DNA of 64,000 nt, taken from assembly GCF_001458175.1 (NCBI RefSeq), contig NZ_CYPW01000008.1, forward strand, positions 1-64,000. The letters are read 5' to 3'. Position numbers and translations under genes: made by a program. Under the pieces are notes generated by a model, which was not told the origin of the DNA, did not search any database, and saw only the letters and a program-made list of their open reading frames with translations. Position 1 is the stretch's first letter. Every line of letters starts with the position of its first letter. Origin of the DNA: Shimia marina. Lineage in GTDB: Bacteria; Pseudomonadota; Alphaproteobacteria; Rhodobacterales; Rhodobacteraceae. This document shows, piece after piece, positions 1-64,000 of this stretch.

Positions 1-63
1 GGCACATATCTTGCTCACAGGTGAATACAGATGGAAAAATCGCTGACATCCGGCCTTAAGGTG

Positions 64-654
64 TCATTCTGCCCCCAGCCGGAACAGACCCCCGCATCCC
101 GAACTGGCCCGGCCGCCAATGCTGCGAGGGCTCGGCGTTCCGTGAATTCGAAGGTACGTATCCCGATCTCCGACGAATAGATACAAAGCCCTGCTGCCCA
201 AGGCATTGTTGGGGCCGGGCTCCATACCGTCGGCAAACCGCTCGTAAGCCTCCGGATCGCGTTCGATCATTGACTGCGTTGGCGTCCAGTGCGGCCATTC
301 GACCTTTCGGCGGATCGTATAGGTGCCGGGTTCATAGAGATCGCCCTTGGCAATCGCCACCCCGTATCGCATCGCGGTGCCACCTTCCTCGATATGGTAC
401 AGATAGCGCGCGATCGCATCGACGTGAATGTCACCCGGGCGCAAACCGTCATTCGCCAAAACGCGTTGCGGCAGCAGCCTGGGATGCAGCCCCCATGGGT
501 TGGTTGTTGCCGGGTCATAGTTGGCGGGCGTGATCTGCGCATCCCAAGCTGCTTTTTCGGCTGTTGACGGCCAGGTCTTAGCGAATGCTGGCGAACTCAG
601 AGAAGCTGAAAACAGCGAGCCGGAAAGTGCAAGGAAGTGTCGTCTTGTAACCAT
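64..654 (-). pseudogene. L,D-transpeptidase (YkuD), truncated at the catalytic cysteine
   Basis: YkuD-family L,D-transpeptidases make 3-3 cross-links in peptidoglycan or attach lipoproteins to it through a catalytic Cys. The 196-residue frame has a twin-arginine signal (TRRHFLALSG) and follows the full-length paralog at 52921-53589 closely up to the active site HG...SIGGRASSGC. Right after that Cys the match stops: instead of VRM and about 30 more residues there are 10 unrelated residues and a stop. No other frame restores the missing end, so this looks like a recombination junction near position 93, not a simple frameshift. It lies 42 bp downstream of dsbB in the same direction. Probably inactive, as the Arg after the Cys and the last strands are gone. 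Confidence 0.8.
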
Positions 655-696
655 GAAGCGAAGCCCTTTGTTTGTTTTCGATGAATGCGGGACGAT

Positions 697-1209
697 TCAA
701 GAAACGTCCGCGACCCCATGCCACCGAACCTTTTGATGTCTTGCGATCGCGACCAACCAGAGGCAAGCAAGGACACCGCTTAGGATCGCGTTCCAACTCG
801 CCATGGACAACGTCAGAAATTCCCAGACAACCTCACTGCACAGAACAAGATTGGACGCATTTGAACTGGCAGAGGGCAGCAATTCCGATACCGACATTTG
901 GGAAACATCGAGGCCGGATCCCGTGCAAGAAGTCGGTCCCTCCCACCAGCCGCGCTCGACACCGGTATGAAACACTCCCAACGCGGATGTGCTGAGTTCC
1001 GACAGGGCACCGATTATCAGGATTGGCAAAATCGGCAGAGCAAAGAGCAACAGAGCGCCCATTCCAATGGCGATTGCGTGTGGGTAGCGTTGCCAGATGC
1101 ACATTGCGCAAGGCGCGTAGCCAAGAGCCTGGAAAACGAAGGCCCCTAACAGCAAGGCGGCTGATCCTGCCGCCGCAGTCATGCCGAGAGATTTTGGTGT
1201 CAGGGTCAA
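697..1209 (-). CDS. dsbB: DsbB-type disulfide bond formation protein
   Basis: Inner-membrane quinone-linked oxidoreductase that reoxidises periplasmic DsbA. The 170-residue protein has four membrane segments and all four functional cysteines: the pair in YAPCAMCIWQRYPH and a second pair in the periplasmic loop (GPTSC and LVLC). The start is a TTG with GGGAG six bases upstream; no ATG fits. A diverged paralog is at 36063-36578. A TGTA direct-repeat box (1296-1311) lies 87 bp upstream, so induction by the local two-component system is likely. Next to LDT and MCO genes, it probably restores disulfide formation in a copper-stressed periplasm. Confidence 0.9.
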   Translation of the reverse strand: MTLTPKSLGMTAAAGSAALLLGAFVFQALGYAPCAMCIWQRYPHAIAIGMGALLLFALPILPILIIGALSELSTSALGVFHTGVERGWWEGPTSCTGSGLDVSQMSVSELLPSASSNASNLVLCSEVVWEFLTLSMASWNAILSGVLACLWLVAIARHQKVRWHGVADVS

Positions 1210-1295
1210 TGAACGCTCCCGTTGGCAATCGATGGACCTGTTTCTCGCTTGTCAGGTTACGTAAACGGCAGAAGGGCTGTTATCATTCAGAGATT

Positions 1296-1311
1296 TGTAA
1301 CGGTATGTATC
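1296..1311. promoter_or_regulatory. Putative response-regulator box (TGTAAC-N4-TGTATC)
   Basis: Direct repeat TGTAAC then TGTATC with a 10-bp period, read on the + strand, in the gap between the MCO gene end and the dsbB start. The same pattern recurs at 14100, 23657, 29441, 51985, 57532 and 59865, always between genes. Tandem repeats of about one helical turn are typical of OmpR/PhoB-family sites; assignment to the CopR-like regulators encoded here is inference. Confidence 0.55.
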
Positions 1312-1322
1312 CGTCGCGACCC

Positions 1323-2627
1323 TCAGCCGACTCTGATCCACGTTGCCATACCGTCGGCCTGGTGGCTCAACATGTGGCAATGCAGCATCCACGATCCCGG
1401 ATTGTCCAGGACGACGAGAATATCCCGCGTCTCGCCGGTATCCAGATAGGTCGAGTCCCGGTATGGACCGGCTTCACCCGCCGCATCGAGTTCCCAGAAA
1501 TGGTGGCCATGCAGATGCATGACGTGTGGGAACCCGGTTTCGTTGCGGATCGAAATGCGCGCGGTCGTCCCCTGCGCGGCGGATAGGAAAGGCCTTCGAG
1601 GCAGGCCGGATACGTCATTGAGCGCCCATGTCCCTGTGCCGTTGTGGGACGCGCTTCCCGCACCTCCCTGGAGCACCAGCTCCGCGGTTTGGCCGGGGTC
1701 TTTCGGGGCGGGCATTCGGTTGGCGGGCAATGCGGTGATGGGCGCTTTCGCGGGCTCACGGGAACCGGAAACAGCGATTTCGCCAAGGCTCAACGTCTGT
1801 TCTCCAAAGCTGTCGTCGAATCTAATAGGCCCGGTCGCATCACCAATCACATCGCATCTTTGCCCCGGAGCGAGAAGGATCGGTTCGAGCGTCCGAGGAT
1901 GCGCCAGAGGCATGCCATCCAGTGCAACGATCTTGCCTATCAAACCATCCAGGCCGACACGGTGCACCCTGTCGATAGAGGGATTTATGAGACGCAGTCG
2001 CAGACGGTCGCCTCGTTTCACAGTCTTGCCGGTTCCATTGAAAACAAGTGCCGTGACCGTATTGCCGATACGGCCCTCGGTTGCGAAATGGGCCGGGTTG
2101 AACGCTTCGTCGTACTGCCCGGACTGATCCAGCAAGACATCGAAGAACTGAACAACGATGTCATGGTCGACAGCCGGCGCATTTTGCTCCTCGACGATGA
2201 AGGCGCCGAAAAGACCGCGGCTGACCTGATCGTAAGACAGGTAATGCGAGTGATACCAATACGTGCCGGCATCCGGGACGCCGAATTGATAACGATACGA
2301 GTCGCCCGGAATGACCACATCCTGAGTGAGGACGTTGACACCATCCATCCGATTTGGAACCCGCAACCCATGCCAGTGAACGAGAGCGCCCTCCTCCAAT
2401 CGGTTATCGAGGGTAATGCGGGCGGTTTGTCCTTGTCGCATTCTGACTTCTGGGCCCGGCAGACCACCGTTGAAGCCCAACATCGACACGTCGTACCCAG
2501 CAAGGTGCGCCTTGATCGATTGGGGCGCGAGGATCAACTCGTGTGTCGCTGCTGGCAAGCGGGTACCAGCCAGCGCAACGGTCATCCCGCCAAGGAAAGA
2601 CCTCCGGCTCAAAGACAATTCCGTCAC
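1323..2627 (-). CDS. Tat-exported multicopper oxidase (three-domain, CueO/CopA-like)
   Basis: Periplasmic laccase-like oxidase expected to oxidise Cu(I) to Cu(II) with O2. The 434-residue protein has a Tat signal (SRRSFLGG, residues 8-15) and all four copper-ligand stretches: HWHG (84-87), YWYHSH (123-128), HVMHLHGHHF (around 365) and HCHMLSHQADGM (416-427), the last with the type 1 Cys417, His422 and Met427. The listed start is GTG with a poor ribosome site; a TTG three codons inside has GAGGTG at good spacing and may be the real start. It follows the LDT at 2711-3292 by 83 bp. It is shorter than the other two small MCOs here and lacks a Met-rich insert. Confidence 0.9.
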   Translation of the reverse strand: MTELSLSRRSFLGGMTVALAGTRLPAATHELILAPQSIKAHLAGYDVSMLGFNGGLPGPEVRMRQGQTARITLDNRLEEGALVHWHGLRVPNRMDGVNVLTQDVVIPGDSYRYQFGVPDAGTYWYHSHYLSYDQVSRGLFGAFIVEEQNAPAVDHDIVVQFFDVLLDQSGQYDEAFNPAHFATEGRIGNTVTALVFNGTGKTVKRGDRLRLRLINPSIDRVHRVGLDGLIGKIVALDGMPLAHPRTLEPILLAPGQRCDVIGDATGPIRFDDSFGEQTLSLGEIAVSGSREPAKAPITALPANRMPAPKDPGQTAELVLQGGAGSASHNGTGTWALNDVSGLPRRPFLSAAQGTTARISIRNETGFPHVMHLHGHHFWELDAAGEAGPYRDSTYLDTGETRDILVVLDNPGSWMLHCHMLSHQADGMATWIRVG

Positions 2628-2710
2628 CTCATGAATGATAGACTGGCTTTCGCCAACTGCCGCACTTGTGCCATTTCCGGAAGAGGAACTTCAAGGCGAC
2701 AGAACACTCC

Positions 2711-3292
2711 TCACGCCGTTGTCACTTTGGGATACAGGAAGACGCGGGCGCCGATTTCAACGCGTTCGTACAGATTCTTCACATGTTCATTCGTCAACCG
2801 CGCGCATCCATTCGACACGGCAGACCCAATTGTCTCCGGGGCGTTCGTTCCATGAATGCGAAGATAGGTATCGCGTCCCTCGGCATCGTAGAGATAGAGC
2901 GCGCGGGCCCCGAGCGGGTTGTTTGGCCCGCCTTTCAGTCCATCCTTGTACTTTGCGTATTTGCGTGGCTCGCGCCGGATCATGGCGTTCGTTGGCCGCC
3001 ACCATGGCCATTTGGCCTTGCGCGCTACCGTGAACTCTCCGGGTTCGTACAAACCTTTGCGCCCTACCCCGACCCCGTAGCGGATCGCCATCCCGTCCTC
3101 GAGCATGAAATAAAGGAAAAAATCGTCGGGAACGACGTGGACATCGCCTTTAACCCAGTCACCACGACGGGTGTTTACCAATTGTGGTTCGAACCGTTCG
3201 GGCAATTTGACTTTGTGGGCCCAGGCAGTTGTGGGCAGAAAGCAACCCATCGCTCCGGCACAAATCAATTCTCGTCTCGTGAAATTCTGCAT
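2711..3292 (-). CDS. Tat-exported L,D-transpeptidase (YkuD domain)
   Basis: Predicted 193-residue periplasmic peptidoglycan L,D-transpeptidase. It has a Tat signal (TRRELICAGAMG, then AWA cleavage site) and a YkuD domain with HGTNAPETIG and the catalytic SNGCAR. I chose the ATG at 3292 because GAGGAG lies 8 bases upstream; a longer frame begins at 3340 but has no such site. It precedes the MCO gene in the same direction. It differs clearly from the other four LDTs here and is nearer generic YkuD proteins. Its presence in a copper operon may relate to the known copper sensitivity of L,D-transpeptidases. Confidence 0.88.
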   Translation of the reverse strand: MQNFTRRELICAGAMGCFLPTTAWAHKVKLPERFEPQLVNTRRGDWVKGDVHVVPDDFFLYFMLEDGMAIRYGVGVGRKGLYEPGEFTVARKAKWPWWRPTNAMIRREPRKYAKYKDGLKGGPNNPLGARALYLYDAEGRDTYLRIHGTNAPETIGSAVSNGCARLTNEHVKNLYERVEIGARVFLYPKVTTA

Positions 3293-3409
3293 GGCGCGAT
3301 CTCCTCGGACCCATGAAAATTCAGTGCGCGTCAGGGGCAAAGAAAAGAAGCCGTGAACCGGGGCAAACGACGCGCCTTTGTTGCCTTGAAACTACGAAAA
3401 TTCGTGCTT

Positions 3410-3440
3410 TTGGAACTCTCCAGCGCTGGAATGTTGTTGT
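3410..3440 (+). promoter_or_regulatory. CueR-type promoter of the DUF305 operon
   Basis: TTGGAA (-35), a 19-base spacer containing the palindrome TCCAGCGCTGGA, then TGTTGT (-10 position). The overlong spacer with a central dyad is the hallmark of MerR-family activated promoters. The same palindrome sits upstream of the paralogous DUF305 gene at 48876-48906. The -35 and -10 are weaker than at the ATPase promoter. Confidence 0.6.
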
Positions 3441-3471
3441 TTTACAGAGAACTGCAAGGAGGTGACTGGAA

Positions 3472-4308
3472 ATGCACTACTCACGATTCTTTATGATGAT
3501 CGGAACATCGACCGTGGTCATGTTCGTTCTGATGTACCTGAACACCTATCTTTGGGGCCATATCTTCTTTTCGGAGACACGCCTTTACATGGCCATCCTG
3601 ATGGGGGCGACCATGGCCGTGATCATGTTGGCGTACATGTTGTCCATGTATCAGAACACCAAAGCCAACATCGCGATTTTCGTTGGCGCAATAGTCCTTT
3701 TCGCGGCGAGCCTCTGGCTGGTTCGCGGGCAATTCACGGTGCAGGACAGGTCCTACATGCGCGCCATGATCCCGCACCACTCGATCGCCATCATGACGTC
3801 GACTCGTGCCGAGATCACCGACCCGCGCGTCCGGGGGCTCGCAGACGACATTATCTATGCGCAGGACAAGGAAATCGCCGAAATGCGCTACCTTATTGCT
3901 GACATTGGAGCAAACGGCGAAGCATCGGCCACGCGAAGCGAAACGCCGGCGCAGGTTGTGGATGCGCAACAGGCGCTTCAAACGGAGGTCGTGTCGAAGG
4001 TCGATCCTGAGTTTCTGACGGAAGACGAAATCGCTGCGGTGTTCCCGAATGGCGGAAATTGCCGCTTTGCTTACACCTCGGACAGTCCGGCTGTACTGGT
4101 GACTGGTGAAACCGGCGAAGGGTCTGCCGCCGCAATGAAGATCAGCGGTGATCTGGTGCGCCTGAATGCGCAGGGCGAAAATGCATTTTCTGAAGGCCCG
4201 CTGTCGGCCGAGATCGCAGAGACGAACGGTGACCTGACCGATCTGATCGTCAGCGCGGGAACCGACTACGAAGCCGGGTTCCGTGGTCAACTTACGTGCA
4301 GCGGATAA
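3472..4308 (+). CDS. Membrane-anchored DUF305 protein
   Basis: A 278-residue protein with three N-terminal membrane segments (about 8-28, 38-58, 66-85) followed by a DUF305 domain with the signature MIPHHSIAIMTS (99-110) and the AQDKEIAEMRYLI helix. DUF305 proteins are small ferritin-like helical proteins often found beside copper genes; their reaction is unknown. The C-terminal 130 residues form an extra domain with two cysteines (NCRF and LTCSG) shared with the paralog at 47913-48851. A strong ribosome site (AAGGAGG) precedes the ATG. The glutaredoxin-MauE gene follows after 12 bp, and a CueR-type promoter lies upstream. Confidence 0.85.
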   Translation: MHYSRFFMMIGTSTVVMFVLMYLNTYLWGHIFFSETRLYMAILMGATMAVIMLAYMLSMYQNTKANIAIFVGAIVLFAASLWLVRGQFTVQDRSYMRAMIPHHSIAIMTSTRAEITDPRVRGLADDIIYAQDKEIAEMRYLIADIGANGEASATRSETPAQVVDAQQALQTEVVSKVDPEFLTEDEIAAVFPNGGNCRFAYTSDSPAVLVTGETGEGSAAAMKISGDLVRLNAQGENAFSEGPLSAEIAETNGDLTDLIVSAGTDYEAGFRGQLTCSG

Positions 4309-4320
4309 GGAGGAAAGGAC

Positions 4321-5085
4321 ATGCCCCGCGACACAGACAGTAAATCCGCGCAGCTTTATCGCATGGTCATGCCGGGCCATGTCTGCCCCTACGGTCTGAA
4401 ATCGAAAGACCTGCTGGAGCGGCAAGGCTTCGAGGTGGAAGACCATCCGCTTGACACCCGTGAAGACACCGATGCTTTCATGGAGAAGCACGGGGTCGAG
4501 ACGACGCCGCAGACTTTCATCGGGGACGAACGGATCGGCGGTTACGATGATCTCAGGGTGTTTTTCGACATTGACCCACCCGAGGAAGAGCAAAGCGACA
4601 CGACCTACCAGCCGGTCATCGCGATCTTTTCCGTTGCCGCGCTGTTGGCATTGGGCCTGTCTTGGCACCAGTACGGGTCGGTCCTTACCTTGCGGGGGTT
4701 CGAATGGTTCATTTCGCTGTCCATGACCATTCTCGCGATCCAGAAATTGCAGGATGTCGAAGGGTTTTCGACGATGTTCCTCAACTACGATCTGCTGGCG
4801 CGCAAATGGGTGCGATACGGCAAGGTCTACCCGTTCGGCGAAGCGTTGGCAGGTGTCCTGATGACTGCCGGCGCGCTGCTGTGGCTCTCGGCGCCTGTCG
4901 CCCTGTTTATCGGCACGGTAGGCGCTGTCAGCGTGTTCAAGGCTGTTTATATCGACAAGAGAGAGCTGAAATGCGCCTGCGTCGGCGGTGACAGTTCCGT
5001 CCCGCTGGGGTTCATTTCGCTGACGGAAAACCTGATGATGATCTTCATGGGTATCTGGATGCCGGTCCGCGCGATCTGGTTCTGA
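4321..5085 (+). CDS. Glutaredoxin-MauE fusion membrane protein
   Basis: The N-terminal 80 residues are a glutaredoxin fold: monothiol active site CPYG (22-25), cis-proline TTPQTF and the glutathione-binding IGGYDDL. The rest (about 95-254) is a MauE/DoxX-like four-helix membrane domain with a conserved KCACVGG near the end. MauE proteins are linked to disulfide handling in periplasmic enzyme maturation. A glutaredoxin tethered to such a channel suggests passing reducing power from glutathione across the membrane, or delivery of glutathione-bound Cu(I); neither is shown. The CPYG site lacks the second Cys. A paralog is at 47129-47896, also directly after a DUF305 gene. Confidence 0.85.
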   Translation: MPRDTDSKSAQLYRMVMPGHVCPYGLKSKDLLERQGFEVEDHPLDTREDTDAFMEKHGVETTPQTFIGDERIGGYDDLRVFFDIDPPEEEQSDTTYQPVIAIFSVAALLALGLSWHQYGSVLTLRGFEWFISLSMTILAIQKLQDVEGFSTMFLNYDLLARKWVRYGKVYPFGEALAGVLMTAGALLWLSAPVALFIGTVGAVSVFKAVYIDKRELKCACVGGDSSVPLGFISLTENLMMIFMGIWMPVRAIWF

Positions 5086-5106
5086 GGTACAGCCCCTTCT
5101 TGCCTG

Positions 5107-5505
5107 TCACTTGGCCAACCGCTCCGGCGACAGATCCTCGATGATGGGGCAGTCGGGCCGGTGATCCCCGGCACATTTTTCCACCAGTTCGGCGAGCGTC
5201 GCGCGCATGGATTGCAGTTTCGCGATCTTTTCCTCGATCTGGCGCAGATGGTCTTCCGCAACCGCCTTCACTTGCATGCTTTCGCGGTTTTCATCCTCGT
5301 AGAGCGACAGGAGCGTCCTGCAATCTTCGATGGTGAACCCCAAGGCCCGTGCGCGACCCAGAAACGCCAGCTTGTGAACATGGTTCTCGGTGAACGCGCG
5401 ATAGCCGTTCTCGCTACGGTTCGGGCGGATCAGACCGATGTCCTCGTAGTAGCGGATCGTCTTGGCGGGCACACCCGATTGTCGGGCAACGTCTCCGATG
5501 TTCAT
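5107..5505 (-). CDS. cueR: CueR-type copper-responsive MerR regulator
   Basis: A 132-residue MerR-family activator with a winged HTH at the N-terminus (VPAKTIRYYEDIGLI), a long dimer helix and the Cu(I)-binding loop CAGDHRPDCPI, with Cys111 and Cys119 at the spacing of E. coli CueR (Cys112 and Cys120). It lies 12 bp downstream of the copper ATPase gene and is probably co-transcribed with it. Likely targets are the TTCC..GGAA promoters at 3410, 8059, 8118 and 14117. A close paralog is at 48920-49321; both regulators probably read the same sites. Confidence 0.93.
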   Translation of the reverse strand: MNIGDVARQSGVPAKTIRYYEDIGLIRPNRSENGYRAFTENHVHKLAFLGRARALGFTIEDCRTLLSLYEDENRESMQVKAVAEDHLRQIEEKIAKLQSMRATLAELVEKCAGDHRPDCPIIEDLSPERLAK

Positions 5506-5517
5506 GTCGGACCTCCG

Positions 5518-8028
5518 TTATTCTGCTGGAGCAGGAGTGGCGGCTGCCATCTCTGCCGGGATTGCGCGCTGCTCGTCCATCGCAGGCGCGATGCGCCGCA
5601 GCCGCAGGGCATTGGTCAGGACAAACACCGAGGACAACGCCATCGCACCCGCCGCAAGGATTGGTGACAGGAGCAACCCAAAGGCCGGATAGAGCACCCC
5701 GGCAGCGACCGGAATAAGTGCCACGTTGTAGGCAAAGGCCCAGAACAGGTTCTGCCGGATGTTGCGCATGGTCCGCCGCGATACTTCGAAGGCGTTCACC
5801 ACGCCGCGCAAATCGCCCGACATCAGGACGACATCCGCAGATTCGATGGCCACATCGGTGCCGGTTCCAATGGCGATGCCCACATCGGCATGCGCCAGCG
5901 CCGGGGCGTCGTTGATCCCGTCGCCGACAAAGGCGATGCGCTTGCCGCCCTCGCGCAAACTGTTGAGCGCCGCGACCTTGCCGTCTGGCAGAACGCCGGC
6001 GACGACATGGTCGATGCCGGTTTCGCGGGCGATGGCTTCGGCGGTTTCGCGTTTGTCCCCGGTGATCATCGCAACCGCAAGACCCTTTTCGTGCAGCGCT
6101 GCGATGGCTGCGCGGCTTGCCGGTTTGACCGGATCGGCGACGCCGATCACGGCGGCGATACGTCCATCTATGGCAGCGTAAAGCGCCGTCCGACCCTTGC
6201 TCGCGATCTTCGTTTCCTCTGGTGCCAATGCCGAGATGTCAATGCCTTCCCGCGTCATGTAGCGGTCGGCCCCAACCAACACCTCCGCGCCTTCGACCAA
6301 GGCGCGCACGCCGTAACCGGTGACCGACTGGAAACCTTCGGCCCCCACAAGCGGGGCGCCGTCGCCCCGGGCGGCGCGGACGATGGCGTCCGCGACAGGA
6401 TGCTCGGAGAGCGACTCCACGGCGGCGATCTTCGAGAGCGTTGTTGAACGATCGAACCCTTCCGCCAGCACAAGGTCAGTCAGTGCGGGTCGCCCCTCGG
6501 TCACCGTGCCTGTCTTGTCGAGGGCGACCACATCAACGGAATCAAGTAGCTGCAAGGCGTCGCCCTTGCGGAACAGGACGCCCATTTCCGCAGCACGTCC
6601 CGTCCCGACCATGATCGAGGTCGGCGTCGCAAGCCCCATCGCGCAGGGGCACGCGATGATGAGCACCGACACACCGGCGACCAGCGCCATCGTCAGGGCC
6701 GGATCAGGCCCGAAAAACAGCCAGACCAGCACGGTCGCCGCCGCGATCGCCATCACGGCAGGCACGAACCACAAGGTGATCCGGTCGACCAATCCCTGGA
6801 TCGGCAGTTTGGCGCCCTGGGCCTCTTCGACCATGCGAATAATCTGCGCCAGGGTCGTGTCGGCGCCGACCCGCGTGGCGAGGAACTGCAGGCTTCCGGC
6901 GCCGTTGACCGTCCCGCCGGTCACCGTATCTCCGGCACCTTTTTCAGCGGGGATCGGCTCGCCTGTCAGCATGCTTTCGTCGACGCGGCTGGTCCCCTCG
7001 ATGACCTCGCCATCGACCGCGATGCGTTCACCAGGGCGCACGATGACGATGTCACCCTGAACCAGCGCATCGATCTCGATCTCGACGCTTTCTCCGTCCC
7101 GCATCACGCGTGCAGTCCGCGCCTGAAGCCCTAATAGCTTCTGGATGGCCGCGCCCGTTCTCCCCTTGGCGCGCGCTTCAAGAAACCGCCCCAGAAGGAT
7201 CAGAACGACGATGACCGCTGCCGCCTCGAAATAGACGGTGCGCAGCGTGTCAGGCAGGACCGACGGTACGAATGTCGCAACCACGGAATAAAGGTAAGCC
7301 GCCCCGGTGCCGACCGCGACGAGGCTGTTCATGTCGGGGGCACCCCGGAACAAGGCCGGGAAACCCTTGGTGTAAAACGTCCGGCCCGGGCCGAAGAGAA
7401 CGATTGTCGTGAGAACGAATTGAAGAAGCCAACTCGTCTGCTGACCAATCGTGGTCTCGATAAGCATATGAACGGCCGGAATGACGTGGCCACCCATCTC
7501 GATCAAAAAGACCGGCAAGGCGAGGATGGCTGCAAAGGTGACCCGTTTGGCAAGCGCCTGAGCCTCTTCCTCCTTGCGCGCAACCCTGTCGTCACCGGCT
7601 TGGGCCGTTGCCACGGTTGCTGGATACCCTGCCGCGCCGCTTGCATTTACCAGATCGGATGTCGTGACAAGACCTTCGACGTAAACCACCGTCGCCGTCT
7701 CGGAGGCGAGGTTGACGTTCACCTCGACCACTCCAGGCACCGCGGAAAGCGCCTTGTCGACCCGCCCGACGCAAGAGGCACAGGACATGGCTGCAATCGT
7801 GAGTTCGGCCTTGGCCGTCCGCGCGGGGTAGCCCAGCTCGCGAAGGGTTTCGATGATTTCCGGAACGCGCTTGAGCGCGTCCACGCTCATACGCGCGGTT
7901 TCGGATGCAAGATTCACCGACACATCCTCTACGCCGTCGATTGCATTCAATGCGCGGTCGACCCTGCCAACGCAGGACGCACATGACATGCCTTCGATCG
8001 GCAGGCTGATCTGTTTGGGTTCGGGCAT
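5518..8028 (-). CDS. copA: Copper-exporting P1B-type ATPase
   Basis: Inner-membrane pump moving Cu(I) from cytoplasm to periplasm using ATP. The 836-residue protein has two N-terminal metal-binding HMA domains (CASC at 16-19 and 83-86), the membrane site CPC ([11 protein letters not shown]), phosphorylation motif DKTGTVTEG, nucleotide-binding SEHP, hinge [10 protein letters not shown], and the Cu(I)-type residues YN and MALSS in the last two helices (P1B-1 class). I prefer the ATG at 8028, which has AGGTGA upstream, to the frame start at 8049. A CueR-type promoter lies 31-61 bp upstream, and cueR follows. A paralog is at 49334-51844. Confidence 0.95.
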
Positions 8029-8058
8029 ATGTGTCACCTGTTTTTCCATTCGAAGTGG

Positions 8059-8089
8059 AATATGAGGCTTCCAGTTACTGGAGGGTCAA
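8059..8089 (-). promoter_or_regulatory. CueR-type promoter of the copper ATPase gene
   Basis: Read on the minus strand: TTGACC (-35), 19-base spacer with CTCCAGTAACTGGAAG dyad, then CATATT (-10). This matches the layout of the E. coli copA promoter bound by CueR. It faces away from the copZ promoter at 8118-8148, so the gap is a divergent copper-responsive control region. Confidence 0.85.
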
Positions 8090-8117
8090 TGGGAGGGCGC
8101 CAAATAAATTTCTTCAC

Positions 8118-8148
8118 TTGACCTTCCAGCGGGGGGAAGCCCCATGTC
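8118..8148 (+). promoter_or_regulatory. CueR-type promoter of copZ
   Basis: TTGACC (-35), spacer of exactly 19 bases with TTCC and GGAA half-sites around AGCGGGG, then CATGTC (-10 position). It precedes the copZ start by about 33 bp. Confidence 0.82.
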
Positions 8149-8180
8149 ACCGACAGAAATCAGATCAAGGAGTGGTTCCG

Positions 8181-8381
8181 ATGAAGTTCAGCGTTCCGGA
8201 CATGAGCTGTGGACATTGCACCGCAGCAATCGAAAGCGCGGTGAAGAGCGCAGATCCGAATGCAGGCGTAGAATGTGACCTTTCTGCCCGACATGTGCGT
8301 GTCGCCAGCGTGTTACCAGCCGATCAAGTCCTAGCGATCATTCGGGATGCGGGCTACAACGTGGAACCTGCGGCCGCTTGA
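8181..8381 (+). CDS. copZ: CopZ-type copper chaperone (HMA domain)
   Basis: A 66-residue single HMA domain with the metal-binding motif MSCGHC (Cys10, Cys13). It should carry Cu(I) in the cytoplasm to the ATPase, and perhaps to CueR. The ATG at 8181 has AAGGAG upstream; a longer frame from 8031 is not plausible because it runs through the promoter. A paralog of 70 residues is at 52396-52608, also behind a CueR-type promoter. Confidence 0.92.
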   Translation: MKFSVPDMSCGHCTAAIESAVKSADPNAGVECDLSARHVRVASVLPADQVLAIIRDAGYNVEPAAA

Positions 8382-8385
8382 TGCA

Positions 8386-8417
8386 GTGCCTGGACCACCC
8401 AAGGGCGGTCCGGGCAC
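8386..8417. terminator. Hairpin between convergent copZ and dsbA-like genes
   Basis: GTGCCTGGACC and GGTCCGGGCAC form an 11-bp stem with one T-G pair around a 10-base loop, starting 5 bases after the copZ stop and ending 7 bases before the dsbA-like stop. There is no long T-run, so efficiency is uncertain; it could act in both directions. Confidence 0.6.
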
Positions 8418-8423
8418 AGAATT

Positions 8424-9155
8424 TCAGTCTTCGACTTTGCGGGCTTCCTCGACCAAGTCGACAAGCTGCGCCTTTTCGACGAAGCCCGGGACCAGCGCGT
8501 CACCGATCACGAAAGACGGCGTGCCGTTAAAGCCCAGAGCTTGGGTCAGTTGCATGGATGTCGCAATGTGCTCTTCGACCTCGGGGGCCTCCATGTCCTT
8601 GCGCAACTGTGCGATATCCAGGCCGATCTCCTCGGCAACGCGCAGCACGGAGGCCTCTTCCGCGCGGCCTTCCAGCCCCATCATCGCCCAGTGAAACTCT
8701 TCGTATTTGTCCTGCTTGCGCGCTGCCAAGGCCGCTTTCGCGGCGAACACCGATCCGTCTCCGAGAATGGGCCATTCACGATAGACGAGGCGAATGTTTG
8801 GATCGTCTTCGATCAAAGCCCGCACCTCGGGTTTGACCCGCCGACAATAAGGACAGTTGTAGTCGAAAAATTCCACAACGGTGACGTCCCCTTCCGCGTT
8901 GCCGAGAACCGGCGCATTCGGATCGTTCTCGATCAGATCGCGCTGGTCATTCAGAACTTGGGCCTGACTGAGCTCCTGCGCTTGCGCCTGCCTTTGTTCA
9001 AGGATGGCGACGGCCTCCATGACAATCTCCGGGTTCTCGCGGATTGCTTCCAGCACAAGTTCCTTGACCCGGGACTCTGACAGTTCGTCGGCGAGTGCCG
9101 GTAGCGGAAGCAAGGCAGCTATCGCGACCGTCGTGAAGGCTTGTCTGAAACGCAT
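8424..9155 (-). CDS. DsbA/ScsC-like periplasmic thiol oxidoreductase
   Basis: A 243-residue secreted protein (signal peptide about 1-22) with a charged helical N-terminal region and a thioredoxin-fold DsbA domain: active site CPYC (101-104) and cis-proline NGTPSF. The N-terminal extension resembles that of ScsC-type isomerases, which help oligomerise the protein. Partners are probably the ScsB-type reductases at 14764 and 44335. It is the last gene of the operon starting with the LDT at 14019, one base after the cytochrome c gene. A near-identical arrangement ends the cassette at 53644-54372. Confidence 0.9.
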   Translation of the reverse strand: MRFRQAFTTVAIAALLPLPALADELSESRVKELVLEAIRENPEIVMEAVAILEQRQAQAQELSQAQVLNDQRDLIENDPNAPVLGNAEGDVTVVEFFDYNCPYCRRVKPEVRALIEDDPNIRLVYREWPILGDGSVFAAKAALAARKQDKYEEFHWAMMGLEGRAEEASVLRVAEEIGLDIAQLRKDMEAPEVEEHIATSMQLTQALGFNGTPSFVIGDALVPGFVEKAQLVDLVEEARKVED

Positions 9156-9156
9156 T

Positions 9157-9639
9157 TTAGTTCTCTCCCCGTTGTTCGTCGGCTTCTGTCCGCGCGGCCT
9201 GGACTTCGCGGATGCGATCTGGCCAGGTGGACCGGATGAAGGCCAGGATGTTGTGAATTCGCTGGTCGGTCAGCACGTCTGCGAAACCGGGCATGCCACT
9301 GTCGAATTCGACGCCCTGACGCGCCAGAAGCGTTGCACCCCCCAGTTTTGTGTAATCGAAGAGCAGGCTGTCAGGATGATGCCAGGTGTGACCCGTCTCA
9401 TCATGCGGTGGTGCTGGCAGGCGCCCATCCGCGCCCGGCGTTCGCCATTCCGGCTGGCCTTCCAGATCCGCGCCATGACAAGACGCGCAGTTTTCTGCGT
9501 AGAGCAACGCGCCTTCTTCGATGTCGTAGCTCTCCGCCTTGGACGCGCTGCCGACATCCGAGGATGCACTGGTCGAGAGCCAATACGTGAAGGCGGCTGC
9601 TGCGACAGTGATCGGAACGGACCAAACGAGATACCTCAT
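9157..9639 (-). CDS. Membrane-anchored class I cytochrome c, coupled to the MCO gene
   Basis: A 160-residue protein with an uncleaved N-terminal anchor (about 4-20), one haem site CASCH (51-55) and a probable Met ligand in DSGMPGF. A distinctive PPHDETGHTWHHPD stretch, rich in His, is shared with its paralog at 54383-54859 and could bind copper. The start ATG at 9639 overlaps the MCO stop codon (ATGA), implying translational coupling. An electron-transfer partner of the MCO is the obvious reading: it could carry electrons from Cu(I) oxidation toward the respiratory chain, or feed the oxidase. Confidence 0.88.
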   Translation of the reverse strand: MRYLVWSVPITVAAAAFTYWLSTSASSDVGSASKAESYDIEEGALLYAENCASCHGADLEGQPEWRTPGADGRLPAPPHDETGHTWHHPDSLLFDYTKLGGATLLARQGVEFDSGMPGFADVLTDQRIHNILAFIRSTWPDRIREVQAARTEADEQRGEN

Positions 9640-11030
9640 GTGACCCGTATCCAGGTTGTCATGCCGGACGCGGCGTGGCTGAGCATGTGGCAATGGAACA
9701 GCCACTTGCCGGGATTGTCTGCCGTAAAGGCGATCTCCCGGGACTCGTTGCCGGCCAACAGGATCGTGTCCCGCATCGGCCCGAACGCGCCGTCGGGGCG
9801 CAGCTCACGGAAATGCATCCCGTGCAGGTGCATCGCATGTGGGAACACGGTCTGGTTCTCGATCTTCAAGCGCACCGGCTCGTTCAGGGATAGATCGGCC
9901 AGTGGCGTGTCGGTCATATCGGCGACATCATTCAGGGCCCAGAATTTGCCCGCTTGGGCAAGCTGACGGAATCCAAGACGTTCCCCACCGAGCAACGCGG
10001 ACTGCATCCGCCCCATTGCACCGCCGGACATGACCAGTCGCAAATCTCGCGCATCGGCAAGGTCCGGGGCGTTTGCTGCGGGGTTCGGCGGCAACGGCAG
10101 TGGCTTGCCTCTTGGTACTGAACTGGCTGTGCCGTCGATCGGAAAACTCACGAGCGGGGTCGGTTGATCGTCATCGCCGATGCGCAGCAAATGGGCCACG
10201 CCGCCTTCGTCTTCGGTCACATCGACAATTAAGTCGACGCGCTGTGCCGGGCCGAGGATCAACTCGCCGTCAATCTGCTGGGGTTGGCCGATTGGCATTC
10301 CATCGACGGCCACCCTCCAGCCACTCAACCCCGAGAGCGTCAGCGGGAAAATCCGCGCGCTTGCTGCGTTGATGATCCGCAAGCGAATGCGTTCGTTGCG
10401 CTTCGCGGACAAGGTCAGGTCATAGCGCCCATTGGTCGTGATAAAGTTGCCGATGCGTCCACCGTGGCTCATCATCATAGGCTGCTCGAAATTGTCGAAA
10501 AGCTGCCCGCTTTCGGGATCGAGCAACCAGTCCTCCAGAACGATGACTTCCTCGCGGTCGATGTCCGGTCCATTGGCCTCTTCGACGATCAAAGCACCGC
10601 GCAAACCACGCGCGACCTGCTCGTATGAGCGATTATGCGCGTGGTACCAATAGGTCCCGGCGTCCGGTACGACGAAGTCGTAGTCAAAGGTTTCACCAGG
10701 TGCCACGGGCTCTTGGGTCAGCCCTGAAACGCCATCCATCGCGTTATCGATCCGGATTCCGTGCCAGTGAACCGAACTGGGATCGGGTACCTCGTTGCGG
10801 AACCTGCGGCGCACCCGATCGCCTTGAGCGACCCGGATTTCCGGGGCCGGAACAAGGCCGTCATAGCCCCAGATCTCTGTTTCCGGGTAGGTGTCCGGAA
10901 GAAGCTGTTGACGTGCAACCTTGGCAACCACGTCCTCGAACGGGGTTGCGGCAAAAGCCGACCGCGGGATGGCCGCCGCGCAGGCCGCCAGTGTTGCATG
11001 GCGCAAGAAATCCCGACGTGTTTGTCTCAT
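9636..11030 (-). CDS. Tat-exported multicopper oxidase (cuproxidase-like)
   Basis: The 464-residue oxidase has a Tat signal (TRRDFLRHA) and full copper ligand sets: HWHG (88-91), WYHAH (128-132), HAMHLHGMHF near 395 and HCHMLSHAASGM (446-457) with type 1 Cys447. The stretch before the last domain (SGGAMGRMQSALLGG) is only weakly Met-rich. It is closest in this window to the MCO at 54856-56241 (same motif spacing, same downstream cytochrome). A GC-rich hairpin separates it from the diheme cytochrome gene upstream. A role in periplasmic Cu(I) oxidation is inferred from family and context; laccase activity on organics cannot be excluded. Confidence 0.92.
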   Translation of the reverse strand: MRQTRRDFLRHATLAACAAAIPRSAFAATPFEDVVAKVARQQLLPDTYPETEIWGYDGLVPAPEIRVAQGDRVRRRFRNEVPDPSSVHWHGIRIDNAMDGVSGLTQEPVAPGETFDYDFVVPDAGTYWYHAHNRSYEQVARGLRGALIVEEANGPDIDREEVIVLEDWLLDPESGQLFDNFEQPMMMSHGGRIGNFITTNGRYDLTLSAKRNERIRLRIINAASARIFPLTLSGLSGWRVAVDGMPIGQPQQIDGELILGPAQRVDLIVDVTEDEGGVAHLLRIGDDDQPTPLVSFPIDGTASSVPRGKPLPLPPNPAANAPDLADARDLRLVMSGGAMGRMQSALLGGERLGFRQLAQAGKFWALNDVADMTDTPLADLSLNEPVRLKIENQTVFPHAMHLHGMHFRELRPDGAFGPMRDTILLAGNESREIAFTADNPGKWLFHCHMLSHAASGMTTWIRVT

Positions 11031-11046
11031 TTCGATCCTCGAGAAA

Positions 11047-11067
11047 GCGGGGGCTTGTTGCCCCCGC
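11047..11067 (-). terminator. Intercistronic GC hairpin before the MCO gene
   Basis: GCGGGGGC and GCCCCCGC form a perfect 8-bp stem with a 5-base loop; on the minus strand it is followed by TTTCT. It lies in the 43-bp gap between the diheme cytochrome and MCO genes, so it may partly stop transcription or stabilise mRNA segments and set different levels of the two products. Confidence 0.6.
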
Positions 11068-11073
11068 GTGGTG

Positions 11074-11991
11074 TTAGTTCGACGCGGGGTTCTCCGCCTC
11101 GACCGTGTCCTTGTTCAGCAGGAAAAGCGCCATCGCTTCGCGATCGGCAGGTGTCAGAAACCGAGTTCCCTCGCGAACCACTTCCGCCATGCTGCCGCCG
11201 AAAGCATCGCCCGAAGGGATGATGCCGGTCTGGAGCGCATAAGCGAGGTTTGAAACCGTCCAGTCATTTTTGGCCAGGTCTTTTGGCCGTATCGCGGGTG
11301 CCTTGCTGCCACCGGGAAGCTGGGCGTTGCCTGCAAAGGAAGCACCGATATCGCGACCTCCTGCAAGATTGCGCGGCGTATGGCAGGCTCCGCAATGTGC
11401 CGCACCGCGCACCAATTCCCGTCCGCGATTCCATGCGCCGCTTCGCCCTTCAACCGGTTCGGTATCCGGATCGTAGAAGAACGCCGCTCGCCAGAGCTTC
11501 AGCCCCCATCGTTGATCGAATGGGAAGCTGACATCGTTTTCTGGTGCAGGTTCGTCCACGGGCGGCACGGTTTGAAACGCCGCCCAGAGGTCAGCGATAT
11601 CCTGGTCAGAAAAATCCGCATAGAACGTATATGGGAAAGATGGATAGTAGGGCGTTCCATCGGGGCCGATCCCCTGCCGCACGGCTTTTGCGAACTGTTC
11701 TGCCGTCCATTCGCCCATGCCATGTTCGGGGTCGGTCGTCAGGTTGGGCGGATAGAACGTTCCGAACGGGGTTTCGAGCGGCGCCCCTCCGGCAAGTGGT
11801 GCGCCGCCCGCTTCAAAATTGGTATGACAGGCAATGCACCCACTGGCGCGCGCCAAATATGCGCCCCGGTCGACATTGCCCTCTGTTGCAATCGGAGTCA
11901 CTGCACTGCCGACAGGCCATGCAATCACCACGCCGAGGCCGGCCGCGCCCAGCACGGCGACCCCGGTGACGAGTTTCAAAAACCGGCGCAT
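11074..11991 (-). CDS. Diheme cytochrome c
   Basis: A 305-residue exported or anchored protein with two cytochrome c domains: CIACH (52-56) and CGACH (200-204). It resembles the diheme subunits that accept electrons from periplasmic dehydrogenases. The preceding Met-rich cytochrome gene ends 2 bp upstream, so the two are co-translated as a pair. The same pair, same order, recurs at 25513-26983 without an MCO next to it. Its likely role is electron transfer between periplasmic oxidation (Cu(I) or thiols) and the respiratory chain; no dehydrogenase partner is encoded here. Confidence 0.88.
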   Translation of the reverse strand: MRRFLKLVTGVAVLGAAGLGVVIAWPVGSAVTPIATEGNVDRGAYLARASGCIACHTNFEAGGAPLAGGAPLETPFGTFYPPNLTTDPEHGMGEWTAEQFAKAVRQGIGPDGTPYYPSFPYTFYADFSDQDIADLWAAFQTVPPVDEPAPENDVSFPFDQRWGLKLWRAAFFYDPDTEPVEGRSGAWNRGRELVRGAAHCGACHTPRNLAGGRDIGASFAGNAQLPGGSKAPAIRPKDLAKNDWTVSNLAYALQTGIIPSGDAFGGSMAEVVREGTRFLTPADREAMALFLLNKDTVEAENPASN

Positions 11992-11993
11992 GG

Positions 11994-12587
11994 TTAGTCT
12001 TCTTCCGCCCGGAAGCGTTCATGGCATGCGGAACAGACCTGTGTCGTCATCGCGAATGCCGCGTCGGCGGGCATTTCGGCAATGGCGGCAGCATCCATCA
12101 TGCCGCCGCTGCCCATCATCGTGCTCCCGCCCATCATGGTTGTATCGCTTCCCATCATGGATCCGCCGCCCATCATCGAGGCGCCATCCGTGGAGGTATT
12201 GCCGCCCATGCCGCCTAGCCCATTGTCGGCTGCGCGTTTCAGGCCTTCAGAGTATTCTTCCAGCTGATTTGCCAGTGCTGCGAAGCGGTCCCAATCGGTC
12301 CACACTTCGTCTTTGGCTTCCGAGGGCATGCCACCTGTGCCCTCTGGGAACAGCTTTGTCATGCTCTCACCGGCGTGCTGCTGGAACAGGCGCGCTGCAT
12401 CGCCCACTATTTCTGCGTCATAGGCCGTTTCGCCCCGCATCATCGGGGCTACGGTTTTGACTGCCTTTCCCATGGCGGCCATGGCATCCATGCGTTCCTT
12501 TACGATGCCCGTGGCACCGCTATGCGCAAATGCCGCGACCGCGGTTCCTGCAATCAACACTGCCGCTGCGATAGTCGTCTTTTTCAT
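11994..12587 (-). CDS. Cytochrome c'/c556-like protein with Met-rich insert
   Basis: A 197-residue secreted protein with a four-helix cytochrome c' fold pattern and a C-terminal haem site CSACH (185-189). Between about residues 128 and 165, just before the last helix, is a low-complexity segment made of repeated MMG units (such as MMGGGSMMG). Met-rich segments of this kind bind Cu(I) in CueO, CopA and PcoA. The paralog at 26414-26983 has the same fold with a shorter MMGTG-type insert. A Cu(I)-binding cytochrome could couple binding to electron transfer; this is inference. Confidence 0.85.
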   Translation of the reverse strand: MKKTTIAAAVLIAGTAVAAFAHSGATGIVKERMDAMAAMGKAVKTVAPMMRGETAYDAEIVGDAARLFQQHAGESMTKLFPEGTGGMPSEAKDEVWTDWDRFAALANQLEEYSEGLKRAADNGLGGMGGNTSTDGASMMGGGSMMGSDTTMMGGSTMMGSGGMMDAAAIAEMPADAAFAMTTQVCSACHERFRAEED

Positions 12588-12630
12588 GTCTTCGATCCTT
12601 TAATGGGTCTGCTCTAAGAGGGGTGTGAAA

Positions 12631-12960
12631 TCAGACCCACTTCCGTGGGGGTGGAGGATCGCTGTCGGGGCGCAATTCGGTTCGTTGGGTCGCGCCGTCT
12701 TGCATGACGGCGTTCATAAAATGAGGCTCGTAAACCACCGTTTCTGGGAACAACAACGCTGCCGGAACAGAACAGTCGAGTCCCGGATGACAGTGACCAG
12801 AGGTCTCGCTCGTAGATGGCCCCACATTTTCATGACTGTGTGATTCTTGCGCCAAAGACGCTCTATCATGGAACGCTGGTGCCTCAGGGACACCGAGAAC
12901 CACAAGGAACAGGCCAAAAACGATCGACAGGATCCATCTGTTCGTCTTCGACCAACGCAT
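12631..12960 (-). CDS. Small secreted His/Cys-containing protein, unknown
   Basis: A 109-residue protein with an N-terminal hydrophobic segment (about 10-27) and a body with ESHSHEN and GHCHPGLDCS, which could bind metal. The C-terminus is Pro-rich (RPDSDPPPPRK). Its start shares a base with the stop of the cytochrome c gene upstream (TGATG), so it is a true operon member. The layout resembles the small secreted proteins at 42507-42899 and 29515-29856, each near copper genes. I do not recognise a family; small copper-induced proteins of the DUF2946 or CopL kind are the nearest idea. Confidence 0.6.
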   Translation of the reverse strand: MRWSKTNRWILSIVFGLFLVVLGVPEAPAFHDRASLAQESHSHENVGPSTSETSGHCHPGLDCSVPAALLFPETVVYEPHFMNAVMQDGATQRTELRPDSDPPPPRKWV

Positions 12961-13430
12961 CAGTTGATCCCGTTGGCCCGCTGTAGTTCTCGGACATAGG
13001 CAGCCACCATCTTGACGTCTCCTTGGGTCAGCCCCTCGATCTTGGGCATATTACCGAATTTCCAGTGATGCGCACGCACGCCATTTTGAGCGGCCAGAAC
13101 AAAGGCCATGTCTGAATGGTGGCTCGGCTCGTAAATCTTGTGCACAAGAGGCGGGGCAATCCCGTTTTGTCCCGCTGCGTTTGCTCCATGGCACTCGGAA
13201 CACTTAGCCTCGAATATGGTTTTCCCAATCGTGGCTTGCTCCGAGAATTCTGCCGGCAGTTGGACCTGAACGATTGGGTCGCCTGCTTCTATGCTACTCG
13301 TGTCAGGAGGCGTCATGGAATGACCCATCGCTGTATCTTCCGCAGAATCTTCCGCAGAAATGAACTGCCAAGTTGCAACTCCCCCGCCAGCTATAACTAC
13401 GGCTCCAATAAGCGCGGTCAATTTGTCCAT
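12960..13430 (-). CDS. Membrane-anchored class I cytochrome c
   Basis: A 156-residue protein with an N-terminal membrane anchor (about 4-24), haem site CSECH (77-81) and probable Met ligand in GNMPKIEG. A SHHSDM stretch follows the haem. The ATG at 13430 has GGAAG upstream and leaves 28 bp after the LDT gene; a much longer frame reading back to 13763 is a shadow of the LDT. The paralog at 56440-56880 also directly follows an LDT gene, so the LDT-cytochrome pair is conserved. Confidence 0.87.
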   Translation of the reverse strand: MDKLTALIGAVVIAGGGVATWQFISAEDSAEDTAMGHSMTPPDTSSIEAGDPIVQVQLPAEFSEQATIGKTIFEAKCSECHGANAAGQNGIAPPLVHKIYEPSHHSDMAFVLAAQNGVRAHHWKFGNMPKIEGLTQGDVKMVAAYVRELQRANGIN

Positions 13431-13458
13431 GCCTGTATCTTCCGCCTTGTCTCTTGGG

Positions 13459-14019
13459 TCAGATGAGTTTGACTTGAGTGCCGACGGGCACCCGCTCGTA
13501 AAGCTCTTCAACCTGTTCGTTGAACAAACCGATGCAGCCATTTGATGACCGACGGCCGATTTTTCGCGTGTCCTGTGTTCCGTGGATACGGTAGTATTGC
13601 CAGGACAGATACAATGCGCGGGTACCCAGAGGGTTGGCAGGATCGCCTCCCTCGACACGTGCCGGCCATTCTGGATTGCGTTCCCGCATGGAGGGCGTCG
13701 GCGCCCAGCTGGGGTTTTTGCGCTTTTCCACGACTTCGGTATAACCGCGTTTTGTGAGTTCATCGGTCAGAGGAACGGATGTCGGATAGATCCGCATTGA
13801 CCCATCTGCTGTCCAATGCTGCAGAGCCCGTGTTTCCGTGTCCGAGATAATGATACCCTTTCCAAGCGTATCGAAATGGTCTTGCCACTCGTGAACTCGG
13901 AAAGAAGAGATATTGCGGCGAATGACTTCGGCCCGAACCACGCTTGGGGCAGCCAAAGCAACCGCCGCCAAACCAAATAGGCGTCGTCGGTTAATCTTGT
14001 TATTCGGCAAAGACGTCAT
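13459..14019 (-). CDS. Tat-exported L,D-transpeptidase (YkuD domain)
   Basis: A 186-residue YkuD protein with a Tat signal (NRRRLFGLAAVALA, AxA site VRA) and catalytic segment HGTQDTRKIGRRSSNGCIGL. The residue two after the catalytic Cys is Gly where most family members have Arg; the paralog at 56880-57449 shares this, so it marks a subgroup rather than a defect. It is the first gene of the eight-gene leftward operon ending at 8424. A TGTA direct-repeat box lies 81 bp upstream, at the same distance as for the paralog. Confidence 0.88.
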   Translation of the reverse strand: MTSLPNNKINRRRLFGLAAVALAAPSVVRAEVIRRNISSFRVHEWQDHFDTLGKGIIISDTETRALQHWTADGSMRIYPTSVPLTDELTKRGYTEVVEKRKNPSWAPTPSMRERNPEWPARVEGGDPANPLGTRALYLSWQYYRIHGTQDTRKIGRRSSNGCIGLFNEQVEELYERVPVGTQVKLI

Positions 14020-14099
14020 GACACACTCCCAGCCTCGGTTTTGTCACACGTCTTTTACGCGAGACCCGGCATCTGGCAACCTGACAAGGCCGCGAGAAG

Positions 14100-14115
14100 T
14101 GTATCCATTTGTATC
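14100..14115. promoter_or_regulatory. Putative response-regulator box (TGTATC-N4-TGTATC)
   Basis: The best copy of the repeat: TGTATC twice with a 10-bp period. It lies between the divergent LDT operon and DUF2933 gene and ends one base before the -35 of the CueR-type promoter at 14117. One site could therefore serve both directions, and bound regulator could contact the CueR-dependent polymerase. Confidence 0.65.
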
Positions 14116-14116
14116 C

Positions 14117-14147
14117 TTGACCTTACCCTGCTGGAGGGCCGCAAATG
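14117..14147 (+). promoter_or_regulatory. CueR-type promoter of the DUF2933 operon
   Basis: TTGACC (-35), 19-base spacer with an imperfect dyad (TTACCCTGCTGGAGGG), CAAATG (-10 position). It directly abuts the TGTATC repeat at 14100-14115, giving a composite control region. Confidence 0.7.
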
Positions 14148-14175
14148 ACGCGGGAAACGAGACAAAGAGGGTGTC

Positions 14176-14478
14176 ATGGACCACCAGAACCACAGAAAAA
14201 AGCCGATCACGGACAGGCTCATGCATTACGGAATGATGGCGTGTTGCGCCGTCATGCTGCTGCCCGTTGCGGGATTTTTTCTTGCCGGCGGCACATTGGC
14301 GGGCATGTGGGGCAATGCAGCGGCTTTCGCCCCGCTCCTGCTGTGCGTGGGGGCGCATCTTGCGATGCACAAATTCATGGGGAAATCGTGCCATTCCGAC
14401 AAGGCAAAGGATACTATCGAGGAAACGACCGAGCCCATGACCTCCGCGATTCCAGTCGTGGTCCGCGACAGGCCGTGA
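14176..14478 (+). CDS. DUF2933 small membrane protein
   Basis: A 100-residue protein with two membrane segments (about 19-37 and 44-62), a CC pair in the first (MMACCAVMLLP) and the family signature GAHLAMHKFMGKSCH at the end of the second. DUF2933 proteins are common in metal-resistance loci, function unknown; the Met, His and Cys residues suggest copper binding. It has a CueR-type promoter and leads a rightward unit with the lipoprotein and ScsB genes. The paralog is at 52051-52344. Confidence 0.82.
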   Translation: MDHQNHRKKPITDRLMHYGMMACCAVMLLPVAGFFLAGGTLAGMWGNAAAFAPLLLCVGAHLAMHKFMGKSCHSDKAKDTIEETTEPMTSAIPVVVRDRP

Positions 14479-14506
14479 TGTACGCGGGAAGGTACGCGTA
14501 GGCGCG

Positions 14507-14704
14507 TTGCTGTTGTCGGGTTTCTTGCTTGGGGGATGTGCAGGAAGTCTAGAAGACTGCCCGGATCGCGGCGCTATCGTGTCCACGAAGCAAGCGTCAG
14601 ACCTTCTGCCGGATGGGTGTCGGTATCTTTCAACTTCTGCGACTGGCGTCGCGCGAGTTGACTGCGCGGATGGTCGTCAGGGTTTTGCCGTAGGTTTCCG
14701 TTGA
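14507..14704 (+). CDS. Small putative lipoprotein
   Basis: A 65-residue protein with a lipobox (LLLSGFLLGGC) and three further cysteines in the mature part (DCPD, DGCRYL, VDCADG). The start is probably TTG with a weak AGG upstream; no ATG is in frame. It corresponds in position and overall pattern to the lipoprotein at 52617-52886, which also lies downstream of DUF2933. Unknown function; a membrane-tethered cysteine protein in the periplasm could be a substrate of the ScsB/DsbA system. Confidence 0.55.
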   Translation: MLLSGFLLGGCAGSLEDCPDRGAIVSTKQASDLLPDGCRYLSTSATGVARVDCADGRQGFAVGFR

Positions 14705-14763
14705 GGCGACCTCCGCCGTCTTGGCGAAATCTGCGGTAAAAATAAGGGAAGGAAGCAGGTATC

Positions 14764-16893
14764 TTGATCGATTGCCTTTTGATCCTGCGACGGGTTTTGC
14801 TTATTCCCTTCGTGCTCCTGGCCCTTGTCTCTGGAAGTGTCGCGGCAGCAACCTCTGCTGAATACCAGAGCGCGCCACTCACCGCGCATCTCATTAGTGT
14901 ACAGGACGGCGTTCCCGAGAACACACAGACTCTGTCAGCCGGGCTTCACCTTCAACTGAACGAAAACTGGAAGACCTATTGGCGGTCGGCGGGCGAGGTG
15001 GGAATACCGCCTTCGGTCGAATGGAGCGGTTCCGAAAACGTCGCAGATGTCGAATTCATGTGGCCCGCCCCGACGCGCTTCACCGCCTTCGGCATCGAAA
15101 ATTTTGGTTATGCGGGTGAAGTCGTCTTTCCGCTGCGCATAACGCTCGAAGATCCCGGCGCACCTGTGACTCTTTCCGCGCAGGTCAAACTGCTGGTGTG
15201 CTCCAATGTCTGTGTCCCGGAAGAGTTTGACCTGTCACTTCGCCTCGGACGGGGCAACGTCATCGACAGCACTTCGGCTGGGCTGATCGGTACGTTTTCC
15301 GAGCGCGTCCCCGAAGGGGCCAAGACGAGCGGCGTCAGCGAGGCAAATGCCTTCATCGACGAAGACCTCACGGAGTTGATCGTCAGCCTTCGCGTCGATG
15401 AACCACTCCAGTCGCCGGATGTGTTTCCCGAACTGGGTATGGGTGTTGCGCTTGGCAAACCCGATATCCGTTTGGGAGAAGAGGATCGTTTGCTTTGGGC
15501 GCGCTTGCCGATCCTCTCGTCGAATACGGATGTGACAGTGGCTCCGTCGATTACCGTCACCGACGGCGAGAACCGGGCCTTCACGATCATCGCGGATCGC
15601 GTGGCGCAAGGAATAGCACCACCCTTTGAGCTGGCCGCCACGACACCGGACATGATGGAACTGATCTGGATTGCCGCGATCGCGCTGCTGGGCGGATTGA
15701 TCCTGAATGTGATGCCCTGCGTGCTGCCGGTGCTGTCCATCAAGGTGTCGTCTGTGCTCAAACACACCGATCACGACACAACCCGTGTCCGGTTCGGTTT
15801 CGTCGCTGCCAGCGCCGGCATCATGACGTTCATGTGGGGTCTGGCGCTCGTCCTCTGGGCGCTCCAGACGGCAGGCCTCAGCGTCGGGTGGGGTCTGCAG
15901 TTTCAAAGCCCGCTGTTTCTTGCGGTGATGATCGCTGTCCTGCTCGTCTTTTCGGCAAATCTGTTCGGAGCGTTCGAGTTCGCCCTTCCACACGGCATTC
16001 AAACGCGGCTTGCAGGGGCCGGTGGACGCAACGGGTATTCCGCCGACTTTTTCACTGGCATGTTCGGTGCCGTCATGGCGACGCCTTGTTCGGCACCGTT
16101 CCTCGGCACCGCTGTGGCCTTTGCTTTGGCCGGGCGTGGCTTGGACATCCTCATAGTCTTTTCGAGCCTCGGGTTCGGCCTCGCCCTGCCCTATCTCGTC
16201 ATCGCCGCGTTCCCGCGTCTGGTCGCATTCATGCCTAAGCCTGGTCGATGGATGCTGATCATCAAAAGCGTCATGGGGGTCTTGTTGCTTGCAACCGCCG
16301 TGTGGCTGTTCTGGGTGCTCGACGGTGTCGCCGGGCTTGTGTCTGTCATCGCGGTCGCGGCGTTGTCCGGTCTCGCCGTTCTGATACTATCTCTCCCGAA
16401 TGTGCAGTCCCAGTTCAGGTGGTCTATTGCCATAGCCAGCCTTGTCCTGGCCATTGCCGCAGGTCCTCTCTTGCAGCAATCAGCACCTGCGCGTTCGACG
16501 CCGCAGTTGGCAATGGCTTGGATCGCATTTGATCGTTCGGACATAGCGAAACGCGTGTCCGCAGGAGAGGTCGTTTTTGTCGATGTGACCGCTGACTGGT
16601 GCCTGACTTGCAAAGCGAACAAGACACTTGTCATCGACCGGGAGCCAGTCCGGAGCGCGCTTGAAGCGCCTGGAGTCACGGCGATGCAGGCAGATTGGAC
16701 ACGCCCGGACACGCGCATTTCCCGCTACCTTGAGAGTTTCGGCAGATACGGCATCCCCTTCAATGCCGTCTACGGACCATCGGCACCGAACGGCATTGTG
16801 CTGTCCGAATTGCTAACAACCGAAGACGTGATGGACGCCTTGGCGCAAGCCAGCGGTCGGGATGTTTCCGCAAAGGTTGCCGGACAGGAGTGA
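14764..16893 (+). CDS. scsB: ScsB/DsbD-type thiol:disulfide reductase
   Basis: A 709-residue inner-membrane protein that moves electrons from cytoplasmic thioredoxin to periplasmic thiol proteins. Order: signal peptide (about 1-28), a large N-terminal periplasmic domain with the pair VCSNVC, eight membrane helices including the reactive-Cys motifs NVMPCVLPV and ATPCSAPF, and a C-terminal thioredoxin domain with WCLTCK near residue 612. The long N-terminal domain separates ScsB from ordinary DsbD. The start is TTG with AGGAAGCAGG upstream. Likely clients are the DsbA/ScsC-like proteins here. A paralog is at 44335-46461. Confidence 0.9.
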   Translation: MIDCLLILRRVLLIPFVLLALVSGSVAAATSAEYQSAPLTAHLISVQDGVPENTQTLSAGLHLQLNENWKTYWRSAGEVGIPPSVEWSGSENVADVEFMWPAPTRFTAFGIENFGYAGEVVFPLRITLEDPGAPVTLSAQVKLLVCSNVCVPEEFDLSLRLGRGNVIDSTSAGLIGTFSERVPEGAKTSGVSEANAFIDEDLTELIVSLRVDEPLQSPDVFPELGMGVALGKPDIRLGEEDRLLWARLPILSSNTDVTVAPSITVTDGENRAFTIIADRVAQGIAPPFELAATTPDMMELIWIAAIALLGGLILNVMPCVLPVLSIKVSSVLKHTDHDTTRVRFGFVAASAGIMTFMWGLALVLWALQTAGLSVGWGLQFQSPLFLAVMIAVLLVFSANLFGAFEFALPHGIQTRLAGAGGRNGYSADFFTGMFGAVMATPCSAPFLGTAVAFALAGRGLDILIVFSSLGFGLALPYLVIAAFPRLVAFMPKPGRWMLIIKSVMGVLLLATAVWLFWVLDGVAGLVSVIAVAALSGLAVLILSLPNVQSQFRWSIAIASLVLAIAAGPLLQQSAPARSTPQLAMAWIAFDRSDIAKRVSAGEVVFVDVTADWCLTCKANKTLVIDREPVRSALEAPGVTAMQADWTRPDTRISRYLESFGRYGIPFNAVYGPSAPNGIVLSELLTTEDVMDALAQASGRDVSAKVAGQE

Positions 16894-16921
16894 CCTGCCC
16901 GGGCGGGACACCGACCAGCAG

Positions 16922-18073
16922 TCAGCCGCCGAGCCGCTCAAGCGCGGCACGGACCGCCGCACGCCGAGGATCACTGGCGGGCTGCTGCTCCAACAGCGCT
17001 TCAGCCTTGCGGTAGGCCTCAACGGCGCGATCGGGCTCCTCAAGGACCGTATAGGCGTTTGCCAGCCGCATCCAACCATCCAGATCGTCCGGTTCATCCT
17101 CAAGACGCTCGGCCAGCCGCGAGACCATCGATCGGATGAACTCCGCGCGGTCCGCGTCATTCATCTCCGACGCCGCCGCGACATCTGCCGCACTCGGGCC
17201 GGGTGGGGATGTCGGCCCGCTGGGTAGATTGACGACCGGGAGGTCAGCTGCCGCTGCAATCCGGTTGATCTGCAAAACGTATGTTTCCATCCAGGGCACG
17301 AACGTCTTTTCCTGGTTCAGCCGGGAAACGAGCAGATCGTAGGCCTTACGCGTCTCTTCTTTTTGAAGATGGTAGAGAGACTCGAAATAGGTTGCCGCAG
17401 GATTGGATGGGTCAAGTTCCAAAGCGCGATCAATGGCCAATTTCGCCCGTGGAATAACAACGCCATCATTGGCAACCGCGACAGCCTCCGCCAGCATGGA
17501 GAATGTCGCGGAGGTGGCATCCTCCCGTTTGGCGACAACTTCGAATGCTTCGACAGCATCAACTGTTCTGCCCATGCGCTGATAGGTCTGGCCCAACAGC
17601 ATCCACCCTTCGCTGGGGCCGCCGGTCGGATCGGATATAAGCCTTTCGCGAAGTTGTATTGCCAGCGCCGTCACTTCATCAGTCTGTGCGCGCTCCTCTG
17701 CACGGGCAGCGAAGGCCATTGAAGGCACCTCCGGCGATCCCATTGTCAGATAGTAGCCCGCGGCAATAACCGGCGCGAGGACCGCCGCGACAACAAGAGT
17801 GCCTCTGCCACCACTACGGGACGATCCGGCTTTTGCTTCCAAATTGCGGGTCGTCGCGAGGATCCGTTTCTTGATCTCGAGTCTGGCTGCTTGAGCTTCT
17901 TGTTCAGAAATCAAACCGCGGTCCATGTCTCGTTCGATTTCCTGCATCTGATCGGCGAGGATGGCCGGTACCGCATCTCCTCTGGTGAGAGTGTTCGATT
18001 TGGACAGCAGCAGCGGGTAGAGGACTATTCCGATCGCGACCAGCGTCAGAAGACCGAAAATACCCCAGATCAT
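16922..18073 (-). CDS. ccmI: Cytochrome c maturation protein CcmI
   Basis: A 383-residue System I component: two N-terminal membrane helices (about 3-20 and 95-110), then a periplasmic part with TPR-like helices that hold apocytochrome c for haem attachment. Its start overlaps the ccmH stop by 4 bp. It is the last gene of a leftward unit RR-HK-SHOCT-ccmF-ccmG-ccmH-ccmI. Having ccm genes here, next to many c-type cytochromes, points to support of cytochrome assembly during copper stress. ccmA-E are absent from the window. Confidence 0.88.
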   Translation of the reverse strand: MIWGIFGLLTLVAIGIVLYPLLLSKSNTLTRGDAVPAILADQMQEIERDMDRGLISEQEAQAARLEIKKRILATTRNLEAKAGSSRSGGRGTLVVAAVLAPVIAAGYYLTMGSPEVPSMAFAARAEERAQTDEVTALAIQLRERLISDPTGGPSEGWMLLGQTYQRMGRTVDAVEAFEVVAKREDATSATFSMLAEAVAVANDGVVIPRAKLAIDRALELDPSNPAATYFESLYHLQKEETRKAYDLLVSRLNQEKTFVPWMETYVLQINRIAAAADLPVVNLPSGPTSPPGPSAADVAAASEMNDADRAEFIRSMVSRLAERLEDEPDDLDGWMRLANAYTVLEEPDRAVEAYRKAEALLEQQPASDPRRAAVRAALERLGG

Positions 18074-18543
18074 GACGCATCCCCCGCTTCGTTTTGTCTG
18101 AGAATCTCGGACACGGTGTTCTCATCCTCCGCGCCCAAATCTTCAAAAGCCTCTTGCTTTCGCCGACTCATCAGTACCCCGCCACCAACGAAAACCCCGA
18201 TCAGAACGAAAGCGATCGGCGCAAACCAAAGCGCGTAGGTCGCAGGCTCCAGAGGCGGTTTGAGCAGCACGTAATCGCCGTACCGCGCCCGAATGTACTC
18301 GATCACCTGGGTGTCAGTGTCTCCTGCGACCAGTCGCTCGCGGACAAGAAGGCGCAGGTCCCGGGCCACACCCGCGTTGGAGCTGTCGATGTCCTGATTC
18401 TGACAGACGACGCATCGCAGATCCTTGGAGATCTCCCGTGCACGTTGTTCCAATAGCGGGTCAGTCAGCATTTCGTCCGGTTCGACGGCGTTGGCAGCAA
18501 AGGGAAGCGCCCCGATGCACAATGCGAAAATCAGCTGTCTCAT
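18070..18543 (-). CDS. ccmH: Cytochrome c maturation thiol reductase CcmH
   Basis: A 157-residue periplasmic protein anchored by a C-terminal helix (about 108-128), with a signal peptide and the family motif LRCVVCQNQ. It reduces or binds the CXXCH cysteines of apocytochrome c before haem ligation. It overlaps its neighbours on both sides by 4 bp, so ccmG-ccmH-ccmI are translated together. The CXXC thiols of this protein are among the targets expected to be sensitive to copper. Confidence 0.93.
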   Translation of the reverse strand: MRQLIFALCIGALPFAANAVEPDEMLTDPLLEQRAREISKDLRCVVCQNQDIDSSNAGVARDLRLLVRERLVAGDTDTQVIEYIRARYGDYVLLKPPLEPATYALWFAPIAFVLIGVFVGGGVLMSRRKQEAFEDLGAEDENTVSEILRQNEAGDAS

Positions 18544-19106
18544 GATCCTGCTCCGTTTGGCAGCGCGCCTGCTTGCGTCAGGGCTGTAGTGAAACGTTCA
18601 ACAGCGTCCGGACCCACAACTGGCCCGACATAGCGAAACAAAACGGTGCCATCGCCATCGACGATGAAGGTCTCCGGCACGCCCGAGAGTCCCCATTCGA
18701 TCCCGGTGCGGCCCGACAGGTCGGACCCGATCCGCTCGTAGGGATTGCCGAGGTCATTGAGCCACTTCACGGCATCCTCAGGTTTGTCTTTGTAGTTTAT
18801 TCCGAACAACCGCATGCCGTCTCGTTCGACAAATCTTGTCAACACGGCATGTTCCGCGCGGCAGGGCACGCACCAGGACGCAAAGACATTGACCACGACC
18901 GGTCGTTCGTTGCCGACAAGATCGCTTCGGGCCAGGCCGGGTGTCTCCAACCCCGGCACGGGATCGAGGTCGAACGCCGGGGCCGGTTGCGAGATGAGGA
19001 CGGAGGGGATTTCGTTCGGATCCCGGTCGGGATTGAGCCCCCAGAGGAAAAACCCCCCGAATATGACTGCTGCAATAAACGGCAGCCCGGCGATGAGACG
19101 TTTCAT
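18540..19106 (-). CDS. ccmG: CcmG/DsbE thioredoxin-like protein
   Basis: A 188-residue membrane-anchored periplasmic thioredoxin with the active site ASWCVPCRAEH and the acidic GVPETFIVD segment with the cis-proline. It keeps CcmH and apocytochrome thiols reduced and depends on a DsbD/CcdA-type donor, which the ScsB proteins here could supply. Eight bases separate it from ccmF upstream. Confidence 0.93.
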   Translation of the reverse strand: MKRLIAGLPFIAAVIFGGFFLWGLNPDRDPNEIPSVLISQPAPAFDLDPVPGLETPGLARSDLVGNERPVVVNVFASWCVPCRAEHAVLTRFVERDGMRLFGINYKDKPEDAVKWLNDLGNPYERIGSDLSGRTGIEWGLSGVPETFIVDGDGTVLFRYVGPVVGPDAVERFTTALTQAGALPNGAGS

Positions 19107-19114
19107 CTTCTCTC

Positions 19115-21115
19115 CTACTCGGCAGGAACAGCGTCGCTGGCAGGCTGTTTGGCGCGGCGCGGCGCCCCGACCCTCAAGCGGCGATCCGACAAGGAAAGAC
19201 AGCCGCCGATCACCAGCAGGATCGAGCCAATCCAGATCAGGTTGACGAGCGGTTCATAGAGGATCCGCAGGGTCCATGCTCCGGCGTTGTTCACTTGATC
19301 CGAGGCTGGCGTTGCAATCGACGTGTAGAGATCGCCCGCAAGTGTGGACCGGATCGCCGATTCCGTCGTCTGGCTTTCCGCGACCGGGTAATATCGACGT
19401 TCCGGGAACAGTGTCGTGACCAATTCGTCATCCCTGCGGACCACAAGGGTGCCGCGATCCGCAATGTAGTTCGGCCCTTGAACCTGCGCGGCGCCTTCGA
19501 AGGTGATGTCGAACCCGGCGATCGCAACTTCGGTCCCTGGAGCAGCAAAGACGATCTCTTCACTCTTCCAAGCGCTGGAGCCGATCATCCCCATCATCAA
19601 AATGGCAACGCCGGCATGGGCAAGCGTCATGCCGTGAGACGCCCGTGGCAGGTTGCGCGCCCGTCTCGCGCTCTCAGCAAAGGAAACCTCGAACAGACGG
19701 ATGCGTAGCGCCCATTCCCGTAAAGTCGCCAAAAGCAGCCACGCAGCGCCGAGGATGGCAAGATAGGCCATGATCGGCCCACCGTTCAGAAGATACCACG
19801 CGGCCAAAGTTGCGATGACAGCCAGCACGGCTACGAACCGAATGCGATCGAGCAACCCAGCGATATCGGCCCGTTTCCACGACAGGAATGGACCGAGACC
19901 CATGAACACCACCAAAGCCAGCATCATCGGGATAAATGCGGCATTGAAGAAAGGTGGACCCACCGAGATCTTGTCCCCGGTGACAGCCTCCAGGATTAGC
20001 GGATAAAGTGTTCCGAACAGGACTGTTCCGGTAGCGGCGGCAAGAATGAGGTTGTTCACCAGCAGCCCGGCTTCGCGGCTGATCGGGCGAAACAGACCGC
20101 CAGGCTCCATTTCGGGCGCCCGCCAGGCGTAGAGCGCCAGCGACCCACCGATGGACACGGCCAGCAGACCCAGAATGTAAAGCCCGCGCTCTGGATCGAC
20201 GGCGAAGGCATGCACGGATGTAAGCAGGCCCGACCGGACGATGAACGTCCCGAGCAGCGAAAGCGAGAAAGTCAGGATGGCAAGTAGGATGGTCCAGCTT
20301 TTGAACGCGTCGCGCTTTTCGGTGACGATGGCGGAATGCAGCAGCGCCGTGCCCAGAAGCCAGGGCATGAAGCTCACGTTCTCGACCGGGTCCCAGAACC
20401 ACCAGCCGCCCCAGCCCAGTTCATAATAGGCCCACCACGATCCAAGAGCGATACCTGCCGTAAGGCTGACCCACGCGGCCAATGTCCACGGGCGGACCCA
20501 TCTGGCCCAGGCCGGATCGACGCGCCCTTCCAGAAGAGCCGCAACGGCAAAGGAAAACACGATGGAGAAGCCGACATACCCGAAATACAAGAGCGGCGGG
20601 TGCATGGCGAGACCCATGTCCTGAAGCAACGGGTTGAGGTCATTGCCGTCGAGCGGCGGCGGAAACACCCGCTCGAAGGGGTTCGACGTCAGCAGCAGGA
20701 AGGACAGGAAGCCGACGCTGATCCACGCCTGCACCGACAAGGTGCGCGCCTTGGTCTCGGCGGGGATGTTCGATCCGAACCAGGCGACGCCCGCGCCGAA
20801 CACCGCGAGTATCAGGATCCAGAGCAGCAGCGAACCCTCATGGCTGCCCCAGGTCCCGGCCACCTTGTAGAGCATTGGCTTGAGCGAATGGGAGTTCTCG
20901 ACGACGTTCCTGACGGTAAAATCGCTGACGATGAAAGCCTGCATCAGCGCTGCGAAGGCGATGGCCACAAACAGCACTTGTCCTATTGCCGTCGCCTGGG
21001 CGGATTTCATCCAGACGGCGTTTCCACGCGACGCACCTGCAATCGGCAGAACGCTTTGAACAAGCGCAAGCGCAAGCGCGAGGGCCAGTGCGAAGTGACC
21101 AATTTCCGGGACCAT
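19115..21115 (-). CDS. ccmF: Cytochrome c haem lyase subunit CcmF
   Basis: A 666-residue polytopic membrane protein, normal length for CcmF, with the haem-binding WWD domain (WGGWWFWDPVENVSFMPW). Together with CcmH and CcmI it attaches haem to CXXCH motifs in the periplasm. The ATG at 21115 has AGGAAAG at proper spacing; a frame continuing to 21394 overlaps the SHOCT gene and is not real. If this set is an extra copy beside a chromosomal one, it would be a copper-induced haem lyase. Confidence 0.95.
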   Translation of the reverse strand: MVPEIGHFALALALALALVQSVLPIAGASRGNAVWMKSAQATAIGQVLFVAIAFAALMQAFIVSDFTVRNVVENSHSLKPMLYKVAGTWGSHEGSLLLWILILAVFGAGVAWFGSNIPAETKARTLSVQAWISVGFLSFLLLTSNPFERVFPPPLDGNDLNPLLQDMGLAMHPPLLYFGYVGFSIVFSFAVAALLEGRVDPAWARWVRPWTLAAWVSLTAGIALGSWWAYYELGWGGWWFWDPVENVSFMPWLLGTALLHSAIVTEKRDAFKSWTILLAILTFSLSLLGTFIVRSGLLTSVHAFAVDPERGLYILGLLAVSIGGSLALYAWRAPEMEPGGLFRPISREAGLLVNNLILAAATGTVLFGTLYPLILEAVTGDKISVGPPFFNAAFIPMMLALVVFMGLGPFLSWKRADIAGLLDRIRFVAVLAVIATLAAWYLLNGGPIMAYLAILGAAWLLLATLREWALRIRLFEVSFAESARRARNLPRASHGMTLAHAGVAILMMGMIGSSAWKSEEIVFAAPGTEVAIAGFDITFEGAAQVQGPNYIADRGTLVVRRDDELVTTLFPERRYYPVAESQTTESAIRSTLAGDLYTSIATPASDQVNNAGAWTLRILYEPLVNLIWIGSILLVIGGCLSLSDRRLRVGAPRRAKQPASDAVPAE

Positions 21116-21180
21116 GGCGTTCTTTCCTATCCAGTGTCGGTGGGCGTCGCGTCGGACGGCTTTGGCGTCCGCGGCGGGGT

Positions 21181-21486
21181 CTATTCGTCGAGCGTTGCTT
21201 TGCGGCGACGGAACTCTTCTTCGTCGATTTCCCCATTCGCAAAGCGGCGCCGGAGCGCTTCCTGCGCGTCCGAGTCCGGGGGACGGGTGCCATTGTCCCG
21301 CAGCCTGAGCACCAGAAACACGATCAATGCTATCACGACGCTCCAGAAGGCGAGCATCATGAAGCCGCCCATAAAGCCATAGCCTCCGCCCCACATGTGA
21401 CCTGTCCAGGAGTCGGGTCCATCAGCTCGCGCCATGCTGGCGGGCAAGCTGGACAGTAACATTGGAAAAAACGTCTTCGGTTTCAT
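21181..21486 (-). CDS. Small SHOCT-domain membrane protein
   Basis: A 101-residue protein with a signal peptide, a Gly/Met-rich stretch (MWGGGYGFMGGFMM), one membrane helix (about 42-60) and a C-terminal SHOCT motif (EALRRRFANGEIDEEEFRRRKATL). SHOCT proteins of this type are common beside metal-resistance two-component systems; function unknown. The first 65 bp overlap the end of the histidine kinase gene in another frame; a clear GGAGAAACAG site precedes the ATG. Confidence 0.75.
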   Translation of the reverse strand: MKPKTFFPMLLSSLPASMARADGPDSWTGHMWGGGYGFMGGFMMLAFWSVVIALIVFLVLRLRDNGTRPPDSDAQEALRRRFANGEIDEEEFRRRKATLDE

Positions 21487-22891
21487 CTGTTTCTCCTTTC
21501 ATTTCTTGGTTTTCATCCAACGGAATGGTCACGACTGCGCGCAAGCCGACACCGTGCCGGTTGACCAATCCAATATCCCCGCCATGGGATTGGATGATTG
21601 TCCGCGCGATGGAGAGCCCTAGTCCGTAGCCACCCGTTTCAAGCGACCTCGATTGCTCCAGCCGATAGAAGGGATCGAACACCTTTTGCAATTCATTGTC
21701 CGGAATGCCCGGGCCGGTGTCATCGATGTTGAGCACTAGGTTCGCGTCTCGGACCGGCCAGCTGATTTGGGCGCCGCCACCGTAGCGAACGGCATTTTCC
21801 AGCAGGTTCCGAAGCGCCCTGCGAAACGCGTTGGGTCGAAGCCGCACGGAAATATCGTCGCTCAGGCCAAACGAGCAGTGTGCCGACATATCGCTGCACA
21901 AGCTTTTCAGGAAGTCGCGTAGATCCACCACTTCGGACTCTTCGGATCCGGTCAGGCCTCTAGCAAAGGTGAGCGTCGCTTCGACCATGGTTTGCATCTC
22001 CTCAACCGATGCAATGAGGCTTTCGCGAGTCTCTGCATCGTCAACCAGTTCCGCGCGGACCCGAATGGCGGTGAGCGGCGAGCGCAAATCGTGCCCGAGG
22101 GCTGCGAGCATCCGTGTCCGATCACTGACAAACCGGGTCAGCCGGATTTGCATGCGATTGAAGGCGACAGTCAGGTCCCTGACTTCGGTCGGCCCTGCAA
22201 TTGCCAGCTCCGGCACATCCTCGCCTCGGCCGAGATGGTCGGCGGCTTTGGACAAATTCCGAAGCGGACGCGTCAGGCGCGTCATGACAAACCAGATGAT
22301 GGCCACCAGAAGCAGTCCAGCGGAGATCCCGAAGGTCAGCATCGAATAAAAAGGCCACTGGATTGGTGGCCGCTCGAACCGCGTTCCAATATTCAGCCAA
22401 CGCGATCCCTCGATCGCGATCGACAAGTTCATTTCAACCGCTGTCAACTCCCCACGCATCATTGCGAGATGCATTTCTGTCATTTCATCAGAGAGATTGG
22501 GCAAGGGTCGCAACTCGCCCTCGACCTCATGCAACTCAACACGAATATCCCGGCTGTAGCTGTCATCCATCAGGGCGCGTATGCGTCCCTCTACGATGCC
22601 GCCGTCGGAATGGCCGGTGTGTTCGACACTCGGGGTACTCGATAGATCAAAACGGATAAGAGGTGAATTTGCCGCTCGAAGGATCGATTGATGCAAATCC
22701 CGCGGCGCCTCCTCGATCAGCCGTGCGACATTCGCCGCTCGACCGGCGGCTTCAAAACCCAAAGCCGCCCGGATAGCCAGGCTGCGCTCATCTGCGAAGA
22801 GGAAAAGGCTGATTGCCTGGGCCACGACAAGCGCGGCGACCACAAGCAGGATCAACTGTCCGCTCAGAGAGGCCAACGCACGGCGCATCAT
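21422..22891 (-). CDS. Sensor histidine kinase (CopS/CusS-like)
   Basis: A 489-residue kinase: helix 12-32, periplasmic sensor 33-182, helix 183-203, HAMP, phospho-acceptor His267 in LGHDLRSPLTAIR, and an ATPase domain with NLLENAVRYGG and DTGPGIP. The periplasmic part holds HTGHSDGG and EMTEMHLAMM, suitable copper ligands, in equivalent positions to the paralog at 57571-59022. The gene overlaps the response regulator by 4 bp. A copper sensor is inferred from context and these His/Met clusters. Confidence 0.88.
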   Translation of the reverse strand: MMRRALASLSGQLILLVVAALVVAQAISLFLFADERSLAIRAALGFEAAGRAANVARLIEEAPRDLHQSILRAANSPLIRFDLSSTPSVEHTGHSDGGIVEGRIRALMDDSYSRDIRVELHEVEGELRPLPNLSDEMTEMHLAMMRGELTAVEMNLSIAIEGSRWLNIGTRFERPPIQWPFYSMLTFGISAGLLLVAIIWFVMTRLTRPLRNLSKAADHLGRGEDVPELAIAGPTEVRDLTVAFNRMQIRLTRFVSDRTRMLAALGHDLRSPLTAIRVRAELVDDAETRESLIASVEEMQTMVEATLTFARGLTGSEESEVVDLRDFLKSLCSDMSAHCSFGLSDDISVRLRPNAFRRALRNLLENAVRYGGGAQISWPVRDANLVLNIDDTGPGIPDNELQKVFDPFYRLEQSRSLETGGYGLGLSIARTIIQSHGGDIGLVNRHGVGLRAVVTIPLDENQEMKGETDETEDVFSNVTVQLARQHGAS

Positions 22892-23610
22892 ATCGCATCC
22901 TCGACATCGGCCGCCAGACAGTACCCACCATTTCGCACTGTCTTGATGACGCTTGGTCTTAACACATCCGGCTCGATCTTGCGGCGAAGACGGCTGATTT
23001 GATTGTCAATTGTGCGATCCATGGGACCGGCGCTCCGACCGGCGGTCAGGTCAAGCAACTGGTCACGACTGAGCACCATCCTCGCTCTCTCAAGCAGGAC
23101 CGCCAGCAATTTGAACTCGGATGTCGTCAATGGCGTCTCGGTGGCGGAGCCGTCGATCAGGACCTGTCGGTCGGTATCCAGGATCCAATGCGCAAAACTG
23201 ACTTTCCGTCCAGCCAGACTTCCGGCCAAGGGTTCATCGCGGTTGCTTCTTCTGAGAACCGATTTGATCCGGGCGAGCAGTTCTCGCGGATTGAAAGGCT
23301 TGGCCAGATAGTCATCAGCGCCGATTTCCAGACCCACAATACGATCTGTTTCCTCACCAAGCGCCGTAAGCATAATTATCGGAAGATCACCTTTGGGCGC
23401 AAGGCGTCGGCACACCGACAGGCCATCCTCTCCAGGCATCATGACATCGAGCACGAGCAGGTCGAAATGGCCGGTCACGAGTTTCGCATCCATTTCCACG
23501 GCGTCTTTGGCGACTGTGGTCCGCATCCCGTTCTTCTCCAGAAAGCGCGCGACGCTTTCGCGAATCTGAGCGTGATCATCCACGATAAGGATATGAGGTG
23601 GTGGTCCCAT
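22888..23610 (-). CDS. OmpR-family response regulator (CopR-like)
   Basis: A 240-residue regulator: receiver domain with phospho-acceptor Asp55 (LLVLDVMMPG) and a winged-helix DNA-binding domain ending in VIKTVRNGGYCL. Its promoter region carries two TGTA direct-repeat boxes in opposite orientation (23657-23701), which suggests autoregulation. It leads the unit with the kinase, SHOCT and ccmFGHI genes. An insertion sequence lies about 190 bp upstream, outside the boxes. Confidence 0.9.
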   Translation of the reverse strand: MGPPPHILIVDDHAQIRESVARFLEKNGMRTTVAKDAVEMDAKLVTGHFDLLVLDVMMPGEDGLSVCRRLAPKGDLPIIMLTALGEETDRIVGLEIGADDYLAKPFNPRELLARIKSVLRRSNRDEPLAGSLAGRKVSFAHWILDTDRQVLIDGSATETPLTTSEFKLLAVLLERARMVLSRDQLLDLTAGRSAGPMDRTIDNQISRLRRKIEPDVLRPSVIKTVRNGGYCLAADVEDAI

Positions 23611-23656
23611 GGCGTCCTTCCTAAATCATAGTCGTTTCATGTTTCAGGGGCAGAAT

Positions 23657-23701
23657 TGTAGCTGTTTGTATCAGGTCAGTCCCTTGCTACACATGGATAC
23701 A
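23657..23701. promoter_or_regulatory. Paired response-regulator boxes upstream of the regulator gene
   Basis: TGTAGC-N4-TGTATC on the + strand at 23657-23672 and TGTATC-N4-TGTAGC on the minus strand at 23686-23701, each with a 10-bp period, separated by 13 bp. They lie 47-91 bp upstream of the regulator start. Two facing boxes at the regulator's own promoter fit autoregulation. Confidence 0.6.
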
Positions 23702-23799
23702 AATCTAAACCTGCACCGCGCGGCACTCCCGGGTAGCGTCGTGCACGTGGCCCGTGACGCATAGAACCGCAACCGATCAAACGATGAGGTTTTCGAACA

Positions 23800-25261
23800 G
23801 GGAGTGGACAAAACATGGGGGTCATGCGGCGCGTTTTCTGTTTGCGACGGTCAGCCGACCATCGAGAACTGCGGCCCTTGTGACGGCTACTCGGTGAGCC
23901 CCTTTGGGCGACCACCGCATCCTTCTGCGCTTTCCCATGCGGGCATTGGCAATGTCATCGACTGATCCTTCGGCACGAGATGACGAGATGGGCAGCCCGT
24001 TACGGTACCGTCGGCCATAGTCGACAAGGGATTCCATGTTGTTCGCGAGATAGGTGTACAGTGTCCCGCATCGGGCCTGCACACGAGCGGCAGCGGTGCG
24101 GACAGCCAAAGGTTCTTCCGCAAGGCGGGTGCAATCGTGCATGAGCCCTTTCAGATAAGTTTCCGCGACCCGTGCTCTGCCATGCCACAGCCACCAGCGA
24201 AGGCTTTTCGCGGGGCGCTGGAACAGCACCGGAATTCCAGTGAATCCCGGTATCTGGACCAGACCCTGAACGGCGGCCTCGACATGTCGAATACGCATCG
24301 AGATGTGCCACCAGTCGAGGATATGCTTCACCTGGCCGTCGCCACCCATGGCATTCCGTATGAGGTTCGGGAGAGCAAGCTCGCCATCAGAGATTACCGT
24401 CAACAGACGGCCCGGCTTCCATCCAAAGTCTGACAGCTCTTCTCGCATCCGGCTGCCTGGCGATGCCGTCGCATTGGCGACCAAGCCAAATCGTCGGCAC
24501 ATATTGCGACTTTCAATCTTACCGACCACAAGATCCAGGTGTCGCTGCTGATACTCCGGTCGACAGCGGATATGCGCACCGTCCAGAAAAACCGTCAAAC
24601 CCCCTTTGGGAAGTGCTTCAGCGGGATCGCCTGATGCCCTTCGACTTTTCTCGAGCCCCGCGGCTACTCTTCCCAACCGGTCACGCACCGTGGTGTGATG
24701 GGGCGGATGGCAGGGGAGGAAGCTTTTCATCAGCCGCGCGGCTTCGCGAAAGGAATGCCGGGACCCGAGTTCCGCATGGAGCCGCTGCAGCTCCGGGGTA
24801 GCCCGGTCAGGAAAGAAATAGGCCAGCGGAGAAATAGGTCCGCCTGGCATCGCCGCTGACCTGGCATCACACGAACAGCGGCGCAAGCGCGCGGCTTTGA
24901 CCCGAACCCGCCCAAAGAGCGTGTCGAGATCGCGCGTGCGATAGTCATGAATGGCACGAACCGAGGCGCAATCCGGGCATACGCGGCTTTCTCGGATGAT
25001 TTCCTCAACCTGATCGCAAAGAATTGCCCGCTGAATCTGTTCGACAACCCTCTTCCCATCCTCGAGGCGCAACCCGATCCCGTCTGGACAGGTCACCCGG
25101 TAGGGTCGTGAAATGCCGTCAAGCTGATGAGTGCGCTTCTCCCCGTTGTCGAAGGTAGTTTCGATTGAAATCCGTACGTCCATGGCAGCCCCACACGCAA
25201 AGAACTCACCTTAGCACGGGCCGCAACGACGAAGATGACCCCCATGTTTTGTCCACTCCCA
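23800..25261 (-). mobile_element. Insertion sequence, ISKra4-like, 1462 bp
   Basis: Perfect 26-bp inverted repeats bound the element (23800-23825 and 25236-25261, beginning GGGAGTGGACAAAACATGGG). It encodes one transposase. No target duplication is evident: the flanks read TCGAACA on the left and AACCTGT on the right. It separates block 1 from the more AT-rich block 2 and may have taken part in joining them. Confidence 0.85.
23822..25183 (-). CDS. Transposase, ISKra4-like
   Basis: A 453-residue protein with an N-terminal zinc-binding type region (CPDCASV and the RRCSCDA stretch) and a catalytic core with VFLDGAHIR, LDWWHISMR and the C-terminal RMRWSPKGAHRVAVTRAAVL, which I associate with ISKra4-family enzymes. 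Family assignment is from memory of the motif style; transposase identity itself is secure given the 26-bp inverted repeats around it. The frame is intact, so the element may be active. Confidence 0.8.
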   Translation of the reverse strand: MDVRISIETTFDNGEKRTHQLDGISRPYRVTCPDGIGLRLEDGKRVVEQIQRAILCDQVEEIIRESRVCPDCASVRAIHDYRTRDLDTLFGRVRVKAARLRRCSCDARSAAMPGGPISPLAYFFPDRATPELQRLHAELGSRHSFREAARLMKSFLPCHPPHHTTVRDRLGRVAAGLEKSRRASGDPAEALPKGGLTVFLDGAHIRCRPEYQQRHLDLVVGKIESRNMCRRFGLVANATASPGSRMREELSDFGWKPGRLLTVISDGELALPNLIRNAMGGDGQVKHILDWWHISMRIRHVEAAVQGLVQIPGFTGIPVLFQRPAKSLRWWLWHGRARVAETYLKGLMHDCTRLAEEPLAVRTAAARVQARCGTLYTYLANNMESLVDYGRRYRNGLPISSSRAEGSVDDIANARMGKRRRMRWSPKGAHRVAVTRAAVLDGRLTVANRKRAA

Positions 25262-25512
25262 ACCTGTCCTTCAATCGCTTCATCAAGAAGCCGAGAAATG
25301 CTCCTCTGTTCGTTGACAGCATCGCCTCCGGACCAGTGCTTGGTGAACTGGTATTTAGGGGCGGCTGGTTGGTAGACCTATCCACAGTCTTGCTCCCTCT
25401 GTTTAAATCCGTCCAACGTCTCTTGCAGTGCTAACGTCAAAAATCGGCTTGATAAGTGTACACTAACGCAGAAACTAAGTTTTACTGGACCCATCAAATA
25501 CCTCAGCTGTCT
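25262..25512. other. Non-coding flank right of the IS
   Basis: The stretch between the IS end and the diheme cytochrome stop contains no convincing gene; a short frame crossing the IS border is not supported. A GTGTACAC palindrome occurs near 25458. Possibly remnant sequence displaced by the insertion. Confidence 0.4.
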
Positions 25513-26412
25513 TCACTGTCTTGGTTGATCCATTAAGTACTCGGCCATGGCTGCAAGATCTGCGGCACTGAGAAACTGGGTTCCATGTAAAACGACTTCT
25601 CCCATGGCGTTGCCAAAGGCATCTCCGGATGGAGTCAGACCGGTCTTCAATGCATAAGCCAAATTGTCCGCATCCCATCCTTGTTCTTTAAGCGAAGATG
25701 TATCGATCGCAGGCGCTTTACCTCCACCTGGGATCAAGTCTGAACCCGCGAACTTCTCAGTTTCTTCTTTACGCCCTCCAGCCAAGTTGCGAGGTGTGTG
25801 GCAAGCACTGCAGTGAGTCGCTCCTTCGACCAACCATTTGCCACGATTCCAACTATCGCCTTTGCCCTCCACAGGTTCCGTATCGGGGTCGTGCATAAAT
25901 GCTGCGCGCCACAACTTTAGACCAGCACGCTGATTGAACGGGAACATCATACTTGGCGCGACAGAAGGTTCCGCCACCGGTGGCACAGTTTGGAATGCCG
26001 CCCAGAGATCCGCGATGTCCTGATCTGAGAAGTCCGCATAGAACGGATAGGTGAAAGCGGGATAATAGGGCTCTCCCTCCGGGGATATACCCTGCCTTAC
26101 CGCGACTGCGAACTGGTCGATTGTCCAATCCCCGATCCCGTGAACAGGATCTGTCGTTAGATTTGGCGAATACAATGTGCCAAATGGCGTCTCCAGAGCT
26201 ATACCACCTGCCAGAGGAGCGCCGCCCTCTGGGTTGGTATGGCAAGCGATGCAGCCGGATGCTCTCGCAAGATAGGCTCCATTCTGAACATTGCCGTCCA
26301 GAGTCGCCAGTGAAGGCGACGGAGTTCGGGAAATCGGCCAAGCAGCGAGCCCAAGAAAGCCGATCACCGCAAGGGCGGCAAACAAGCCAAGGCCAATAGA
26401 TAAGCGCTTCAT
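25513..26412 (-). CDS. Diheme cytochrome c (second copy)
   Basis: A 299-residue paralog of the protein at 11074-11991, with an N-terminal anchor and haem sites CIACH (54-58) and CSACH (201-205). The ATG at 26412 comes one base after the stop of the Met-rich cytochrome gene, the same close pairing as in block 1. A longer frame to 26502 is a shadow of that gene. Codon use is more AT-rich than in the block 1 copy, so the two pairs diverged in different backgrounds before coming together. Confidence 0.87.
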   Translation of the reverse strand: MKRLSIGLGLFAALAVIGFLGLAAWPISRTPSPSLATLDGNVQNGAYLARASGCIACHTNPEGGAPLAGGIALETPFGTLYSPNLTTDPVHGIGDWTIDQFAVAVRQGISPEGEPYYPAFTYPFYADFSDQDIADLWAAFQTVPPVAEPSVAPSMMFPFNQRAGLKLWRAAFMHDPDTEPVEGKGDSWNRGKWLVEGATHCSACHTPRNLAGGRKEETEKFAGSDLIPGGGKAPAIDTSSLKEQGWDADNLAYALKTGLTPSGDAFGNAMGEVVLHGTQFLSAADLAAMAEYLMDQPRQ

Positions 26413-26413
26413 G

Positions 26414-26983
26414 TTAGTTGGACTCGGCGCGGAATTTTGTATGACACGCCGAACATGCTTGGCCGACTTTTGCAAAGACCGCGTCGGCTGGCATCTGCGC
26501 AAGCATCTCGATGTCTATCATGCTGCCCGCGCCCATCATGCTGCCGGTGCCCATCATGCCGCCGGTCCCCATCATATTAGTGCTAGCTCCGTCCGCAGAA
26601 CCTGATGCCGCCAGGCCATTTTCGGCAGCTTGGCCGAGACCTTTGCCAAGGCTCTCCAGTTGCATGGCAAGAACTTCAAACTGCTCCCAGTCGGTCCACA
26701 CATCGTCTTTCGCCTCGGAGGGCATGCCACCGCTCCCTTCGGGAAAAAGCTTTGTCATTGCTTCTCCGGCATGTTCCTCGATCGTGCGTGCATATTCTCG
26801 GATAGCTTCGGCATTGTATTCGACGTTACCGCGCATCATGGGTGTAATCGCCTTTGTCGCCTTGCTCATAGCCACCATGCCGTCCATGCGTTCCTTTACG
26901 ATCCCTGTGGCACCGCCATGCGCCCATACGAGACTTGCGGCGGAAATCGCGGCTAGTGAGAGTAAAAGGGTGGTCTTTTTCAT
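26414..26983 (-). CDS. Cytochrome c'/c556-like protein with Met-rich insert (second copy)
   Basis: A 189-residue secreted protein with signal peptide (about 1-21), four-helix c556-like body and CSACH (177-181) near the C-terminus. The insert before the last helix has repeated MMGTG units and is shorter than in the copy at 11994-12587. The start at 26983 gives the same MKKTT N-terminus as that copy. Insert length varies between copies while the fold is conserved, as expected of a flexible copper-binding loop. Confidence 0.84.
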   Translation of the reverse strand: MKKTTLLLSLAAISAASLVWAHGGATGIVKERMDGMVAMSKATKAITPMMRGNVEYNAEAIREYARTIEEHAGEAMTKLFPEGSGGMPSEAKDDVWTDWEQFEVLAMQLESLGKGLGQAAENGLAASGSADGASTNMMGTGGMMGTGSMMGAGSMIDIEMLAQMPADAVFAKVGQACSACHTKFRAESN

Positions 26984-27098
26984 TTGTATATCTCCATGGG
27001 GATTGTTTGATGAGGGTGAGATGCAGCAACTTCGCGATGACGGAATCAAATCGACGTTCCGTTTACGCCACTGAGAAGTTTTTGTGCCTCGGTCACGG

Positions 27099-27560
27099 TC
27101 AGCATTGACCTCGCGGTAATACATGTGCCGTGACCTCCAGCGTTCCGTGCCTGAAGTTCAAGAAAACAGTTGGATGGTCGCCTGGGCTGAGATCTTGTTT
27201 GAGATCAGTCAATCGCGCGCCGATGTGGGAACTCGAGACATCAAGTATTTCTCCTTCATCCACGCCAAATCCATTCTGCGTGATCGTCGAACCCACGAGA
27301 TCTTTGAAGTATAACTCACCACCCAAAGACACATCGGATGCGACACCATCTAGGAACACCATCTCGGCGGAAATGTTCTCGAACACCATCTCAATCTCAG
27401 CGTCGCCATCTTGAAGACCGCTGGCAACGCACAGTTTGCTCACGTAGATGCCGTGAAGACCTTCCAAGGACTGTTCGACGCCATCCGCGTGTGCAGGCAG
27501 AACAGCCACCGTCGACCAAATTAGTCCCATCACCAAAGCTAGCCGAGCAAAGCGCATCAT
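27099..27560 (-). CDS. Secreted protein resembling PCuAC copper chaperones
   Basis: A 153-residue secreted protein (signal about 1-25). The order of strands (IEMVFENISAEMVFLDGV, LSPGDHPTVFLNF, TLEVTAHVLP) resembles PCuAC/DUF461 chaperones that deliver Cu(I) to cytochrome oxidase, but the usual His-Met copper ligands are not visible, so it may have another role or be a distant relative. Its start overlaps the stop of the ABC-type membrane gene (ATGA). Unknown function with a weak family hint. Confidence 0.5.
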   Translation of the reverse strand: MMRFARLALVMGLIWSTVAVLPAHADGVEQSLEGLHGIYVSKLCVASGLQDGDAEIEMVFENISAEMVFLDGVASDVSLGGELYFKDLVGSTITQNGFGVDEGEILDVSSSHIGARLTDLKQDLSPGDHPTVFLNFRHGTLEVTAHVLPRGQC

Positions 27561-28819
27561 GAAGCTCCTTCGATTTCAGAGAATTGTGGACGATTACTCC
27601 ACTGCTTCACGCTCGGCCCATGGGTTAGACTTCCACATTTCATCAAGAAATTTTCATACTCTCTTGATCGAAGTCTGACATCGGACGAATTCTGGTAGTA
27701 GAGAATGAGTTCCCGGAAAGGACTGGAAAAATCTTTGAAGGCTGCAATTATTGCCACCAAGGCCCCTAGTGATAATCGGCCTTCAATGACAAGCCAACCT
27801 CCAATTGAGTAGAGTAGAAAGGGCGTCAATGACATTAGAAAATTGCTGATTGCTTTCTGCAAATACTTTGCGCGCTGCAAGTCGAGTCTTGTGTTTCTTA
27901 GCCGGTGAGCTGCTGAAAGTGTTCTGCGAGTTATGTTTCGGCCGGACACATCGCCGGTTTGCTCACCAAGAATGTCTCCAAATGCGCGAACAGCACGAAT
28001 CCGGAGTCTCATCCGTTTGTTTACCCACCTTTGCAAAATGGGTATGATGAACAGCTGAACAGGGACGAGTGCCATCGCCGCTGCACCCAATATCGGATCT
28101 TGAATGAACATAAACAACAAGACCGTGATCAATGTACCGCCTTGGAAAACAGGTGTTGCCAGAACCTCTCCCGCAAACCCTCCGATGGGCTCTATTTCGC
28201 TCGTCGATAGTGGGATGACTTCGGTTCTGCGCTGTCCTTCCGGTGCACGGCGCCATGCCCGGTAAAGCACCAGACGAAGCCTCAAAAGTGTTCGCTCTCC
28301 GATCTGCCCCTTTTTGACATTTATGCAATATTTAATTGCTCCACTCGCAATCAGTGTAATAAGATATAGGCCTGACAAGATCCCGAGGTACTCTAGTTGC
28401 GTATACTGACCGCTAAGAATCTCGATGGGAAAATGATTTGATTCGATAGCACCATTGACAATGCGTTTCGGCAATTCGAGGGTCGCATATAGAATTGGCT
28501 GTGCCAACACACCAAGGAAGATCACGGTAACCTGTTCGTGCCAGCGCAATCCTATCAAATTGCGAACAAGCACAAACTCAGCGCGATCTTCATCGGAAAA
28601 CAGACTGTTCCGAGCCGCTTTTTTGATAATCTGAGCTAAAAATACCAGGAAACCAAATAGAGCAACCAGTGGAGCAACGACTAGAATAAAGTGCAGCGCC
28701 ATATGTAGCCAGCGAGGCGGGTTTTCACTGATGTGAAATCCCAATGTGTCTGCAATATGATGCGTCCAGCCGGAAAGACCGGAAAGTGTAAACGCGTCGA
28801 TTTCCAGGGGCGCACTCAT
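27557..28819 (-). CDS. ABC-exporter-type membrane domain without ATPase
   Basis: A 420-residue protein with about six membrane helices in the arrangement of type-1 ABC exporters (long helices carrying GERTLLRLRLVLYRAWRR and an LSLGALVAIIAAFKDFSSPF segment typical of the last helix). It stops where the nucleotide-binding domain would start: no Walker A, Walker B or LSGGQ motif follows, and no ATPase gene lies in the window. The N-terminus has an extra periplasmic-side stretch. It is translationally coupled to the chaperone-like gene downstream. It may pair with an ATPase encoded elsewhere, or work without ATP. Confidence 0.7.
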   Translation of the reverse strand: MSAPLEIDAFTLSGLSGWTHHIADTLGFHISENPPRWLHMALHFILVVAPLVALFGFLVFLAQIIKKAARNSLFSDEDRAEFVLVRNLIGLRWHEQVTVIFLGVLAQPILYATLELPKRIVNGAIESNHFPIEILSGQYTQLEYLGILSGLYLITLIASGAIKYCINVKKGQIGERTLLRLRLVLYRAWRRAPEGQRRTEVIPLSTSEIEPIGGFAGEVLATPVFQGGTLITVLLFMFIQDPILGAAAMALVPVQLFIIPILQRWVNKRMRLRIRAVRAFGDILGEQTGDVSGRNITRRTLSAAHRLRNTRLDLQRAKYLQKAISNFLMSLTPFLLYSIGGWLVIEGRLSLGALVAIIAAFKDFSSPFRELILYYQNSSDVRLRSREYENFLMKCGSLTHGPSVKQWSNRPQFSEIEGAS

Positions 28820-28877
28820 TGTATTTCCTCAAAAAGGCCAGCAGAGTAACGGCCCTGGAGTCTCAACATGACGTTTT

Positions 28878-29162
28878 CTACTTCATAATCTCTGTTACAA
28901 TGTACTGGCCATTGACTTGCTCGACGACAAAATGGATCTGGGAGCCTTTGCGAAGGCCTTTCAGCATCGAAGGCTTGGCAACCGCGTAACCCATTTCCAT
29001 CGCGGGCATGTTGATGTTTTTGAGCGGGCCGTGGTTGATCGTCACCACATTCGACTTGCGGTCCAAGTTCGTGACGGTGCCCATCGACATATCATGGTCG
29101 CCGCCAGCAAATGATGTTGTTGCAGTAACTGCCAAAGCGGCCGCGAGTGAGAGAATTTTCAT
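28878..29162 (-). CDS. cusF: CusF-type periplasmic copper-binding protein
   Basis: A 94-residue secreted protein (signal about 1-19) with the CusF OB-fold motif HGPLKNINMPAMEMGY, in which His and the two Mets bind Cu(I). GGAG lies upstream of the ATG, inside a short frame whose stop overlaps this start. It would pass Cu(I) to an efflux pump such as CusBA (37055-42429) or buffer it. A second CusF is at 36680-37021, and four CusF-like domains end CusB. Confidence 0.88.
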   Translation of the reverse strand: MKILSLAAALAVTATTSFAGGDHDMSMGTVTNLDRKSNVVTINHGPLKNINMPAMEMGYAVAKPSMLKGLRKGSQIHFVVEQVNGQYIVTEIMK

Positions 29163-29359
29163 GTTTTGTATGCTCCTTTGAGAGGCACAAGATCGATTGT
29201 TAGTGTCGAGGCTTTCTTAATTTCAAAACAGGCAATTTTTGGGTTTTGTTGTAAACCGCCGAGGGAACTCACTCTCGCTGCCAAGTCTGACCGAACGGCC
29301 GTTTTGACGATGACAGTAAGGGCGACCTCGTCATTTCTACCTTCAAAGTCCCATGACAT
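29159..29359 (-). CDS. Possible small protein upstream of cusF
   Basis: A 66-residue frame (start MSWDFEGRND) with ordinary composition and no motif I recognise. Its TGA overlaps the cusF ATG (ATGA). The ATG lies 82 bp from the TGTA box at 29441, matching the spacing of that box to dsbB and two LDT genes (81-87 bp). No ribosome site is visible at the ATG, and a longer GTG start at 29425 exists. Could be only leader sequence. Confidence 0.3.
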   Translation of the reverse strand: MSWDFEGRNDEVALTVIVKTAVRSDLAARVSSLGGLQQNPKIACFEIKKASTLTIDLVPLKGAYKT

Positions 29360-29440
29360 ACTCAGTTGTGAACGGTGACTGCCTATTCTTGATAAAGCTA
29401 AAAACCCCAACCAAATCAATACCACTGGGCCGGTTTGAAA

Positions 29441-29456
29441 TGTATCAATTTGTAAG
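29441..29456. promoter_or_regulatory. Putative response-regulator box (TGTATC-N4-TGTAAG)
   Basis: TGTATC then TGTAAG, 10-bp period, in the divergent region between the cusF unit (leftward) and the small secreted protein gene at 29515 (rightward, 59 bp away). It could control both sides, as at 14100. Confidence 0.55.
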
Positions 29457-29514
29457 GTTTACATCGACGAGTACGACCGATAGCAGTTGGTCGGAACACT
29501 GGAGAAAGAGACCT

Positions 29515-29856
29515 ATGCGGCTGGAATGGATGACCAAGATAATTTGCGTCTTGTCGCTCGCTTTTTTTGTTTTGTCGCTCATTCCAACTGTGTCTGTTGC
29601 TGTTGAGAGCCCGCCTCTAACGTTCGAGGAAATTTGCGCGGAAGATAACTCAGGGCATGCTGCGCTGGTTACTGACCAGCAAGGGCGTCATGACACTGCG
29701 TGCTTTGGCTCGATGGCGTACTGTTCGATTATTTCCACAACGCCTCCGACGCCTTGTGCGCCAGGTCTTGTGACAGTTTTTGATGCTCATAAGCTTGAGG
29801 CGCAGAGCGCCGAGAGTCGAACACTCGAAGTGAAGTCGCCCCCTCCGCGTTCCTGA
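29515..29856 (+). CDS. Small secreted protein, unknown
   Basis: A 113-residue protein with a signal peptide (about 6-30), a mature part with four cysteines (EEICAED, TACFGS, AYCSII, TPCAPG) and a Pro-rich tail. GGAGAAAG precedes the ATG; a longer frame from 29353 runs across the control region and is unlikely. It is upstream of the CopA/CopB genes and behind a TGTA box. General layout resembles the small proteins at 12631 and 42507 and DUF2946-type proteins, but I cannot name the family. Confidence 0.6.
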   Translation: MRLEWMTKIICVLSLAFFVLSLIPTVSVAVESPPLTFEEICAEDNSGHAALVTDQQGRHDTACFGSMAYCSIISTTPPTPCAPGLVTVFDAHKLEAQSAESRTLEVKSPPPRS

Positions 29857-30042
29857 CATCCCATCCGATCTGCAGGTGGCTCTGTGCGTGTAGTTAACTG
29901 CGAACAGCGCTTAGTCCGTGCTTCTGCATGCGTTGAGGGCGGTTGCCGGTAGGCTTTTTCGCAACGCCGCAGAAACCGGTCACCCGATCTCAGATGTTGC
30001 TCTTTAACAGATTCCAACAATCTCACTAATGAGGAAAAGAAA

Positions 30043-31857
30043 ATGCCTCTCTTTAGCGCAAAATTCCTTGCACGCTCGGACACTGCTCTGAGTACATCGG
30101 AGCATTTGTCGGGTAGCCTTTCCCGGCGACAATTCGGTTTGGCTGCCGCGGCGGCTCTTGCAATGCCATCTGCTTTGCAGGCTCATCAAAACCCTACGAT
30201 TACATCCAAAGGAACGTATGACATTACAGTCGATCGGGTGCGGATCGATACGGGAGACTTCCGTAAGACGGGTGTCGGTTACAACAATAGCCAGTTCCCA
30301 ACCGTCCTCCGTTTTAAGGAGGGTGAAGAAGTCACGATCAACGTCAAAAACAATCTAAACGAAACCACCTCCATTCACTGGCATGGGCTAATCCTGCCGT
30401 TTAGACAAGACGGCGTACCTGGGATCAGCTTCAACGGAATCCCCCCGGGAGAGACCTTCACTTATCGGTTTCCGATCACCCAGGCTGGCACCTATTGGTT
30501 TCACAGCCATTCCGGGTTCCAAGAACCCGACGGTGCTTACGGGGCCATTGTGATCGAGCCTCGCGGAGGCGAACGGGTGCGGGCAGATCGCGATTATGTC
30601 GTTCAGTTGGCAGATAATCACCCACACTCCGGCAAAAAAATCATGCGCAATCTCAAGCGGATGCCTGACTACTACAATCGGTCGCAGCGCACGCTCCAGA
30701 CGCTCATAAAAGACTCGCGCGCTGACAGTCTGCAAGCAGCCCTGCAGGAACGCGGGATGTGGGGCAGAATGCGCATGATGCCGACCGATATCGAGGACGT
30801 TCAAGGGTTCACTGCGTCAATCAATGCCCAGAGCACATCGCAGAACTGGACCGGCCTGTTCCGAGCGGGTGAGAAAGTTCGGCTGCGTTTCATCAACGCG
30901 TCCGCGATGACCTATTTCGACATGCGGATTCCGGGGCTCAAAATGACCGTGATTCAAGCGGACGGGAATGATGTTAAGCCGGTCAAGGTAGACGAACTCC
31001 GTATTGCTGTAGCCGAAACCTACGATGTCATTGTTCAGCCGCGTGAGAACAAAGCTTACAGCATCATCGCGGAATCGGTGGGACGTACCGGCATGGTGCG
31101 GGGAACTCTGGCACCAAGAGAAGGTATGGCAGGCGCTGTGCCGGCGATGCGGCCGAAACCACTTCTCACTATGGCCGACATGGGCGGAATGATGGGTGGA
31201 ATGGGCATGGAGGGTCATGTGATGCAGAACATGGCTGGCATGGATCATTCCAACATGGCCGGTATGGACCACTCCAACATGGCCGGTATGGATCATTCCA
31301 ATATGGCCGGTATGGACCACTCCAATATGGCTGGCATGGATCATTCCAATATGGGTGGCATGACGGAGCCCAGCAGCGTCGACTCCTCCTATGCCAATGG
31401 CAGCGGTTTGATACCGAGGGCCTACAATGGTGGGAAATTCCTGTCCTATGCCGACCTCACGGCTGCGCGGCCCAAATACAAGTACAGGAAGCCGTCGCGC
31501 ACCATCGAATTGCGGCTTACGGGGAACATGGAGCGCTACATCTGGTCGATTAACGATGTGAAATTCAATGATGCAGAGCCGATCGTCCTGAACTACGGGG
31601 AACGCGTGCGTATTCGTTTCATCAACGAAACGATGATGGCGCACCCGATGCACCTGCACGGCCTGTGGTCGCTCGTGGATGTGGGCAAAGGATCTCGTAA
31701 CCCCATCAAACATACCGTAAACGTGAACCCCGCCATGACGGTGGACATAGATGTCGAGGTCGACGAACCCGGTCAGTGGGCGTTCCACTGCCATCTTTCG
31801 TATCACGCCGATGCTGGCATGTTCCGGAAGGTTGTTGTCAATGGCGGCCCAGCCTGA
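30043..31857 (+). CDS. copA: Copper resistance multicopper oxidase CopA (PcoA family)
   Basis: A 604-residue periplasmic oxidase with a Tat signal ([14 protein letters not shown]) and all copper sites: [28 protein letters not shown] and [12 protein letters not shown]. Between about residues 375 and 445 lies a Met-rich region: [11 protein letters not shown] followed by five copies of an 8-residue unit NMAGMDHS and a sixth partial one, which should bind many Cu(I) ions. It differs from the three smaller MCOs and pairs with copB downstream, as in pcoAB/copAB operons. GAGGAAAAG precedes the start. The name clashes with the ATPase also called copA. Confidence 0.95.
31228..31347 (+). repeat. Five tandem 24-bp repeats in the CopA Met-rich region
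   Basis: Five in-frame 24-bp units (AAC/AAT ATG GC- GG- ATG GA- CA- TCC), differing only at third codon positions, followed by a partial unit. In-frame unit length means that slippage would change the number of Met-His copper sites without breaking the gene. Confidence 0.95.
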
Positions 31858-31884
31858 TCTTCGCGGCCGAAAAGGAATATAGTA

Positions 31885-32589
31885 ATGCAGAGTTTGAAGA
31901 TAGCTGGCGTTGCCAGCTTGTTAATCTCCACTTTCTCCGCCGCTCATGCGGAACCTCTCATCTATGGTTTCCAAGCTGAACAGTTTGAATACCGTAGTGG
32001 TGACAACGATGAAGGCGTTTTCGTTTGGGACTTCGATTTCGTCATTGGAACTGACGAGTTGAAGTTCGTTTGGCGGAGCGAAGCTGAAATCCTGGAAGGG
32101 TCTGGTGACTTCGAAGGCTTGGAAAACCAGTTGCGGTTACAGTTCCCGATTTCAACGTTCTTTGATGGCGTCGTTGGTGTACAGGCAAGTACACCCGATG
32201 GATTACCGGATCGGTATAATGCGGTGCTTGGCCTTAAAGGTCTTGCTCCTGGTTTCCTAGAGGTTGATGCTGACTTCTACTTGTCCGATCATTCTTTCTT
32301 TCGCTTTGAAGCGGAGTATGAGGGTCTAATTACCAATCGGCTCATCTTGACACCCAGCATCGAAGTGACGGTCCCTCTTGAGGATGATCTTGCTTATGAT
32401 CAAGCGTCAGGTGGTGCAACAATTGAAGCCGGGTTGAGGCTTAGTTATGATCTGGTTGATCGTTCTTTCTCGCCTTACATAGGGATAAACTACGAAAAAT
32501 CCTTTGGTGGGACGGCTGATCTTATTCGTGCAAGCGGAGAGGAAAACGGGGTTACCTCTATTGTTTTTGGGACGCGTCTGATGTTTTGA
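31885..32589 (+). CDS. copB: Copper resistance outer-membrane protein CopB
   Basis: A 234-residue secreted protein (signal about 1-22) made of alternating beta strands ending in a C-terminal Phe (GTRLMF), the outer-membrane barrel pattern of CopB/PcoB. It begins with the family-like EPLIYGFQAEQFEYRSGD. The Met-rich N-terminal region that many CopB proteins have is absent, making it a short form. It follows copA by 27 bp and is followed by a hairpin terminator, so copAB is a two-gene unit, possibly with the small gene at 29515. Confidence 0.88.
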   Translation: MQSLKIAGVASLLISTFSAAHAEPLIYGFQAEQFEYRSGDNDEGVFVWDFDFVIGTDELKFVWRSEAEILEGSGDFEGLENQLRLQFPISTFFDGVVGVQASTPDGLPDRYNAVLGLKGLAPGFLEVDADFYLSDHSFFRFEAEYEGLITNRLILTPSIEVTVPLEDDLAYDQASGGATIEAGLRLSYDLVDRSFSPYIGINYEKSFGGTADLIRASGEENGVTSIVFGTRLMF

Positions 32590-32595
32590 CACGGG

Positions 32596-32623
32596 ACCGC
32601 CCCTTCTGAACGGAAGGGGCGGT
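32596..32623 (+). terminator. Rho-independent-type terminator after copB
   Basis: ACCGCCCCTTC and GAAGGGGCGGT form a perfect 11-bp stem with a 6-base loop, 6 bases after the copB stop. The following bases TCAATCTG are only moderately T-rich. Confidence 0.8.
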
Positions 32624-32903
32624 TCAATCTGCCTGTATCAACAGCTAGTCGCAAGTTGATCTACGAAACAATCCGCATTTGTGGCGGATACAGAAGACTC
32701 AGATTGCACGCGCTATTGATCTTCTCGCATCATATTTCCTCGATTTCAGGTGAGCCTGCTCTCGAACTGAGGAAACCGTTGATTAAGAGAGGATGTTTCA
32801 GCCAAGAAAAAATCATTAGCACACAAGTACACTGGAACTGCTGTTCTGAACTGCGGTCCTAAGGTACGCCCGTGTGAAACGGTAATTTTGGTTCCGAAAA
32901 TCG
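32624..32903. other. Non-coding stretch between copB and IS66
   Basis: AT-rich sequence without a supportable gene; a short frame at 32656 has no ribosome site. A TGTATC occurs at 32635 but without a second half-site 10 bp on. Before the IS66 insertion this sequence led directly into the region of the membrane protein gene now at 35425. Confidence 0.4.
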
Positions 32904-32911
32904 ACTATATC
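32904..32911. repeat. Target site duplication, left (ACTATATC)
   Basis: ACTATATC directly left of the IS66 end is repeated exactly at 35393-35400, the 8-bp duplication expected of IS66-family insertion. Confidence 0.92.
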
Positions 32912-32998
32912 GTAAGCGGTGCGTGACGGTCACCTTCCAGTCCGATGTCTGATTTGAGATTTCACCTCCAAAGTTGATTTTGCGAGGTGAGTTTCTCC

Positions 32999-33403
32999 AT
33001 GGAGACTACAGTTGAGTTTCTCAGGCGCTTGGGTGTTTCGACCTCCAGCGATGGTAGGCGGCGCTGGCCGGATGCGGTGAAGGCGCGGATTGTTGCGGAG
33101 ACGTTGTTGCCGGGTGCGACGGTGAATGCGGTGGCTCGCAAATATGATGTGCGCGCGAACCATGTGTCGTCGTGGCGACGGATGGCCAAGGATGGTGAGC
33201 TTGTTTTGCCGGTACTCGGGAAAGAGGCTGCGTTTGCGCCTTTGGTGGTTTTTGATAGTCCGCCTGCGCCGCCGCCCTCGGAAGTCGATGCGTTGTCGCC
33301 TGCTATAGAGATCGTTGCGGGCGAGATGTTGATCAAGCTGGATGGGACAACTCCAGCGGCACGGGTTGCTCAGATTGTTCGCGCGCTTGGGGAGACAGCG
33401 TGA
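32999..33403 (+). CDS. tnpA: IS66 TnpA accessory protein
   Basis: A 134-residue protein with a helix-turn-helix (AVARKYDVRANHVSSWRRMAK) as in IS66 OrfA proteins, which help the TnpC transposase find the ends. The ATG at 32999 has AGGTGA upstream; a GTG at 32987 is possible. Its stop overlaps the tnpB GTG start (GTGA). Confidence 0.88.
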   Translation: METTVEFLRRLGVSTSSDGRRRWPDAVKARIVAETLLPGATVNAVARKYDVRANHVSSWRRMAKDGELVLPVLGKEAAFAPLVVFDSPPAPPPSEVDALSPAIEIVAGEMLIKLDGTTPAARVAQIVRALGETA

Positions 33404-33753
33404 TATTCCCCTCAAACCGGGTTCGTATTTTGGTGGCAACGAAGCCGGTGGACTTCCGGAAAGGGCACGATGACCTATCAGCACTGGTGAGTTCGGTTTT
33501 GCGTAAAGACCCGTTCACGGGAACGGTATTTGTGTTCCGCTCAAAACGGGTGGATCGGCTAAAGTTGCTGTATTGGGATGGAACCGGGTTGGTGATGACC
33601 TACAAGCGGCTGGAGGACACGAGCTTTACCTGGCCCGCCATTCGGGACGGTGTGATGTCGCTGAACCACGCCCAGTTCGAGGCGCTTTTTGCGGGGCTGG
33701 ACTGGCGCAAGGTGAAGGCTTTGGAAAGCCGCCCTCCGGCTGCGGCTGAATGA
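33400..33753 (+). CDS. tnpB: IS66 TnpB protein
   Basis: A 117-residue protein with the family signature VATKPVDFRKGHDDLSALV and KLLYWDGTGLVMTYKRLE (IS66 Orf2). GTG start overlapping tnpA. Needed for IS66 transposition, biochemical role unclear. Confidence 0.93.
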   Translation: MIFPSNRVRILVATKPVDFRKGHDDLSALVSSVLRKDPFTGTVFVFRSKRVDRLKLLYWDGTGLVMTYKRLEDTSFTWPAIRDGVMSLNHAQFEALFAGLDWRKVKALESRPPAAAE

Positions 33754-33807
33754 ATCAGGAGGTCGATTGGGCTCGGTAAACTTGGGCCTTCGTGCTATGC
33801 GGCGGCC

Positions 33808-35366
33808 ATGTCCGACGCTGCCAATGACCTTGATTTGAGCCTGCTGCCGCCCGAGTTCCGGGCGCTGTTTGAGGCGCAGGCCGCGCAGGTCGCAGAACTC
33901 AAGGAGATCAACAAAAGGCTTGAGCATCTGGTGGCTGAGCTGAACCATGCGGTGCATGGCAAGAAGTCCGAGAAGCTGGACGAGAATGACCGGCAGCTCT
34001 TATTCGAAGAGCTCGAAGTTGCCATCGCCGAGGTGCACGAGCGCAAGGACACCCAAGCCACCGGAGAAGATGCACCCAAACGCAAACCGGTGGCGCGGCG
34101 CAACCTGGGCAATCTGCCCGAGCATCTGGAACGCATCGAGCAGATTGTCGAACCCGACAGCTTGATTTGCCCTTGCGGGTGCGGGGAGATGCACAAAATT
34201 GGCGAGGACCGATCCGAGCGTCTGGACATCGTGCCCGCCAAAATGCGCGTAATCGTCACCGTGCGCCCCAAATATGCCTGCCGCCATTGCACCGATGGAG
34301 TGACCCAAGCCCCAGCGCCAGCGCGCCTGATCGAAAGGGCGCTGCCGACAGAGGGCAGCATCGCGCATGTGTTGGTGTCAAAATATGCAGATCACTGCCC
34401 GCTGCACAGGCAATCCCAAATTCTGGGTCGTGCAGGTATCGACATTCACCGCTCAACGCTGGCCGATTGGGTCGGCAAAGCGGCCTTCCATCTGGGGCCG
34501 GTGGTCGACCAGCTGGCCGAACACCTGAAGACATCCACGAAGCTATTTATGGATGAGACAACCGCGCCGATCCTCGATCCCGGCCGCAAGAAAACCAAAA
34601 CCGGATACCTCTGGGCACTGGCGCGTGATAATCGGAATTGGGGCGGCGATGACCCGCCGGGGGTGGTGTTCTTCTACGCCCCAGATCGGCGGGGCGAGAA
34701 TGCGGAGAAATTCCTCACCGGTTTCGATGGCATCCTGCAACTGGACGGCTATCAAGGGTACAATCGCCTGACCCGCGCCACGCGCAAGGGCGGCGAGCCC
34801 ATCGTCGTTGCCCATTGTTGGGCACACGCGCGTCGAAAGCTCAAGGAAATCCATGATCGCGACAAATCCGAGATCGCAGCAGAGGGCCTGCACCAGATCG
34901 CCGAAATTTACGCCATCGAAAAAGATATCCGAGGCACATCCCCCGGCCAGCGCCTCTCGGCCCGCCAAGCCCGATCCGCGCCCCTCGTTGCAACCTTCGG
35001 CGAGTGGCTGCAAACACAGCGCACCCGCGTCTCTGCCAAATCCCGCCTTGGTGAAAACTGGCGTATATCCACCGCCATTGGGACGGATTACAAACCTTCC
35101 TCATCGACGGGCGCGTCGAGATAGACAGCAACCAAGTCGAAAATTTAATCCGCCCAATTGCGCTAAATCGGAAAAACGCACTGTTTGCAGGCCATGACGA
35201 AGGCGGCAAAGCCTGGGGCCGGATCGCCTCGTTGATCGAAACCGCCAAAATCAACGGCGTCGAGCCTTTCGCCTATCTGAAATCTACACTCGAAGCGATC
35301 GCCGCGGGTCATCCGAAAAAACGCATCGACGACCTGCTGCCCTGGAATTTCCCGTCAAGCAGATAA
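33808..35366 (+). pseudogene. tnpC: IS66 transposase TnpC, frameshifted
   Basis: The frame encodes the zinc-finger and DDE core of the IS66 transposase (LICPCGCGEMHKIG; KLFMDETTAPILDPG; LQLDGYQGYNRL; VAHCWAHARRKL) but shifts near 35051-35054, where GGTGAAAACTGG has four A where five would keep LAYIHRHWDGLQ in frame. The first frame then ends at 35124; the other frame continues with IDGRVEIDSNQVENLIRP, holding the catalytic Glu region, to 35366. With one extra A the gene would be 519 codons, normal for TnpC. A one-base deletion or sequencing error in the A run is the simplest reading. Confidence 0.88.
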
Positions 35367-35392
35367 TCCTGTGCTCGCCAGCCGCCGCTTAC

Positions 35393-35400
35393 ACTATATC
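35393..35400. repeat. Target site duplication, right (ACTATATC)
   Basis: Right copy of the 8-bp duplication, immediately after the GCTTAC end of the IS66 element. Confidence 0.92.
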
Positions 35401-35424
35401 CTCCAGACATGCCAACCTGCTTAC

Positions 35425-36066
35425 ATGCAACGCTTCTTTTCAACCAAGATGCCGGGCGCGCAATTTGTAACGAACGTCTTGGTCTTCAGCCTGATCGGGC
35501 TCCTACCGGTCTTGCTCGTTTATGTCATGCGTGCGCCTGGATTTGCTTCGGCCTTGATTGACGGAGGACCGGCGCTTTTACGGTTTTTCAGGCAGGTTCT
35601 GACGAATGGGCTTCCGGTCATCTTTATCGTCAACTACGTCGGCTTCTTTCTGTTTGCGGTGTTGAATACCAAGGACGCCAATGGCCGTGATCCAGCGTCG
35701 TTCATTCTCCTCGATCTTGGTATCCGAGTCGCTCTCTTTCTCGTTCTCCACGCCTTCATTTACGTGCTTTCCGCCGGTTGGTTCGGCTCTTTTGGAGGTA
35801 GTCGGGCGACGGCCCTTTCAGTGGTTGCGCCCACACTGGCGCGGTCCGCACTCTTTGAAAACATATCCGGAGTCTACCTGTACGCCACTTTGGTAAGTGC
35901 ACTGCCGCTCTATGTTACGGCAGCCGGAAAGTCGGCAATCCTGAGACCATTCGTTGATCTCTTCCCAAGAAACATGGGCGCGGTTTCGGTTGCTCTCGTC
36001 GCTTTTTTGTCGGCCGCTGTGTGTCTGACGGCTATTGCCGTCGTCATCCTGCGTCTTCAGAGCTAG
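35425..36066 (+). CDS. Integral membrane protein, unknown
   Basis: A 213-residue protein with about five membrane helices (near 18-34, 63-80, 93-118, 142-158, 184-208) and no motif I recognise. No clear ribosome site is seen before the ATG at 35425 or the next Met at residue 9. The IS66 insertion landed only 25 bp upstream, so its native promoter has probably been displaced; transcription may now depend on the IS. The end overlaps the end of the convergent dsbB gene by 4 bp. Confidence 0.6.
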   Translation: MQRFFSTKMPGAQFVTNVLVFSLIGLLPVLLVYVMRAPGFASALIDGGPALLRFFRQVLTNGLPVIFIVNYVGFFLFAVLNTKDANGRDPASFILLDLGIRVALFLVLHAFIYVLSAGWFGSFGGSRATALSVVAPTLARSALFENISGVYLYATLVSALPLYVTAAGKSAILRPFVDLFPRNMGAVSVALVAFLSAAVCLTAIAVVILRLQS

Positions 36067-36578
36067 ATTGCCGTCGCGCTCTCACGTGAGCGCGACGCGC
36101 GCCATGCTTGGGCAAAGGCCAGAACCCAGAGCCCTGCAAGAAGGAAACTCCAAAGCGCGTTCCAACTCGCCATAGACAGGCTGAGGAACTCCCAGGCGAC
36201 TTCGTCGCACATGACCAAGGCCGATGGTGCAGATGATGCAGAGGGCAGAAGGTCCGCAGCTGACAAGTTTGACATATCAAGACCTAAGCCTGTGCAGGAT
36301 GTCGGACCTTCCCACCAACCCCGTTCTACGCCGGTATGAAACATCCCGATGCCCGCTGTCACGAACGCGGCGGCAGCGCCTGCCATCAGTAGCGGTAAGA
36401 TGGGCAAACCAACCATGAGGAGCGCGCCAATAGCGATGGCGATCGCGTGAGGGTATCGCTGCCAAATGCACATCGCACATGGTGCATAGCCCGCCGCCTG
36501 AAACAAGAAGGCGGCCAGCAACAGAACGGCCGATCCGCCGGCAGCGATCAAACCAAGTTGTTTCGAAGACAGCGCCAT
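36063..36578 (-). CDS. dsbB: DsbB-type disulfide bond formation protein (second copy)
   Basis: A 171-residue paralog of the protein at 697-1209 with the same four cysteines (CAMCIWQRYPH; GPTSC; LVMC) and four membrane helices. ATG start. It lies 101 bp downstream of the second cusF gene in the same direction, so it may be read from the cusBA promoter. Two DsbB copies plus three DsbA-like proteins point to heavy investment in periplasmic disulfide chemistry. Confidence 0.9.
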   Translation of the reverse strand: MALSSKQLGLIAAGGSAVLLLAAFLFQAAGYAPCAMCIWQRYPHAIAIAIGALLMVGLPILPLLMAGAAAAFVTAGIGMFHTGVERGWWEGPTSCTGLGLDMSNLSAADLLPSASSAPSALVMCDEVAWEFLSLSMASWNALWSFLLAGLWVLAFAQAWRASRSRESATAI

Positions 36579-36679
36579 TCACTTTCCTTTCGCCTACACG
36601 CAGCTCGGCGGTCGAACTCGGTGTAACTCTCCCAGTACGCGCCGCAGCTGCCGATTTCTCGGCAACTGCGAATCCTTGA

Positions 36680-37021
36680 TCAGTTTGGCATTATGCCCCC
36701 GATTGCATACATCCCATCTTCGCCCTTGACGAGCATCAGGGTCACCTCGTCACCATCGGTCACCTCTCCCATCATCTGCGCGTTTTCCAGAACCGTCATA
36801 TCCATCGTCATTGCAGGCCAGCCGATCTCTGGAATCGGGTCATGGCTCACGTTTGCAGTGCCGTCGCCGATGGAATTAATCACGGCCTTCGCGTGAACCG
36901 CGCCCTCCATTTGTTCGGCGGACATCGGCATGTCCGAATGATCCATATTGTGGTTCATTTGTGCGATAGCCCCTGTCGCGGACAGGGTCAGAAGTACGAG
37001 ACTTGCAGTCAGTATCTTCAT
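36680..37021 (-). CDS. cusF: CusF-type periplasmic copper-binding protein (second copy)
   Basis: A 113-residue secreted protein (signal about 1-20), with an N-terminal MNHNMDHSDMPM metal-binding tail and a CusF domain with SHDPIPEIGWPAMTMDM. The ATG at 37021 has GGAGC 5-6 bases upstream; a start at 37033 is less likely. It follows cusA by 33 bp and should hand Cu(I) to CusB/CusA. Confidence 0.9.
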   Translation of the reverse strand: MKILTASLVLLTLSATGAIAQMNHNMDHSDMPMSAEQMEGAVHAKAVINSIGDGTANVSHDPIPEIGWPAMTMDMTVLENAQMMGEVTDGDEVTLMLVKGEDGMYAIGGIMPN

Positions 37022-37054
37022 GAGAAGCTCCATTCTTGAGGTTTGTGCGTTCGA

Positions 37055-40000
37055 TTATTCGGCAGGCAGTGCTGCATCGACGGGCTGCTGAATTGGGGAC
37101 GTGATTTCGCGGTTTACGCGTTTCAGCGCGAGCCGTTTCCAAATCACGAAGATGGAAGGAATGACAAAAAGCGTCAGCAGGGTCGCTGTCACCATACCGC
37201 CGATCATCGGTGCAGCGATGCGTTGCATGATCTCCGAGCCGGTGCCGGTGCCATACATGATCGGTATCAGCGCCGCGAAGATGGTGGCCACGGTCATGAC
37301 TTTGGGTCTCACCCGAAGAACAGCTCCCTCAAAGACGGCCTCCTCGATATCGTCTTTTGTCAGCTTGCGGACTTCGGATTGACCGAGTTTGCGTCGCTTT
37401 TCCCAGGCGAGATTGAGATAAAGCAGCATGACGATAGCTGTTTCGACGGCCACGCCGGCCAGGGCAATGAAGCCGACAAGGACGGCGATCGAAATGTCGA
37501 AGCTGAGATACCACAGAAACCAGACACCGCCTGCCAACGCGACAGGAAGCGCGGCGAGAATGATGCCAACTTCAATCACCCTATTGAACGCCATGAACAA
37601 CATCAGCGTGATGATCATAAGCGTGGCGGGGGCGACGATCGCCAGCCGGTCCTGCATCCGCTCGATGTAATCATACTGCCCGGACCATGTCAGAGAATAT
37701 CCGGGCGGTAGGCGCACCTGATAGGCCACGACCCTCTGCGCCTCGGCGACATATCCGCCGAGGTCTCGTCCTGCGATATCGATAAACACGAATCCTGTGC
37801 GCCGAGCGTTCTCTGATCGGATCATGCCCGGACCATCGATAATACGGACATCGGCCAAGGCGGTCAGCGGCACATGAGCCCCTGATGGGGTGACAACGGG
37901 CAAGTTTTCGAGGCGTTCGGGGCTATCGCGCCAGGCCTGCGGATAGCGCAGGTTAATCGGAAAGCGCTCCAGCCCTTCAACGGATTCCGATACCTGCATC
38001 CCACCGATGGCGGTTTGCACCACATCCTGAACATCCCGCACGCTCATCATGTATCGCGCTGCGGCGTCGCGCTTGACGTCGATTTCTATGAAGCGCCCGC
38101 CTACCGGGCGCTCCGCATAGGCGGAGGCAGTGCCCTCGATATCCGACACGGCCCGTTCCACTTCGATCCCGATGTCTGTGATGACGTTCAGATCAGCACC
38201 CGAGATCTTGACACCAACCGGCGTTCGTATCCCGGTGGCAAGCATGTCGATCCGGTTCTTGATCGGCTGGATCCAGACATTGGTCACGCCTGGGATCTGC
38301 ACAGTCCGATCAAGCTCATCGCGAATTTTTTCCATGGTCATGCCGGGGCGCCACTTAGCTTCTGGCTTTAGTTGGATCGTGGTTTCCACCATCGTGAGTG
38401 GTGCAGGATCGGTCGCTGTCTCTGCGCGCCCCACTTTGCCGTGCACAGTTTCAACCTCTGGGATTGTAGCGATCAGGCGATTGGTCTGTTGGAGGACTTC
38501 GCGCGCCTTGCCCGTCGATATGCCGGGATAAAAGCTCGGCATGTAAAGGAAGTCGCCCTCATTCAGCTCGGGCATGAATTCTGAGCCCAGCCGCTGATAG
38601 GGATACCACATCGAAGCGACCAGCGCACCGGCCAGCAAAGTGGTGGCCCAGGGCCATGCGATCGCTGCATCGAGGAACGGGCGATAGATGAAGACAACCA
38701 GCCTGTTCAACGGGTTCTTGCGCTCAGGTAAAATCCGCCCGCGCACGAAGTATCCCATCAGAACTGGCACGAGCGTGATCGACAGGATCGCCGCTGCGGC
38801 CATGGCGTAGGTTTTTGTATAGGCCAGCGGAGAAAACAGCCGCCCCTCCTGATTTTCCAGGACGAAGACAGGGAGGAAACTGACCGTGATGATCGCGAGG
38901 GAATAGAAGAGTGCCGGGCCGACCTCGGCCGCACATTCCTGTACAATCCGCCATCTGTTCTCTGCGGTCAGCTTCTCCTTTTCCAGTCTTCGGTGCATCG
39001 CCTCGATCATGACTATAGAGGCATCCACCATTGCCCCGATCGCGATGGCAATACCGCCCAAGGACATGATGTTGGCATTCACACCCTGTGCCTTCATCAG
39101 GATGAAAGCGGCGAAGATGCCCAATGGCAGTGACAGCAGGATCACCAGCGAAGATCGCAAGTGCAGCAGGAAGGCGGCACAAACCAGAACCACCACAATG
39201 AATTCCTGCGTTAGCTTCTTCTGCAGGTTTTCGATGGCCCGCTCGATGACGCCCGACCGGTCATAGGTCGTTATGATCTCAACGCCTTCCGGCAAATTGG
39301 GCCGCAACACCTCGATCCGACTCTCGACTGCTTTGATCGTCGCCAGAGCGTTGCCGCCCCAACGCAGAACCACAACGCCTCCGACGGCGTCTCCTTCCCC
39401 ATCGAGTTCTCCGACGCCGCGCCGCATCTCCGGTCCCAACCGAATGTCCGCAACGTCCCCAAGGGTGAGTGCTGCGCCGCGGTCGTTGACCATGAGAGGC
39501 GCACTTGCGAGATCTGACAGCTCGTCAATGTAGCCGGAGGAGCGGATCATGAATTCCGCTTCGCCCATCTCGATGACGCTCCCGCCGGTTTCGCGGTTGG
39601 CCGCTTGGATCGCGTTCCTGAGCTGGGCCAGCGTGATGTCATAGGCCCGGAGTTTGTTGGGATCGACAACAACCTGATATTGTTTGACCATACCGCCGAT
39701 TGTGGCGACCTCGGACACACCGTCGACGGCCTGCAATTCATATTTTAGGAACCAGTCCTGGAGTGTTCTGAGTTGGGCCAGATCATGATTTCCAGTCCGA
39801 TCAATCAGCGCGTACTGATAAATCCATCCCACGCCCGTGGCATCGGGTCCAAGCTGTGGTGAGACCCCCTCCGGCAAGCTGCCTGAAATCTGTCCAAGAT
39901 ATTCCAGCACGCGCGATCTGGCCCAGTAAAGATCCGTGCCGTCTTCGAAAACAACATAAACAAATCTGTCGCCGAAAAAGGAAAACCCACGGACGTCCTC

Positions 40001-40237
40001 AGCACCGGGCACCGCAAGCAGCGCCGTCGCCAGCGGGTATGTTATCTGGTTTTCAACGACCTGGGGTGCCTGTCCCGGATAGGGTGTGCGGACGATCACT
40101 TGCACATCGGACAAATCTGGAATGGCATCTACCGGCGTTTCGCGGATGGCCCAAATACCTGCTGCACCCATCATGAACGCTAGAGCAACAATGACGAACC
40201 TGTTGGCGAGCGAGATGCGTATTATCGCCGGGATCAT
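37055..40237 (-). CDS. cusA: CusA-type heavy-metal RND efflux pump
   Basis: A 1060-residue inner-membrane proton-driven pump with 12 helices and two large periplasmic loops. It begins with the conserved IIRISLANRFVIVALAFMM segment and carries YPGQAPQVVENQITYPL, GWIYQYAL and the periplasmic Met-rich binding region of Cu/Ag pumps. It would export periplasmic Cu(I) through an outer-membrane channel. The start overlaps cusB by 4 bp. No cusC gene is present in the window, so an outer-membrane partner must come from elsewhere. Confidence 0.95.
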   Translation of the reverse strand: MIPAIIRISLANRFVIVALAFMMGAAGIWAIRETPVDAIPDLSDVQVIVRTPYPGQAPQVVENQITYPLATALLAVPGAEDVRGFSFFGDRFVYVVFEDGTDLYWARSRVLEYLGQISGSLPEGVSPQLGPDATGVGWIYQYALIDRTGNHDLAQLRTLQDWFLKYELQAVDGVSEVATIGGMVKQYQVVVDPNKLRAYDITLAQLRNAIQAANRETGGSVIEMGEAEFMIRSSGYIDELSDLASAPLMVNDRGAALTLGDVADIRLGPEMRRGVGELDGEGDAVGGVVVLRWGGNALATIKAVESRIEVLRPNLPEGVEIITTYDRSGVIERAIENLQKKLTQEFIVVVLVCAAFLLHLRSSLVILLSLPLGIFAAFILMKAQGVNANIMSLGGIAIAIGAMVDASIVMIEAMHRRLEKEKLTAENRWRIVQECAAEVGPALFYSLAIITVSFLPVFVLENQEGRLFSPLAYTKTYAMAAAAILSITLVPVLMGYFVRGRILPERKNPLNRLVVFIYRPFLDAAIAWPWATTLLAGALVASMWYPYQRLGSEFMPELNEGDFLYMPSFYPGISTGKAREVLQQTNRLIATIPEVETVHGKVGRAETATDPAPLTMVETTIQLKPEAKWRPGMTMEKIRDELDRTVQIPGVTNVWIQPIKNRIDMLATGIRTPVGVKISGADLNVITDIGIEVERAVSDIEGTASAYAERPVGGRFIEIDVKRDAAARYMMSVRDVQDVVQTAIGGMQVSESVEGLERFPINLRYPQAWRDSPERLENLPVVTPSGAHVPLTALADVRIIDGPGMIRSENARRTGFVFIDIAGRDLGGYVAEAQRVVAYQVRLPPGYSLTWSGQYDYIERMQDRLAIVAPATLMIITLMLFMAFNRVIEVGIILAALPVALAGGVWFLWYLSFDISIAVLVGFIALAGVAVETAIVMLLYLNLAWEKRRKLGQSEVRKLTKDDIEEAVFEGAVLRVRPKVMTVATIFAALIPIMYGTGTGSEIMQRIAAPMIGGMVTATLLTLFVIPSIFVIWKRLALKRVNREITSPIQQPVDAALPAE

Positions 40238-42429
40238 TGCGTCACGCTCCCGTCAACGGTCACATCCAAGAGCGTCATCGAAAAGTCAGGGTTTCGCCGC
40301 AGGATGAGCGTCACGTCAGTTCCAATTGGCAGGCGTGCAACCTCGACGTCCTCCGACAATGGAAAGTCCATGGTCATGCCCGGCATCCCGATTTCGACCA
40401 TGGGGCCATGAGTGACGTTTGCTGTCCTCGCATCATTGTCGATGGAGTTGATCTGACCTGTGACCTGCATGGGTGGAGGGACCACTTCAGCCGCGGCCAG
40501 AACCATATTCATTCCATCCGGACGCGCAAAGGTCAGCGTCATTTCCGCGCCGGTCGCCAATGCAGTCGCATCCAAGGCTGAATCGATGGGAAACTCCATG
40601 GTCATCCCGGGCATCCCGATTTCAGCCATCGGTCCGTGTGTGATCGTCGCTGTCCCATTCTCGGCGTTCAACGCATCAATGATCCCAGAGACGACGATTG
40701 GTGCAGCCCCTTCCGCGGGCTCCTCTTCTGGCTCCATCGCGGCTCCGGAGTCTGCGCCTTCCGCACGGACTGCTATGACAGAGAACATTCCGCCGTCGTC
40801 CGCTGCCAAATCAAACTCAATAGGTGCATCAAGCGGCACTGCGTCGAGATCGACACCAACCACCGGTAGATCCATGGTCATGGCGGGCCAGCCAAGCTCA
40901 GGGATTGGACCGTGCTCAAGGGTCAATTTGCCGTCTGGCGTGACGGCCAGAGCCATCCCGGTTCCCGTGCCAGCGATGCCGTCATCAGGTGCAAGCTCCA
41001 TCAAGCTGAGAAGCCCGTCGGCACCCCTTGCAGCAAGAAAGGCGACCTCGTCACCCGCATTCAGCCGGTCAAGCGAAACGCCAGCCCTTACAGGAAACTC
41101 GGACGTCATCGCGGGCCAGTCCAGGCTCTCGAGCATATCATGACGAACGCGCGCGACCCGGGTTTCGCGGTCGAGATCTACGAGAATGCCTTTGCCGCGG
41201 GCAGGCTCCGCATCCGTCGGTGCCATGCGCATAAAGCCGGCACTTAGAGCGCTTTCACTGTCGATCAGGAATTGTGCGGAGGCAACCACCTCCTCGCCGG
41301 GGCCGATCCCTTGCAGAATTTCGGTTCGTCCACCTTCGCCGAAACTGTCCCGCAATCCTGTTGTGACCAGTCTGGGCTTGAAGGTCCCCTCACCCGTTTT
41401 AAGGATGACCCGTTCCGCTGATCCGGTGCGGATCACGGCCTCAGACGGCACGGTCAACACTGTCCGTGTTTCTGTCGGTATCAAGCTTACGCTCCCGAAC
41501 ATGCCGGGACGAAGAACACCATCGGAATTGTCGAACCTTAGCCTTACAGGCAGGGTCCGGGTCTGAGGGTCGAGCTCGGGATAAATATAGTCGATCTCAC
41601 CTTCGAAACTGCGTCCCGGAAGATGTTCGAACTGAGCGACCGCCCGCATATCCTCCGAGAGCCTTGCGATGTCACGTTCGAAGACATCGACAATGAGCCA
41701 GACCCGAGACAAATCGGCGACTGAAAACGCGAGTGTCCCAGGTTGCAAATACATCCCGTCCGCCGCATTCAAGGCGATGACAACACCGTTCTGCGGGGCT
41801 TCGATTTCGATGTTGCGGACAAGTTCACCCCCAGCCTCGATTTCCGCAATCTGACGTGCTGACATGCCGTGGCTCATCAGCTTATTGCGAGCCGCCTCCA
41901 GAATGCGGGGGTCGCCGTCCTCTACGGCGCGAACAAGGTCTCCGGTAGCTGCTGCTATGAGTGGTGAAAACAACTCGAACAGCACCTGCTGCCCTTCGAC
42001 GCGGTCGCCCACGGCCCGCACTTTAAGCTTCTCGATCCACCCTTCGACACGGGTATGCACGTGGCTGGTCAAGTGCTCATCATATCCGACGAACCCAACA
42101 GTCTCGATCCTAGGTTCGACATCCGTCATGCGCGACAGCGCTGTGCGCACCCCAATTGCGTTGATTTCAGCGGCATCCAGCGTGACTTCCGAAGGATCCC
42201 CCGAAGGCTCTTCGCCCTCGTACACAGGAACCAGATCCATCCCCATAGGCGATTTCCCCGGGCCGGGTTGCCGGAAATTCGGGTCCATCGGGGCAACCCA
42301 ATACAGGATTTCAGGCCCGTCCAAGCCAGCTTGCGCTGTAGGGTTTAGGTAAAGGCGTTCTAGCAAAACTCCGCCCCCAACACCGGCAGCGAGAGCAAGG
42401 ACTGAAAGTGCCGCGTATCTTCCACGCAT
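40234..42429 (-). CDS. cusB: CusB-type membrane fusion protein with four CusF-like domains
   Basis: A 731-residue periplasmic adaptor, much longer than usual (about 400-500). After a signal or anchor helix comes the heavy-metal binding motif YWVAPMDP...KSPMGMDLVPVY, then hairpin, lipoyl and barrel domains to about residue 400. The rest is four consecutive CusF-like domains at about 415-490, 495-560, 585-655 and 660-731. Three have intact ligands (HGPIPELGWPAMTM, HGPMAEIGMPGMTM, HGPMVEIGMPGMTM); the first is degenerate (HDMLESLDWPAMTS). Start ATG at 42429 with AGGAG nine bases upstream, not the TTG at 42438. It overlaps cusA. Confidence 0.93.
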   Translation of the reverse strand: MRGRYAALSVLALAAGVGGGVLLERLYLNPTAQAGLDGPEILYWVAPMDPNFRQPGPGKSPMGMDLVPVYEGEEPSGDPSEVTLDAAEINAIGVRTALSRMTDVEPRIETVGFVGYDEHLTSHVHTRVEGWIEKLKVRAVGDRVEGQQVLFELFSPLIAAATGDLVRAVEDGDPRILEAARNKLMSHGMSARQIAEIEAGGELVRNIEIEAPQNGVVIALNAADGMYLQPGTLAFSVADLSRVWLIVDVFERDIARLSEDMRAVAQFEHLPGRSFEGEIDYIYPELDPQTRTLPVRLRFDNSDGVLRPGMFGSVSLIPTETRTVLTVPSEAVIRTGSAERVILKTGEGTFKPRLVTTGLRDSFGEGGRTEILQGIGPGEEVVASAQFLIDSESALSAGFMRMAPTDAEPARGKGILVDLDRETRVARVRHDMLESLDWPAMTSEFPVRAGVSLDRLNAGDEVAFLAARGADGLLSLMELAPDDGIAGTGTGMALAVTPDGKLTLEHGPIPELGWPAMTMDLPVVGVDLDAVPLDAPIEFDLAADDGGMFSVIAVRAEGADSGAAMEPEEEPAEGAAPIVVSGIIDALNAENGTATITHGPMAEIGMPGMTMEFPIDSALDATALATGAEMTLTFARPDGMNMVLAAAEVVPPPMQVTGQINSIDNDARTANVTHGPMVEIGMPGMTMDFPLSEDVEVARLPIGTDVTLILRRNPDFSMTLLDVTVDGSVTQ

Positions 42430-42506
42430 AGAAATCAACTCCTGACGGCTGCATCGAATGCAGCGATCGCATGATCAATCAGCCCGCATAGGCGGACACC
42501 GAATTG

Positions 42507-42899
42507 TCAGGAGTGTTTAGGTGGCCGATCTGGACCGAGGGGCACACGGGATGAATGCGTGTTCACAAATGTGACCTGCGTTGGCGAAGGACTGGCGGTC
42601 TCTTCAAACCAATGCTCGAGCTGTTGCTGGTAATCCATGAAACAGCAAAGACTAGTGTGGCAGCCATCGCCGTGTCCGGTGTGACCGTCGGTCTTCCGCT
42701 CGGCTTTGCTGACTGTGTGGTGCGCATGGATGTGGCCGGACAATTCTTCCTCAAAATCGGCATTGGCTATATGCAGGCCGCGCTCGAAGCCGCTGGTATC
42801 TCCGTCAAACGGCACCGCTTGCGTTCCGACGACAGACATCGTCAGACAAACGAATGCCAGGCAAAGCGACCGCAGGGCGATGAAAGTGTTCCACAACAT
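42507..42899 (-). CDS. Small secreted His-rich protein, unknown
   Basis: A 130-residue protein with a signal peptide (about 8-29), a His cluster (GHIHAHHTV and DGHTGHGDGCH) and CC in SLCCFMDY, ending PLGPDRPPKHS. The His and Cys content suggests copper binding. It precedes cusB by 77 bp in the same direction. Similar placing and tail to the protein at 12631-12960. I cannot assign a family; CopL/DUF2946-like proteins are candidates. Confidence 0.62.
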   Translation of the reverse strand: MLWNTFIALRSLCLAFVCLTMSVVGTQAVPFDGDTSGFERGLHIANADFEEELSGHIHAHHTVSKAERKTDGHTGHGDGCHTSLCCFMDYQQQLEHWFEETASPSPTQVTFVNTHSSRVPLGPDRPPKHS

Positions 42900-43032
42900 G
42901 TGCGTGAATTAGTGCTATCTGTTTTTGCGGCAACATAAAGCGCGATCCAAGGATTGTATCAATATCTAAAGTTGACCATTTGCAGGACTTCTCGTTACGG
43001 GATTAACGGCGGGCGGGCAGATTAGGCAGCAG

Positions 43033-43815
43033 ATGGATTCCAAGAGACGGTCAACACTTTTGACAATCGGGGTGGTCATCGCAGGGTACGCGGCCCTGCG
43101 CACGGTCCCGTCGCTGCTTCCGGAAAAACTGGAGCTGCAGGCGCTCGATAGTCCAGCTGGATTTCGAAAGTATGTTGCGGGTGAGACGTCAGGCGGCTTC
43201 GATCCATTTGTAGGCCTGGGCACGGCGGACAGCACCGAGGTGGCAGCGCAGAAAGCAGCAGCCTTGCAGCGTGTTTCCGAGAATATTTGTTCGGCCCTTT
43301 ACGGTGATCTGAGTCCTACGCCAACCCAGGTCCCGATGGCGTCGTTCTCGGATTACTATTGCCCCTTTTGCCGGGTGCAGACCAAACGGTTGGCCGACAT
43401 GACGGGCGAGATGCCTGACAGGATTACAGTGGCCTGGCACGAGTTGCCGCTCCTCGGCGATACGTCGAATCTCGCGGCCAAAGCGGCTTTGGCAGCGAAA
43501 CGGCAAAACGCCTATGTCGCCTTTCATGAACGGCTGATGAAATCTCCTTTCCAGGCAACGCCAGAATATCTCTCGCGCCTCGCCTCTGATCTGGGCGTCG
43601 ATAGCGACAAATTGGTTGCTGACATGCAGAGTGCTGCGATCGCGCGCGAATTGGAGGACAGCGCGGCTCTTGCACGCGTATTCGCTTTTGTTGGCACGCC
43701 AGCCCTCGTGATCGGCCGGACCGTCGTTCAAGGTCAGATCAGCGACAATCTGGTTCGGGAAATCATCGCGTTGGAGCGCGAAGAGGGTTGGCGAGATGTT
43801 TGCACGGCTGCATAG
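43033..43815 (+). CDS. DsbA-family thiol oxidoreductase (CPFC)
   Basis: A 260-residue protein with an N-terminal anchor helix (about 9-24) and a DsbA-type thioredoxin domain: CPFC (110-113) and cis-proline VGTPAL. It differs from the two CPYC ScsC-like proteins here in sequence and lacks their charged helical extension. It leads a rightward unit with a rhodanese and the second ScsB, so it is the likely client or partner of that ScsB. Confidence 0.88.
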   Translation: MDSKRRSTLLTIGVVIAGYAALRTVPSLLPEKLELQALDSPAGFRKYVAGETSGGFDPFVGLGTADSTEVAAQKAAALQRVSENICSALYGDLSPTPTQVPMASFSDYYCPFCRVQTKRLADMTGEMPDRITVAWHELPLLGDTSNLAAKAALAAKRQNAYVAFHERLMKSPFQATPEYLSRLASDLGVDSDKLVADMQSAAIARELEDSAALARVFAFVGTPALVIGRTVVQGQISDNLVREIIALEREEGWRDVCTAA

Positions 43816-43874
43816 GCTGGAAGGCTCGGCCCGGGATGTCTTGGTGTTTGTCGTCAATCGACTGTGGAGACGAT

Positions 43875-44330
43875 ATGGATAGGCGGTGTTTCCTCCTGCT
43901 TGGCTCGTCGTGGGTCGTGGCCCCGCAGGCCGTCTCGGCAGCGAAGCGCACGATTTGGTCGGCTGCCGAGACGGCAGACGCATTGGCGCAGAACAGGGTT
44001 TCCCTGATTGATGTGCGATCGCGCGCTGAGTGGATAGAAACGGGCGTCGCAAAAGATGCATGGCCGATCAGCATGCATGAACCGGGATTCGAGCACCGCT
44101 TGTTCGCCGCACGCGATTTTTCAGGCGAGAAACCCATTGCTCTGATCTGCGCCACCGGAGGGCGCAGTGGCCATCTTTTGAGCGCCTTGAAGCAAGCTGG
44201 ATACACGGGCTTCATCGATGTCTCAGAAGGGATGCTGGGATCACCGAAGGGGCCAGGCTGGATCGCACGCGGATTGCCCGTGACGGATATGGAGGCGGCG
44301 TTGGCAAGCCTGCCTGGCGCTTTGCGTTGA
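43875..44330 (+). CDS. Secreted rhodanese-like protein
   Basis: A 151-residue protein with a signal peptide (about 5-22) and one rhodanese domain with active Cys92 in CATGGRSG. Rhodaneses transfer sulfur or act on thiols; in Scs-type copper loci they occur beside DsbA/ScsB proteins. GGAGA precedes the ATG at 43875; a frame starting at 43788 overlaps the gene before and is not needed. ScsB follows after 4 bp. Confidence 0.85.
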   Translation: MDRRCFLLLGSSWVVAPQAVSAAKRTIWSAAETADALAQNRVSLIDVRSRAEWIETGVAKDAWPISMHEPGFEHRLFAARDFSGEKPIALICATGGRSGHLLSALKQAGYTGFIDVSEGMLGSPKGPGWIARGLPVTDMEAALASLPGALR

Positions 44331-44334
44331 TCGC

Positions 44335-46461
44335 ATGTTCATCCAAATGACCGTCCGGGTTTCTCATCTCGGGGCTTGGCCTCTGCTCTTTTTTCTCGGT
44401 TTCATGGGCATCTTCCTATCCGATGCCGTCAAGGCTGCCGAATCCGAGAGCTTTTCAAACCCCGCCGTAACCGCGCGTCTTATCTCGGCCGAAGACGGGA
44501 TTGCGCCAGATGCCGCCTCCGTCTCACTTGGATTGGCCTTGGAGTACGGCGAGGGCTGGAAGGGATACTGGCGCACGCCCGGCGAGGTTGGCTTGGCACC
44601 GAAACTCGACTGGGCTGGTTCGACCAATCTGAAATCCGCCGAGCTTCTCTGGCCCGCGCCGGAACGTTTCGAAGCCTTCGGGATCGAGAACTTCGGCTAT
44701 TCAGGTCAGGTTGTCTTGCCGATCCGCGCGAGACTTGAGGACGCCGGCCACCCTCTGGAACTGCGTGCCCGTGTGTCCTTGCTGACATGTTCGACTGTCT
44801 GTGTGCCCCATGACTTCGAACTTTCGCTCGCCTTGCCACAAGGCGTCGGGATCGATACAAAATCGGCTGGCCAGATTGCTACTTACGCCGATCGCGTTCC
44901 CGCGGTGCCCGAGAACAGCGACATCAGGATATCGGTCACGGCCCTAGATACGCGCGACTCGGCTCTCATCGTTGTGGCAAAGAGCGACACACCGTTCGGT
45001 CAGGTCGACGTGTTCCCGGAATTCGGACCGCTTGTGACCTTTGGCAAACCAGATATCCGGTTGGATCGCGATAGAACGGAACTCTGGGCACAAATACCGA
45101 TCAACGCTTGGACCGAAGAGCATGCAGAGCCTTCGGTTACGATCACTGACACCGGGCGTGCCATCACGGCACCGGTCACGCTCACTTCGGAGCCCCCTGC
45201 CCCACCGTTTGCAAGCGCGGACCCTCGGGCGAGTGTACTCAAGGTTGTGGCGGTGGCCGCCATCGCCTTTCTCGGGGGTCTGATCCTGAATGTCATGCCC
45301 TGCGTATTGCCCGTTCTATCGATCAAGCTCACATCTGTATTGAAGGCAACCGGTCAAACCCGGCAGATGACGCGCAACGGGTTCCTGTTTTCAGCTTTGG
45401 GGGTACTGACATTTGTCTGGGCGCTTGCGGCTGCCTTAGTGTTTCTTCAATGGATCGGAGTGTCCGTCGGCTGGGGAATACAGTTCCAAAATCCGGTCTT
45501 CGTGACGCTGATGTTCATGGTCATCGCCGTCTTTGCCGCCAATCTCTTCGGTGCATTCGAGATATCCTTGCCCGTGGCCCTTCAAGACCGCCTCGGTGCC
45601 AGCGGTGCCCGATCCGGGTATATCTCAGACTTTGGCACGGGTCTGCTTGCGGCCATCCTCGCCACGCCCTGTTCCGCCCCATTCTTAGGCACCGCGATCA
45701 CCTTTGCGCTCGCGGGCACACGAATGGACGTGATGGTGATATTCACAGCGCTCGGTCTTGGACTGGCCCTGCCCTACCTCGTCATAGCCGCACGTCCCGA
45801 GTGGGTCACGCGGCTACCCCGCCCCGGGCGATGGATGCTTATGGTCAGGCTGCTGCTCGGCGGTCTGTTACTGGCAACAGCCGCTTGGCTTTTGTTCGTT
45901 CTCGTCGGCGTGGCAGGTGGACGGGCAGCTGCCTTTGTCTCGGTACTCACAGCGGTGTTCATCGTCGCTGCATCAATCCTGCGGGCAAACCAGTGGGTAC
46001 GGCGCGCGGTTCTCAGCGCCTGTGCTTTTCTGGCGATTTTCGGGGCAGGTCTCACCTCAACCCCTGACCGCACCACTCCGGGGGTTGATGCGACGTCCCA
46101 GTGGACGGATTTCGAACCCATCGGCATTGCGCGTCACGTCTCAGAAGGGAAGACTGTCTTCGTCGATGTGACCGCAGATTGGTGTTTGACCTGCAAAGCC
46201 AACAAGTCTCTCGTGCTTGACAGGGATCCGGTGCGTGCTCAGTTGCGCGGAGGTTCCGTGGTTGCCATGCAAGCGGATTGGACCCGCCCGAATGAAAACA
46301 TCGCGCGGTTTCTCGAGCGATATGACCGCTACGGCATTCCGTTCAATATCGTCTTCGGGCCAGGGTCGCCTTCCGGCATCGCTCTCCCGGAAATTTTGAC
46401 GCCACAGGCAGTTCTTGACGCTCTCGACACAGCGTCTGTTCGAAGTGTCGCGTCGGAGTAA
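44335..46461 (+). CDS. scsB: ScsB/DsbD-type thiol:disulfide reductase (second copy)
   Basis: A 708-residue paralog of the protein at 14764-16893, with the same order: signal peptide, N-terminal periplasmic domain (LLTCSTVCVPHDF), eight-helix core with NVMPCVLPV and ATPCSAPF, and a C-terminal thioredoxin domain with WCLTCK near residue 616. Here it is adjacent to a DsbA-family protein and a rhodanese, whereas the other copy follows DUF2933 and a lipoprotein. No ribosome site is clear at 44335; a second ATG at 44347 is possible. Confidence 0.9.
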   Translation: MFIQMTVRVSHLGAWPLLFFLGFMGIFLSDAVKAAESESFSNPAVTARLISAEDGIAPDAASVSLGLALEYGEGWKGYWRTPGEVGLAPKLDWAGSTNLKSAELLWPAPERFEAFGIENFGYSGQVVLPIRARLEDAGHPLELRARVSLLTCSTVCVPHDFELSLALPQGVGIDTKSAGQIATYADRVPAVPENSDIRISVTALDTRDSALIVVAKSDTPFGQVDVFPEFGPLVTFGKPDIRLDRDRTELWAQIPINAWTEEHAEPSVTITDTGRAITAPVTLTSEPPAPPFASADPRASVLKVVAVAAIAFLGGLILNVMPCVLPVLSIKLTSVLKATGQTRQMTRNGFLFSALGVLTFVWALAAALVFLQWIGVSVGWGIQFQNPVFVTLMFMVIAVFAANLFGAFEISLPVALQDRLGASGARSGYISDFGTGLLAAILATPCSAPFLGTAITFALAGTRMDVMVIFTALGLGLALPYLVIAARPEWVTRLPRPGRWMLMVRLLLGGLLLATAAWLLFVLVGVAGGRAAAFVSVLTAVFIVAASILRANQWVRRAVLSACAFLAIFGAGLTSTPDRTTPGVDATSQWTDFEPIGIARHVSEGKTVFVDVTADWCLTCKANKSLVLDRDPVRAQLRGGSVVAMQADWTRPNENIARFLERYDRYGIPFNIVFGPGSPSGIALPEILTPQAVLDALDTASVRSVASE

Positions 46462-46466
46462 CGCGT

Positions 46467-47120
46467 TTAATCGAGCTGAAGATCGGAAATCGACGCAACG
46501 ATTCTGCCCTTGGTATCATCGCTGTCTGCCGACACGGCCAATCCAATCAGGGCACCCGGCTCGCTCCCGAACGCAGTGCGATGATCTGATGCGAGATCGA
46601 CCTGCTCACGATACTGCCCGACCTCTGAAGGGCGCAGGACTTTGCTGCGCAACCGGGGCGAATAGGGGCTGGGCAATATCGCATTGGTCGGGTGCGTACC
46701 GCCCCACACGTAGATCAGGGCGCGTGCGCTGTTCTCTTGAAGAATGCGCCGCGCGCTCTTTCCGCTCAGAGCGTCCACCCTCTCCGGATCGACGAAAACG
46801 AAGTAGATCGCCAGATTTCTGTCGTCACCACCTTTGATCGTAAGATCGGTCGGTCGGACACCCTCGTGGACCCGCCAGACCCAACGCGCAGACCCAGCCG
46901 AACGATTGAGGGCCTCAACGGGGCGCCAGAGCAACGAGACCGTACCGTCCGAGAGGATGTCCAACTGGCGTCCCCGTTGACCAAAATCGTTCGAGAAAAG
47001 GCGCAAGAAGCCCTGCTCTTTCCAGCTGCCGTCAAAAGAAATGACCTCGTTGGCGGTGCCCGCGGCTGGTGCAAACACGGCGCATGTCAGCAAGGTCAGG
47101 ACTTTGGCGACATGGACCAT
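46467..47120 (-). CDS. Secreted DUF3047 protein
   Basis: A 217-residue secreted protein (signal about 1-23) with the DUF3047 pattern: RWVWRVHEG, IKGGDDRNLAIYFVF, YVWGGT and a closing DTKGRIVASISDLQL. The fold resembles beta-sandwich binding domains; function unknown. An AGGAGGAGCA site fixes the ATG at 47120. It is third in the unit DUF305 - glutaredoxin-MauE - DUF3047 behind a CueR-type promoter. The block 1 counterpart unit lacks this gene. Confidence 0.8.
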   Translation of the reverse strand: MVHVAKVLTLLTCAVFAPAAGTANEVISFDGSWKEQGFLRLFSNDFGQRGRQLDILSDGTVSLLWRPVEALNRSAGSARWVWRVHEGVRPTDLTIKGGDDRNLAIYFVFVDPERVDALSGKSARRILQENSARALIYVWGGTHPTNAILPSPYSPRLRSKVLRPSEVGQYREQVDLASDHRTAFGSEPGALIGLAVSADSDDTKGRIVASISDLQLD

Positions 47121-47128
47121 TGCTCCTC

Positions 47129-47896
47129 CTATATCCAACCGATTGCGCGCGCGGGCATCCAGACCCCCATGAAGATCATCATCAGATTTTCGGTCAGCGA
47201 CACAAATCCCAGTGGCACGTTCGACCCGCCACCAACACAAGCGCATTTCAACTCTCGCCCGTCGATATAGACCGCCTTGAACACGGAGACCGCCCCGATG
47301 GTCCCGATTACGAGGGCGATTGGTGCACTGATCCATACAAGTGCGCCCGCGACCATGAGAACGCCCGCGATGGCTTCACCAAAGGGATAGATGTAGCCGT
47401 AACGCACCCAGCGTTGCGCGAGCAGATCGTAGTTCAGAAACATCGTCGAGAAGCCTTCGATATCCTTCAGCTTCTGGACGGCAAGGAAGCACATGGAGAT
47501 CGCGATAAACCACTCGAAAGCGCGAAGGGTAAGTATCGACCCGTAGAACGCCCAGCTGAGGCCCAGGGCCATGAGAAACGCTACCGAGAAGATCGCGATG
47601 ACCGGCTGATAGGTCGTCTCGTCCGCCTCCTTAACCTCTTTCCCGAAGTGCTCGCGCAAGGCGTCATAGCCGCCGATGCGCGTACCGCTGATGAAGGTCT
47701 GGGGTGTTGTCGATACGTTGTGTTCCGCCTTGAACGCGTCCGTCTCTTCGCGCGTCGTCAGATGATGGTCTTCGACCTCATACCCTTCGCGCTCCAAGAG
47801 ATCTTTCGATTTCAATCCATAGGGGCAGAGGTGGTCTTCCATGACCATGCGATAAAGAACAGCCTTTCCTGCGGCCTGGTTGGTATCTTTCGGCAT
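47129..47896 (-). CDS. Glutaredoxin-MauE fusion membrane protein (second copy)
   Basis: A 255-residue paralog of the protein at 4321-5085: glutaredoxin domain with CPYG (24-27), STTPQTF and IGGYDAL, then a four-helix MauE-like domain and the conserved KCACVGG. Two ATG codons are adjacent; the second (47896) fits the GGAGGA site better. It lies 16 bp after the DUF305 gene, the same order as in block 1, which argues for a functional link between the two proteins. Confidence 0.85.
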   Translation of the reverse strand: MPKDTNQAAGKAVLYRMVMEDHLCPYGLKSKDLLEREGYEVEDHHLTTREETDAFKAEHNVSTTPQTFISGTRIGGYDALREHFGKEVKEADETTYQPVIAIFSVAFLMALGLSWAFYGSILTLRAFEWFIAISMCFLAVQKLKDIEGFSTMFLNYDLLAQRWVRYGYIYPFGEAIAGVLMVAGALVWISAPIALVIGTIGAVSVFKAVYIDGRELKCACVGGGSNVPLGFVSLTENLMMIFMGVWMPARAIGWI

Positions 47897-47912
47897 CATG
47901 TCCTCCATTGGT

Positions 47913-48851
47913 CTAGCTGTTGCAGGTCCAATAGCCCATGAAGCCAACCGCGAGCGGGGTTTCACCGGTCAATTCGAACAAAAGGGTAGAGCCTTCTCCG
48001 TTGTCAGCATCGTTCGTTGCGACGGTCATCTGACCACCATCGGCCATCAGAACACCTCCAGAGGCCACATTGCCGGTCGCTTCGAATTGCACCAGCGACC
48101 CGGAGACCTTCGCGATTCCCTGCCCGTTTCCATCGGTCGCCAATATGGGGTCGGCGTTGACGGCGCGAACGAACGTACACATCGGCTCGGTGCCGAGCCC
48201 GCTCGCGATCTCCGCGTCCGAAAGAGGAGCAGGACGGATGCCTGCAATGACCGGCGTCGAGATTGCCTGCGTCAGGCTTGCCACACTTGCAGGTCCATCG
48301 GATTTACCCAATGGCCATTCTGGCCCAGCTTCACCATTTGCTTCGATGTCGGCGAGCAGAAAACGCATTTCCGCGATTTCCCGATCTTGGGCCACGACAA
48401 TTTCTTCAGCAAGCGCTTTGACACGCGGGTCGGTGATTTCCGCCCTCTTGCTGGTCATGATTGCAATCGAATGGTGCGGGATCATGGCACTCATCCAACT
48501 TTCATCCTGCACGGTTTCCTGGCTGCGTACGAGCCAGAGAGCTCCGACGAACAGGACTGCCGAGCCTGCGAGAATGGCGACATTGACGGCGACGTTTTTG
48601 TACATGCCCCACATAAACAGGAGCATCACGACTGCCATCGTTGCACCCATAACAAAGGTCATGTAGAACCGCGTCTCGCTCCAATAGATATGCTCGAGCG
48701 CATAGGTGTTCAGATACATCAGGCCGAACATGATGGCGGTCGACGTTGCAACCATCGCAATGAAGCGCCCGTAAGAAGACTTGCCGTGACTGTCCGGTTT
48801 GGCGGTAACACCAGATTGATGGTCGTAATGAGATATTGCTGAATCTGACAT
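47913..48851 (-). CDS. Membrane-anchored DUF305 protein (second copy)
   Basis: A 312-residue paralog of the protein at 3472-4308, with a 27-residue N-terminal extension rich in His (SHYDHQSG and DSHGKSS), three membrane helices, the DUF305 motif MIPHHSIAIMTS and the extra C-terminal domain ending MGYWTCNS. AAAGGAG precedes the ATG at 48851; the longer frame to 48968 crosses the promoter. The CueR-type promoter is 25-55 bp upstream. Confidence 0.85.
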   Translation of the reverse strand: MSDSAISHYDHQSGVTAKPDSHGKSSYGRFIAMVATSTAIMFGLMYLNTYALEHIYWSETRFYMTFVMGATMAVVMLLFMWGMYKNVAVNVAILAGSAVLFVGALWLVRSQETVQDESWMSAMIPHHSIAIMTSKRAEITDPRVKALAEEIVVAQDREIAEMRFLLADIEANGEAGPEWPLGKSDGPASVASLTQAISTPVIAGIRPAPLSDAEIASGLGTEPMCTFVRAVNADPILATDGNGQGIAKVSGSLVQFEATGNVASGGVLMADGGQMTVATNDADNGEGSTLLFELTGETPLAVGFMGYWTCNS

Positions 48852-48875
48852 GTGAACTCCTTTCGCTTTTTTATC

Positions 48876-48906
48876 AAACGAGATTCCAGCGCTGGAGGGT
48901 TCCCAA
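48876..48906 (-). promoter_or_regulatory. CueR-type promoter of the second DUF305 operon
   Basis: Minus strand: TTGGGA, 19-base spacer with TCCAGCGCTGGAA, TCGTTT. The palindrome is identical to that at 3410-3440. It lies between the cueR stop and the DUF305 start. Confidence 0.62.
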
Positions 48907-48919
48907 TTAGAACATGTTT

Positions 48920-49321
48920 TCAGCGGATGCTTTCCGCGTCGCCAGAAAGATCCTTCAAGATCGGGCAATCCGGTCGGTGGTCGCCGTGACAGGCCTCGAC
49001 GAGATGGGATAGGGTCTCGCGCATCTCCTGAAGCTGAGCGATCTTGTCGTCGATTGCGCTCAGGTGCTCTTCAGCGATGGTCTTCACCTGGGCGCTTTCC
49101 CGCGTTTCATCCTCATAGAGGCTCAAGAGATTGCGGCAATCCTCAATCGAGAACCCGAGCGCGCGCGCGCGACCCAAGAATGCAAGCTTGTGCAGATCGG
49201 TCTCGCGGAAGGCGCGGTATCCGTTGCCACTGCGCTGCGGCCTGACCAGGCCGATATCTTCATAATAGCGGATGGTTTTGGGCGGGATGCCGGACCGCTC
49301 TGCAACTTCTCCAATGTTCAT
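48920..49321 (-). CDS. cueR: CueR-type copper-responsive MerR regulator (second copy)
   Basis: A 133-residue paralog of the protein at 5107-5505, with the same HTH (IPPKTIRYYEDIGLV) and copper loop CHGDHRPDCPI (Cys111, Cys119). It follows the second copper ATPase gene by 12 bp. The near-identical recognition helix suggests both regulators bind all CueR-type sites in the window. Confidence 0.93.
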   Translation of the reverse strand: MNIGEVAERSGIPPKTIRYYEDIGLVRPQRSGNGYRAFRETDLHKLAFLGRARALGFSIEDCRNLLSLYEDETRESAQVKTIAEEHLSAIDDKIAQLQEMRETLSHLVEACHGDHRPDCPILKDLSGDAESIR

Positions 49322-49333
49322 GATGCGATCCTC

Positions 49334-51844
49334 CTATTCTGCGGGTTGGGTCAGTGCACTGATCCGTGGTGCGGCGGTGTCTCTGTCTTCACGCAAGGCC
49401 GGTACGATGCGGCGCAGACGCAGGGCGTTTGTCAGAACCGATACCGACGACAGCGCCATCGCACCCGCCGCAAAGACCGGGGAAAGAAGTAAACCAAAGG
49501 CCGGATAGAGAACCCCGGCGGCGACCGGGATGAGCGCGACATTGTAGCCAAAGGCCCAGACGAGGTTCTGGCGAATGTTCGACATGGTGCGGCTGGAAAC
49601 CTCTACCGCATTCACCACGCCGCGCAGATCGCCTGACATCAAGACCACATCGGCGGATTCGATGGCGACATCGGTTCCAGTACCGATGGCGATGCCGACA
49701 TCCGCATGGGCCAGAGCTGGCGCATCATTGATGCCGTCGCCCACGAAAGCGATCTTTCGGTCTCCCGCGCGCAGATTGTCGAGGGCTGCGACCTTGCCAT
49801 CCGGCAGGACTCCCGCGATGACATGGTCAATCCCGGTCTCGCGTGCGATGGCCTCCGCCGTCTCGCGTTTGTCTCCGGTGATCATCGCAACCTTGAAACC
49901 GCGCGCGTGCAGGGCTGCAATGGCCTCCTGGCTGGCGGGTTTTACGGGATCCGCCACGGCAATCACTGCGGCCAGTTTGCCGTCGATTGCCGCATAAAGC
50001 GCTGTCCGGCCCCGCCCGGCCAACTCGGCTTCGGTTTCGACCAAGGCGGCGATCTCAATGCCTTCGCGGGTCATATAACGGTCCGCGCCGACCATCACTT
50101 CCTGACCTTCAACGGTCGCGGCGACGCCGTAACCCGTGATCGAGCGGAAGCCAGCGGCAGTCGGAACGGCAATCCCTTCTGTCTGTGCGCCGCGCACAAT
50201 TGCTTCGGCGATGGGATGCTCAGACTGAGCCTCGACGGCAGCGATCAGGCTCAGCACCCTGTCACGGTCCTGACCCTCGGTGGTGACCAGATTAGTTAGC
50301 GATGGTTGACCTTCGGTGACCGTCCCTGTCTTGTCGAGTGCGATGACATCGACTTCGGACAAGGCCTGGAGCGCATCACCCTTACGGAACAAGACTCCCA
50401 TCTCTGCAGCGCGTCCGGTGCCCACCATGATCGACGTGGGCGTGGCCAAGCCCATGGCGCAAGGACAGGCGATGATCAGAACCGAGACGCCGGCGACCAA
50501 CGCGAAGGTCAAAGCCGGGTCCGGTCCGACAAGCAACCAGATCACAACCGTGAGCGCTGCAAGCACCATGACGGCAGGCACGAACCACAGGGTCACGCGG
50601 TCAACAAGTCCCTGGATGGGCAGCTTGGCACCTTGAGCCTCTTCGACCATGCGGATGATCTGCGCGAGTGTGGTATCTGAACCAACCCGTGCGGCCTTAA
50701 ACGTCAGGCTTCCAATGCCGTTGACAGTCCCGCCAGTGACAGCGGCACCAGCGGTTTTCTGCACGGGCACGGGCTCTCCGGTAATCATGCTCTCATCGAC
50801 ATTACTCGACCCCTCGGTCACCTCGCCATCCACGGGGATCCGTTCACCCGGTCGGACAAGGATCACATCGCCGACGGCGAGTGCGTCGACATCGACCTCC
50901 GCCGTTTCATCTCCCCGAATGACGCGCGCGGTGCGGACCTGCAGGCCCAGCAAAGCCTGAATCGCTGCGCCGGTGCGACCCTTCGCGCGTGCCTCAAGCC
51001 AGCGCCCAACCAGAATGAGGACGACGATGACCGCAGCTGCCTCAAAGTAAACCGCGCGTACCCCCTCTGGCAAAAGTCCGGGAAGAAAGGTTGCGACCAC
51101 CGAATATCCCCAGGCCGCGCCGGTGCCGACGGCGACGAGGCTGTTCATGTCCGGAGCGCCCTTGAAAAGCGCGGGAAACCCCTTGGTGTAGAAATGGCGT
51201 CCCGGCCCGAAGAGGACGAGTGTTGCGAGGACGAACTGGATGATCCAAGACGTTTGGAGACCAACCGTCGTCATCACCAAGTGATGAAATGCCGGTATAA
51301 GATGGGAGCCCATTTCTAGGATGAAGACCGGGAGCGTTAGAATTGCTGCCAAAAGGACGCTGCGGCGCAGTCCGTCGGCTTCTTCTGCCTTGCGTGCGAC
51401 GCGAGACTGGCTCGCCTGCTCCTCTGCAATTTTGGCCGGATAACCAATCGCCGCCGATGCGGCCATCAATTCGCCCAAGGATACCGCGCCCTCGAGATAC
51501 TCGACCGTCGCAGTTTCTGCCGCCAGATTTACGCTAGCGGAAAGCACTCCGGGCACGTCCGCCAATGCCTTGTCCACCCGCCCGACGCAAGACGCGCAGG
51601 ACATGGACGCAACGTTCAAGGTGACCTTGGATGTCCGTGCGGGATACCCCAAGGAGGCAAGCGCCTGCGTGGCGTCCGTTAGTCGAGACGGATCATCCAG
51701 CGAAAGGCGCGCGGTCTCAGACGCGAGGTTGACAGCGACGTCGGAAACCCCGTCGAGGCTAGCCAAGGCCTTTTCAACACGTCCCACGCAGGATGCACAG
51801 GTCATGCCTTCGATGCTGAGCGTTGTTTGGCTGGTGTCGGTCAT
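49334..51844 (-). CDS. copA: Copper-exporting P1B-type ATPase (second copy)
   Basis: An 836-residue Cu(I) pump with two HMA domains (MTCASC and MSCASC), [39 protein letters not shown] and the YN and MALSS residues of Cu(I) pumps. It is as long as the block 1 copy and strongly similar throughout. ATG start without an N-terminal extension. The gene order ATPase-cueR is kept, while copZ and DUF2933 are divergent from it on the right. Confidence 0.95.
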
Positions 51845-51875
51845 AACGTATTACCTCGATTGCGTGCTCGAGGCA

Positions 51876-51906
51876 GAAATGGGGCTTCCAGTAACTGGAA
51901 GCTCAA
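51876..51906 (-). promoter_or_regulatory. CueR-type promoter of the second copper ATPase gene
   Basis: Minus strand: TTGAGC, 19-base spacer with the perfect palindrome TTCCAGTTACTGGAA broken only at the centre, CATTTC. The dyad core is the same as at 8059-8089 (read on the opposite strand). Confidence 0.8.
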
Positions 51907-51984
51907 GGGGTCATCGGAGATTTCTTTTTGTGATCGGCACAGCATCAACCTGAATCATCTCTAACCCCCTGTTTCCAATTGAAA

Positions 51985-52000
51985 TGTATCGATTTGTAAA
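51985..52000. promoter_or_regulatory. Putative response-regulator box (TGTATC-N4-TGTAAA)
   Basis: TGTATC then TGTAAA with a 10-bp period, 51 bp before the DUF2933 start and about 80 bp from the ATPase promoter. As at 14100, the DUF2933 gene has this box upstream. Confidence 0.55.
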
Positions 52001-52050
52001 CTTGTCGGACAAGCCATTGGTGCGCTATCCCCCGGTCAGGAGAGTGCCCG

Positions 52051-52344
52051 ATGAAAATGTCAGATCAGGAACAGCAGCCACAGAATTCAAAAATGATGCA
52101 CGTCGGGATGTGGGTGTGCTGCGCGGTGATGCTGCTTCCGCTGCTTGTTTTCTTTGCCCGCGGCGGCTCGTTTTCTGGCTTGCAGGATAGTTTGGGCGTT
52201 TTGGCACCAATCGCCCTTTGCCTCGGCGCACATGGCGTGATGTTCTTCTTCATGGGGAAGTCCTGTCATGGAGGCAGCAAGTCATCGGATAGCAACGCAC
52301 CCGTGCCCTCAAAAGCCCCTGTTCCAACATCGACGGATGCTTGA
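52051..52344 (+). CDS. DUF2933 small membrane protein (second copy)
   Basis: A 97-residue paralog of the protein at 14176-14478: two membrane helices, CC in MWVCCAVMLLP and the ending GAHGVMFFFMGKSCH. CAGGAGAG precedes the ATG. It is followed by copZ, whose promoter begins inside the last codons of this gene. In block 1 the DUF2933 gene is separated from copZ, so local order has been reshuffled. Confidence 0.82.
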   Translation: MKMSDQEQQPQNSKMMHVGMWVCCAVMLLPLLVFFARGGSFSGLQDSLGVLAPIALCLGAHGVMFFFMGKSCHGGSKSSDSNAPVPSKAPVPTSTDA

Positions 52345-52371
52345 CCTTCCACCCACTGGAACCCTTAGTTC
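52341..52371 (+). promoter_or_regulatory. CueR-type promoter of the second copZ
   Basis: TTGACC, 19-base spacer with TTCC and GGAA half-sites, TAGTTC. The -35 overlaps the stop codon of the DUF2933 gene. Confidence 0.75.
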
Positions 52372-52395
52372 CTACGGGTGAGAAGAGGATACACC

Positions 52396-52608
52396 ATGAA
52401 ATTTCACGTCCCAGAGATGAGCTGTGGCCATTGCGTTGCTGCTATCGAAAAAGCGGTCAAGGCTGCAGACCCGTCCGCAACCATCCGGACGGATTTGGCT
52501 GCACACACGACAGAGATCGACTCGACAGTCTCCTCGGCTGCCCTGCTTCAGGTTCTTGCGGAAGCTGGTTATCCGGCGACCGCTCTGGGAGAAGGTCCGG
52601 AGGATTGA
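52396..52608 (+). CDS. copZ: CopZ-type copper chaperone (second copy)
   Basis: A 70-residue HMA domain protein with MSCGHC (Cys10, Cys13), paralogous to 8181-8381. AGAAGAGG lies upstream of the ATG. Cytoplasmic Cu(I) carrier for the ATPase. Confidence 0.92.
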   Translation: MKFHVPEMSCGHCVAAIEKAVKAADPSATIRTDLAAHTTEIDSTVSSAALLQVLAEAGYPATALGEGPED

Positions 52609-52616
52609 AGAGCCGG

Positions 52617-52886
52617 ATGAACGGGACCTCTAAGGCGTTGGGCCTGTTTTTTGGTGCGTATCTGTTAACCGGATGTTCCACGACACCGGTGGTCGATGCG
52701 GACGGTGCCTTCACCGAATTGCCTGAACCACTCGTCGGTCTCGCTGCGCCATACCAGAACCTCAACAAGGTACGGCTGGATCCGAATGACAGTTGCTTCT
52801 GGTATTTGCACAACGGCCCGGTCGAAGCGACCTGGTTGCCGCTCAGAACGTCACAAGGCAATCCAATCTGCCAGGCGGTGAGCTAG
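52617..52886 (+). CDS. Small putative lipoprotein (second copy)
   Basis: An 89-residue protein with a signal and lipobox LLTGC (about 15-19) and a mature part with DSCFWYLHNG and NPIC. Start ATG at 52617, 8 bp after the copZ stop, with GGAGGATTGAAGAG upstream. It matches the lipoprotein at 14507 in position (downstream of DUF2933) and in the D-x-C-x-Y pattern. Unknown function. Confidence 0.62.
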   Translation: MNGTSKALGLFFGAYLLTGCSTTPVVDADGAFTELPEPLVGLAAPYQNLNKVRLDPNDSCFWYLHNGPVEATWLPLRTSQGNPICQAVS

Positions 52887-52920
52887 TTCAAGACGCTTTG
52901 AGCAACATCACGATGCCCCA

Positions 52921-53589
52921 TTAGCCCCCGATCGCATCTTCGGGCGGATACAGGTGAGCGGTTTTGCCCGTTTCCACGTTGGGATAGAGATCGTTGATAT
53001 GTGCCATGATCATGCGCACGCACCCTGAACTCGCACGACCTCCGATCGAACGCGGCTCAGGCGATCCATGAATACGCAGATAAGTGTCCCGATTCCCCAC
53101 GTAGAGATAAAGCGCACGGGATCCCAATGGGTTGGTTGGCCCCGCGTCCATCCCCTCCGCATGCTGTGCATAAAGGTCCGGTTCGCGTTCGATCATGTCG
53201 TCCGTTGGACGCCAAGTGGGCCACTTGGCTTTACGCCGGATCGTGTAGATACCCGGCTCGTACAATGTCCCGCGTGCGATGGCCACGCCATAGCGCATCG
53301 CCGTGCTGCCGTTCGGCTCGATATGGTACAAGTAGCGCGCAACGGCATCGACATGGATGTCGCCCGGCACGAGGCCCGCCTTTGCCTCCACCCGAACAGG
53401 AAGGAACCGCGGATGAACCCCCCACGGATTGGAAGTCGAGGGGTCATAACTCGGAGGCGTGACTTGCGCATCCCAGACATCCCACATCGCGCGCAGGGAC
53501 GTGGGCGCTGCCGATATCGACGTGGCGAGCGGTGCCGAAAAGAGCATTGCAGACCCTACCACAAAGTGCCGACGCGTCTGTTTGGCCAT
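52921..53589 (-). CDS. Tat-exported L,D-transpeptidase (YkuD domain)
   Basis: A 222-residue YkuD protein, the intact relative of the broken gene at 64-654: Tat signal TRRHFVVGSA, then DVWDAQVTPPSYDPSTSNPWG, and the catalytic HGSPEPRSIGGRASSGCVRMI. I chose the ATG at 53589 with AGAGG upstream over a TTG one codon earlier. It is the last gene of the unit MCO - cyt c - DsbA-like - LDT, 51 bp after the DsbA-like gene. Confidence 0.9.
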   Translation of the reverse strand: MAKQTRRHFVVGSAMLFSAPLATSISAAPTSLRAMWDVWDAQVTPPSYDPSTSNPWGVHPRFLPVRVEAKAGLVPGDIHVDAVARYLYHIEPNGSTAMRYGVAIARGTLYEPGIYTIRRKAKWPTWRPTDDMIEREPDLYAQHAEGMDAGPTNPLGSRALYLYVGNRDTYLRIHGSPEPRSIGGRASSGCVRMIMAHINDLYPNVETGKTAHLYPPEDAIGG

Positions 53590-53643
53590 CAAAATACCTC
53601 TTTCACTCGTTTTGACTGTGTCTGTTCGTCCATTGTCAGGAAA

Positions 53644-54372
53644 CTATTGGCCTGCGGCGCGTGCCTCCTGCGCAAGACGGATCATCTGATCCGCCTCGAT
53701 GACCCCCGGAACCAGCGCGTCTCCGATCACAAAGGATGGAGTGCCATTGAAGCCGAGCGCGCTGCTCATCTCCATTGACGCCGCGATATGGGCATCGATC
53801 TCTGGCGCCTGCATGTCCCGTCTCAGCTGCGCGACATCCAAACCAATCTCCTGTGCGACCTGGATGACGGACGCTTCCTCGGCTCGGCCCTGCATGCCCA
53901 TCAACGCCCAGTGAAACTCTTCGTATTTGCCCTGCTCTCGGGCGGCCAATGCGGCGCGCGCGGAAAAAACGGAGCCGTCGCCGAGGATCGGCCACTCACG
54001 ATAGACCAGCCTCACATTGGGATCTTCGTCCAAGAGCGCTTCGATATGCGGCTTCACGCGACGACAATAGGGGCAGTTGTAGTCGAAAAACTCCACGATC
54101 GTGACGTCGCCTTCAGGATTTCCGAGAACCGGCGCGTTCGGGTCGTTCTCGAGGAGATCGCGGTTTTCGGAGAGGACACTCGCCGCTGCGGCCGCCTGCC
54201 GCTCCTGTTCACGCCGTTCAATGATCTGAACCGCCTCGAGGACAATCTCGGGGTTTTCCCGGATGGCCTCCAGAACCAATTCCTTAACCCGGTCTTCGCT
54301 GAGTGCGTCAGCATGAGACGCGAGTGGTGCAAGCAGAAGGGCGACCAGCGGCATTGCCATTGCGATCTTCAT
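53644..54372 (-). CDS. DsbA/ScsC-like periplasmic thiol oxidoreductase (second copy)
   Basis: A 242-residue paralog of the protein at 8424-9155: signal peptide, charged helical N-terminal part (DRVKELVLEAIRENPEIVLEAV), CPYC near residue 100 and cis-proline GTPSF. It follows the cytochrome c gene by 10 bp. Keeping the order MCO - cyt c - DsbA in both blocks makes a joint role likely. Confidence 0.9.
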   Translation of the reverse strand: MKIAMAMPLVALLLAPLASHADALSEDRVKELVLEAIRENPEIVLEAVQIIERREQERQAAAAASVLSENRDLLENDPNAPVLGNPEGDVTIVEFFDYNCPYCRRVKPHIEALLDEDPNVRLVYREWPILGDGSVFSARAALAAREQGKYEEFHWALMGMQGRAEEASVIQVAQEIGLDVAQLRRDMQAPEIDAHIAASMEMSSALGFNGTPSFVIGDALVPGVIEADQMIRLAQEARAAGQ

Positions 54373-54382
54373 GGGAGTTCTC

Positions 54383-54859
54383 CTAGTTCACCGGCACACC
54401 ATGGGTGCGCTCGTACTGCATATCCTGTATTTCCTCGGGCCAGGTCGACTTGATGTAGCCAAGGATGTTCCAGATTTCCTGGTCGGAAAGTTGGTCGCCG
54501 AATCCGGGCATGCCGCTGTCGAACTCCATGCCCTGAGCGGCCATCACCTCTCGGCCTCCAAGCTTTGTGTAGTCGAACAGAACCTGGTCGCTATGATGCC
54601 AGGTGTGACCCGTTTCATCATGCGGTGGTGCAGGAAGCCGGCCGTCCTCGCCCGGACTCCGCCAGTTCTCTTGACCTTCCAGATTGACCCCATGGCACGC
54701 GGCACATGTCTCAGCATAGAGCGCCTTGCCGGCGACGAGATCGACGCTCTCCGGCATCACTCCGTTTTGGACATCGTCGGCAGACCCGGTCCAGACATAA
54801 GCCGCCGCTCCGAGTGCTGCCAGGACACCAATGCCGAGGATGGCCGCCAGACCCCTCAT
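54383..54859 (-). CDS. Membrane-anchored cytochrome c, coupled to the MCO gene (second copy)
   Basis: A 158-residue paralog of the protein at 9157-9639: N-terminal anchor, haem site CAACH (52-56), the shared PPHDETGHTWHHSD stretch and Met ligand in DSGMPGF. The ATG at 54859 overlaps the MCO stop (ATGA) exactly as in block 1. The longer frame to 54925 is a shadow of the MCO gene. Confidence 0.88.
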   Translation of the reverse strand: MRGLAAILGIGVLAALGAAAYVWTGSADDVQNGVMPESVDLVAGKALYAETCAACHGVNLEGQENWRSPGEDGRLPAPPHDETGHTWHHSDQVLFDYTKLGGREVMAAQGMEFDSGMPGFGDQLSDQEIWNILGYIKSTWPEEIQDMQYERTHGVPVN

Positions 54860-56241
54860 GCCACACTGACCCATGTCATCATGCCGGAGGCCGCGTGCGA
54901 CAGCATATGACAATGCAGCAGCCATTTGCCGGGGTTATCCGCCACGAAGGCAATGTCGCGCACTTCGCCCCGGTCGAGCAGCGTGGTGTCGCGCAGCGCG
55001 CCGAGGCTGCCATCGGGTGCGATCTCGTGAAAATGCATGCCATGAAGATGCATGGCATGCGGAAACGATGTGTCATTGGTGATCTTCAGCCGAACGGTCT
55101 CGCCACGCGACAGTTCCGCCAGTGCTGGACCATCCATGCCCCCCACCGCGCCATTGAAGGCCCAGAAGTTTCCTGCCTCCATCATGTCACGCGTCGAAGA
55201 CATGCGACCGCCCATCATGGCACCGCGCATGCCGCCCATGGCCCCCCCTTCCATCAGCAAGGCGATGTCCCTTGCCGATGCCAGATCGGGCATGGCATGG
55301 GCATTCGGCGGCAGGGGTTGAGGCGTTCCGCGCCGCGCGCGTGTACCGTCGCCGCTCACTTCGAAAGCCACCTGAGAAAAGCTTTCATCGCGGCTCAATT
55401 GCACGATGTGGCCTGCGCTGCCGACCTCTGCGGTCACGTCTACGATCAGATCCACCCGTTGCGCCGCCGACAGCAAGAATGGACCTTCCACAGGCTGCGG
55501 CACGGCCAGAGGCATCCCGTCCAAGGCCACAATCCAACCTTCGAGCCCCTCCAGCGCGAGTTGAAAAATCCGGGCGTTGGACGCATTGATCAGCCGCAGG
55601 CGCAGACGCTCATGCCGTTTCACGGTCTTTGCAAGATTATAGACGCCGTTCGTTGTTTTGTAGTTTCCAAGGCGCCCGGCATGGCTAAGGTCATGCATCG
55701 CTCCGAAGGTATCCGCGATCTGGGCAGTCTCCGGATCGATGCGCCAATCGTCGAGGATCAGGACCTCTTCGTGGTCAATATCGATCGGCTCCGGCTCTTC
55801 GACGATCAGCGCACCCTGAAGACCACGTGCGGCCTGCTCGAACGAGCGGTTGTGCGCGTGATACCAATAGGTGCCCGCGTCGGGGGCAACAAAATCATAG
55901 CCAAAGCTGTCGCCGGGTCGAATGGCGTCCTGCGTTAGACCGGCCACCCCATCCATCGCGTTGTCGATGCGGATCCCGTGCCAATGGGTCGATGTCGGAT
56001 CGGGCAAATCATTAACAATACGCCTCTGTACCCGTGCGCCTTGCTTGACGCGGATTTCCGGGCCCGGTGCGATACCGTCGAACCCCCAAATCTGCGTTTT
56101 TCCGTAGTCGTCAGGCAAAAGCTGAATATCCGCGACCCGGGCTGTCATAGAAAGCAAATCCGTTTGCGCAGACAGCGAATTGGGCATGCACGCCAAACCC
56201 GCTGCACCTATCCTAAGAAAGTCACGTTTTGTTATGTTCAT
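54856..56241 (-). CDS. Tat-exported multicopper oxidase with Met-rich segment
   Basis: A 461-residue oxidase with a Tat signal (TKRDFLRIGAAG, one Lys in place of the first Arg) and copper sites HWHG (86-89), WYHAH, HAMHLHGMHF and HCHMLSHAASGM with type 1 Cys444. Before the last domain is a Met-rich run (GGAMGGMRGAMMGGRM), which its block 1 partner mostly lacks, likely a Cu(I) substrate site as in CueO. The ATG at 56241 has AGGTG upstream; the frame start at 56307 is too early. Confidence 0.92.
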   Translation of the reverse strand: MNITKRDFLRIGAAGLACMPNSLSAQTDLLSMTARVADIQLLPDDYGKTQIWGFDGIAPGPEIRVKQGARVQRRIVNDLPDPTSTHWHGIRIDNAMDGVAGLTQDAIRPGDSFGYDFVAPDAGTYWYHAHNRSFEQAARGLQGALIVEEPEPIDIDHEEVLILDDWRIDPETAQIADTFGAMHDLSHAGRLGNYKTTNGVYNLAKTVKRHERLRLRLINASNARIFQLALEGLEGWIVALDGMPLAVPQPVEGPFLLSAAQRVDLIVDVTAEVGSAGHIVQLSRDESFSQVAFEVSGDGTRARRGTPQPLPPNAHAMPDLASARDIALLMEGGAMGGMRGAMMGGRMSSTRDMMEAGNFWAFNGAVGGMDGPALAELSRGETVRLKITNDTSFPHAMHLHGMHFHEIAPDGSLGALRDTTLLDRGEVRDIAFVADNPGKWLLHCHMLSHAASGMMTWVSVA

Positions 56242-56439
56242 GGTGGCACCTGCAGGATAATTGCGAAGACGGTCGTGACGAGCAACATGACCCAGTGGTG
56301 AACTCAATCCAAAGACGTCGATCTTGAAAGGTCTCAGCTTCGTTCACGAAATGAGCCAGCGCTTGCGCAGCGGTTGGCGGCAATCAAAGTACCTTTGTCA
56401 AACTGTATTTCAAGTGGCGTCCTTAGTTGGTTCTTTCGG

Positions 56440-56880
56440 TTAATTTATACCATTTGCGCGTTGCAACTCACGCACATAAACAATGATCATTTTAACATCG
56501 CCATCGGTGACACCTTCGACCGGAGGCATGTTCCCAAAGCGCCAATGGTGCGCACGGACACCATTCTTGGCCGCCAGAAGGAAGGCGGCATCCCCATGGT
56601 GGCTGGGTTCGTAGATCTTGTGCACCAGAGGAGGCGCCACACCGTCCTGCCCGGCGGCATTTGCACCGTGGCAAACTGCACATTTAGCATCATAGGCCAA
56701 TTTGCCGATCTCCGCGTTGGCGGACAGCGTTTCCGGCAAAACGACATCGACCATGGGACCGTTGGTGCGAGACGCGTTCTCCGCGCTCGTCGCCACCTCA
56801 TCACCGGTTGGTCCTGTCCACCAGACGCCGATGGCAAGAACCACCGCAAGGGCAATGGAAAAGGTCACGTAACGCCCCAT
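56440..56880 (-). CDS. Membrane-anchored class I cytochrome c (second copy)
   Basis: A 146-residue paralog of the protein at 12960-13430: anchor helix (about 5-20), haem site CAVCH (67-71), EPSHHGDA and Met ligand in GNMPPVEG. Its start shares a base with the LDT stop (TGATG). A 198-bp gap to the MCO gene replaces the small protein and Met-rich/diheme cytochrome genes found here in block 1. Confidence 0.87.
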   Translation of the reverse strand: MGRYVTFSIALAVVLAIGVWWTGPTGDEVATSAENASRTNGPMVDVVLPETLSANAEIGKLAYDAKCAVCHGANAAGQDGVAPPLVHKIYEPSHHGDAAFLLAAKNGVRAHHWRFGNMPPVEGVTDGDVKMIIVYVRELQRANGIN

Positions 56881-57449
56881 CAGATCAACTTGACCTGAGT
56901 TCCGACCGGCGTCCGATTGAAGACTTCAATGATATGCTCGTTGTAGAGGCCGATGCAGCCGCTCGACGAACGCCGACCAATTTTGCGCGTATCGTGTGTC
57001 CCGTGAATGCGATAGTATTGCCATGTCAGATGCAGCGACCGCACCCCGAGCGGATTGTCCGGACCCGGCGGCATGTAGGCCGGTAAGGATGGATCGCGTT
57101 CGCGCATAGATGGCGTGGGCGTCCAATCTGGCTCGGGATCTTTGAAGACGATCTCAGTATAGCCTCGCTGCGTCAGCTCATCCGTCATTGGAACAGATGT
57201 CGGATAGAGAAACATTTCACCATCAGCGGTCCACTGCTGAAGCGCCCGGGAATTGGTATCCGCAATAATGATGCCTTTGCCCAGACGATCGAAGTGGTCT
57301 TGCCAATCGTGGGTTCTGAAGCTTGATGCGTTACGCCGAACCGATGCGCGTGTTTCGGCGCGCAGCACCGACGGTGCGAACAGGAGCGTCGCACCGATGC
57401 CGCCGATCAGCTGACGACGTGACCGAAGGGGTCGATTTCTTGCCTGCAT
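56880..57449 (-). CDS. Tat-exported L,D-transpeptidase (YkuD domain)
   Basis: A 189-residue paralog of the protein at 13459-14019, with a Tat signal (SRRQLIGGIGATLL), and HGTHDTRKIGRRSSSGCIGLYNEH at the active site, again with Gly two after the Cys. It heads the leftward cassette in block 3. A TGTA box lies 83 bp upstream. Start ATG at 57449. Confidence 0.88.
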   Translation of the reverse strand: MQARNRPLRSRRQLIGGIGATLLFAPSVLRAETRASVRRNASSFRTHDWQDHFDRLGKGIIIADTNSRALQQWTADGEMFLYPTSVPMTDELTQRGYTEIVFKDPEPDWTPTPSMRERDPSLPAYMPPGPDNPLGVRSLHLTWQYYRIHGTHDTRKIGRRSSSGCIGLYNEHIIEVFNRTPVGTQVKLI

Positions 57450-57531
57450 GGTTCTGCCTCGTTTCCATGTCGAACGCCTTGTTTTCTATCGAAGATCAGC
57501 AAGCGGCGAAACGCAGGGAGAGCCAGAATTT

Positions 57532-57547
57532 TGTAAGATTATGTATC
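57532..57547. promoter_or_regulatory. Putative response-regulator box (TGTAAG-N4-TGTATC)
   Basis: TGTAAG then TGTATC, 10-bp period, between the kinase stop and the LDT start, in the same orientation and at nearly the same distance from the LDT as the box at 14100. Confidence 0.6.
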
Positions 57548-57570
57548 AACCCACCGGTTGGACGGCGAGC

Positions 57571-59022
57571 CTAGGCCTTTTTGATCGGGGCCGAAAATCC
57601 GGCTTCGGCGCGCACCTCCGAATGCTCGGACAAGGGTGTCATCGCCGCTTGATCCGCAGTCACGGGCAAAGCAATCCGCGCACAGAGCCCACCCTCCGCG
57701 CGGTTCGACAAGGTGATCGTGCCGCCGTGTTGCAGAACGATGCTGCGGGCGATTGAAAGGCCCAGCCCATGGCCACCGGTTTCGCGCGAGCGCGATCCTT
57801 CCAAGCGCAGGAAGGGCTGAAACACATCGCCCAAGCGGTCGTCCGGGATCCCGGGTCCACTGTCCTCGACCAAAATCTCGATGCTGCCGTCAGAAATGCG
57901 CCAGGATAGGGTTGGGTTGGACCCGTACCGCCCCGCATTGTCGATGAGATTGCGCAAGGCACGGCGCAGCGCCTTGGGCTTGATCTGCACTATTGCCTCG
58001 GGTCCTCGGCGTACGTCCAACGCAGCGTGGGCCGCGTCCCGAATGTCGGTCAGGAACGTGCCAATTTCGATCCGCTTCAGGGCTTCGTCCTGACCCACAC
58101 CGCGTGCATAGGCCAGTGTGGCCTCAACCATATCCTGCATCTCGCCGAGAGAGGCCGTGATGCCGGTCTTGGTCTCCGCATCCTCCACCATCTCGGCATG
58201 AACCCTGAGCGCGGTGAGTGGCGATCTCAAGTCGTGGGCCAGGGCTGCCAGCATATGCGTCCTGTCCGTGACGAAGCGGGCCAGACGCATTTGCATGTCA
58301 TTAAATGCGGTCGTAAGATTGTGCACTTCCTTTGGGCCAACCGGCGTGAGGGGTCCCTGCCCGCCACCGCGCCCGAACTCCTCCGCCGCCGCGGCAAGGT
58401 CATTTAGGGGACGCGTCAGGCGCGTGAGCAGGAACCAGAATATAGCCAGCAGCAATCCTGCCGCCGTTAGCGCAAGGGAAAGCGTAGACGCCCAAGACCA
58501 TTGGATCGGCGGTCGCTCGAACCGAGTGGCAACGTTCAACCACTGGCCTCCGGAGATTGCGATCGAGACCTCCATTTCGATGGCTGCAAGCGTGCCTTGC
58601 ATCATTTCCGCGTGCATCTCGGCCATTTCCGGAGACAGGTTCGGAAGCGGTAGAAGACCTTGCTCAATCTCATGCACTTCAATCCGGATTTCCCGGCTGT
58701 AGGCATCGTTCATTAGCGCACGGACGCGCGCTTCGACGGCGCCATTTTCATTGTGGTGGGTATGTGTCACCGCAGGGCTATCAGCAAGATCGAAACGTAC
58801 TAAGGGCGAATTCGCGGCCGCGACGATGTCGTCATGCAGCTCTGGAGGGGCTTCCTCGATCAGAAGGGCAACGTTCGCGGCGCGCCCAGCTGCCTCACTG
58901 CCGATGGCCGCTTGCACGGCAAGCGAACGTTCGTCGACGAAAAGCCACAGACCCACGACCTGCGCAACGAAGAGGACCACCACCACCAAAAGGGCGATCT
59001 GTGAGCGGAACCCCATCTGCAT
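57571..59022 (-). CDS. Sensor histidine kinase (CopS/CusS-like, second copy)
   Basis: A 483-residue kinase with helix 8-28, periplasmic sensor 29-178, helix 179-200, HAMP, His263 in LAHDLRSPLTALR and ATPase motifs NLIDNAGRYG and DSGPGIP. The sensor part has THTHHNENGA and EMAEMHAEMMQG, in the same positions as the His/Met clusters of the paralog at 21422-22891. Its start shares a base with the response regulator stop (TAATG). Confidence 0.88.
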   Translation of the reverse strand: MQMGFRSQIALLVVVVLFVAQVVGLWLFVDERSLAVQAAIGSEAAGRAANVALLIEEAPPELHDDIVAAANSPLVRFDLADSPAVTHTHHNENGAVEARVRALMNDAYSREIRIEVHEIEQGLLPLPNLSPEMAEMHAEMMQGTLAAIEMEVSIAISGGQWLNVATRFERPPIQWSWASTLSLALTAAGLLLAIFWFLLTRLTRPLNDLAAAAEEFGRGGGQGPLTPVGPKEVHNLTTAFNDMQMRLARFVTDRTHMLAALAHDLRSPLTALRVHAEMVEDAETKTGITASLGEMQDMVEATLAYARGVGQDEALKRIEIGTFLTDIRDAAHAALDVRRGPEAIVQIKPKALRRALRNLIDNAGRYGSNPTLSWRISDGSIEILVEDSGPGIPDDRLGDVFQPFLRLEGSRSRETGGHGLGLSIARSIVLQHGGTITLSNRAEGGLCARIALPVTADQAAMTPLSEHSEVRAEAGFSAPIKKA

Positions 59023-59750
59023 TAGGCCTCGATCTCCACATCACAGTTCAGACAATACCCACCATTGCGCACCGTCGATATGATTCGAGGGCGAAGCACA
59101 TCGGGTTCGATTTTCCGGCGCAGGCGCGAAACCTGATTGTCGATGGTACGGTCAAGTGGTCCGGCGACACGGCCGGCGCTCAATTCCAGAAGCTCATCCC
59201 GTCCGATCACCGCCCGCGGACGCTCCAGCAAGACCGTCAGCAGCTTTGCTTCCGCCGTGGTCAGTGTATTGACCGTGCCATCGGGGCAAATGACTTGACC
59301 GGCGTCGTGATCGAATGTGATCCCGGCAAACACGGCCCGCTTACCCGCGAATGTTCCGCCATGGGGTGCGTATCCGTCTCCCGCGCGGCGCAGTATCGCA
59401 TTGATCCGGGCCAGAAGCTCGCGCGGATTGAAAGGCTTGGCCAGATAGTCATCCGCACCGGTGTCGAGACCCTTGATCCGAGCGTCATCGTCGCCGAGCG
59501 CCGTCAGCATGAGAATCGGCGTTTGCTGCTGCTCCCGGCGCAACCGTGCGCAGGCCGCGAGCCCGTCCTCTCCCGGCATCATGATATCGAGCACGATCAG
59601 ATCGAATTTGTCCTGGCCCAATCGTGCATCCATCTCACCCGCGCTTTTGGCTCCCGTCGCGCGCAGCCCATTTTTCTCCAGGTAGCGTGTCACGGAGTGC
59701 CGGATCTCTGCATGATCATCGACGACCAGGATATGCGCCGACGACGCCAT
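59022..59750 (-). CDS. OmpR-family response regulator (CopR-like, second copy)
   Basis: A 242-residue regulator with Asp55 (LIVLDIMMPG) and a C-terminal winged helix ending IISTVRNGGYCL. The recognition region (RTIDNQVSRLRRKIEPDVLRP) is nearly the same as in the paralog at 22888-23610, so both should bind the same TGTA boxes. Start chosen at the ATG 59750 (MASSAHILVVDDH); a longer frame to 59777 adds nothing recognisable. Confidence 0.9.
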   Translation of the reverse strand: MASSAHILVVDDHAEIRHSVTRYLEKNGLRATGAKSAGEMDARLGQDKFDLIVLDIMMPGEDGLAACARLRREQQQTPILMLTALGDDDARIKGLDTGADDYLAKPFNPRELLARINAILRRAGDGYAPHGGTFAGKRAVFAGITFDHDAGQVICPDGTVNTLTTAEAKLLTVLLERPRAVIGRDELLELSAGRVAGPLDRTIDNQVSRLRRKIEPDVLRPRIISTVRNGGYCLNCDVEIEA

Positions 59751-59864
59751 CAGCGATCGGGCTCCGCAAATCGGCACCTCTGGCCGTTCGGCCGTCTGTT
59801 CAATAGATCAAATTCCATACCACTCAGAATAGATTATTCTTTCGGGAAAGACCCGCACTTCGTT

Positions 59865-59880
59865 TGTCGCAATATGTATC
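59865..59880. promoter_or_regulatory. Putative response-regulator box (TGTCGC-N4-TGTATC)
   Basis: A weaker first half and a perfect TGTATC with a 10-bp period, 115 bp upstream of the regulator start and 18 bp before the CueR-type promoter of the rightward operon. Confidence 0.45.
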
Positions 59881-59897
59881 AATCGGTCTGATCCGTC

Positions 59898-59928
59898 TTG
59901 ACCTTCCAGTTACTAGAAGTCCCACCTG
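59898..59928 (+). promoter_or_regulatory. CueR-type promoter of the DUF6010 operon
   Basis: TTGACC, 19-base spacer with TTCCAGTTACTAGAA dyad, then CACCTG at the -10 position. The core TTCCAGTTACT is shared with the ATPase promoters. The ATG at 59936 is only 8 bases beyond the -10, so the transcript may have almost no leader. Confidence 0.72.
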
Positions 59929-59935
59929 ATGTGAC

Positions 59936-60382
59936 ATGATAGTCGCACGACCAGACCCATCGGGGCAGAAACCCTCCAACTCAGCGCATCAAGCCATGGC
60001 TGCACCCGCGTGGATCGGTTTGGCGCTTTTTGTGGTCACAATGCCCGCCCACTTTCTTCTTGAAACGGACGACTCGCTTGCCCTGGCGGCGGTCACACTG
60101 GCCCTGATCGGCGGGGCCTATATCGGGTTCGGTGCCGCCGACGGCCGTCGGTCCGTGTTCTGGTTTGAGCTCGGCGTCGCCGTTTTTTTCGGGGCGGCAG
60201 CCGTATCGGGCCTTCTCTGGCATTGGGTGGCCTTGCCTCTGGGCCTTGCCGTCCATGCGTTGTGGGATCTGGCCCATCACAATCTGGGCCGCCTTGCCCG
60301 GGTCCCGCACTGGTATATCCCGTTTTGCGTTGTCTTCGACCTGATGGCGGCAGCCTTTCTGGTGCTGCTTTACACGAGGTAG
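59936..60382 (+). CDS. DUF6010-like membrane protein
   Basis: A 148-residue protein with about four helices and a pattern I associate with DUF6010: GGAYIGFGAADGRR, HALWDLAHHN and PFCVVFDLMAAAF. No ribosome site precedes the ATG and the predicted transcript start is at or next to it, pointing to a leaderless mRNA; an internal start at Met21 is the alternative. First gene of the operon DUF6010 - VTT - CDF - DUF411. Function unknown; the HWVALP and LAHHN histidines face helix ends and might bind metal. Confidence 0.7.
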   Translation: MIVARPDPSGQKPSNSAHQAMAAPAWIGLALFVVTMPAHFLLETDDSLALAAVTLALIGGAYIGFGAADGRRSVFWFELGVAVFFGAAAVSGLLWHWVALPLGLAVHALWDLAHHNLGRLARVPHWYIPFCVVFDLMAAAFLVLLYTR

Positions 60383-60385
60383 CCC

Positions 60386-61045
60386 ATGGTACGTGTCGTC
60401 GTTCTCGTCCTTCTGGGGCTGGTGCTACTTGTTTTGGCGCGTCCGAACCTTGTGGGCCTCGACATCGATCTGCCGGGGCGCGATGACCTGCGGCGCTGGA
60501 TCGATGCGGCTGGATTTCTTGGCCCGGTTCTGGTCGTGGCGCTCATGACGTTGGCGATCGTGGCCAGCCCCCTGCCATCGGCGCCGATCGCACTCGCGGC
60601 CGGGGCCGCTTACGGTCACACCTTCGGAACCTTGCTCGTCGTGCTCGGCGCAGAGCTTGGCGCGCTTGTCGCGTTTCTGCTCGCGCGTGGGCTCGGGCGC
60701 CCTTTTGTGGAACGCCATATCGACGAGAAGATCGGACGCGGACTTCTGGGATCACAGAATACTCTGACACTTCTGGTGTTTGGTAGCCGGCTGCTGCCAT
60801 TCCTGTCTTTCGACATGGTCAGCTACGCCGCAGGGTTGAGCGTCCTGCATCTCTGGCGGTTTGCCCTGGCGACACTCGCAGGGATCGTTCCGGCAAGCTT
60901 CTTGCTCGCTCATCTCGGCAGCGAGGCCATGAATGGCGACGTGCAAACCGCCACCTGGACGGCCCTTGCGCTCGGCGGGTTCACTGCGCTGTCCGCCCTA
61001 TTTGCGGTCTGGCGCGGCACCCACACTGCAAAAAAGGAAATCTGA
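60386..61045 (+). CDS. TVP38/TMEM64 (VTT domain) membrane protein
   Basis: A 219-residue polytopic protein with the VTT-family pattern: ALAAGAAYGHTFGTLLVVLGAELGALVAFLLARGLGR, then RLLPFLSFDMVSYAAGLS and a glycine-rich last part. Family members are linked to lipid handling and, in bacteria, to metal reductase or resistance operons. It follows the DUF6010 gene by 3 bp and is one base from the CDF gene. Confidence 0.83.
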   Translation: MVRVVVLVLLGLVLLVLARPNLVGLDIDLPGRDDLRRWIDAAGFLGPVLVVALMTLAIVASPLPSAPIALAAGAAYGHTFGTLLVVLGAELGALVAFLLARGLGRPFVERHIDEKIGRGLLGSQNTLTLLVFGSRLLPFLSFDMVSYAAGLSVLHLWRFALATLAGIVPASFLLAHLGSEAMNGDVQTATWTALALGGFTALSALFAVWRGTHTAKKEI

Positions 61046-61046
61046 T

Positions 61047-62060
61047 ATGGCCGCTCATTCACACACAGGACATATGCCGTCTTCGGGCAAGGCTCTGGTT
61101 ATATCTGCCTGGTTGACCGGCATATACTTCCTGATCGAACTTGCAGTTGGGCTCTGGACCGGATCAATCGCGGTTCTGTCGGATGCGTTTCACACTTTGT
61201 CCGCCGTAGGCGGTGTGCTTGTCGCCATCATCGCGCAACGGATCGCGCGCCGCCCGGCGGATATGGCGCGCAGTTACGGGTGGTATCGCGCCGAGATCAT
61301 TGGCGCGCTCGTGAACGGCGGCTTTCTTCTCGGCATGGCGCTTCTGGTAATCTGGATGGGGGCGATGCGGCTCGGAAGTCCGATCCATCTGCCGACGGGA
61401 CCGATGCTCTGGGTGGCCTTCGGCGGCTTGGTCACCGAGGTGATCTCGCTCGGCCTGATGTGGAAATCCAGCCAGGATGATCTGAACGCCCGCGGGGCCC
61501 TCTGGCACATCATCCAGACCTTCGTCGGCAGCCTGTTGATCATCGTGACCGCGCTTGTCATCGAGTTCACCGGCTTTCTGGCGATCGACCCGATCCTCGG
61601 CATGGGCTTCGGGGTCGTGCTCCTCTGGGCCTCGGTTGGAGTAATCCGCGAGGCGGTGCATATTCTGTTGGAAGGGACACCTGAGGACACTGATCTCGAG
61701 GCCGTGACCGCCGATCTGCGCGCGCAGGACGGCGTTCTTGATGTTCACCATGTCCACGCTTGGACACTGACCAGTGGCAAGCATGCCTTCTCGGCCCATC
61801 TGCGTCACGCAGTCCCTGCCGATGCCGCGCGCATCCTTGAGGCCGCATATACGCACCTGATCAAGCATCATGGGTTTCACATGGTGACGCTTCAGCTTGA
61901 AACGGATTGCCTCGACGAGCGCTATGCAGATGATTTGGACGTCACACAATCGATGGGGCCGCAGGCAGAGCTTCATGCACCAACCGCGCATCACGATCAC
62001 CTCGACAGTGCCGCTCCGGATGCTAATCTCGAACAGAATTCAAGAGGAAACGACAGATGA
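61047..62060 (+). CDS. Cation diffusion facilitator lacking both site-A aspartates
   Basis: A 337-residue six-helix CDF transporter of the ZitB/ZnT type with a His-containing N-terminus (HSHTGH), cytoplasmic VHHVHAWTL domain and a His-rich tail (TAHHDHLD). In E. coli ZitB the transport site is two HxxxD motifs (HMLTD in helix 2, HVLGD in helix 5). Here the aligned motifs read HTLSA and HIIQT: both His are kept, both Asp are lost. The surrounding residues align without gaps, so this is substitution, not misalignment. The metal is unlikely to be bound as for zinc; a Cu(I)-preferring or non-transporting role is possible. AAAGGAAAT precedes the ATG at 61047. Confidence 0.88.
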   Translation: MAAHSHTGHMPSSGKALVISAWLTGIYFLIELAVGLWTGSIAVLSDAFHTLSAVGGVLVAIIAQRIARRPADMARSYGWYRAEIIGALVNGGFLLGMALLVIWMGAMRLGSPIHLPTGPMLWVAFGGLVTEVISLGLMWKSSQDDLNARGALWHIIQTFVGSLLIIVTALVIEFTGFLAIDPILGMGFGVVLLWASVGVIREAVHILLEGTPEDTDLEAVTADLRAQDGVLDVHHVHAWTLTSGKHAFSAHLRHAVPADAARILEAAYTHLIKHHGFHMVTLQLETDCLDERYADDLDVTQSMGPQAELHAPTAHHDHLDSAAPDANLEQNSRGNDR

Positions 62061-62506
62061 AACGACGTAGCTTTTTGCCGACCGGTGCTGCCGCCACAAT
62101 CGCGCTCCCGGCCATGGCCGATGGCGGGCCCATCATCAAGGTTGTCAAAACCCCGACCTGTGGATGCTGCACCGCCTGGGTCGATCATGTGAGGCAGGCC
62201 GGGTTTCAAATCGAGGCCCAGGATGTCGACCAAGACACCCTTTACGCGCTGAAAGACAGGCTCCAGATCGCCCCGGAGCTGACCGGGTGCCACACCGCAG
62301 TGGTCGGCGATTATTTCATTGAGGGCCATGTGCCGGCAGAAGACATCGCCCGGCTTCTCTCGGAGCAACCCACGGCGCGCGGGCTGAGCGTGCCGGGTAT
62401 GCCGATGAGTTCCCCCGGTATGGGCGGTCCAGGTGCCGGAGACACCTTCGATACGCTGCTTGTCGGGCGCGATGGCGCGACATCGGTCTTTGCCAGTCAT
62501 AGCTAG
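62057..62506 (+). CDS. DUF411 metal-binding protein
   Basis: A 149-residue secreted protein (signal about 1-21, with RRSFL) carrying the DUF411 motif KTPTCGCCTAWVDH and the following GCHTAVVGDYFIEGHVPAEDI. DUF411 proteins are common in copper and silver loci and are thought to bind metal with these cysteines. A short MPMSSPGMGGPG segment adds Met residues. Its start overlaps the CDF stop (ATGA). Confidence 0.88.
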   Translation: MKRRSFLPTGAAATIALPAMADGGPIIKVVKTPTCGCCTAWVDHVRQAGFQIEAQDVDQDTLYALKDRLQIAPELTGCHTAVVGDYFIEGHVPAEDIARLLSEQPTARGLSVPGMPMSSPGMGGPGAGDTFDTLLVGRDGATSVFASHS

Positions 62507-63066
62507 GCCAATCGGTAGGTCCCGCGGGACGGGTTTATGACTCGACCCGCTTCGACCAGCGCCCGCAGTGCGCGGTAGGTGGTTTCCTGCGTCAGCTGAA
62601 GGCGCACAGCAAAATCAACAACGGTGCCATCCAGAAAACCCGCGACGATCCCCGCCATCACCCGATCCTCAGCGCGGCGGATGCCGACTATTTCCATGAT
62701 TTGCCGGTGCGCCTGAACCTGTTGGGCCGCTAGGCACGCATAGGCCCGCGCGAAGTCCGGGTTTCCAAAAGCGGCGAGAACCGCGGATTTATCGATCCGG
62801 ACCAACTCGCCTGCATCCATTATGATGGCATCGCAATGATAGCGCTCTGAAAAGACCGAGGCTTCAGCAAAGCTGGTCCCCGGTCCCGCCCTGTGAATGA
62901 TGAGGCGCTCGCCATTCGGACCGACCCGCTCGAGATGCACACGCCCGCTCTTCAGCACATAAAGGCCACGGGTCCGTGTACCCTGTCGAAAGAGCACGTC
63001 GCCAGCGGCAACCGATTGCGGCGAAAGCGCAGTTGTCGGGAGGAGATCATAGGGTTCAGGCAACAT
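62503..63066 (-). CDS. Crp/Fnr-family transcriptional regulator
   Basis: A 187-residue regulator with a cyclic-nucleotide-binding-type sensor domain (GDVLFRQGTRTRGLYVLKSGRVHLE) and a C-terminal HTH with LTQETTYRALRALVEAGR. It lacks the N-terminal Fe-S cysteines of Fnr; single cysteines occur at HCDAII and YACLAA. It is convergent with DUF411, overlapping its end by 4 bp. The signal and targets are unknown; a control of respiratory genes such as the Rieske unit to the right is one guess. Confidence 0.85.
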   Translation of the reverse strand: MLPEPYDLLPTTALSPQSVAAGDVLFRQGTRTRGLYVLKSGRVHLERVGPNGERLIIHRAGPGTSFAEASVFSERYHCDAIIMDAGELVRIDKSAVLAAFGNPDFARAYACLAAQQVQAHRQIMEIVGIRRAEDRVMAGIVAGFLDGTVVDFAVRLQLTQETTYRALRALVEAGRVINPSRGTYRLA

Positions 63067-63142
63067 ATGATCGAAGTCATATTCTAGAGCAGGCCTGCGT
63101 GCTAGGAAAAATCGGTATCGTGCCGTTCAAGAGGATCCCGCC

Positions 63143-63667
63143 ATGCGCCTTGTTGCTCTTCTGTTTGCCCTGTCTTTGTCGGGGCCCGTCGCGGCCCAGC
63201 ACAGCCATTCTGCGACCGGGCATGCGATGCCAAATCCGCAGGAAACCGGACAATCGGCATTTGCCGCCATGGCCGAGATCGTGGCGCTATTGCGCGCCGA
63301 TCCGGAAACCGATTGGGCGAATGTCGATATTGCAGCTCTGAGGCGACATCTCGTGGACATGGAACTTATAACGATGGAGGCCGAGGTTACCCGCAGTGTG
63401 CGGCCCGCCGGTATCCGGTTCGAAATCCGGGGGGCACCGCGCGTCCTCGAAGCCATTCGCGCCATGGTGCCTGCCCATGCGCCTTTTTTGGCGGCCGAGA
63501 CAGGTTGGGCAGTCACGACAGAGGAGCTTGGTGATGGTGTTGCCCTCGTCGTTGATGGCGATACCGACCAGATACAGGGTCTTGGGTTCTTCGGGCTGAT
63601 GACCATCGGCGCGCATCACCAAGAGCATCATCTCATGATGGCAAAAGGTGCACCGCCCCATGACTGA
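63143..63667 (+). CDS. Secreted Met/His-containing protein, unknown
   Basis: A 174-residue protein with a signal peptide (about 1-18), an N-terminal HSHSATGHAM stretch and a C-terminal GAHHQEHHLMMAKG cluster. The middle is helical (MAEIVALLRADPETDW; LRRHLVDMELITMEAEV). The His and Met groups at both ends of the mature protein suggest metal binding. An AAGAGGATCC site precedes the ATG. I do not recognise the family. Confidence 0.65.
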   Translation: MRLVALLFALSLSGPVAAQHSHSATGHAMPNPQETGQSAFAAMAEIVALLRADPETDWANVDIAALRRHLVDMELITMEAEVTRSVRPAGIRFEIRGAPRVLEAIRAMVPAHAPFLAAETGWAVTTEELGDGVALVVDGDTDQIQGLGFFGLMTIGAHHQEHHLMMAKGAPPHD

Positions 63668-63735
63668 ATCGATGATCGGCCACAGTTTCTTTGCGACAGC
63701 CCCTGGTTGGCAGACAAAACGTTACAAAACCTGCG

Positions 63736-63766
63736 TTGACCTTCCGGCGCAGGAAGGTTGCACACT
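63736..63766 (+). promoter_or_regulatory. CueR-type promoter before the Rieske gene
   Basis: TTGACC then a perfect dyad ACCTTCC-N6-GGAAGGT and CACACT 19 bases from the -35. The half-sites are the best in the window, but the centre is 6 bases instead of the 7 seen at the other full sites, so fit to CueR is less certain. Confidence 0.6.
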
Positions 63767-63775
63767 CCATATGAT

Positions 63776-64000
63776 ATGGAAGCGTCTGATGACACTCAAC
63801 GCAGGGATTTCCTGTATTTTGCCACTGCTGGCGCGGGCGTGGTCGTCTCCGGTGCGGCGCTCTGGCCGCTGATCAATCAGATGAACCCTTCGGCGGATGT
63901 GCGCGCTCTGGCGACGATTTCGGTGGATATCTCCGGGCTCGCGGAAGGCACGCAACTGACCGTCAATTGGCGCGGAAAGCCCGTCTTCATCCGCCACCGA
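63776..64000 (+). CDS. petA: Rieske iron-sulfur subunit of cytochrome bc1, 5' part
   Basis: The first 75 residues run off the window edge. They match the N-terminus of alphaproteobacterial bc1 Rieske proteins: Tat motif [12 protein letters not shown], membrane helix, then [16 protein letters not shown] and [15 protein letters not shown]. The Fe-S binding boxes lie beyond the edge. The preceding dyad suggests copper control, unusual for a housekeeping bc1 gene, so this may be an accessory complex linked to the cytochromes of the island. Confidence 0.85.

Follow-up and report, generated by a model that had tools for sequence, protein, structure and literature searches.

Two diverged copies of one gene cassette, each combining an L,D-transpeptidase (LDT), two cytochromes c (c1 and c2), a multicopper oxidase (MCO) and a DsbA-family protein, are present in the window, the whole 64,000-nucleotide stretch of Shimia marina DNA that was analysed. 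We see about an even chance that the cassette is a copper-inducible unit of periplasm protection, in which Cu(I) oxidation and the repair of thiols are combined with spares of copper-poisoned envelope enzymes. Accounts of copper resistance usually name efflux, oxidation and sequestration. The features concerned are as follows.

2711-3340, minus strand: third LDT, upstream of an MCO (1323-2627) and DsbB (697-1209)
5518-8049, minus strand: metal ATPase of the CopA type (two HMA domains); a CueR-type box lies at 8069-8089
8181-8381, plus strand: CopZ-like HMA protein, downstream of a CueR-type box at 8118-8138
8424-9155, minus strand: ScsC-type DsbA of cassette A, with CPYC and ScsC_N domain
9157-9639, minus strand: cyt c2 A, a monohaem cytochrome c whose gene overlaps that of MCO A by ATGA
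9636-11030, minus strand: MCO A; the four copper-ligand motifs of a multicopper oxidase are all present
11074-11991, minus strand: dihaem cytochrome c
11994-12587, minus strand: cytochrome c' with Met-rich stretch and CSACH
12631-12960, minus strand: 109-aa protein without Pfam or NCBIfam match
12960-13430, minus strand: cyt c1 A, monohaem cytochrome c, CSECH, membrane anchor by eye
13459-14019, minus strand: LDT (YkuD) of cassette A; Tat leader by eye, HGT...SNGC active site, fold model, one Cys only after the leader
14100-14113, minus strand: TACA-N6-TACA direct repeat 94 nt ahead of LDT A, a putative response-regulator site
14176-14478, plus strand: DUF2933 protein, divergent from LDT A
14764-16893, plus strand: ScsB-like DsbD-family reductase with DsbD_N, DsbD_TM and thioredoxin domains
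16922-21115, minus strand: CcmI-CcmH-CcmG-CcmF, second cytochrome c maturation module
21422-23610, minus strand: sensor kinase and OmpR-type response regulator, immediately upstream of CcmFGHI
23657 and 23688: direct-repeat boxes near the kinase/regulator pair of CcmFGHI
52921-53589, minus strand: LDT2, a second, different L,D-transpeptidase, downstream of cassette B
53644-54372, minus strand: ScsC-like DsbA of cassette B, with CPYC; ScsC_N below cut-off
54383-54859, minus strand: cyt c2 B, its gene overlapping that of MCO B by ATGA
54856-56241, minus strand: MCO B
56440-56880, minus strand: cyt c1 B
56880-57449, minus strand: LDT of cassette B
57532-57545, minus strand: direct repeat of the same kind, 96 nt ahead of LDT B
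57571-59777, minus strand: pair of sensor kinase and response regulator (OmpR type), upstream of cassette B

In cassettes A (8424-14019) and B (53644-57449) LDT and cyt c1 are followed, after extra genes where there are any, by MCO, cyt c2 and DsbA. All ten ORFs were found on the minus strand where the initial annotation had placed them, and in both cassettes their products were assigned to the YkuD L,D-transpeptidase, cytochrome c, multicopper oxidase, cytochrome c and DSBA families. Paired proteins are 68% (LDT), 72% (cyt c1, over 105 aa), 58% (MCO), 63% (cyt c2, over 129 aa) and 73% (ScsC) identical; this range of 58-73% indicates that the cassettes are diverged, as had been proposed, and do not result from a recent duplication. 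The proposed coupling of MCO and cytochrome genes was also borne out, an ATGA overlap being present at this junction in A and B alike. Cassette A has three extra genes, for the 109-aa protein, the Met-rich cytochrome c' and the dihaem cytochrome c, and thus four cytochrome genes; its locus also includes the divergent DUF2933 protein and the ScsB-like DsbD. A partial third set consists of the LDT, MCO and DsbB genes at 2711-3340, 1323-2627 and 697-1209, together with a truncated LDT2 at 64-654. Neither this set (64-3340) nor CcmFGHI beside cassette A was in the initial gene list. A check of gene names bore out those of both kinase/regulator pairs, the DUF2933 protein of locus A, CopZ, Lgt and the PBP. 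A second DUF2933-like protein (52051) had no Pfam match, and Ferric_reduct was the sole Pfam match of an MsrQ-like protein. A tRNA scan found none and an Rfam search gave no matches; in a scan of 8300-14300 neither sigma-70 promoters nor terminators exceeded chance, and a single weak terminator-like stem was seen on the minus strand at 12636-12649.

Co-conservation was measured in 32 MCO loci close to A and B, one per genus. Cyt c1 was present in 31, cyt c2 in 27, ScsC in 20 and LDT in 16, and all five families occurred together in 14, four of which are near-copies. LDT and ScsC were both present in 15 loci, LDT alone in 1, ScsC alone in 5 and neither in 11 (p = 6e-4); with the four near-copies counted once the table is 12:1:5:11 (p = 0.002). 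The expectation that the five families are co-conserved across genera was thus upheld. The five-gene set is nested, with c1-MCO-c2 as its core, and the frequencies of ScsC (20/32) and LDT (16/32) rule out an indivisible unit of five genes. In some LDT loci the MCO is absent or replaced, and many of the loci anchored on c1 are near-copies. The five families had been proposed to form one set: they are co-conserved and travel together, and the cassette LDTs have copper-type operators, but the set is divisible. Among the papers listed by a full-text literature search, in which subscription papers are poorly covered, none described a system of this composition, in agreement with the initial annotation.

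MCO A and MCO B both contain the copper motifs HWHG, WYHAH, HAMHLHG and HCHMLSHAASGM, which represent the type 1 and trinuclear sites. Like the CueO and PcoA/CopA oxidases, MCO A has four copper motifs and a twin-arginine signal match, and its gene lies close to those of a CopA-type ATPase and a CopZ-like protein. Unlike them, it scores far under the NCBIfam cut-offs for both CopA (193.4 bits, cut-off 478.95) and CueO (115.4 bits, cut-off 525), and its gene overlaps a cytochrome c gene. Among solved structures its nearest relative is 4f7k, entered under the name 'Laccase' (383 bits). Both DsbA-like proteins have a CPYC active site and exceed the cut-off of PF01323; against Pfam ScsC_N (cut-off 25.8) DsbA A scores 33.2 bits and DsbA B 21.4, which is below. 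The earlier label 'DsbA-like' holds at family level, and on these matches the cassette DsbA is more exactly a probable ScsC-type protein, with an ScsB-like gene for its putative partner at 14764-16893. An ScsB match was present in 26 of 44 non-redundant cassette loci. Cassette A resembles the ScsB-ScsC pair of the Scs (suppressor of copper sensitivity) system in its ScsC_N domain, CPYC motif, divergent DsbD-like ScsB gene and copper context, a predicted likeness that covers the ScsB and ScsC genes; it differs in that the gene is embedded among MCO, cytochrome and LDT genes, and in that B falls below the ScsC_N cut-off.

The cassette LDTs score 85.6 (A) and 78.0 bits (B) against PF03734 (YkuD; cut-off 23.4), the catalytic H146 and C162 are invariant in an alignment of 32 sequences, and the fold model of LDT A matches 4lzh and YkuD. 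This places them in the YkuD class; on sequence, their activity may be cross-linking, amidase, carboxypeptidase or anchoring. Membership of the 1,3-cross-linking LdtGo group, YkuD-like yet different in the available text of PMC10864386 and PMC12729407, was rejected because the LDT lies well above the PF03734 cut-off, LdtGo being judged by its description. Cassette LDTs belong to the same subfamily as housekeeping YkuD LDTs of the same bacterial family, share their SxGC(I/V)GL active site and are mostly 56-68% identical to them among the matches listed; they differ in forming their own tree groups and in having copper-type promoters and a cassette position. On an unrooted tree they make up at least two groups beside the housekeeping family, which requires the cassette label to have changed at least twice, so LDT was recruited to the cassette more than once.

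Gln replaces His at full-length position 67 in 47/47 cassette LDTs of both groups vs 1/28 housekeeping LDTs, and one Cys only follows the leader in 47/47 vs 17/28. These differences are a weak hint of copper-specific change; because the tree is unrooted they carry no direction, and the positions that separate the two classes may be ancestral. Comparison of the active site and other residues with housekeeping LDTs revealed no clear copper-hardening. A change from GCIR to GCIG was discarded as a copper-specific feature, GCIG being general in the subfamily, housekeeping LDTs included.

The 'TGTA box' reported earlier at a similar distance upstream of both cassettes is TACA-N6-TACA, in A a repeat of GATACA with a 10-bp period, and its far end lies 94 nt (A) and 96 nt (B) from the LDT start codon. 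Eight such boxes occur in the window, vs a mean of 0.23 in shuffles. Counting as copper-type either a response-regulator-type direct repeat or a CueR-type dyad, we found a box upstream of 45/47 cassette LDTs vs 0/27 housekeeping LDTs. The direct repeat, a putative OmpR-type site by likeness to known sites, precedes 33/37 LDTs of the first cassette group, and the dyad, presumably a CueR box on the same basis, 9/10 of the second; the regulators adjoining cassettes are OmpR-type. The cassette LDTs thus probably lie under putative copper-responsive operators.

The cassette genes travel together, many on plasmids typed conjugative (30 of 34 cassette plasmid records), and a plasmid-borne cassette adjoins genes annotated as heavy-metal ATPase, HMA protein and cueR. 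In D. shibae the cassette is on 191-kb and 126-kb plasmids. A 102-kb plasmid of this organism with copper genes gave no copper phenotype in the part of the report available (PMC9426580), which counts against copper protection, though the cassette sits on the other two plasmids.

Further envelope genes accompany the cassettes. Among 44 non-redundant cassette loci, CcmF was found in 17, CcmG in 19, CcmH in 20 and CcmI in 20, and extra Lgt or PBP2 was rarer than CcmF. The second CcmF beside cassette A is 53% identical to the CcmF on contig C27. More than one CcmF was present in 8 of 61 genomes searched, and in five of these a CcmF lies no more than 8 kb from a cassette, which in one of the five (G013) has no LDT. 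CcmB, the control, is single-copy in each of the five. The cassette type of CcmF is not always spare, being the sole CcmF in G058 (68% identity) and also the chromosomal one in G035 (75%). More than one Lgt occurred in 8 of 198 genomes searched, in six of them on the cassette contig, and an extra class B PBP lies inside the cassette in three genera. LspA, intended as a negative control, failed as such: at least 12 genomes carry an additional LspA on the same contig as the cassette, at a distance of 15 kb or more. The Pfam scan of unassigned flanking ORFs (110 of 1048) gave mostly cupredoxins, cation efflux and transporters among the first 25 of 70 families, and further envelope genes may occur beyond these.

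Copper targets named in the accessible parts of published work include LDTs, lipoprotein maturation and thiols (PMC9302775), Ccm (PMC8456105) and the Lgt step, lipoprotein acylation being inhibited (PMC6538781). The Enterococcus faecalis tcrYAZB island (PMC4511184) and the Pseudarthrobacter AG30 copper island (PMC6256500) have Lgt near MCO and copper genes, as cassette islands do; unlike for cassette loci, the portions available mention neither LDT nor cytochromes nor Ccm.

In the protection unit that we favour, MCO would oxidise Cu(I), with cyt c1 and cyt c2 as partners carrying electrons to or from it, while ScsB would keep ScsC reduced and ScsC would mend copper-damaged thiols and disulfides. 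The cassette LDT would be a copper-switched spare, still supplying cross-links or envelope anchors when the catalytic cysteines of the housekeeping LDTs are inactivated by copper, and the second CcmFGHI near cassette A an equivalent spare for cytochrome c maturation. This reading draws on gene content, co-conservation, boxes on the cassette but not on the tested housekeeping LDTs, repeated LDT recruitment and second CcmF copies; from these we infer copper induction, the direction of electron flow, the pairing of ScsB with ScsC and especially that LDT and Ccm serve as back-ups. Counting against it, half of the close MCO loci (16/32) have no LDT, and CcmFGHI may simply serve the extra cytochromes. 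A broader proposal, which we make tentatively and with less confidence, is that mobile copper islands go beyond pumping and oxidation by carrying copper-switched spares of poisoned envelope-assembly functions (LDT, CcmFGHI, Lgt, Dsb/Scs), repeatedly recruited from housekeeping families and each put under copper control. A few add a class B PBP; we know of no status of PBP2 as a copper target. If true, a widespread plasmid cassette with copper-switched target copies would represent a further form of metal resistance and offer a natural way of testing which envelope enzymes are limiting for growth in copper, and a copper-induced LDT could tie copper exposure to tolerance of some beta-lactams.

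The Ccm genes also fit a reading in which the cassette provides a Cu(I)-oxidising electron-transfer chain for any host, CcmFGHI and ScsBC building its cytochromes and maintaining cysteines, with LDT a minor add-on and no target backed up. The incidence of CcmF, G, H and I and the four cytochrome genes of cassette A agree with this, and since the cassettes are on plasmids mostly typed conjugative the maturation genes may help in new hosts. The single-copy CcmB however leaves such a kit incomplete, and LDT, Lgt, PBP2, repeated LDT recruitment and the copper-type boxes go unexplained; we consider this reading rather unlikely. Our estimate is lower again for the LDT conferring a new property, without replacing anything, by joining an outer-membrane protein or lipoprotein to peptidoglycan or altering cross-linking so as to tighten the copper-stressed envelope. 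Alphaproteobacterial LDTs do tether outer-membrane proteins to peptidoglycan, according to the available part of a review (PMC12729407), and in 17 loci, near-copies among them, a second LDT is accompanied by a small lipoprotein-like gene in convergent orientation; against this, no anchored substrate was identified for the cassette LDT, and its identity to the listed housekeeping LDTs and conserved active site point the other way. Least probable in our view is that mixed-use genes pile up on metal-resistance plasmids with LDT as a passenger. One 162-kb contig does hold extra LspA, Lgt and several LDTs, and half of the close MCO loci manage without LDT, but LDT is first in the run, gene order is much alike across diverged loci, the boxes are conserved and recruitment occurred more than once.

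The window holds two diverged cassettes with the same leftward order, as the initial annotation had claimed; paired proteins of cassettes A and B are 58–73% identical. The source contig comprises 161,923 bases of a 4.0 Mb genome, and its initial 64 kb make up the window.

Features of the window and of other fetched loci (L numbers); direct-repeat boxes are TACA-N6-TACA, putative response-regulator sites
Window start: partial third set (LDT, MCO, DsbB, truncated LDT)
1296-1309: direct-repeat box upstream of DsbB/LDT2 (LDT2, a second type of L,D-transpeptidase)
8424-9155, leftward: ScsC-type DsbA, cassette A
ATGA overlap with MCO, leftward: cytochrome c2, cassette A
9636-11030, leftward: multicopper oxidase (MCO), cassette A
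Between MCO and c1, leftward: 109-aa protein, Met-rich cytochrome c′ and dihaem cytochrome c, cassette A
12960-13430, leftward: cytochrome c1, cassette A
13459-14019, leftward: L,D-transpeptidase (LDT), cassette A
Divergent from LDT A: DUF2933 protein and ScsB-like DsbD
Opposite flank of cassette A from DUF2933/ScsB, downstream of CueR-type boxes: CopZ-like protein and CopA-type ATPase
23657-23701: direct-repeat boxes upstream of response regulator
29441-29454: direct-repeat box about 280 nt upstream of CusF-like gene
51985-51998: direct-repeat box between DUF2933-like gene and CopA B
52617-52886 and 52921-53589: small lipoprotein-like gene and LDT2, tail-to-tail
53644-57449, leftward: cassette B, without the three extra genes of A
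L169:10128-12810 (also L170, L171): ferric-reductase-like protein and extra class B PBP replacing MCO within LDT cassette
L191:11755-12763 and L193:7846-9044: LDT2 and small lipoprotein-like gene

All four copper-ligand motifs are complete in both MCOs, each c1 and c2 has one haem site, and both ScsC proteins contain CPYC. The LDT2 at 64-654 ends early, directly past the active-site Cys; pP88_b has a longer L,D-transpeptidase gene at the corresponding place. The member initially called DsbA-like does belong to the DsbA family and is more exactly ScsC-type; Pfam ScsC_N exceeds the cut-off in A and falls short of it in B. Its best structure match is the neutrally named 3gyk, and among its relatives of known structure are chains whose deposited names are copper resistance or suppression of copper sensitivity protein. 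Given the ScsC_N and structure matches and the neighbouring ScsB-like gene, the best name for the two predicted products is an Scs-type thiol pair.

A single c1 query gave 80 named loci. In 67 of them the complete five-family set lay on a single strand no more than 8 kb from c1; this sample is biased by numerous near-copies. For a fairer set we searched 198 genomes, each from a different genus, starting from MCO. Matches were found in at least 86, own genome included (a lower bound, as up to eight candidates were scored per genome), and the best place was fetched for 80 of the other 85; G021, G075, G078, G090 and G180, at 35–42% identity, were dropped. These 80 loci contained LDT in 17, ScsC in 20, both in 15 (Fisher p = 3e-10) and all five families in 14, absences being upper bounds since the flanks of MCO in 13 loci fall short of 4 kb on the upstream or 3 kb on the downstream side. 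The close subset of 32 (MCO profile score at least 680 bits, a cut chosen post hoc with the data already seen) had c1 in 31, c2 in 27, ScsC in 20, LDT in 16 and all five in 14. Four of the 14 complete loci (L089-L092) are near-copies, with MCO 94% identical to MCO A; when they were collapsed to one, the close subset divided 12:1:5:11 into both LDT and ScsC, LDT alone, ScsC alone and neither (p = 0.002). These counts indicate that c1-MCO-c2 is the core and that LDT and ScsC are linked additions. The co-occurrence of the five families initially proposed as a check was borne out, and an indivisible set of five was not. MCO is itself absent from some LDT loci: ferric-reductase-like and class B PBP genes occupy its place in three genera, and in L174 c1 adjoins c2.

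LDTs like LDT A occur in 184 of 198 genomes (E 1e-30), and among the matches listed most are non-cassette copies, 56–68% identical to LDT A. The S. marina genome has 15 YkuD matches, eight of them on the window's contig. In a midpoint-rooted tree of 79 non-redundant LDTs, which includes one very long row, cassette LDTs formed group 1 (37 rows, 97/99; two, LDT A among them, unlabelled because their stretches are short) and group 2 (ten rows of an 11-row branch, 96/93, the remaining row being non-cassette). Because the starred branches demand at least two label changes, the tree suggests that LDT was recruited into the cassette more than once.

The direct repeat was found 69–132 nt upstream of the start in 33 of 37 group 1 LDTs. 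A TTGACCYTCC...GGA dyad, which we take to resemble a CueR box, precedes 9 of 10 group 2 and 9 of 37 group 1 LDTs. Either box was present at 45 of 47 cassette LDTs, whereas none was found at three ambiguous LDTs or at 27 housekeeping ones; a 28th housekeeping LDT was left out, its start codon missing or upstream sequence too short. Of the cassette LDTs, just L174 and L173, where a contig end truncates the sequence, had neither box. The 44 non-redundant cassette loci contained 44 direct repeats against 8.4 expected from mononucleotide shuffles, located upstream of LDT (27), response regulator (6) or DUF2933 alone (4), and elsewhere (7). A single same-strand run in the window comprises an OmpR-type regulator with its kinase and CcmFGHI and has two direct-repeat boxes ahead of it; a kinase lies directly upstream of CcmF in 6 of 17 CcmF-bearing loci. 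The window's direct-repeat boxes are likely to mark a regulon.

Among the 44 loci, CcmF was found in 17, CcmG in 19, CcmH in 20 and CcmI in 20. Two or more CcmF genes occur in eight of 61 genomes; five of these (G000, the S. marina genome, G005, G013, G035, G043) have one within 8 kb of a cassette, which in G013 lacks LDT; CcmB, a negative control, is single-copy in all five. G007, G009 and G029 are the exceptions. The cassette-type CcmF is not always a spare, being the only one in G058 and also the type of the chromosomal copy in G035. More than one Lgt occurs in eight of 198 genomes, in six of them (G000, G035, G086, G153, G161, G165) on the cassette contig about 11–18 kb away, distances that for G000 and G035 hold only if the contig is circular; the others are G095 and G169. 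The two S. marina Lgt proteins are 60% identical. Three genera carry an additional class B PBP within the cassette, and L053 holds a further match. LspA failed as a negative control: an additional LspA gene shares the cassette contig in at least 12 cassette genomes, at least 15 kb from the cassette. Duplication therefore reaches beyond the step that copper blocks. An LspA accompanying metal operons is known from the example of PbrC. The window's contig has LspA matches at 104585, 133994 and 146324, with one more on contig C32.

LD-transpeptidases and lipoprotein maturation are reported to be inhibited by copper, which creates non-native disulfides (PMC9302775); Ccm is described as one of the chief targets of copper in the periplasm (PMC8456105), and copper is reported to block the Lgt step (PMC6538781). 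Since these are published targets, the islands bear extra copies of copper-targeted functions, at least LDT behind copper-type boxes. The cassette would then combine Cu(I) oxidation, thiol repair and spare envelope enzymes. Co-conservation and boxes were observed directly; the back-up role of the spare enzymes is inferred. The chief rival to such a role is that CcmFGHI serves the added cytochromes. Most of the cassette's families are already known, and Lgt has been reported in copper islands of Enterococcus and Pseudarthrobacter. In the proteome of the related Epibacterium mobile MCOs are expressed with copper, and the word 'transpeptidase' is absent from the main text of that paper (PMC6308992). 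Full-text searches of one library listed no described composition of LDT, cytochromes, MCO and Scs proteins, in line with the initial statement.

The tail-to-tail LDT2 pair recurs in 17 further loci (near-copies in several cases) and is possibly an enzyme with its lipoprotein-like substrate. On the window's contig the pair also flanks P-type metal ATPases, presumably of Zn/Cd type.

Cassette A matched 34 plasmid records, mostly from Phaeobacter and Dinoroseobacter, 32 at 90% identity or more and 30 typed as conjugative; the match to P. inhibens pP88_b is 100% over 5596 bases. A plasmid of Martelella (Hyphomicrobiales) has the same gene order. The bins that yielded L053 and L075 carry the labels Porticoccus and Hyphomonas, and these two loci may have been misbinned. 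Records NZ_CP066787.1 and CP070277.1, both of 166,348 bases, are filed as Martelella and as Dysgonomonadaceae bacterium, and one is probably mislabelled.
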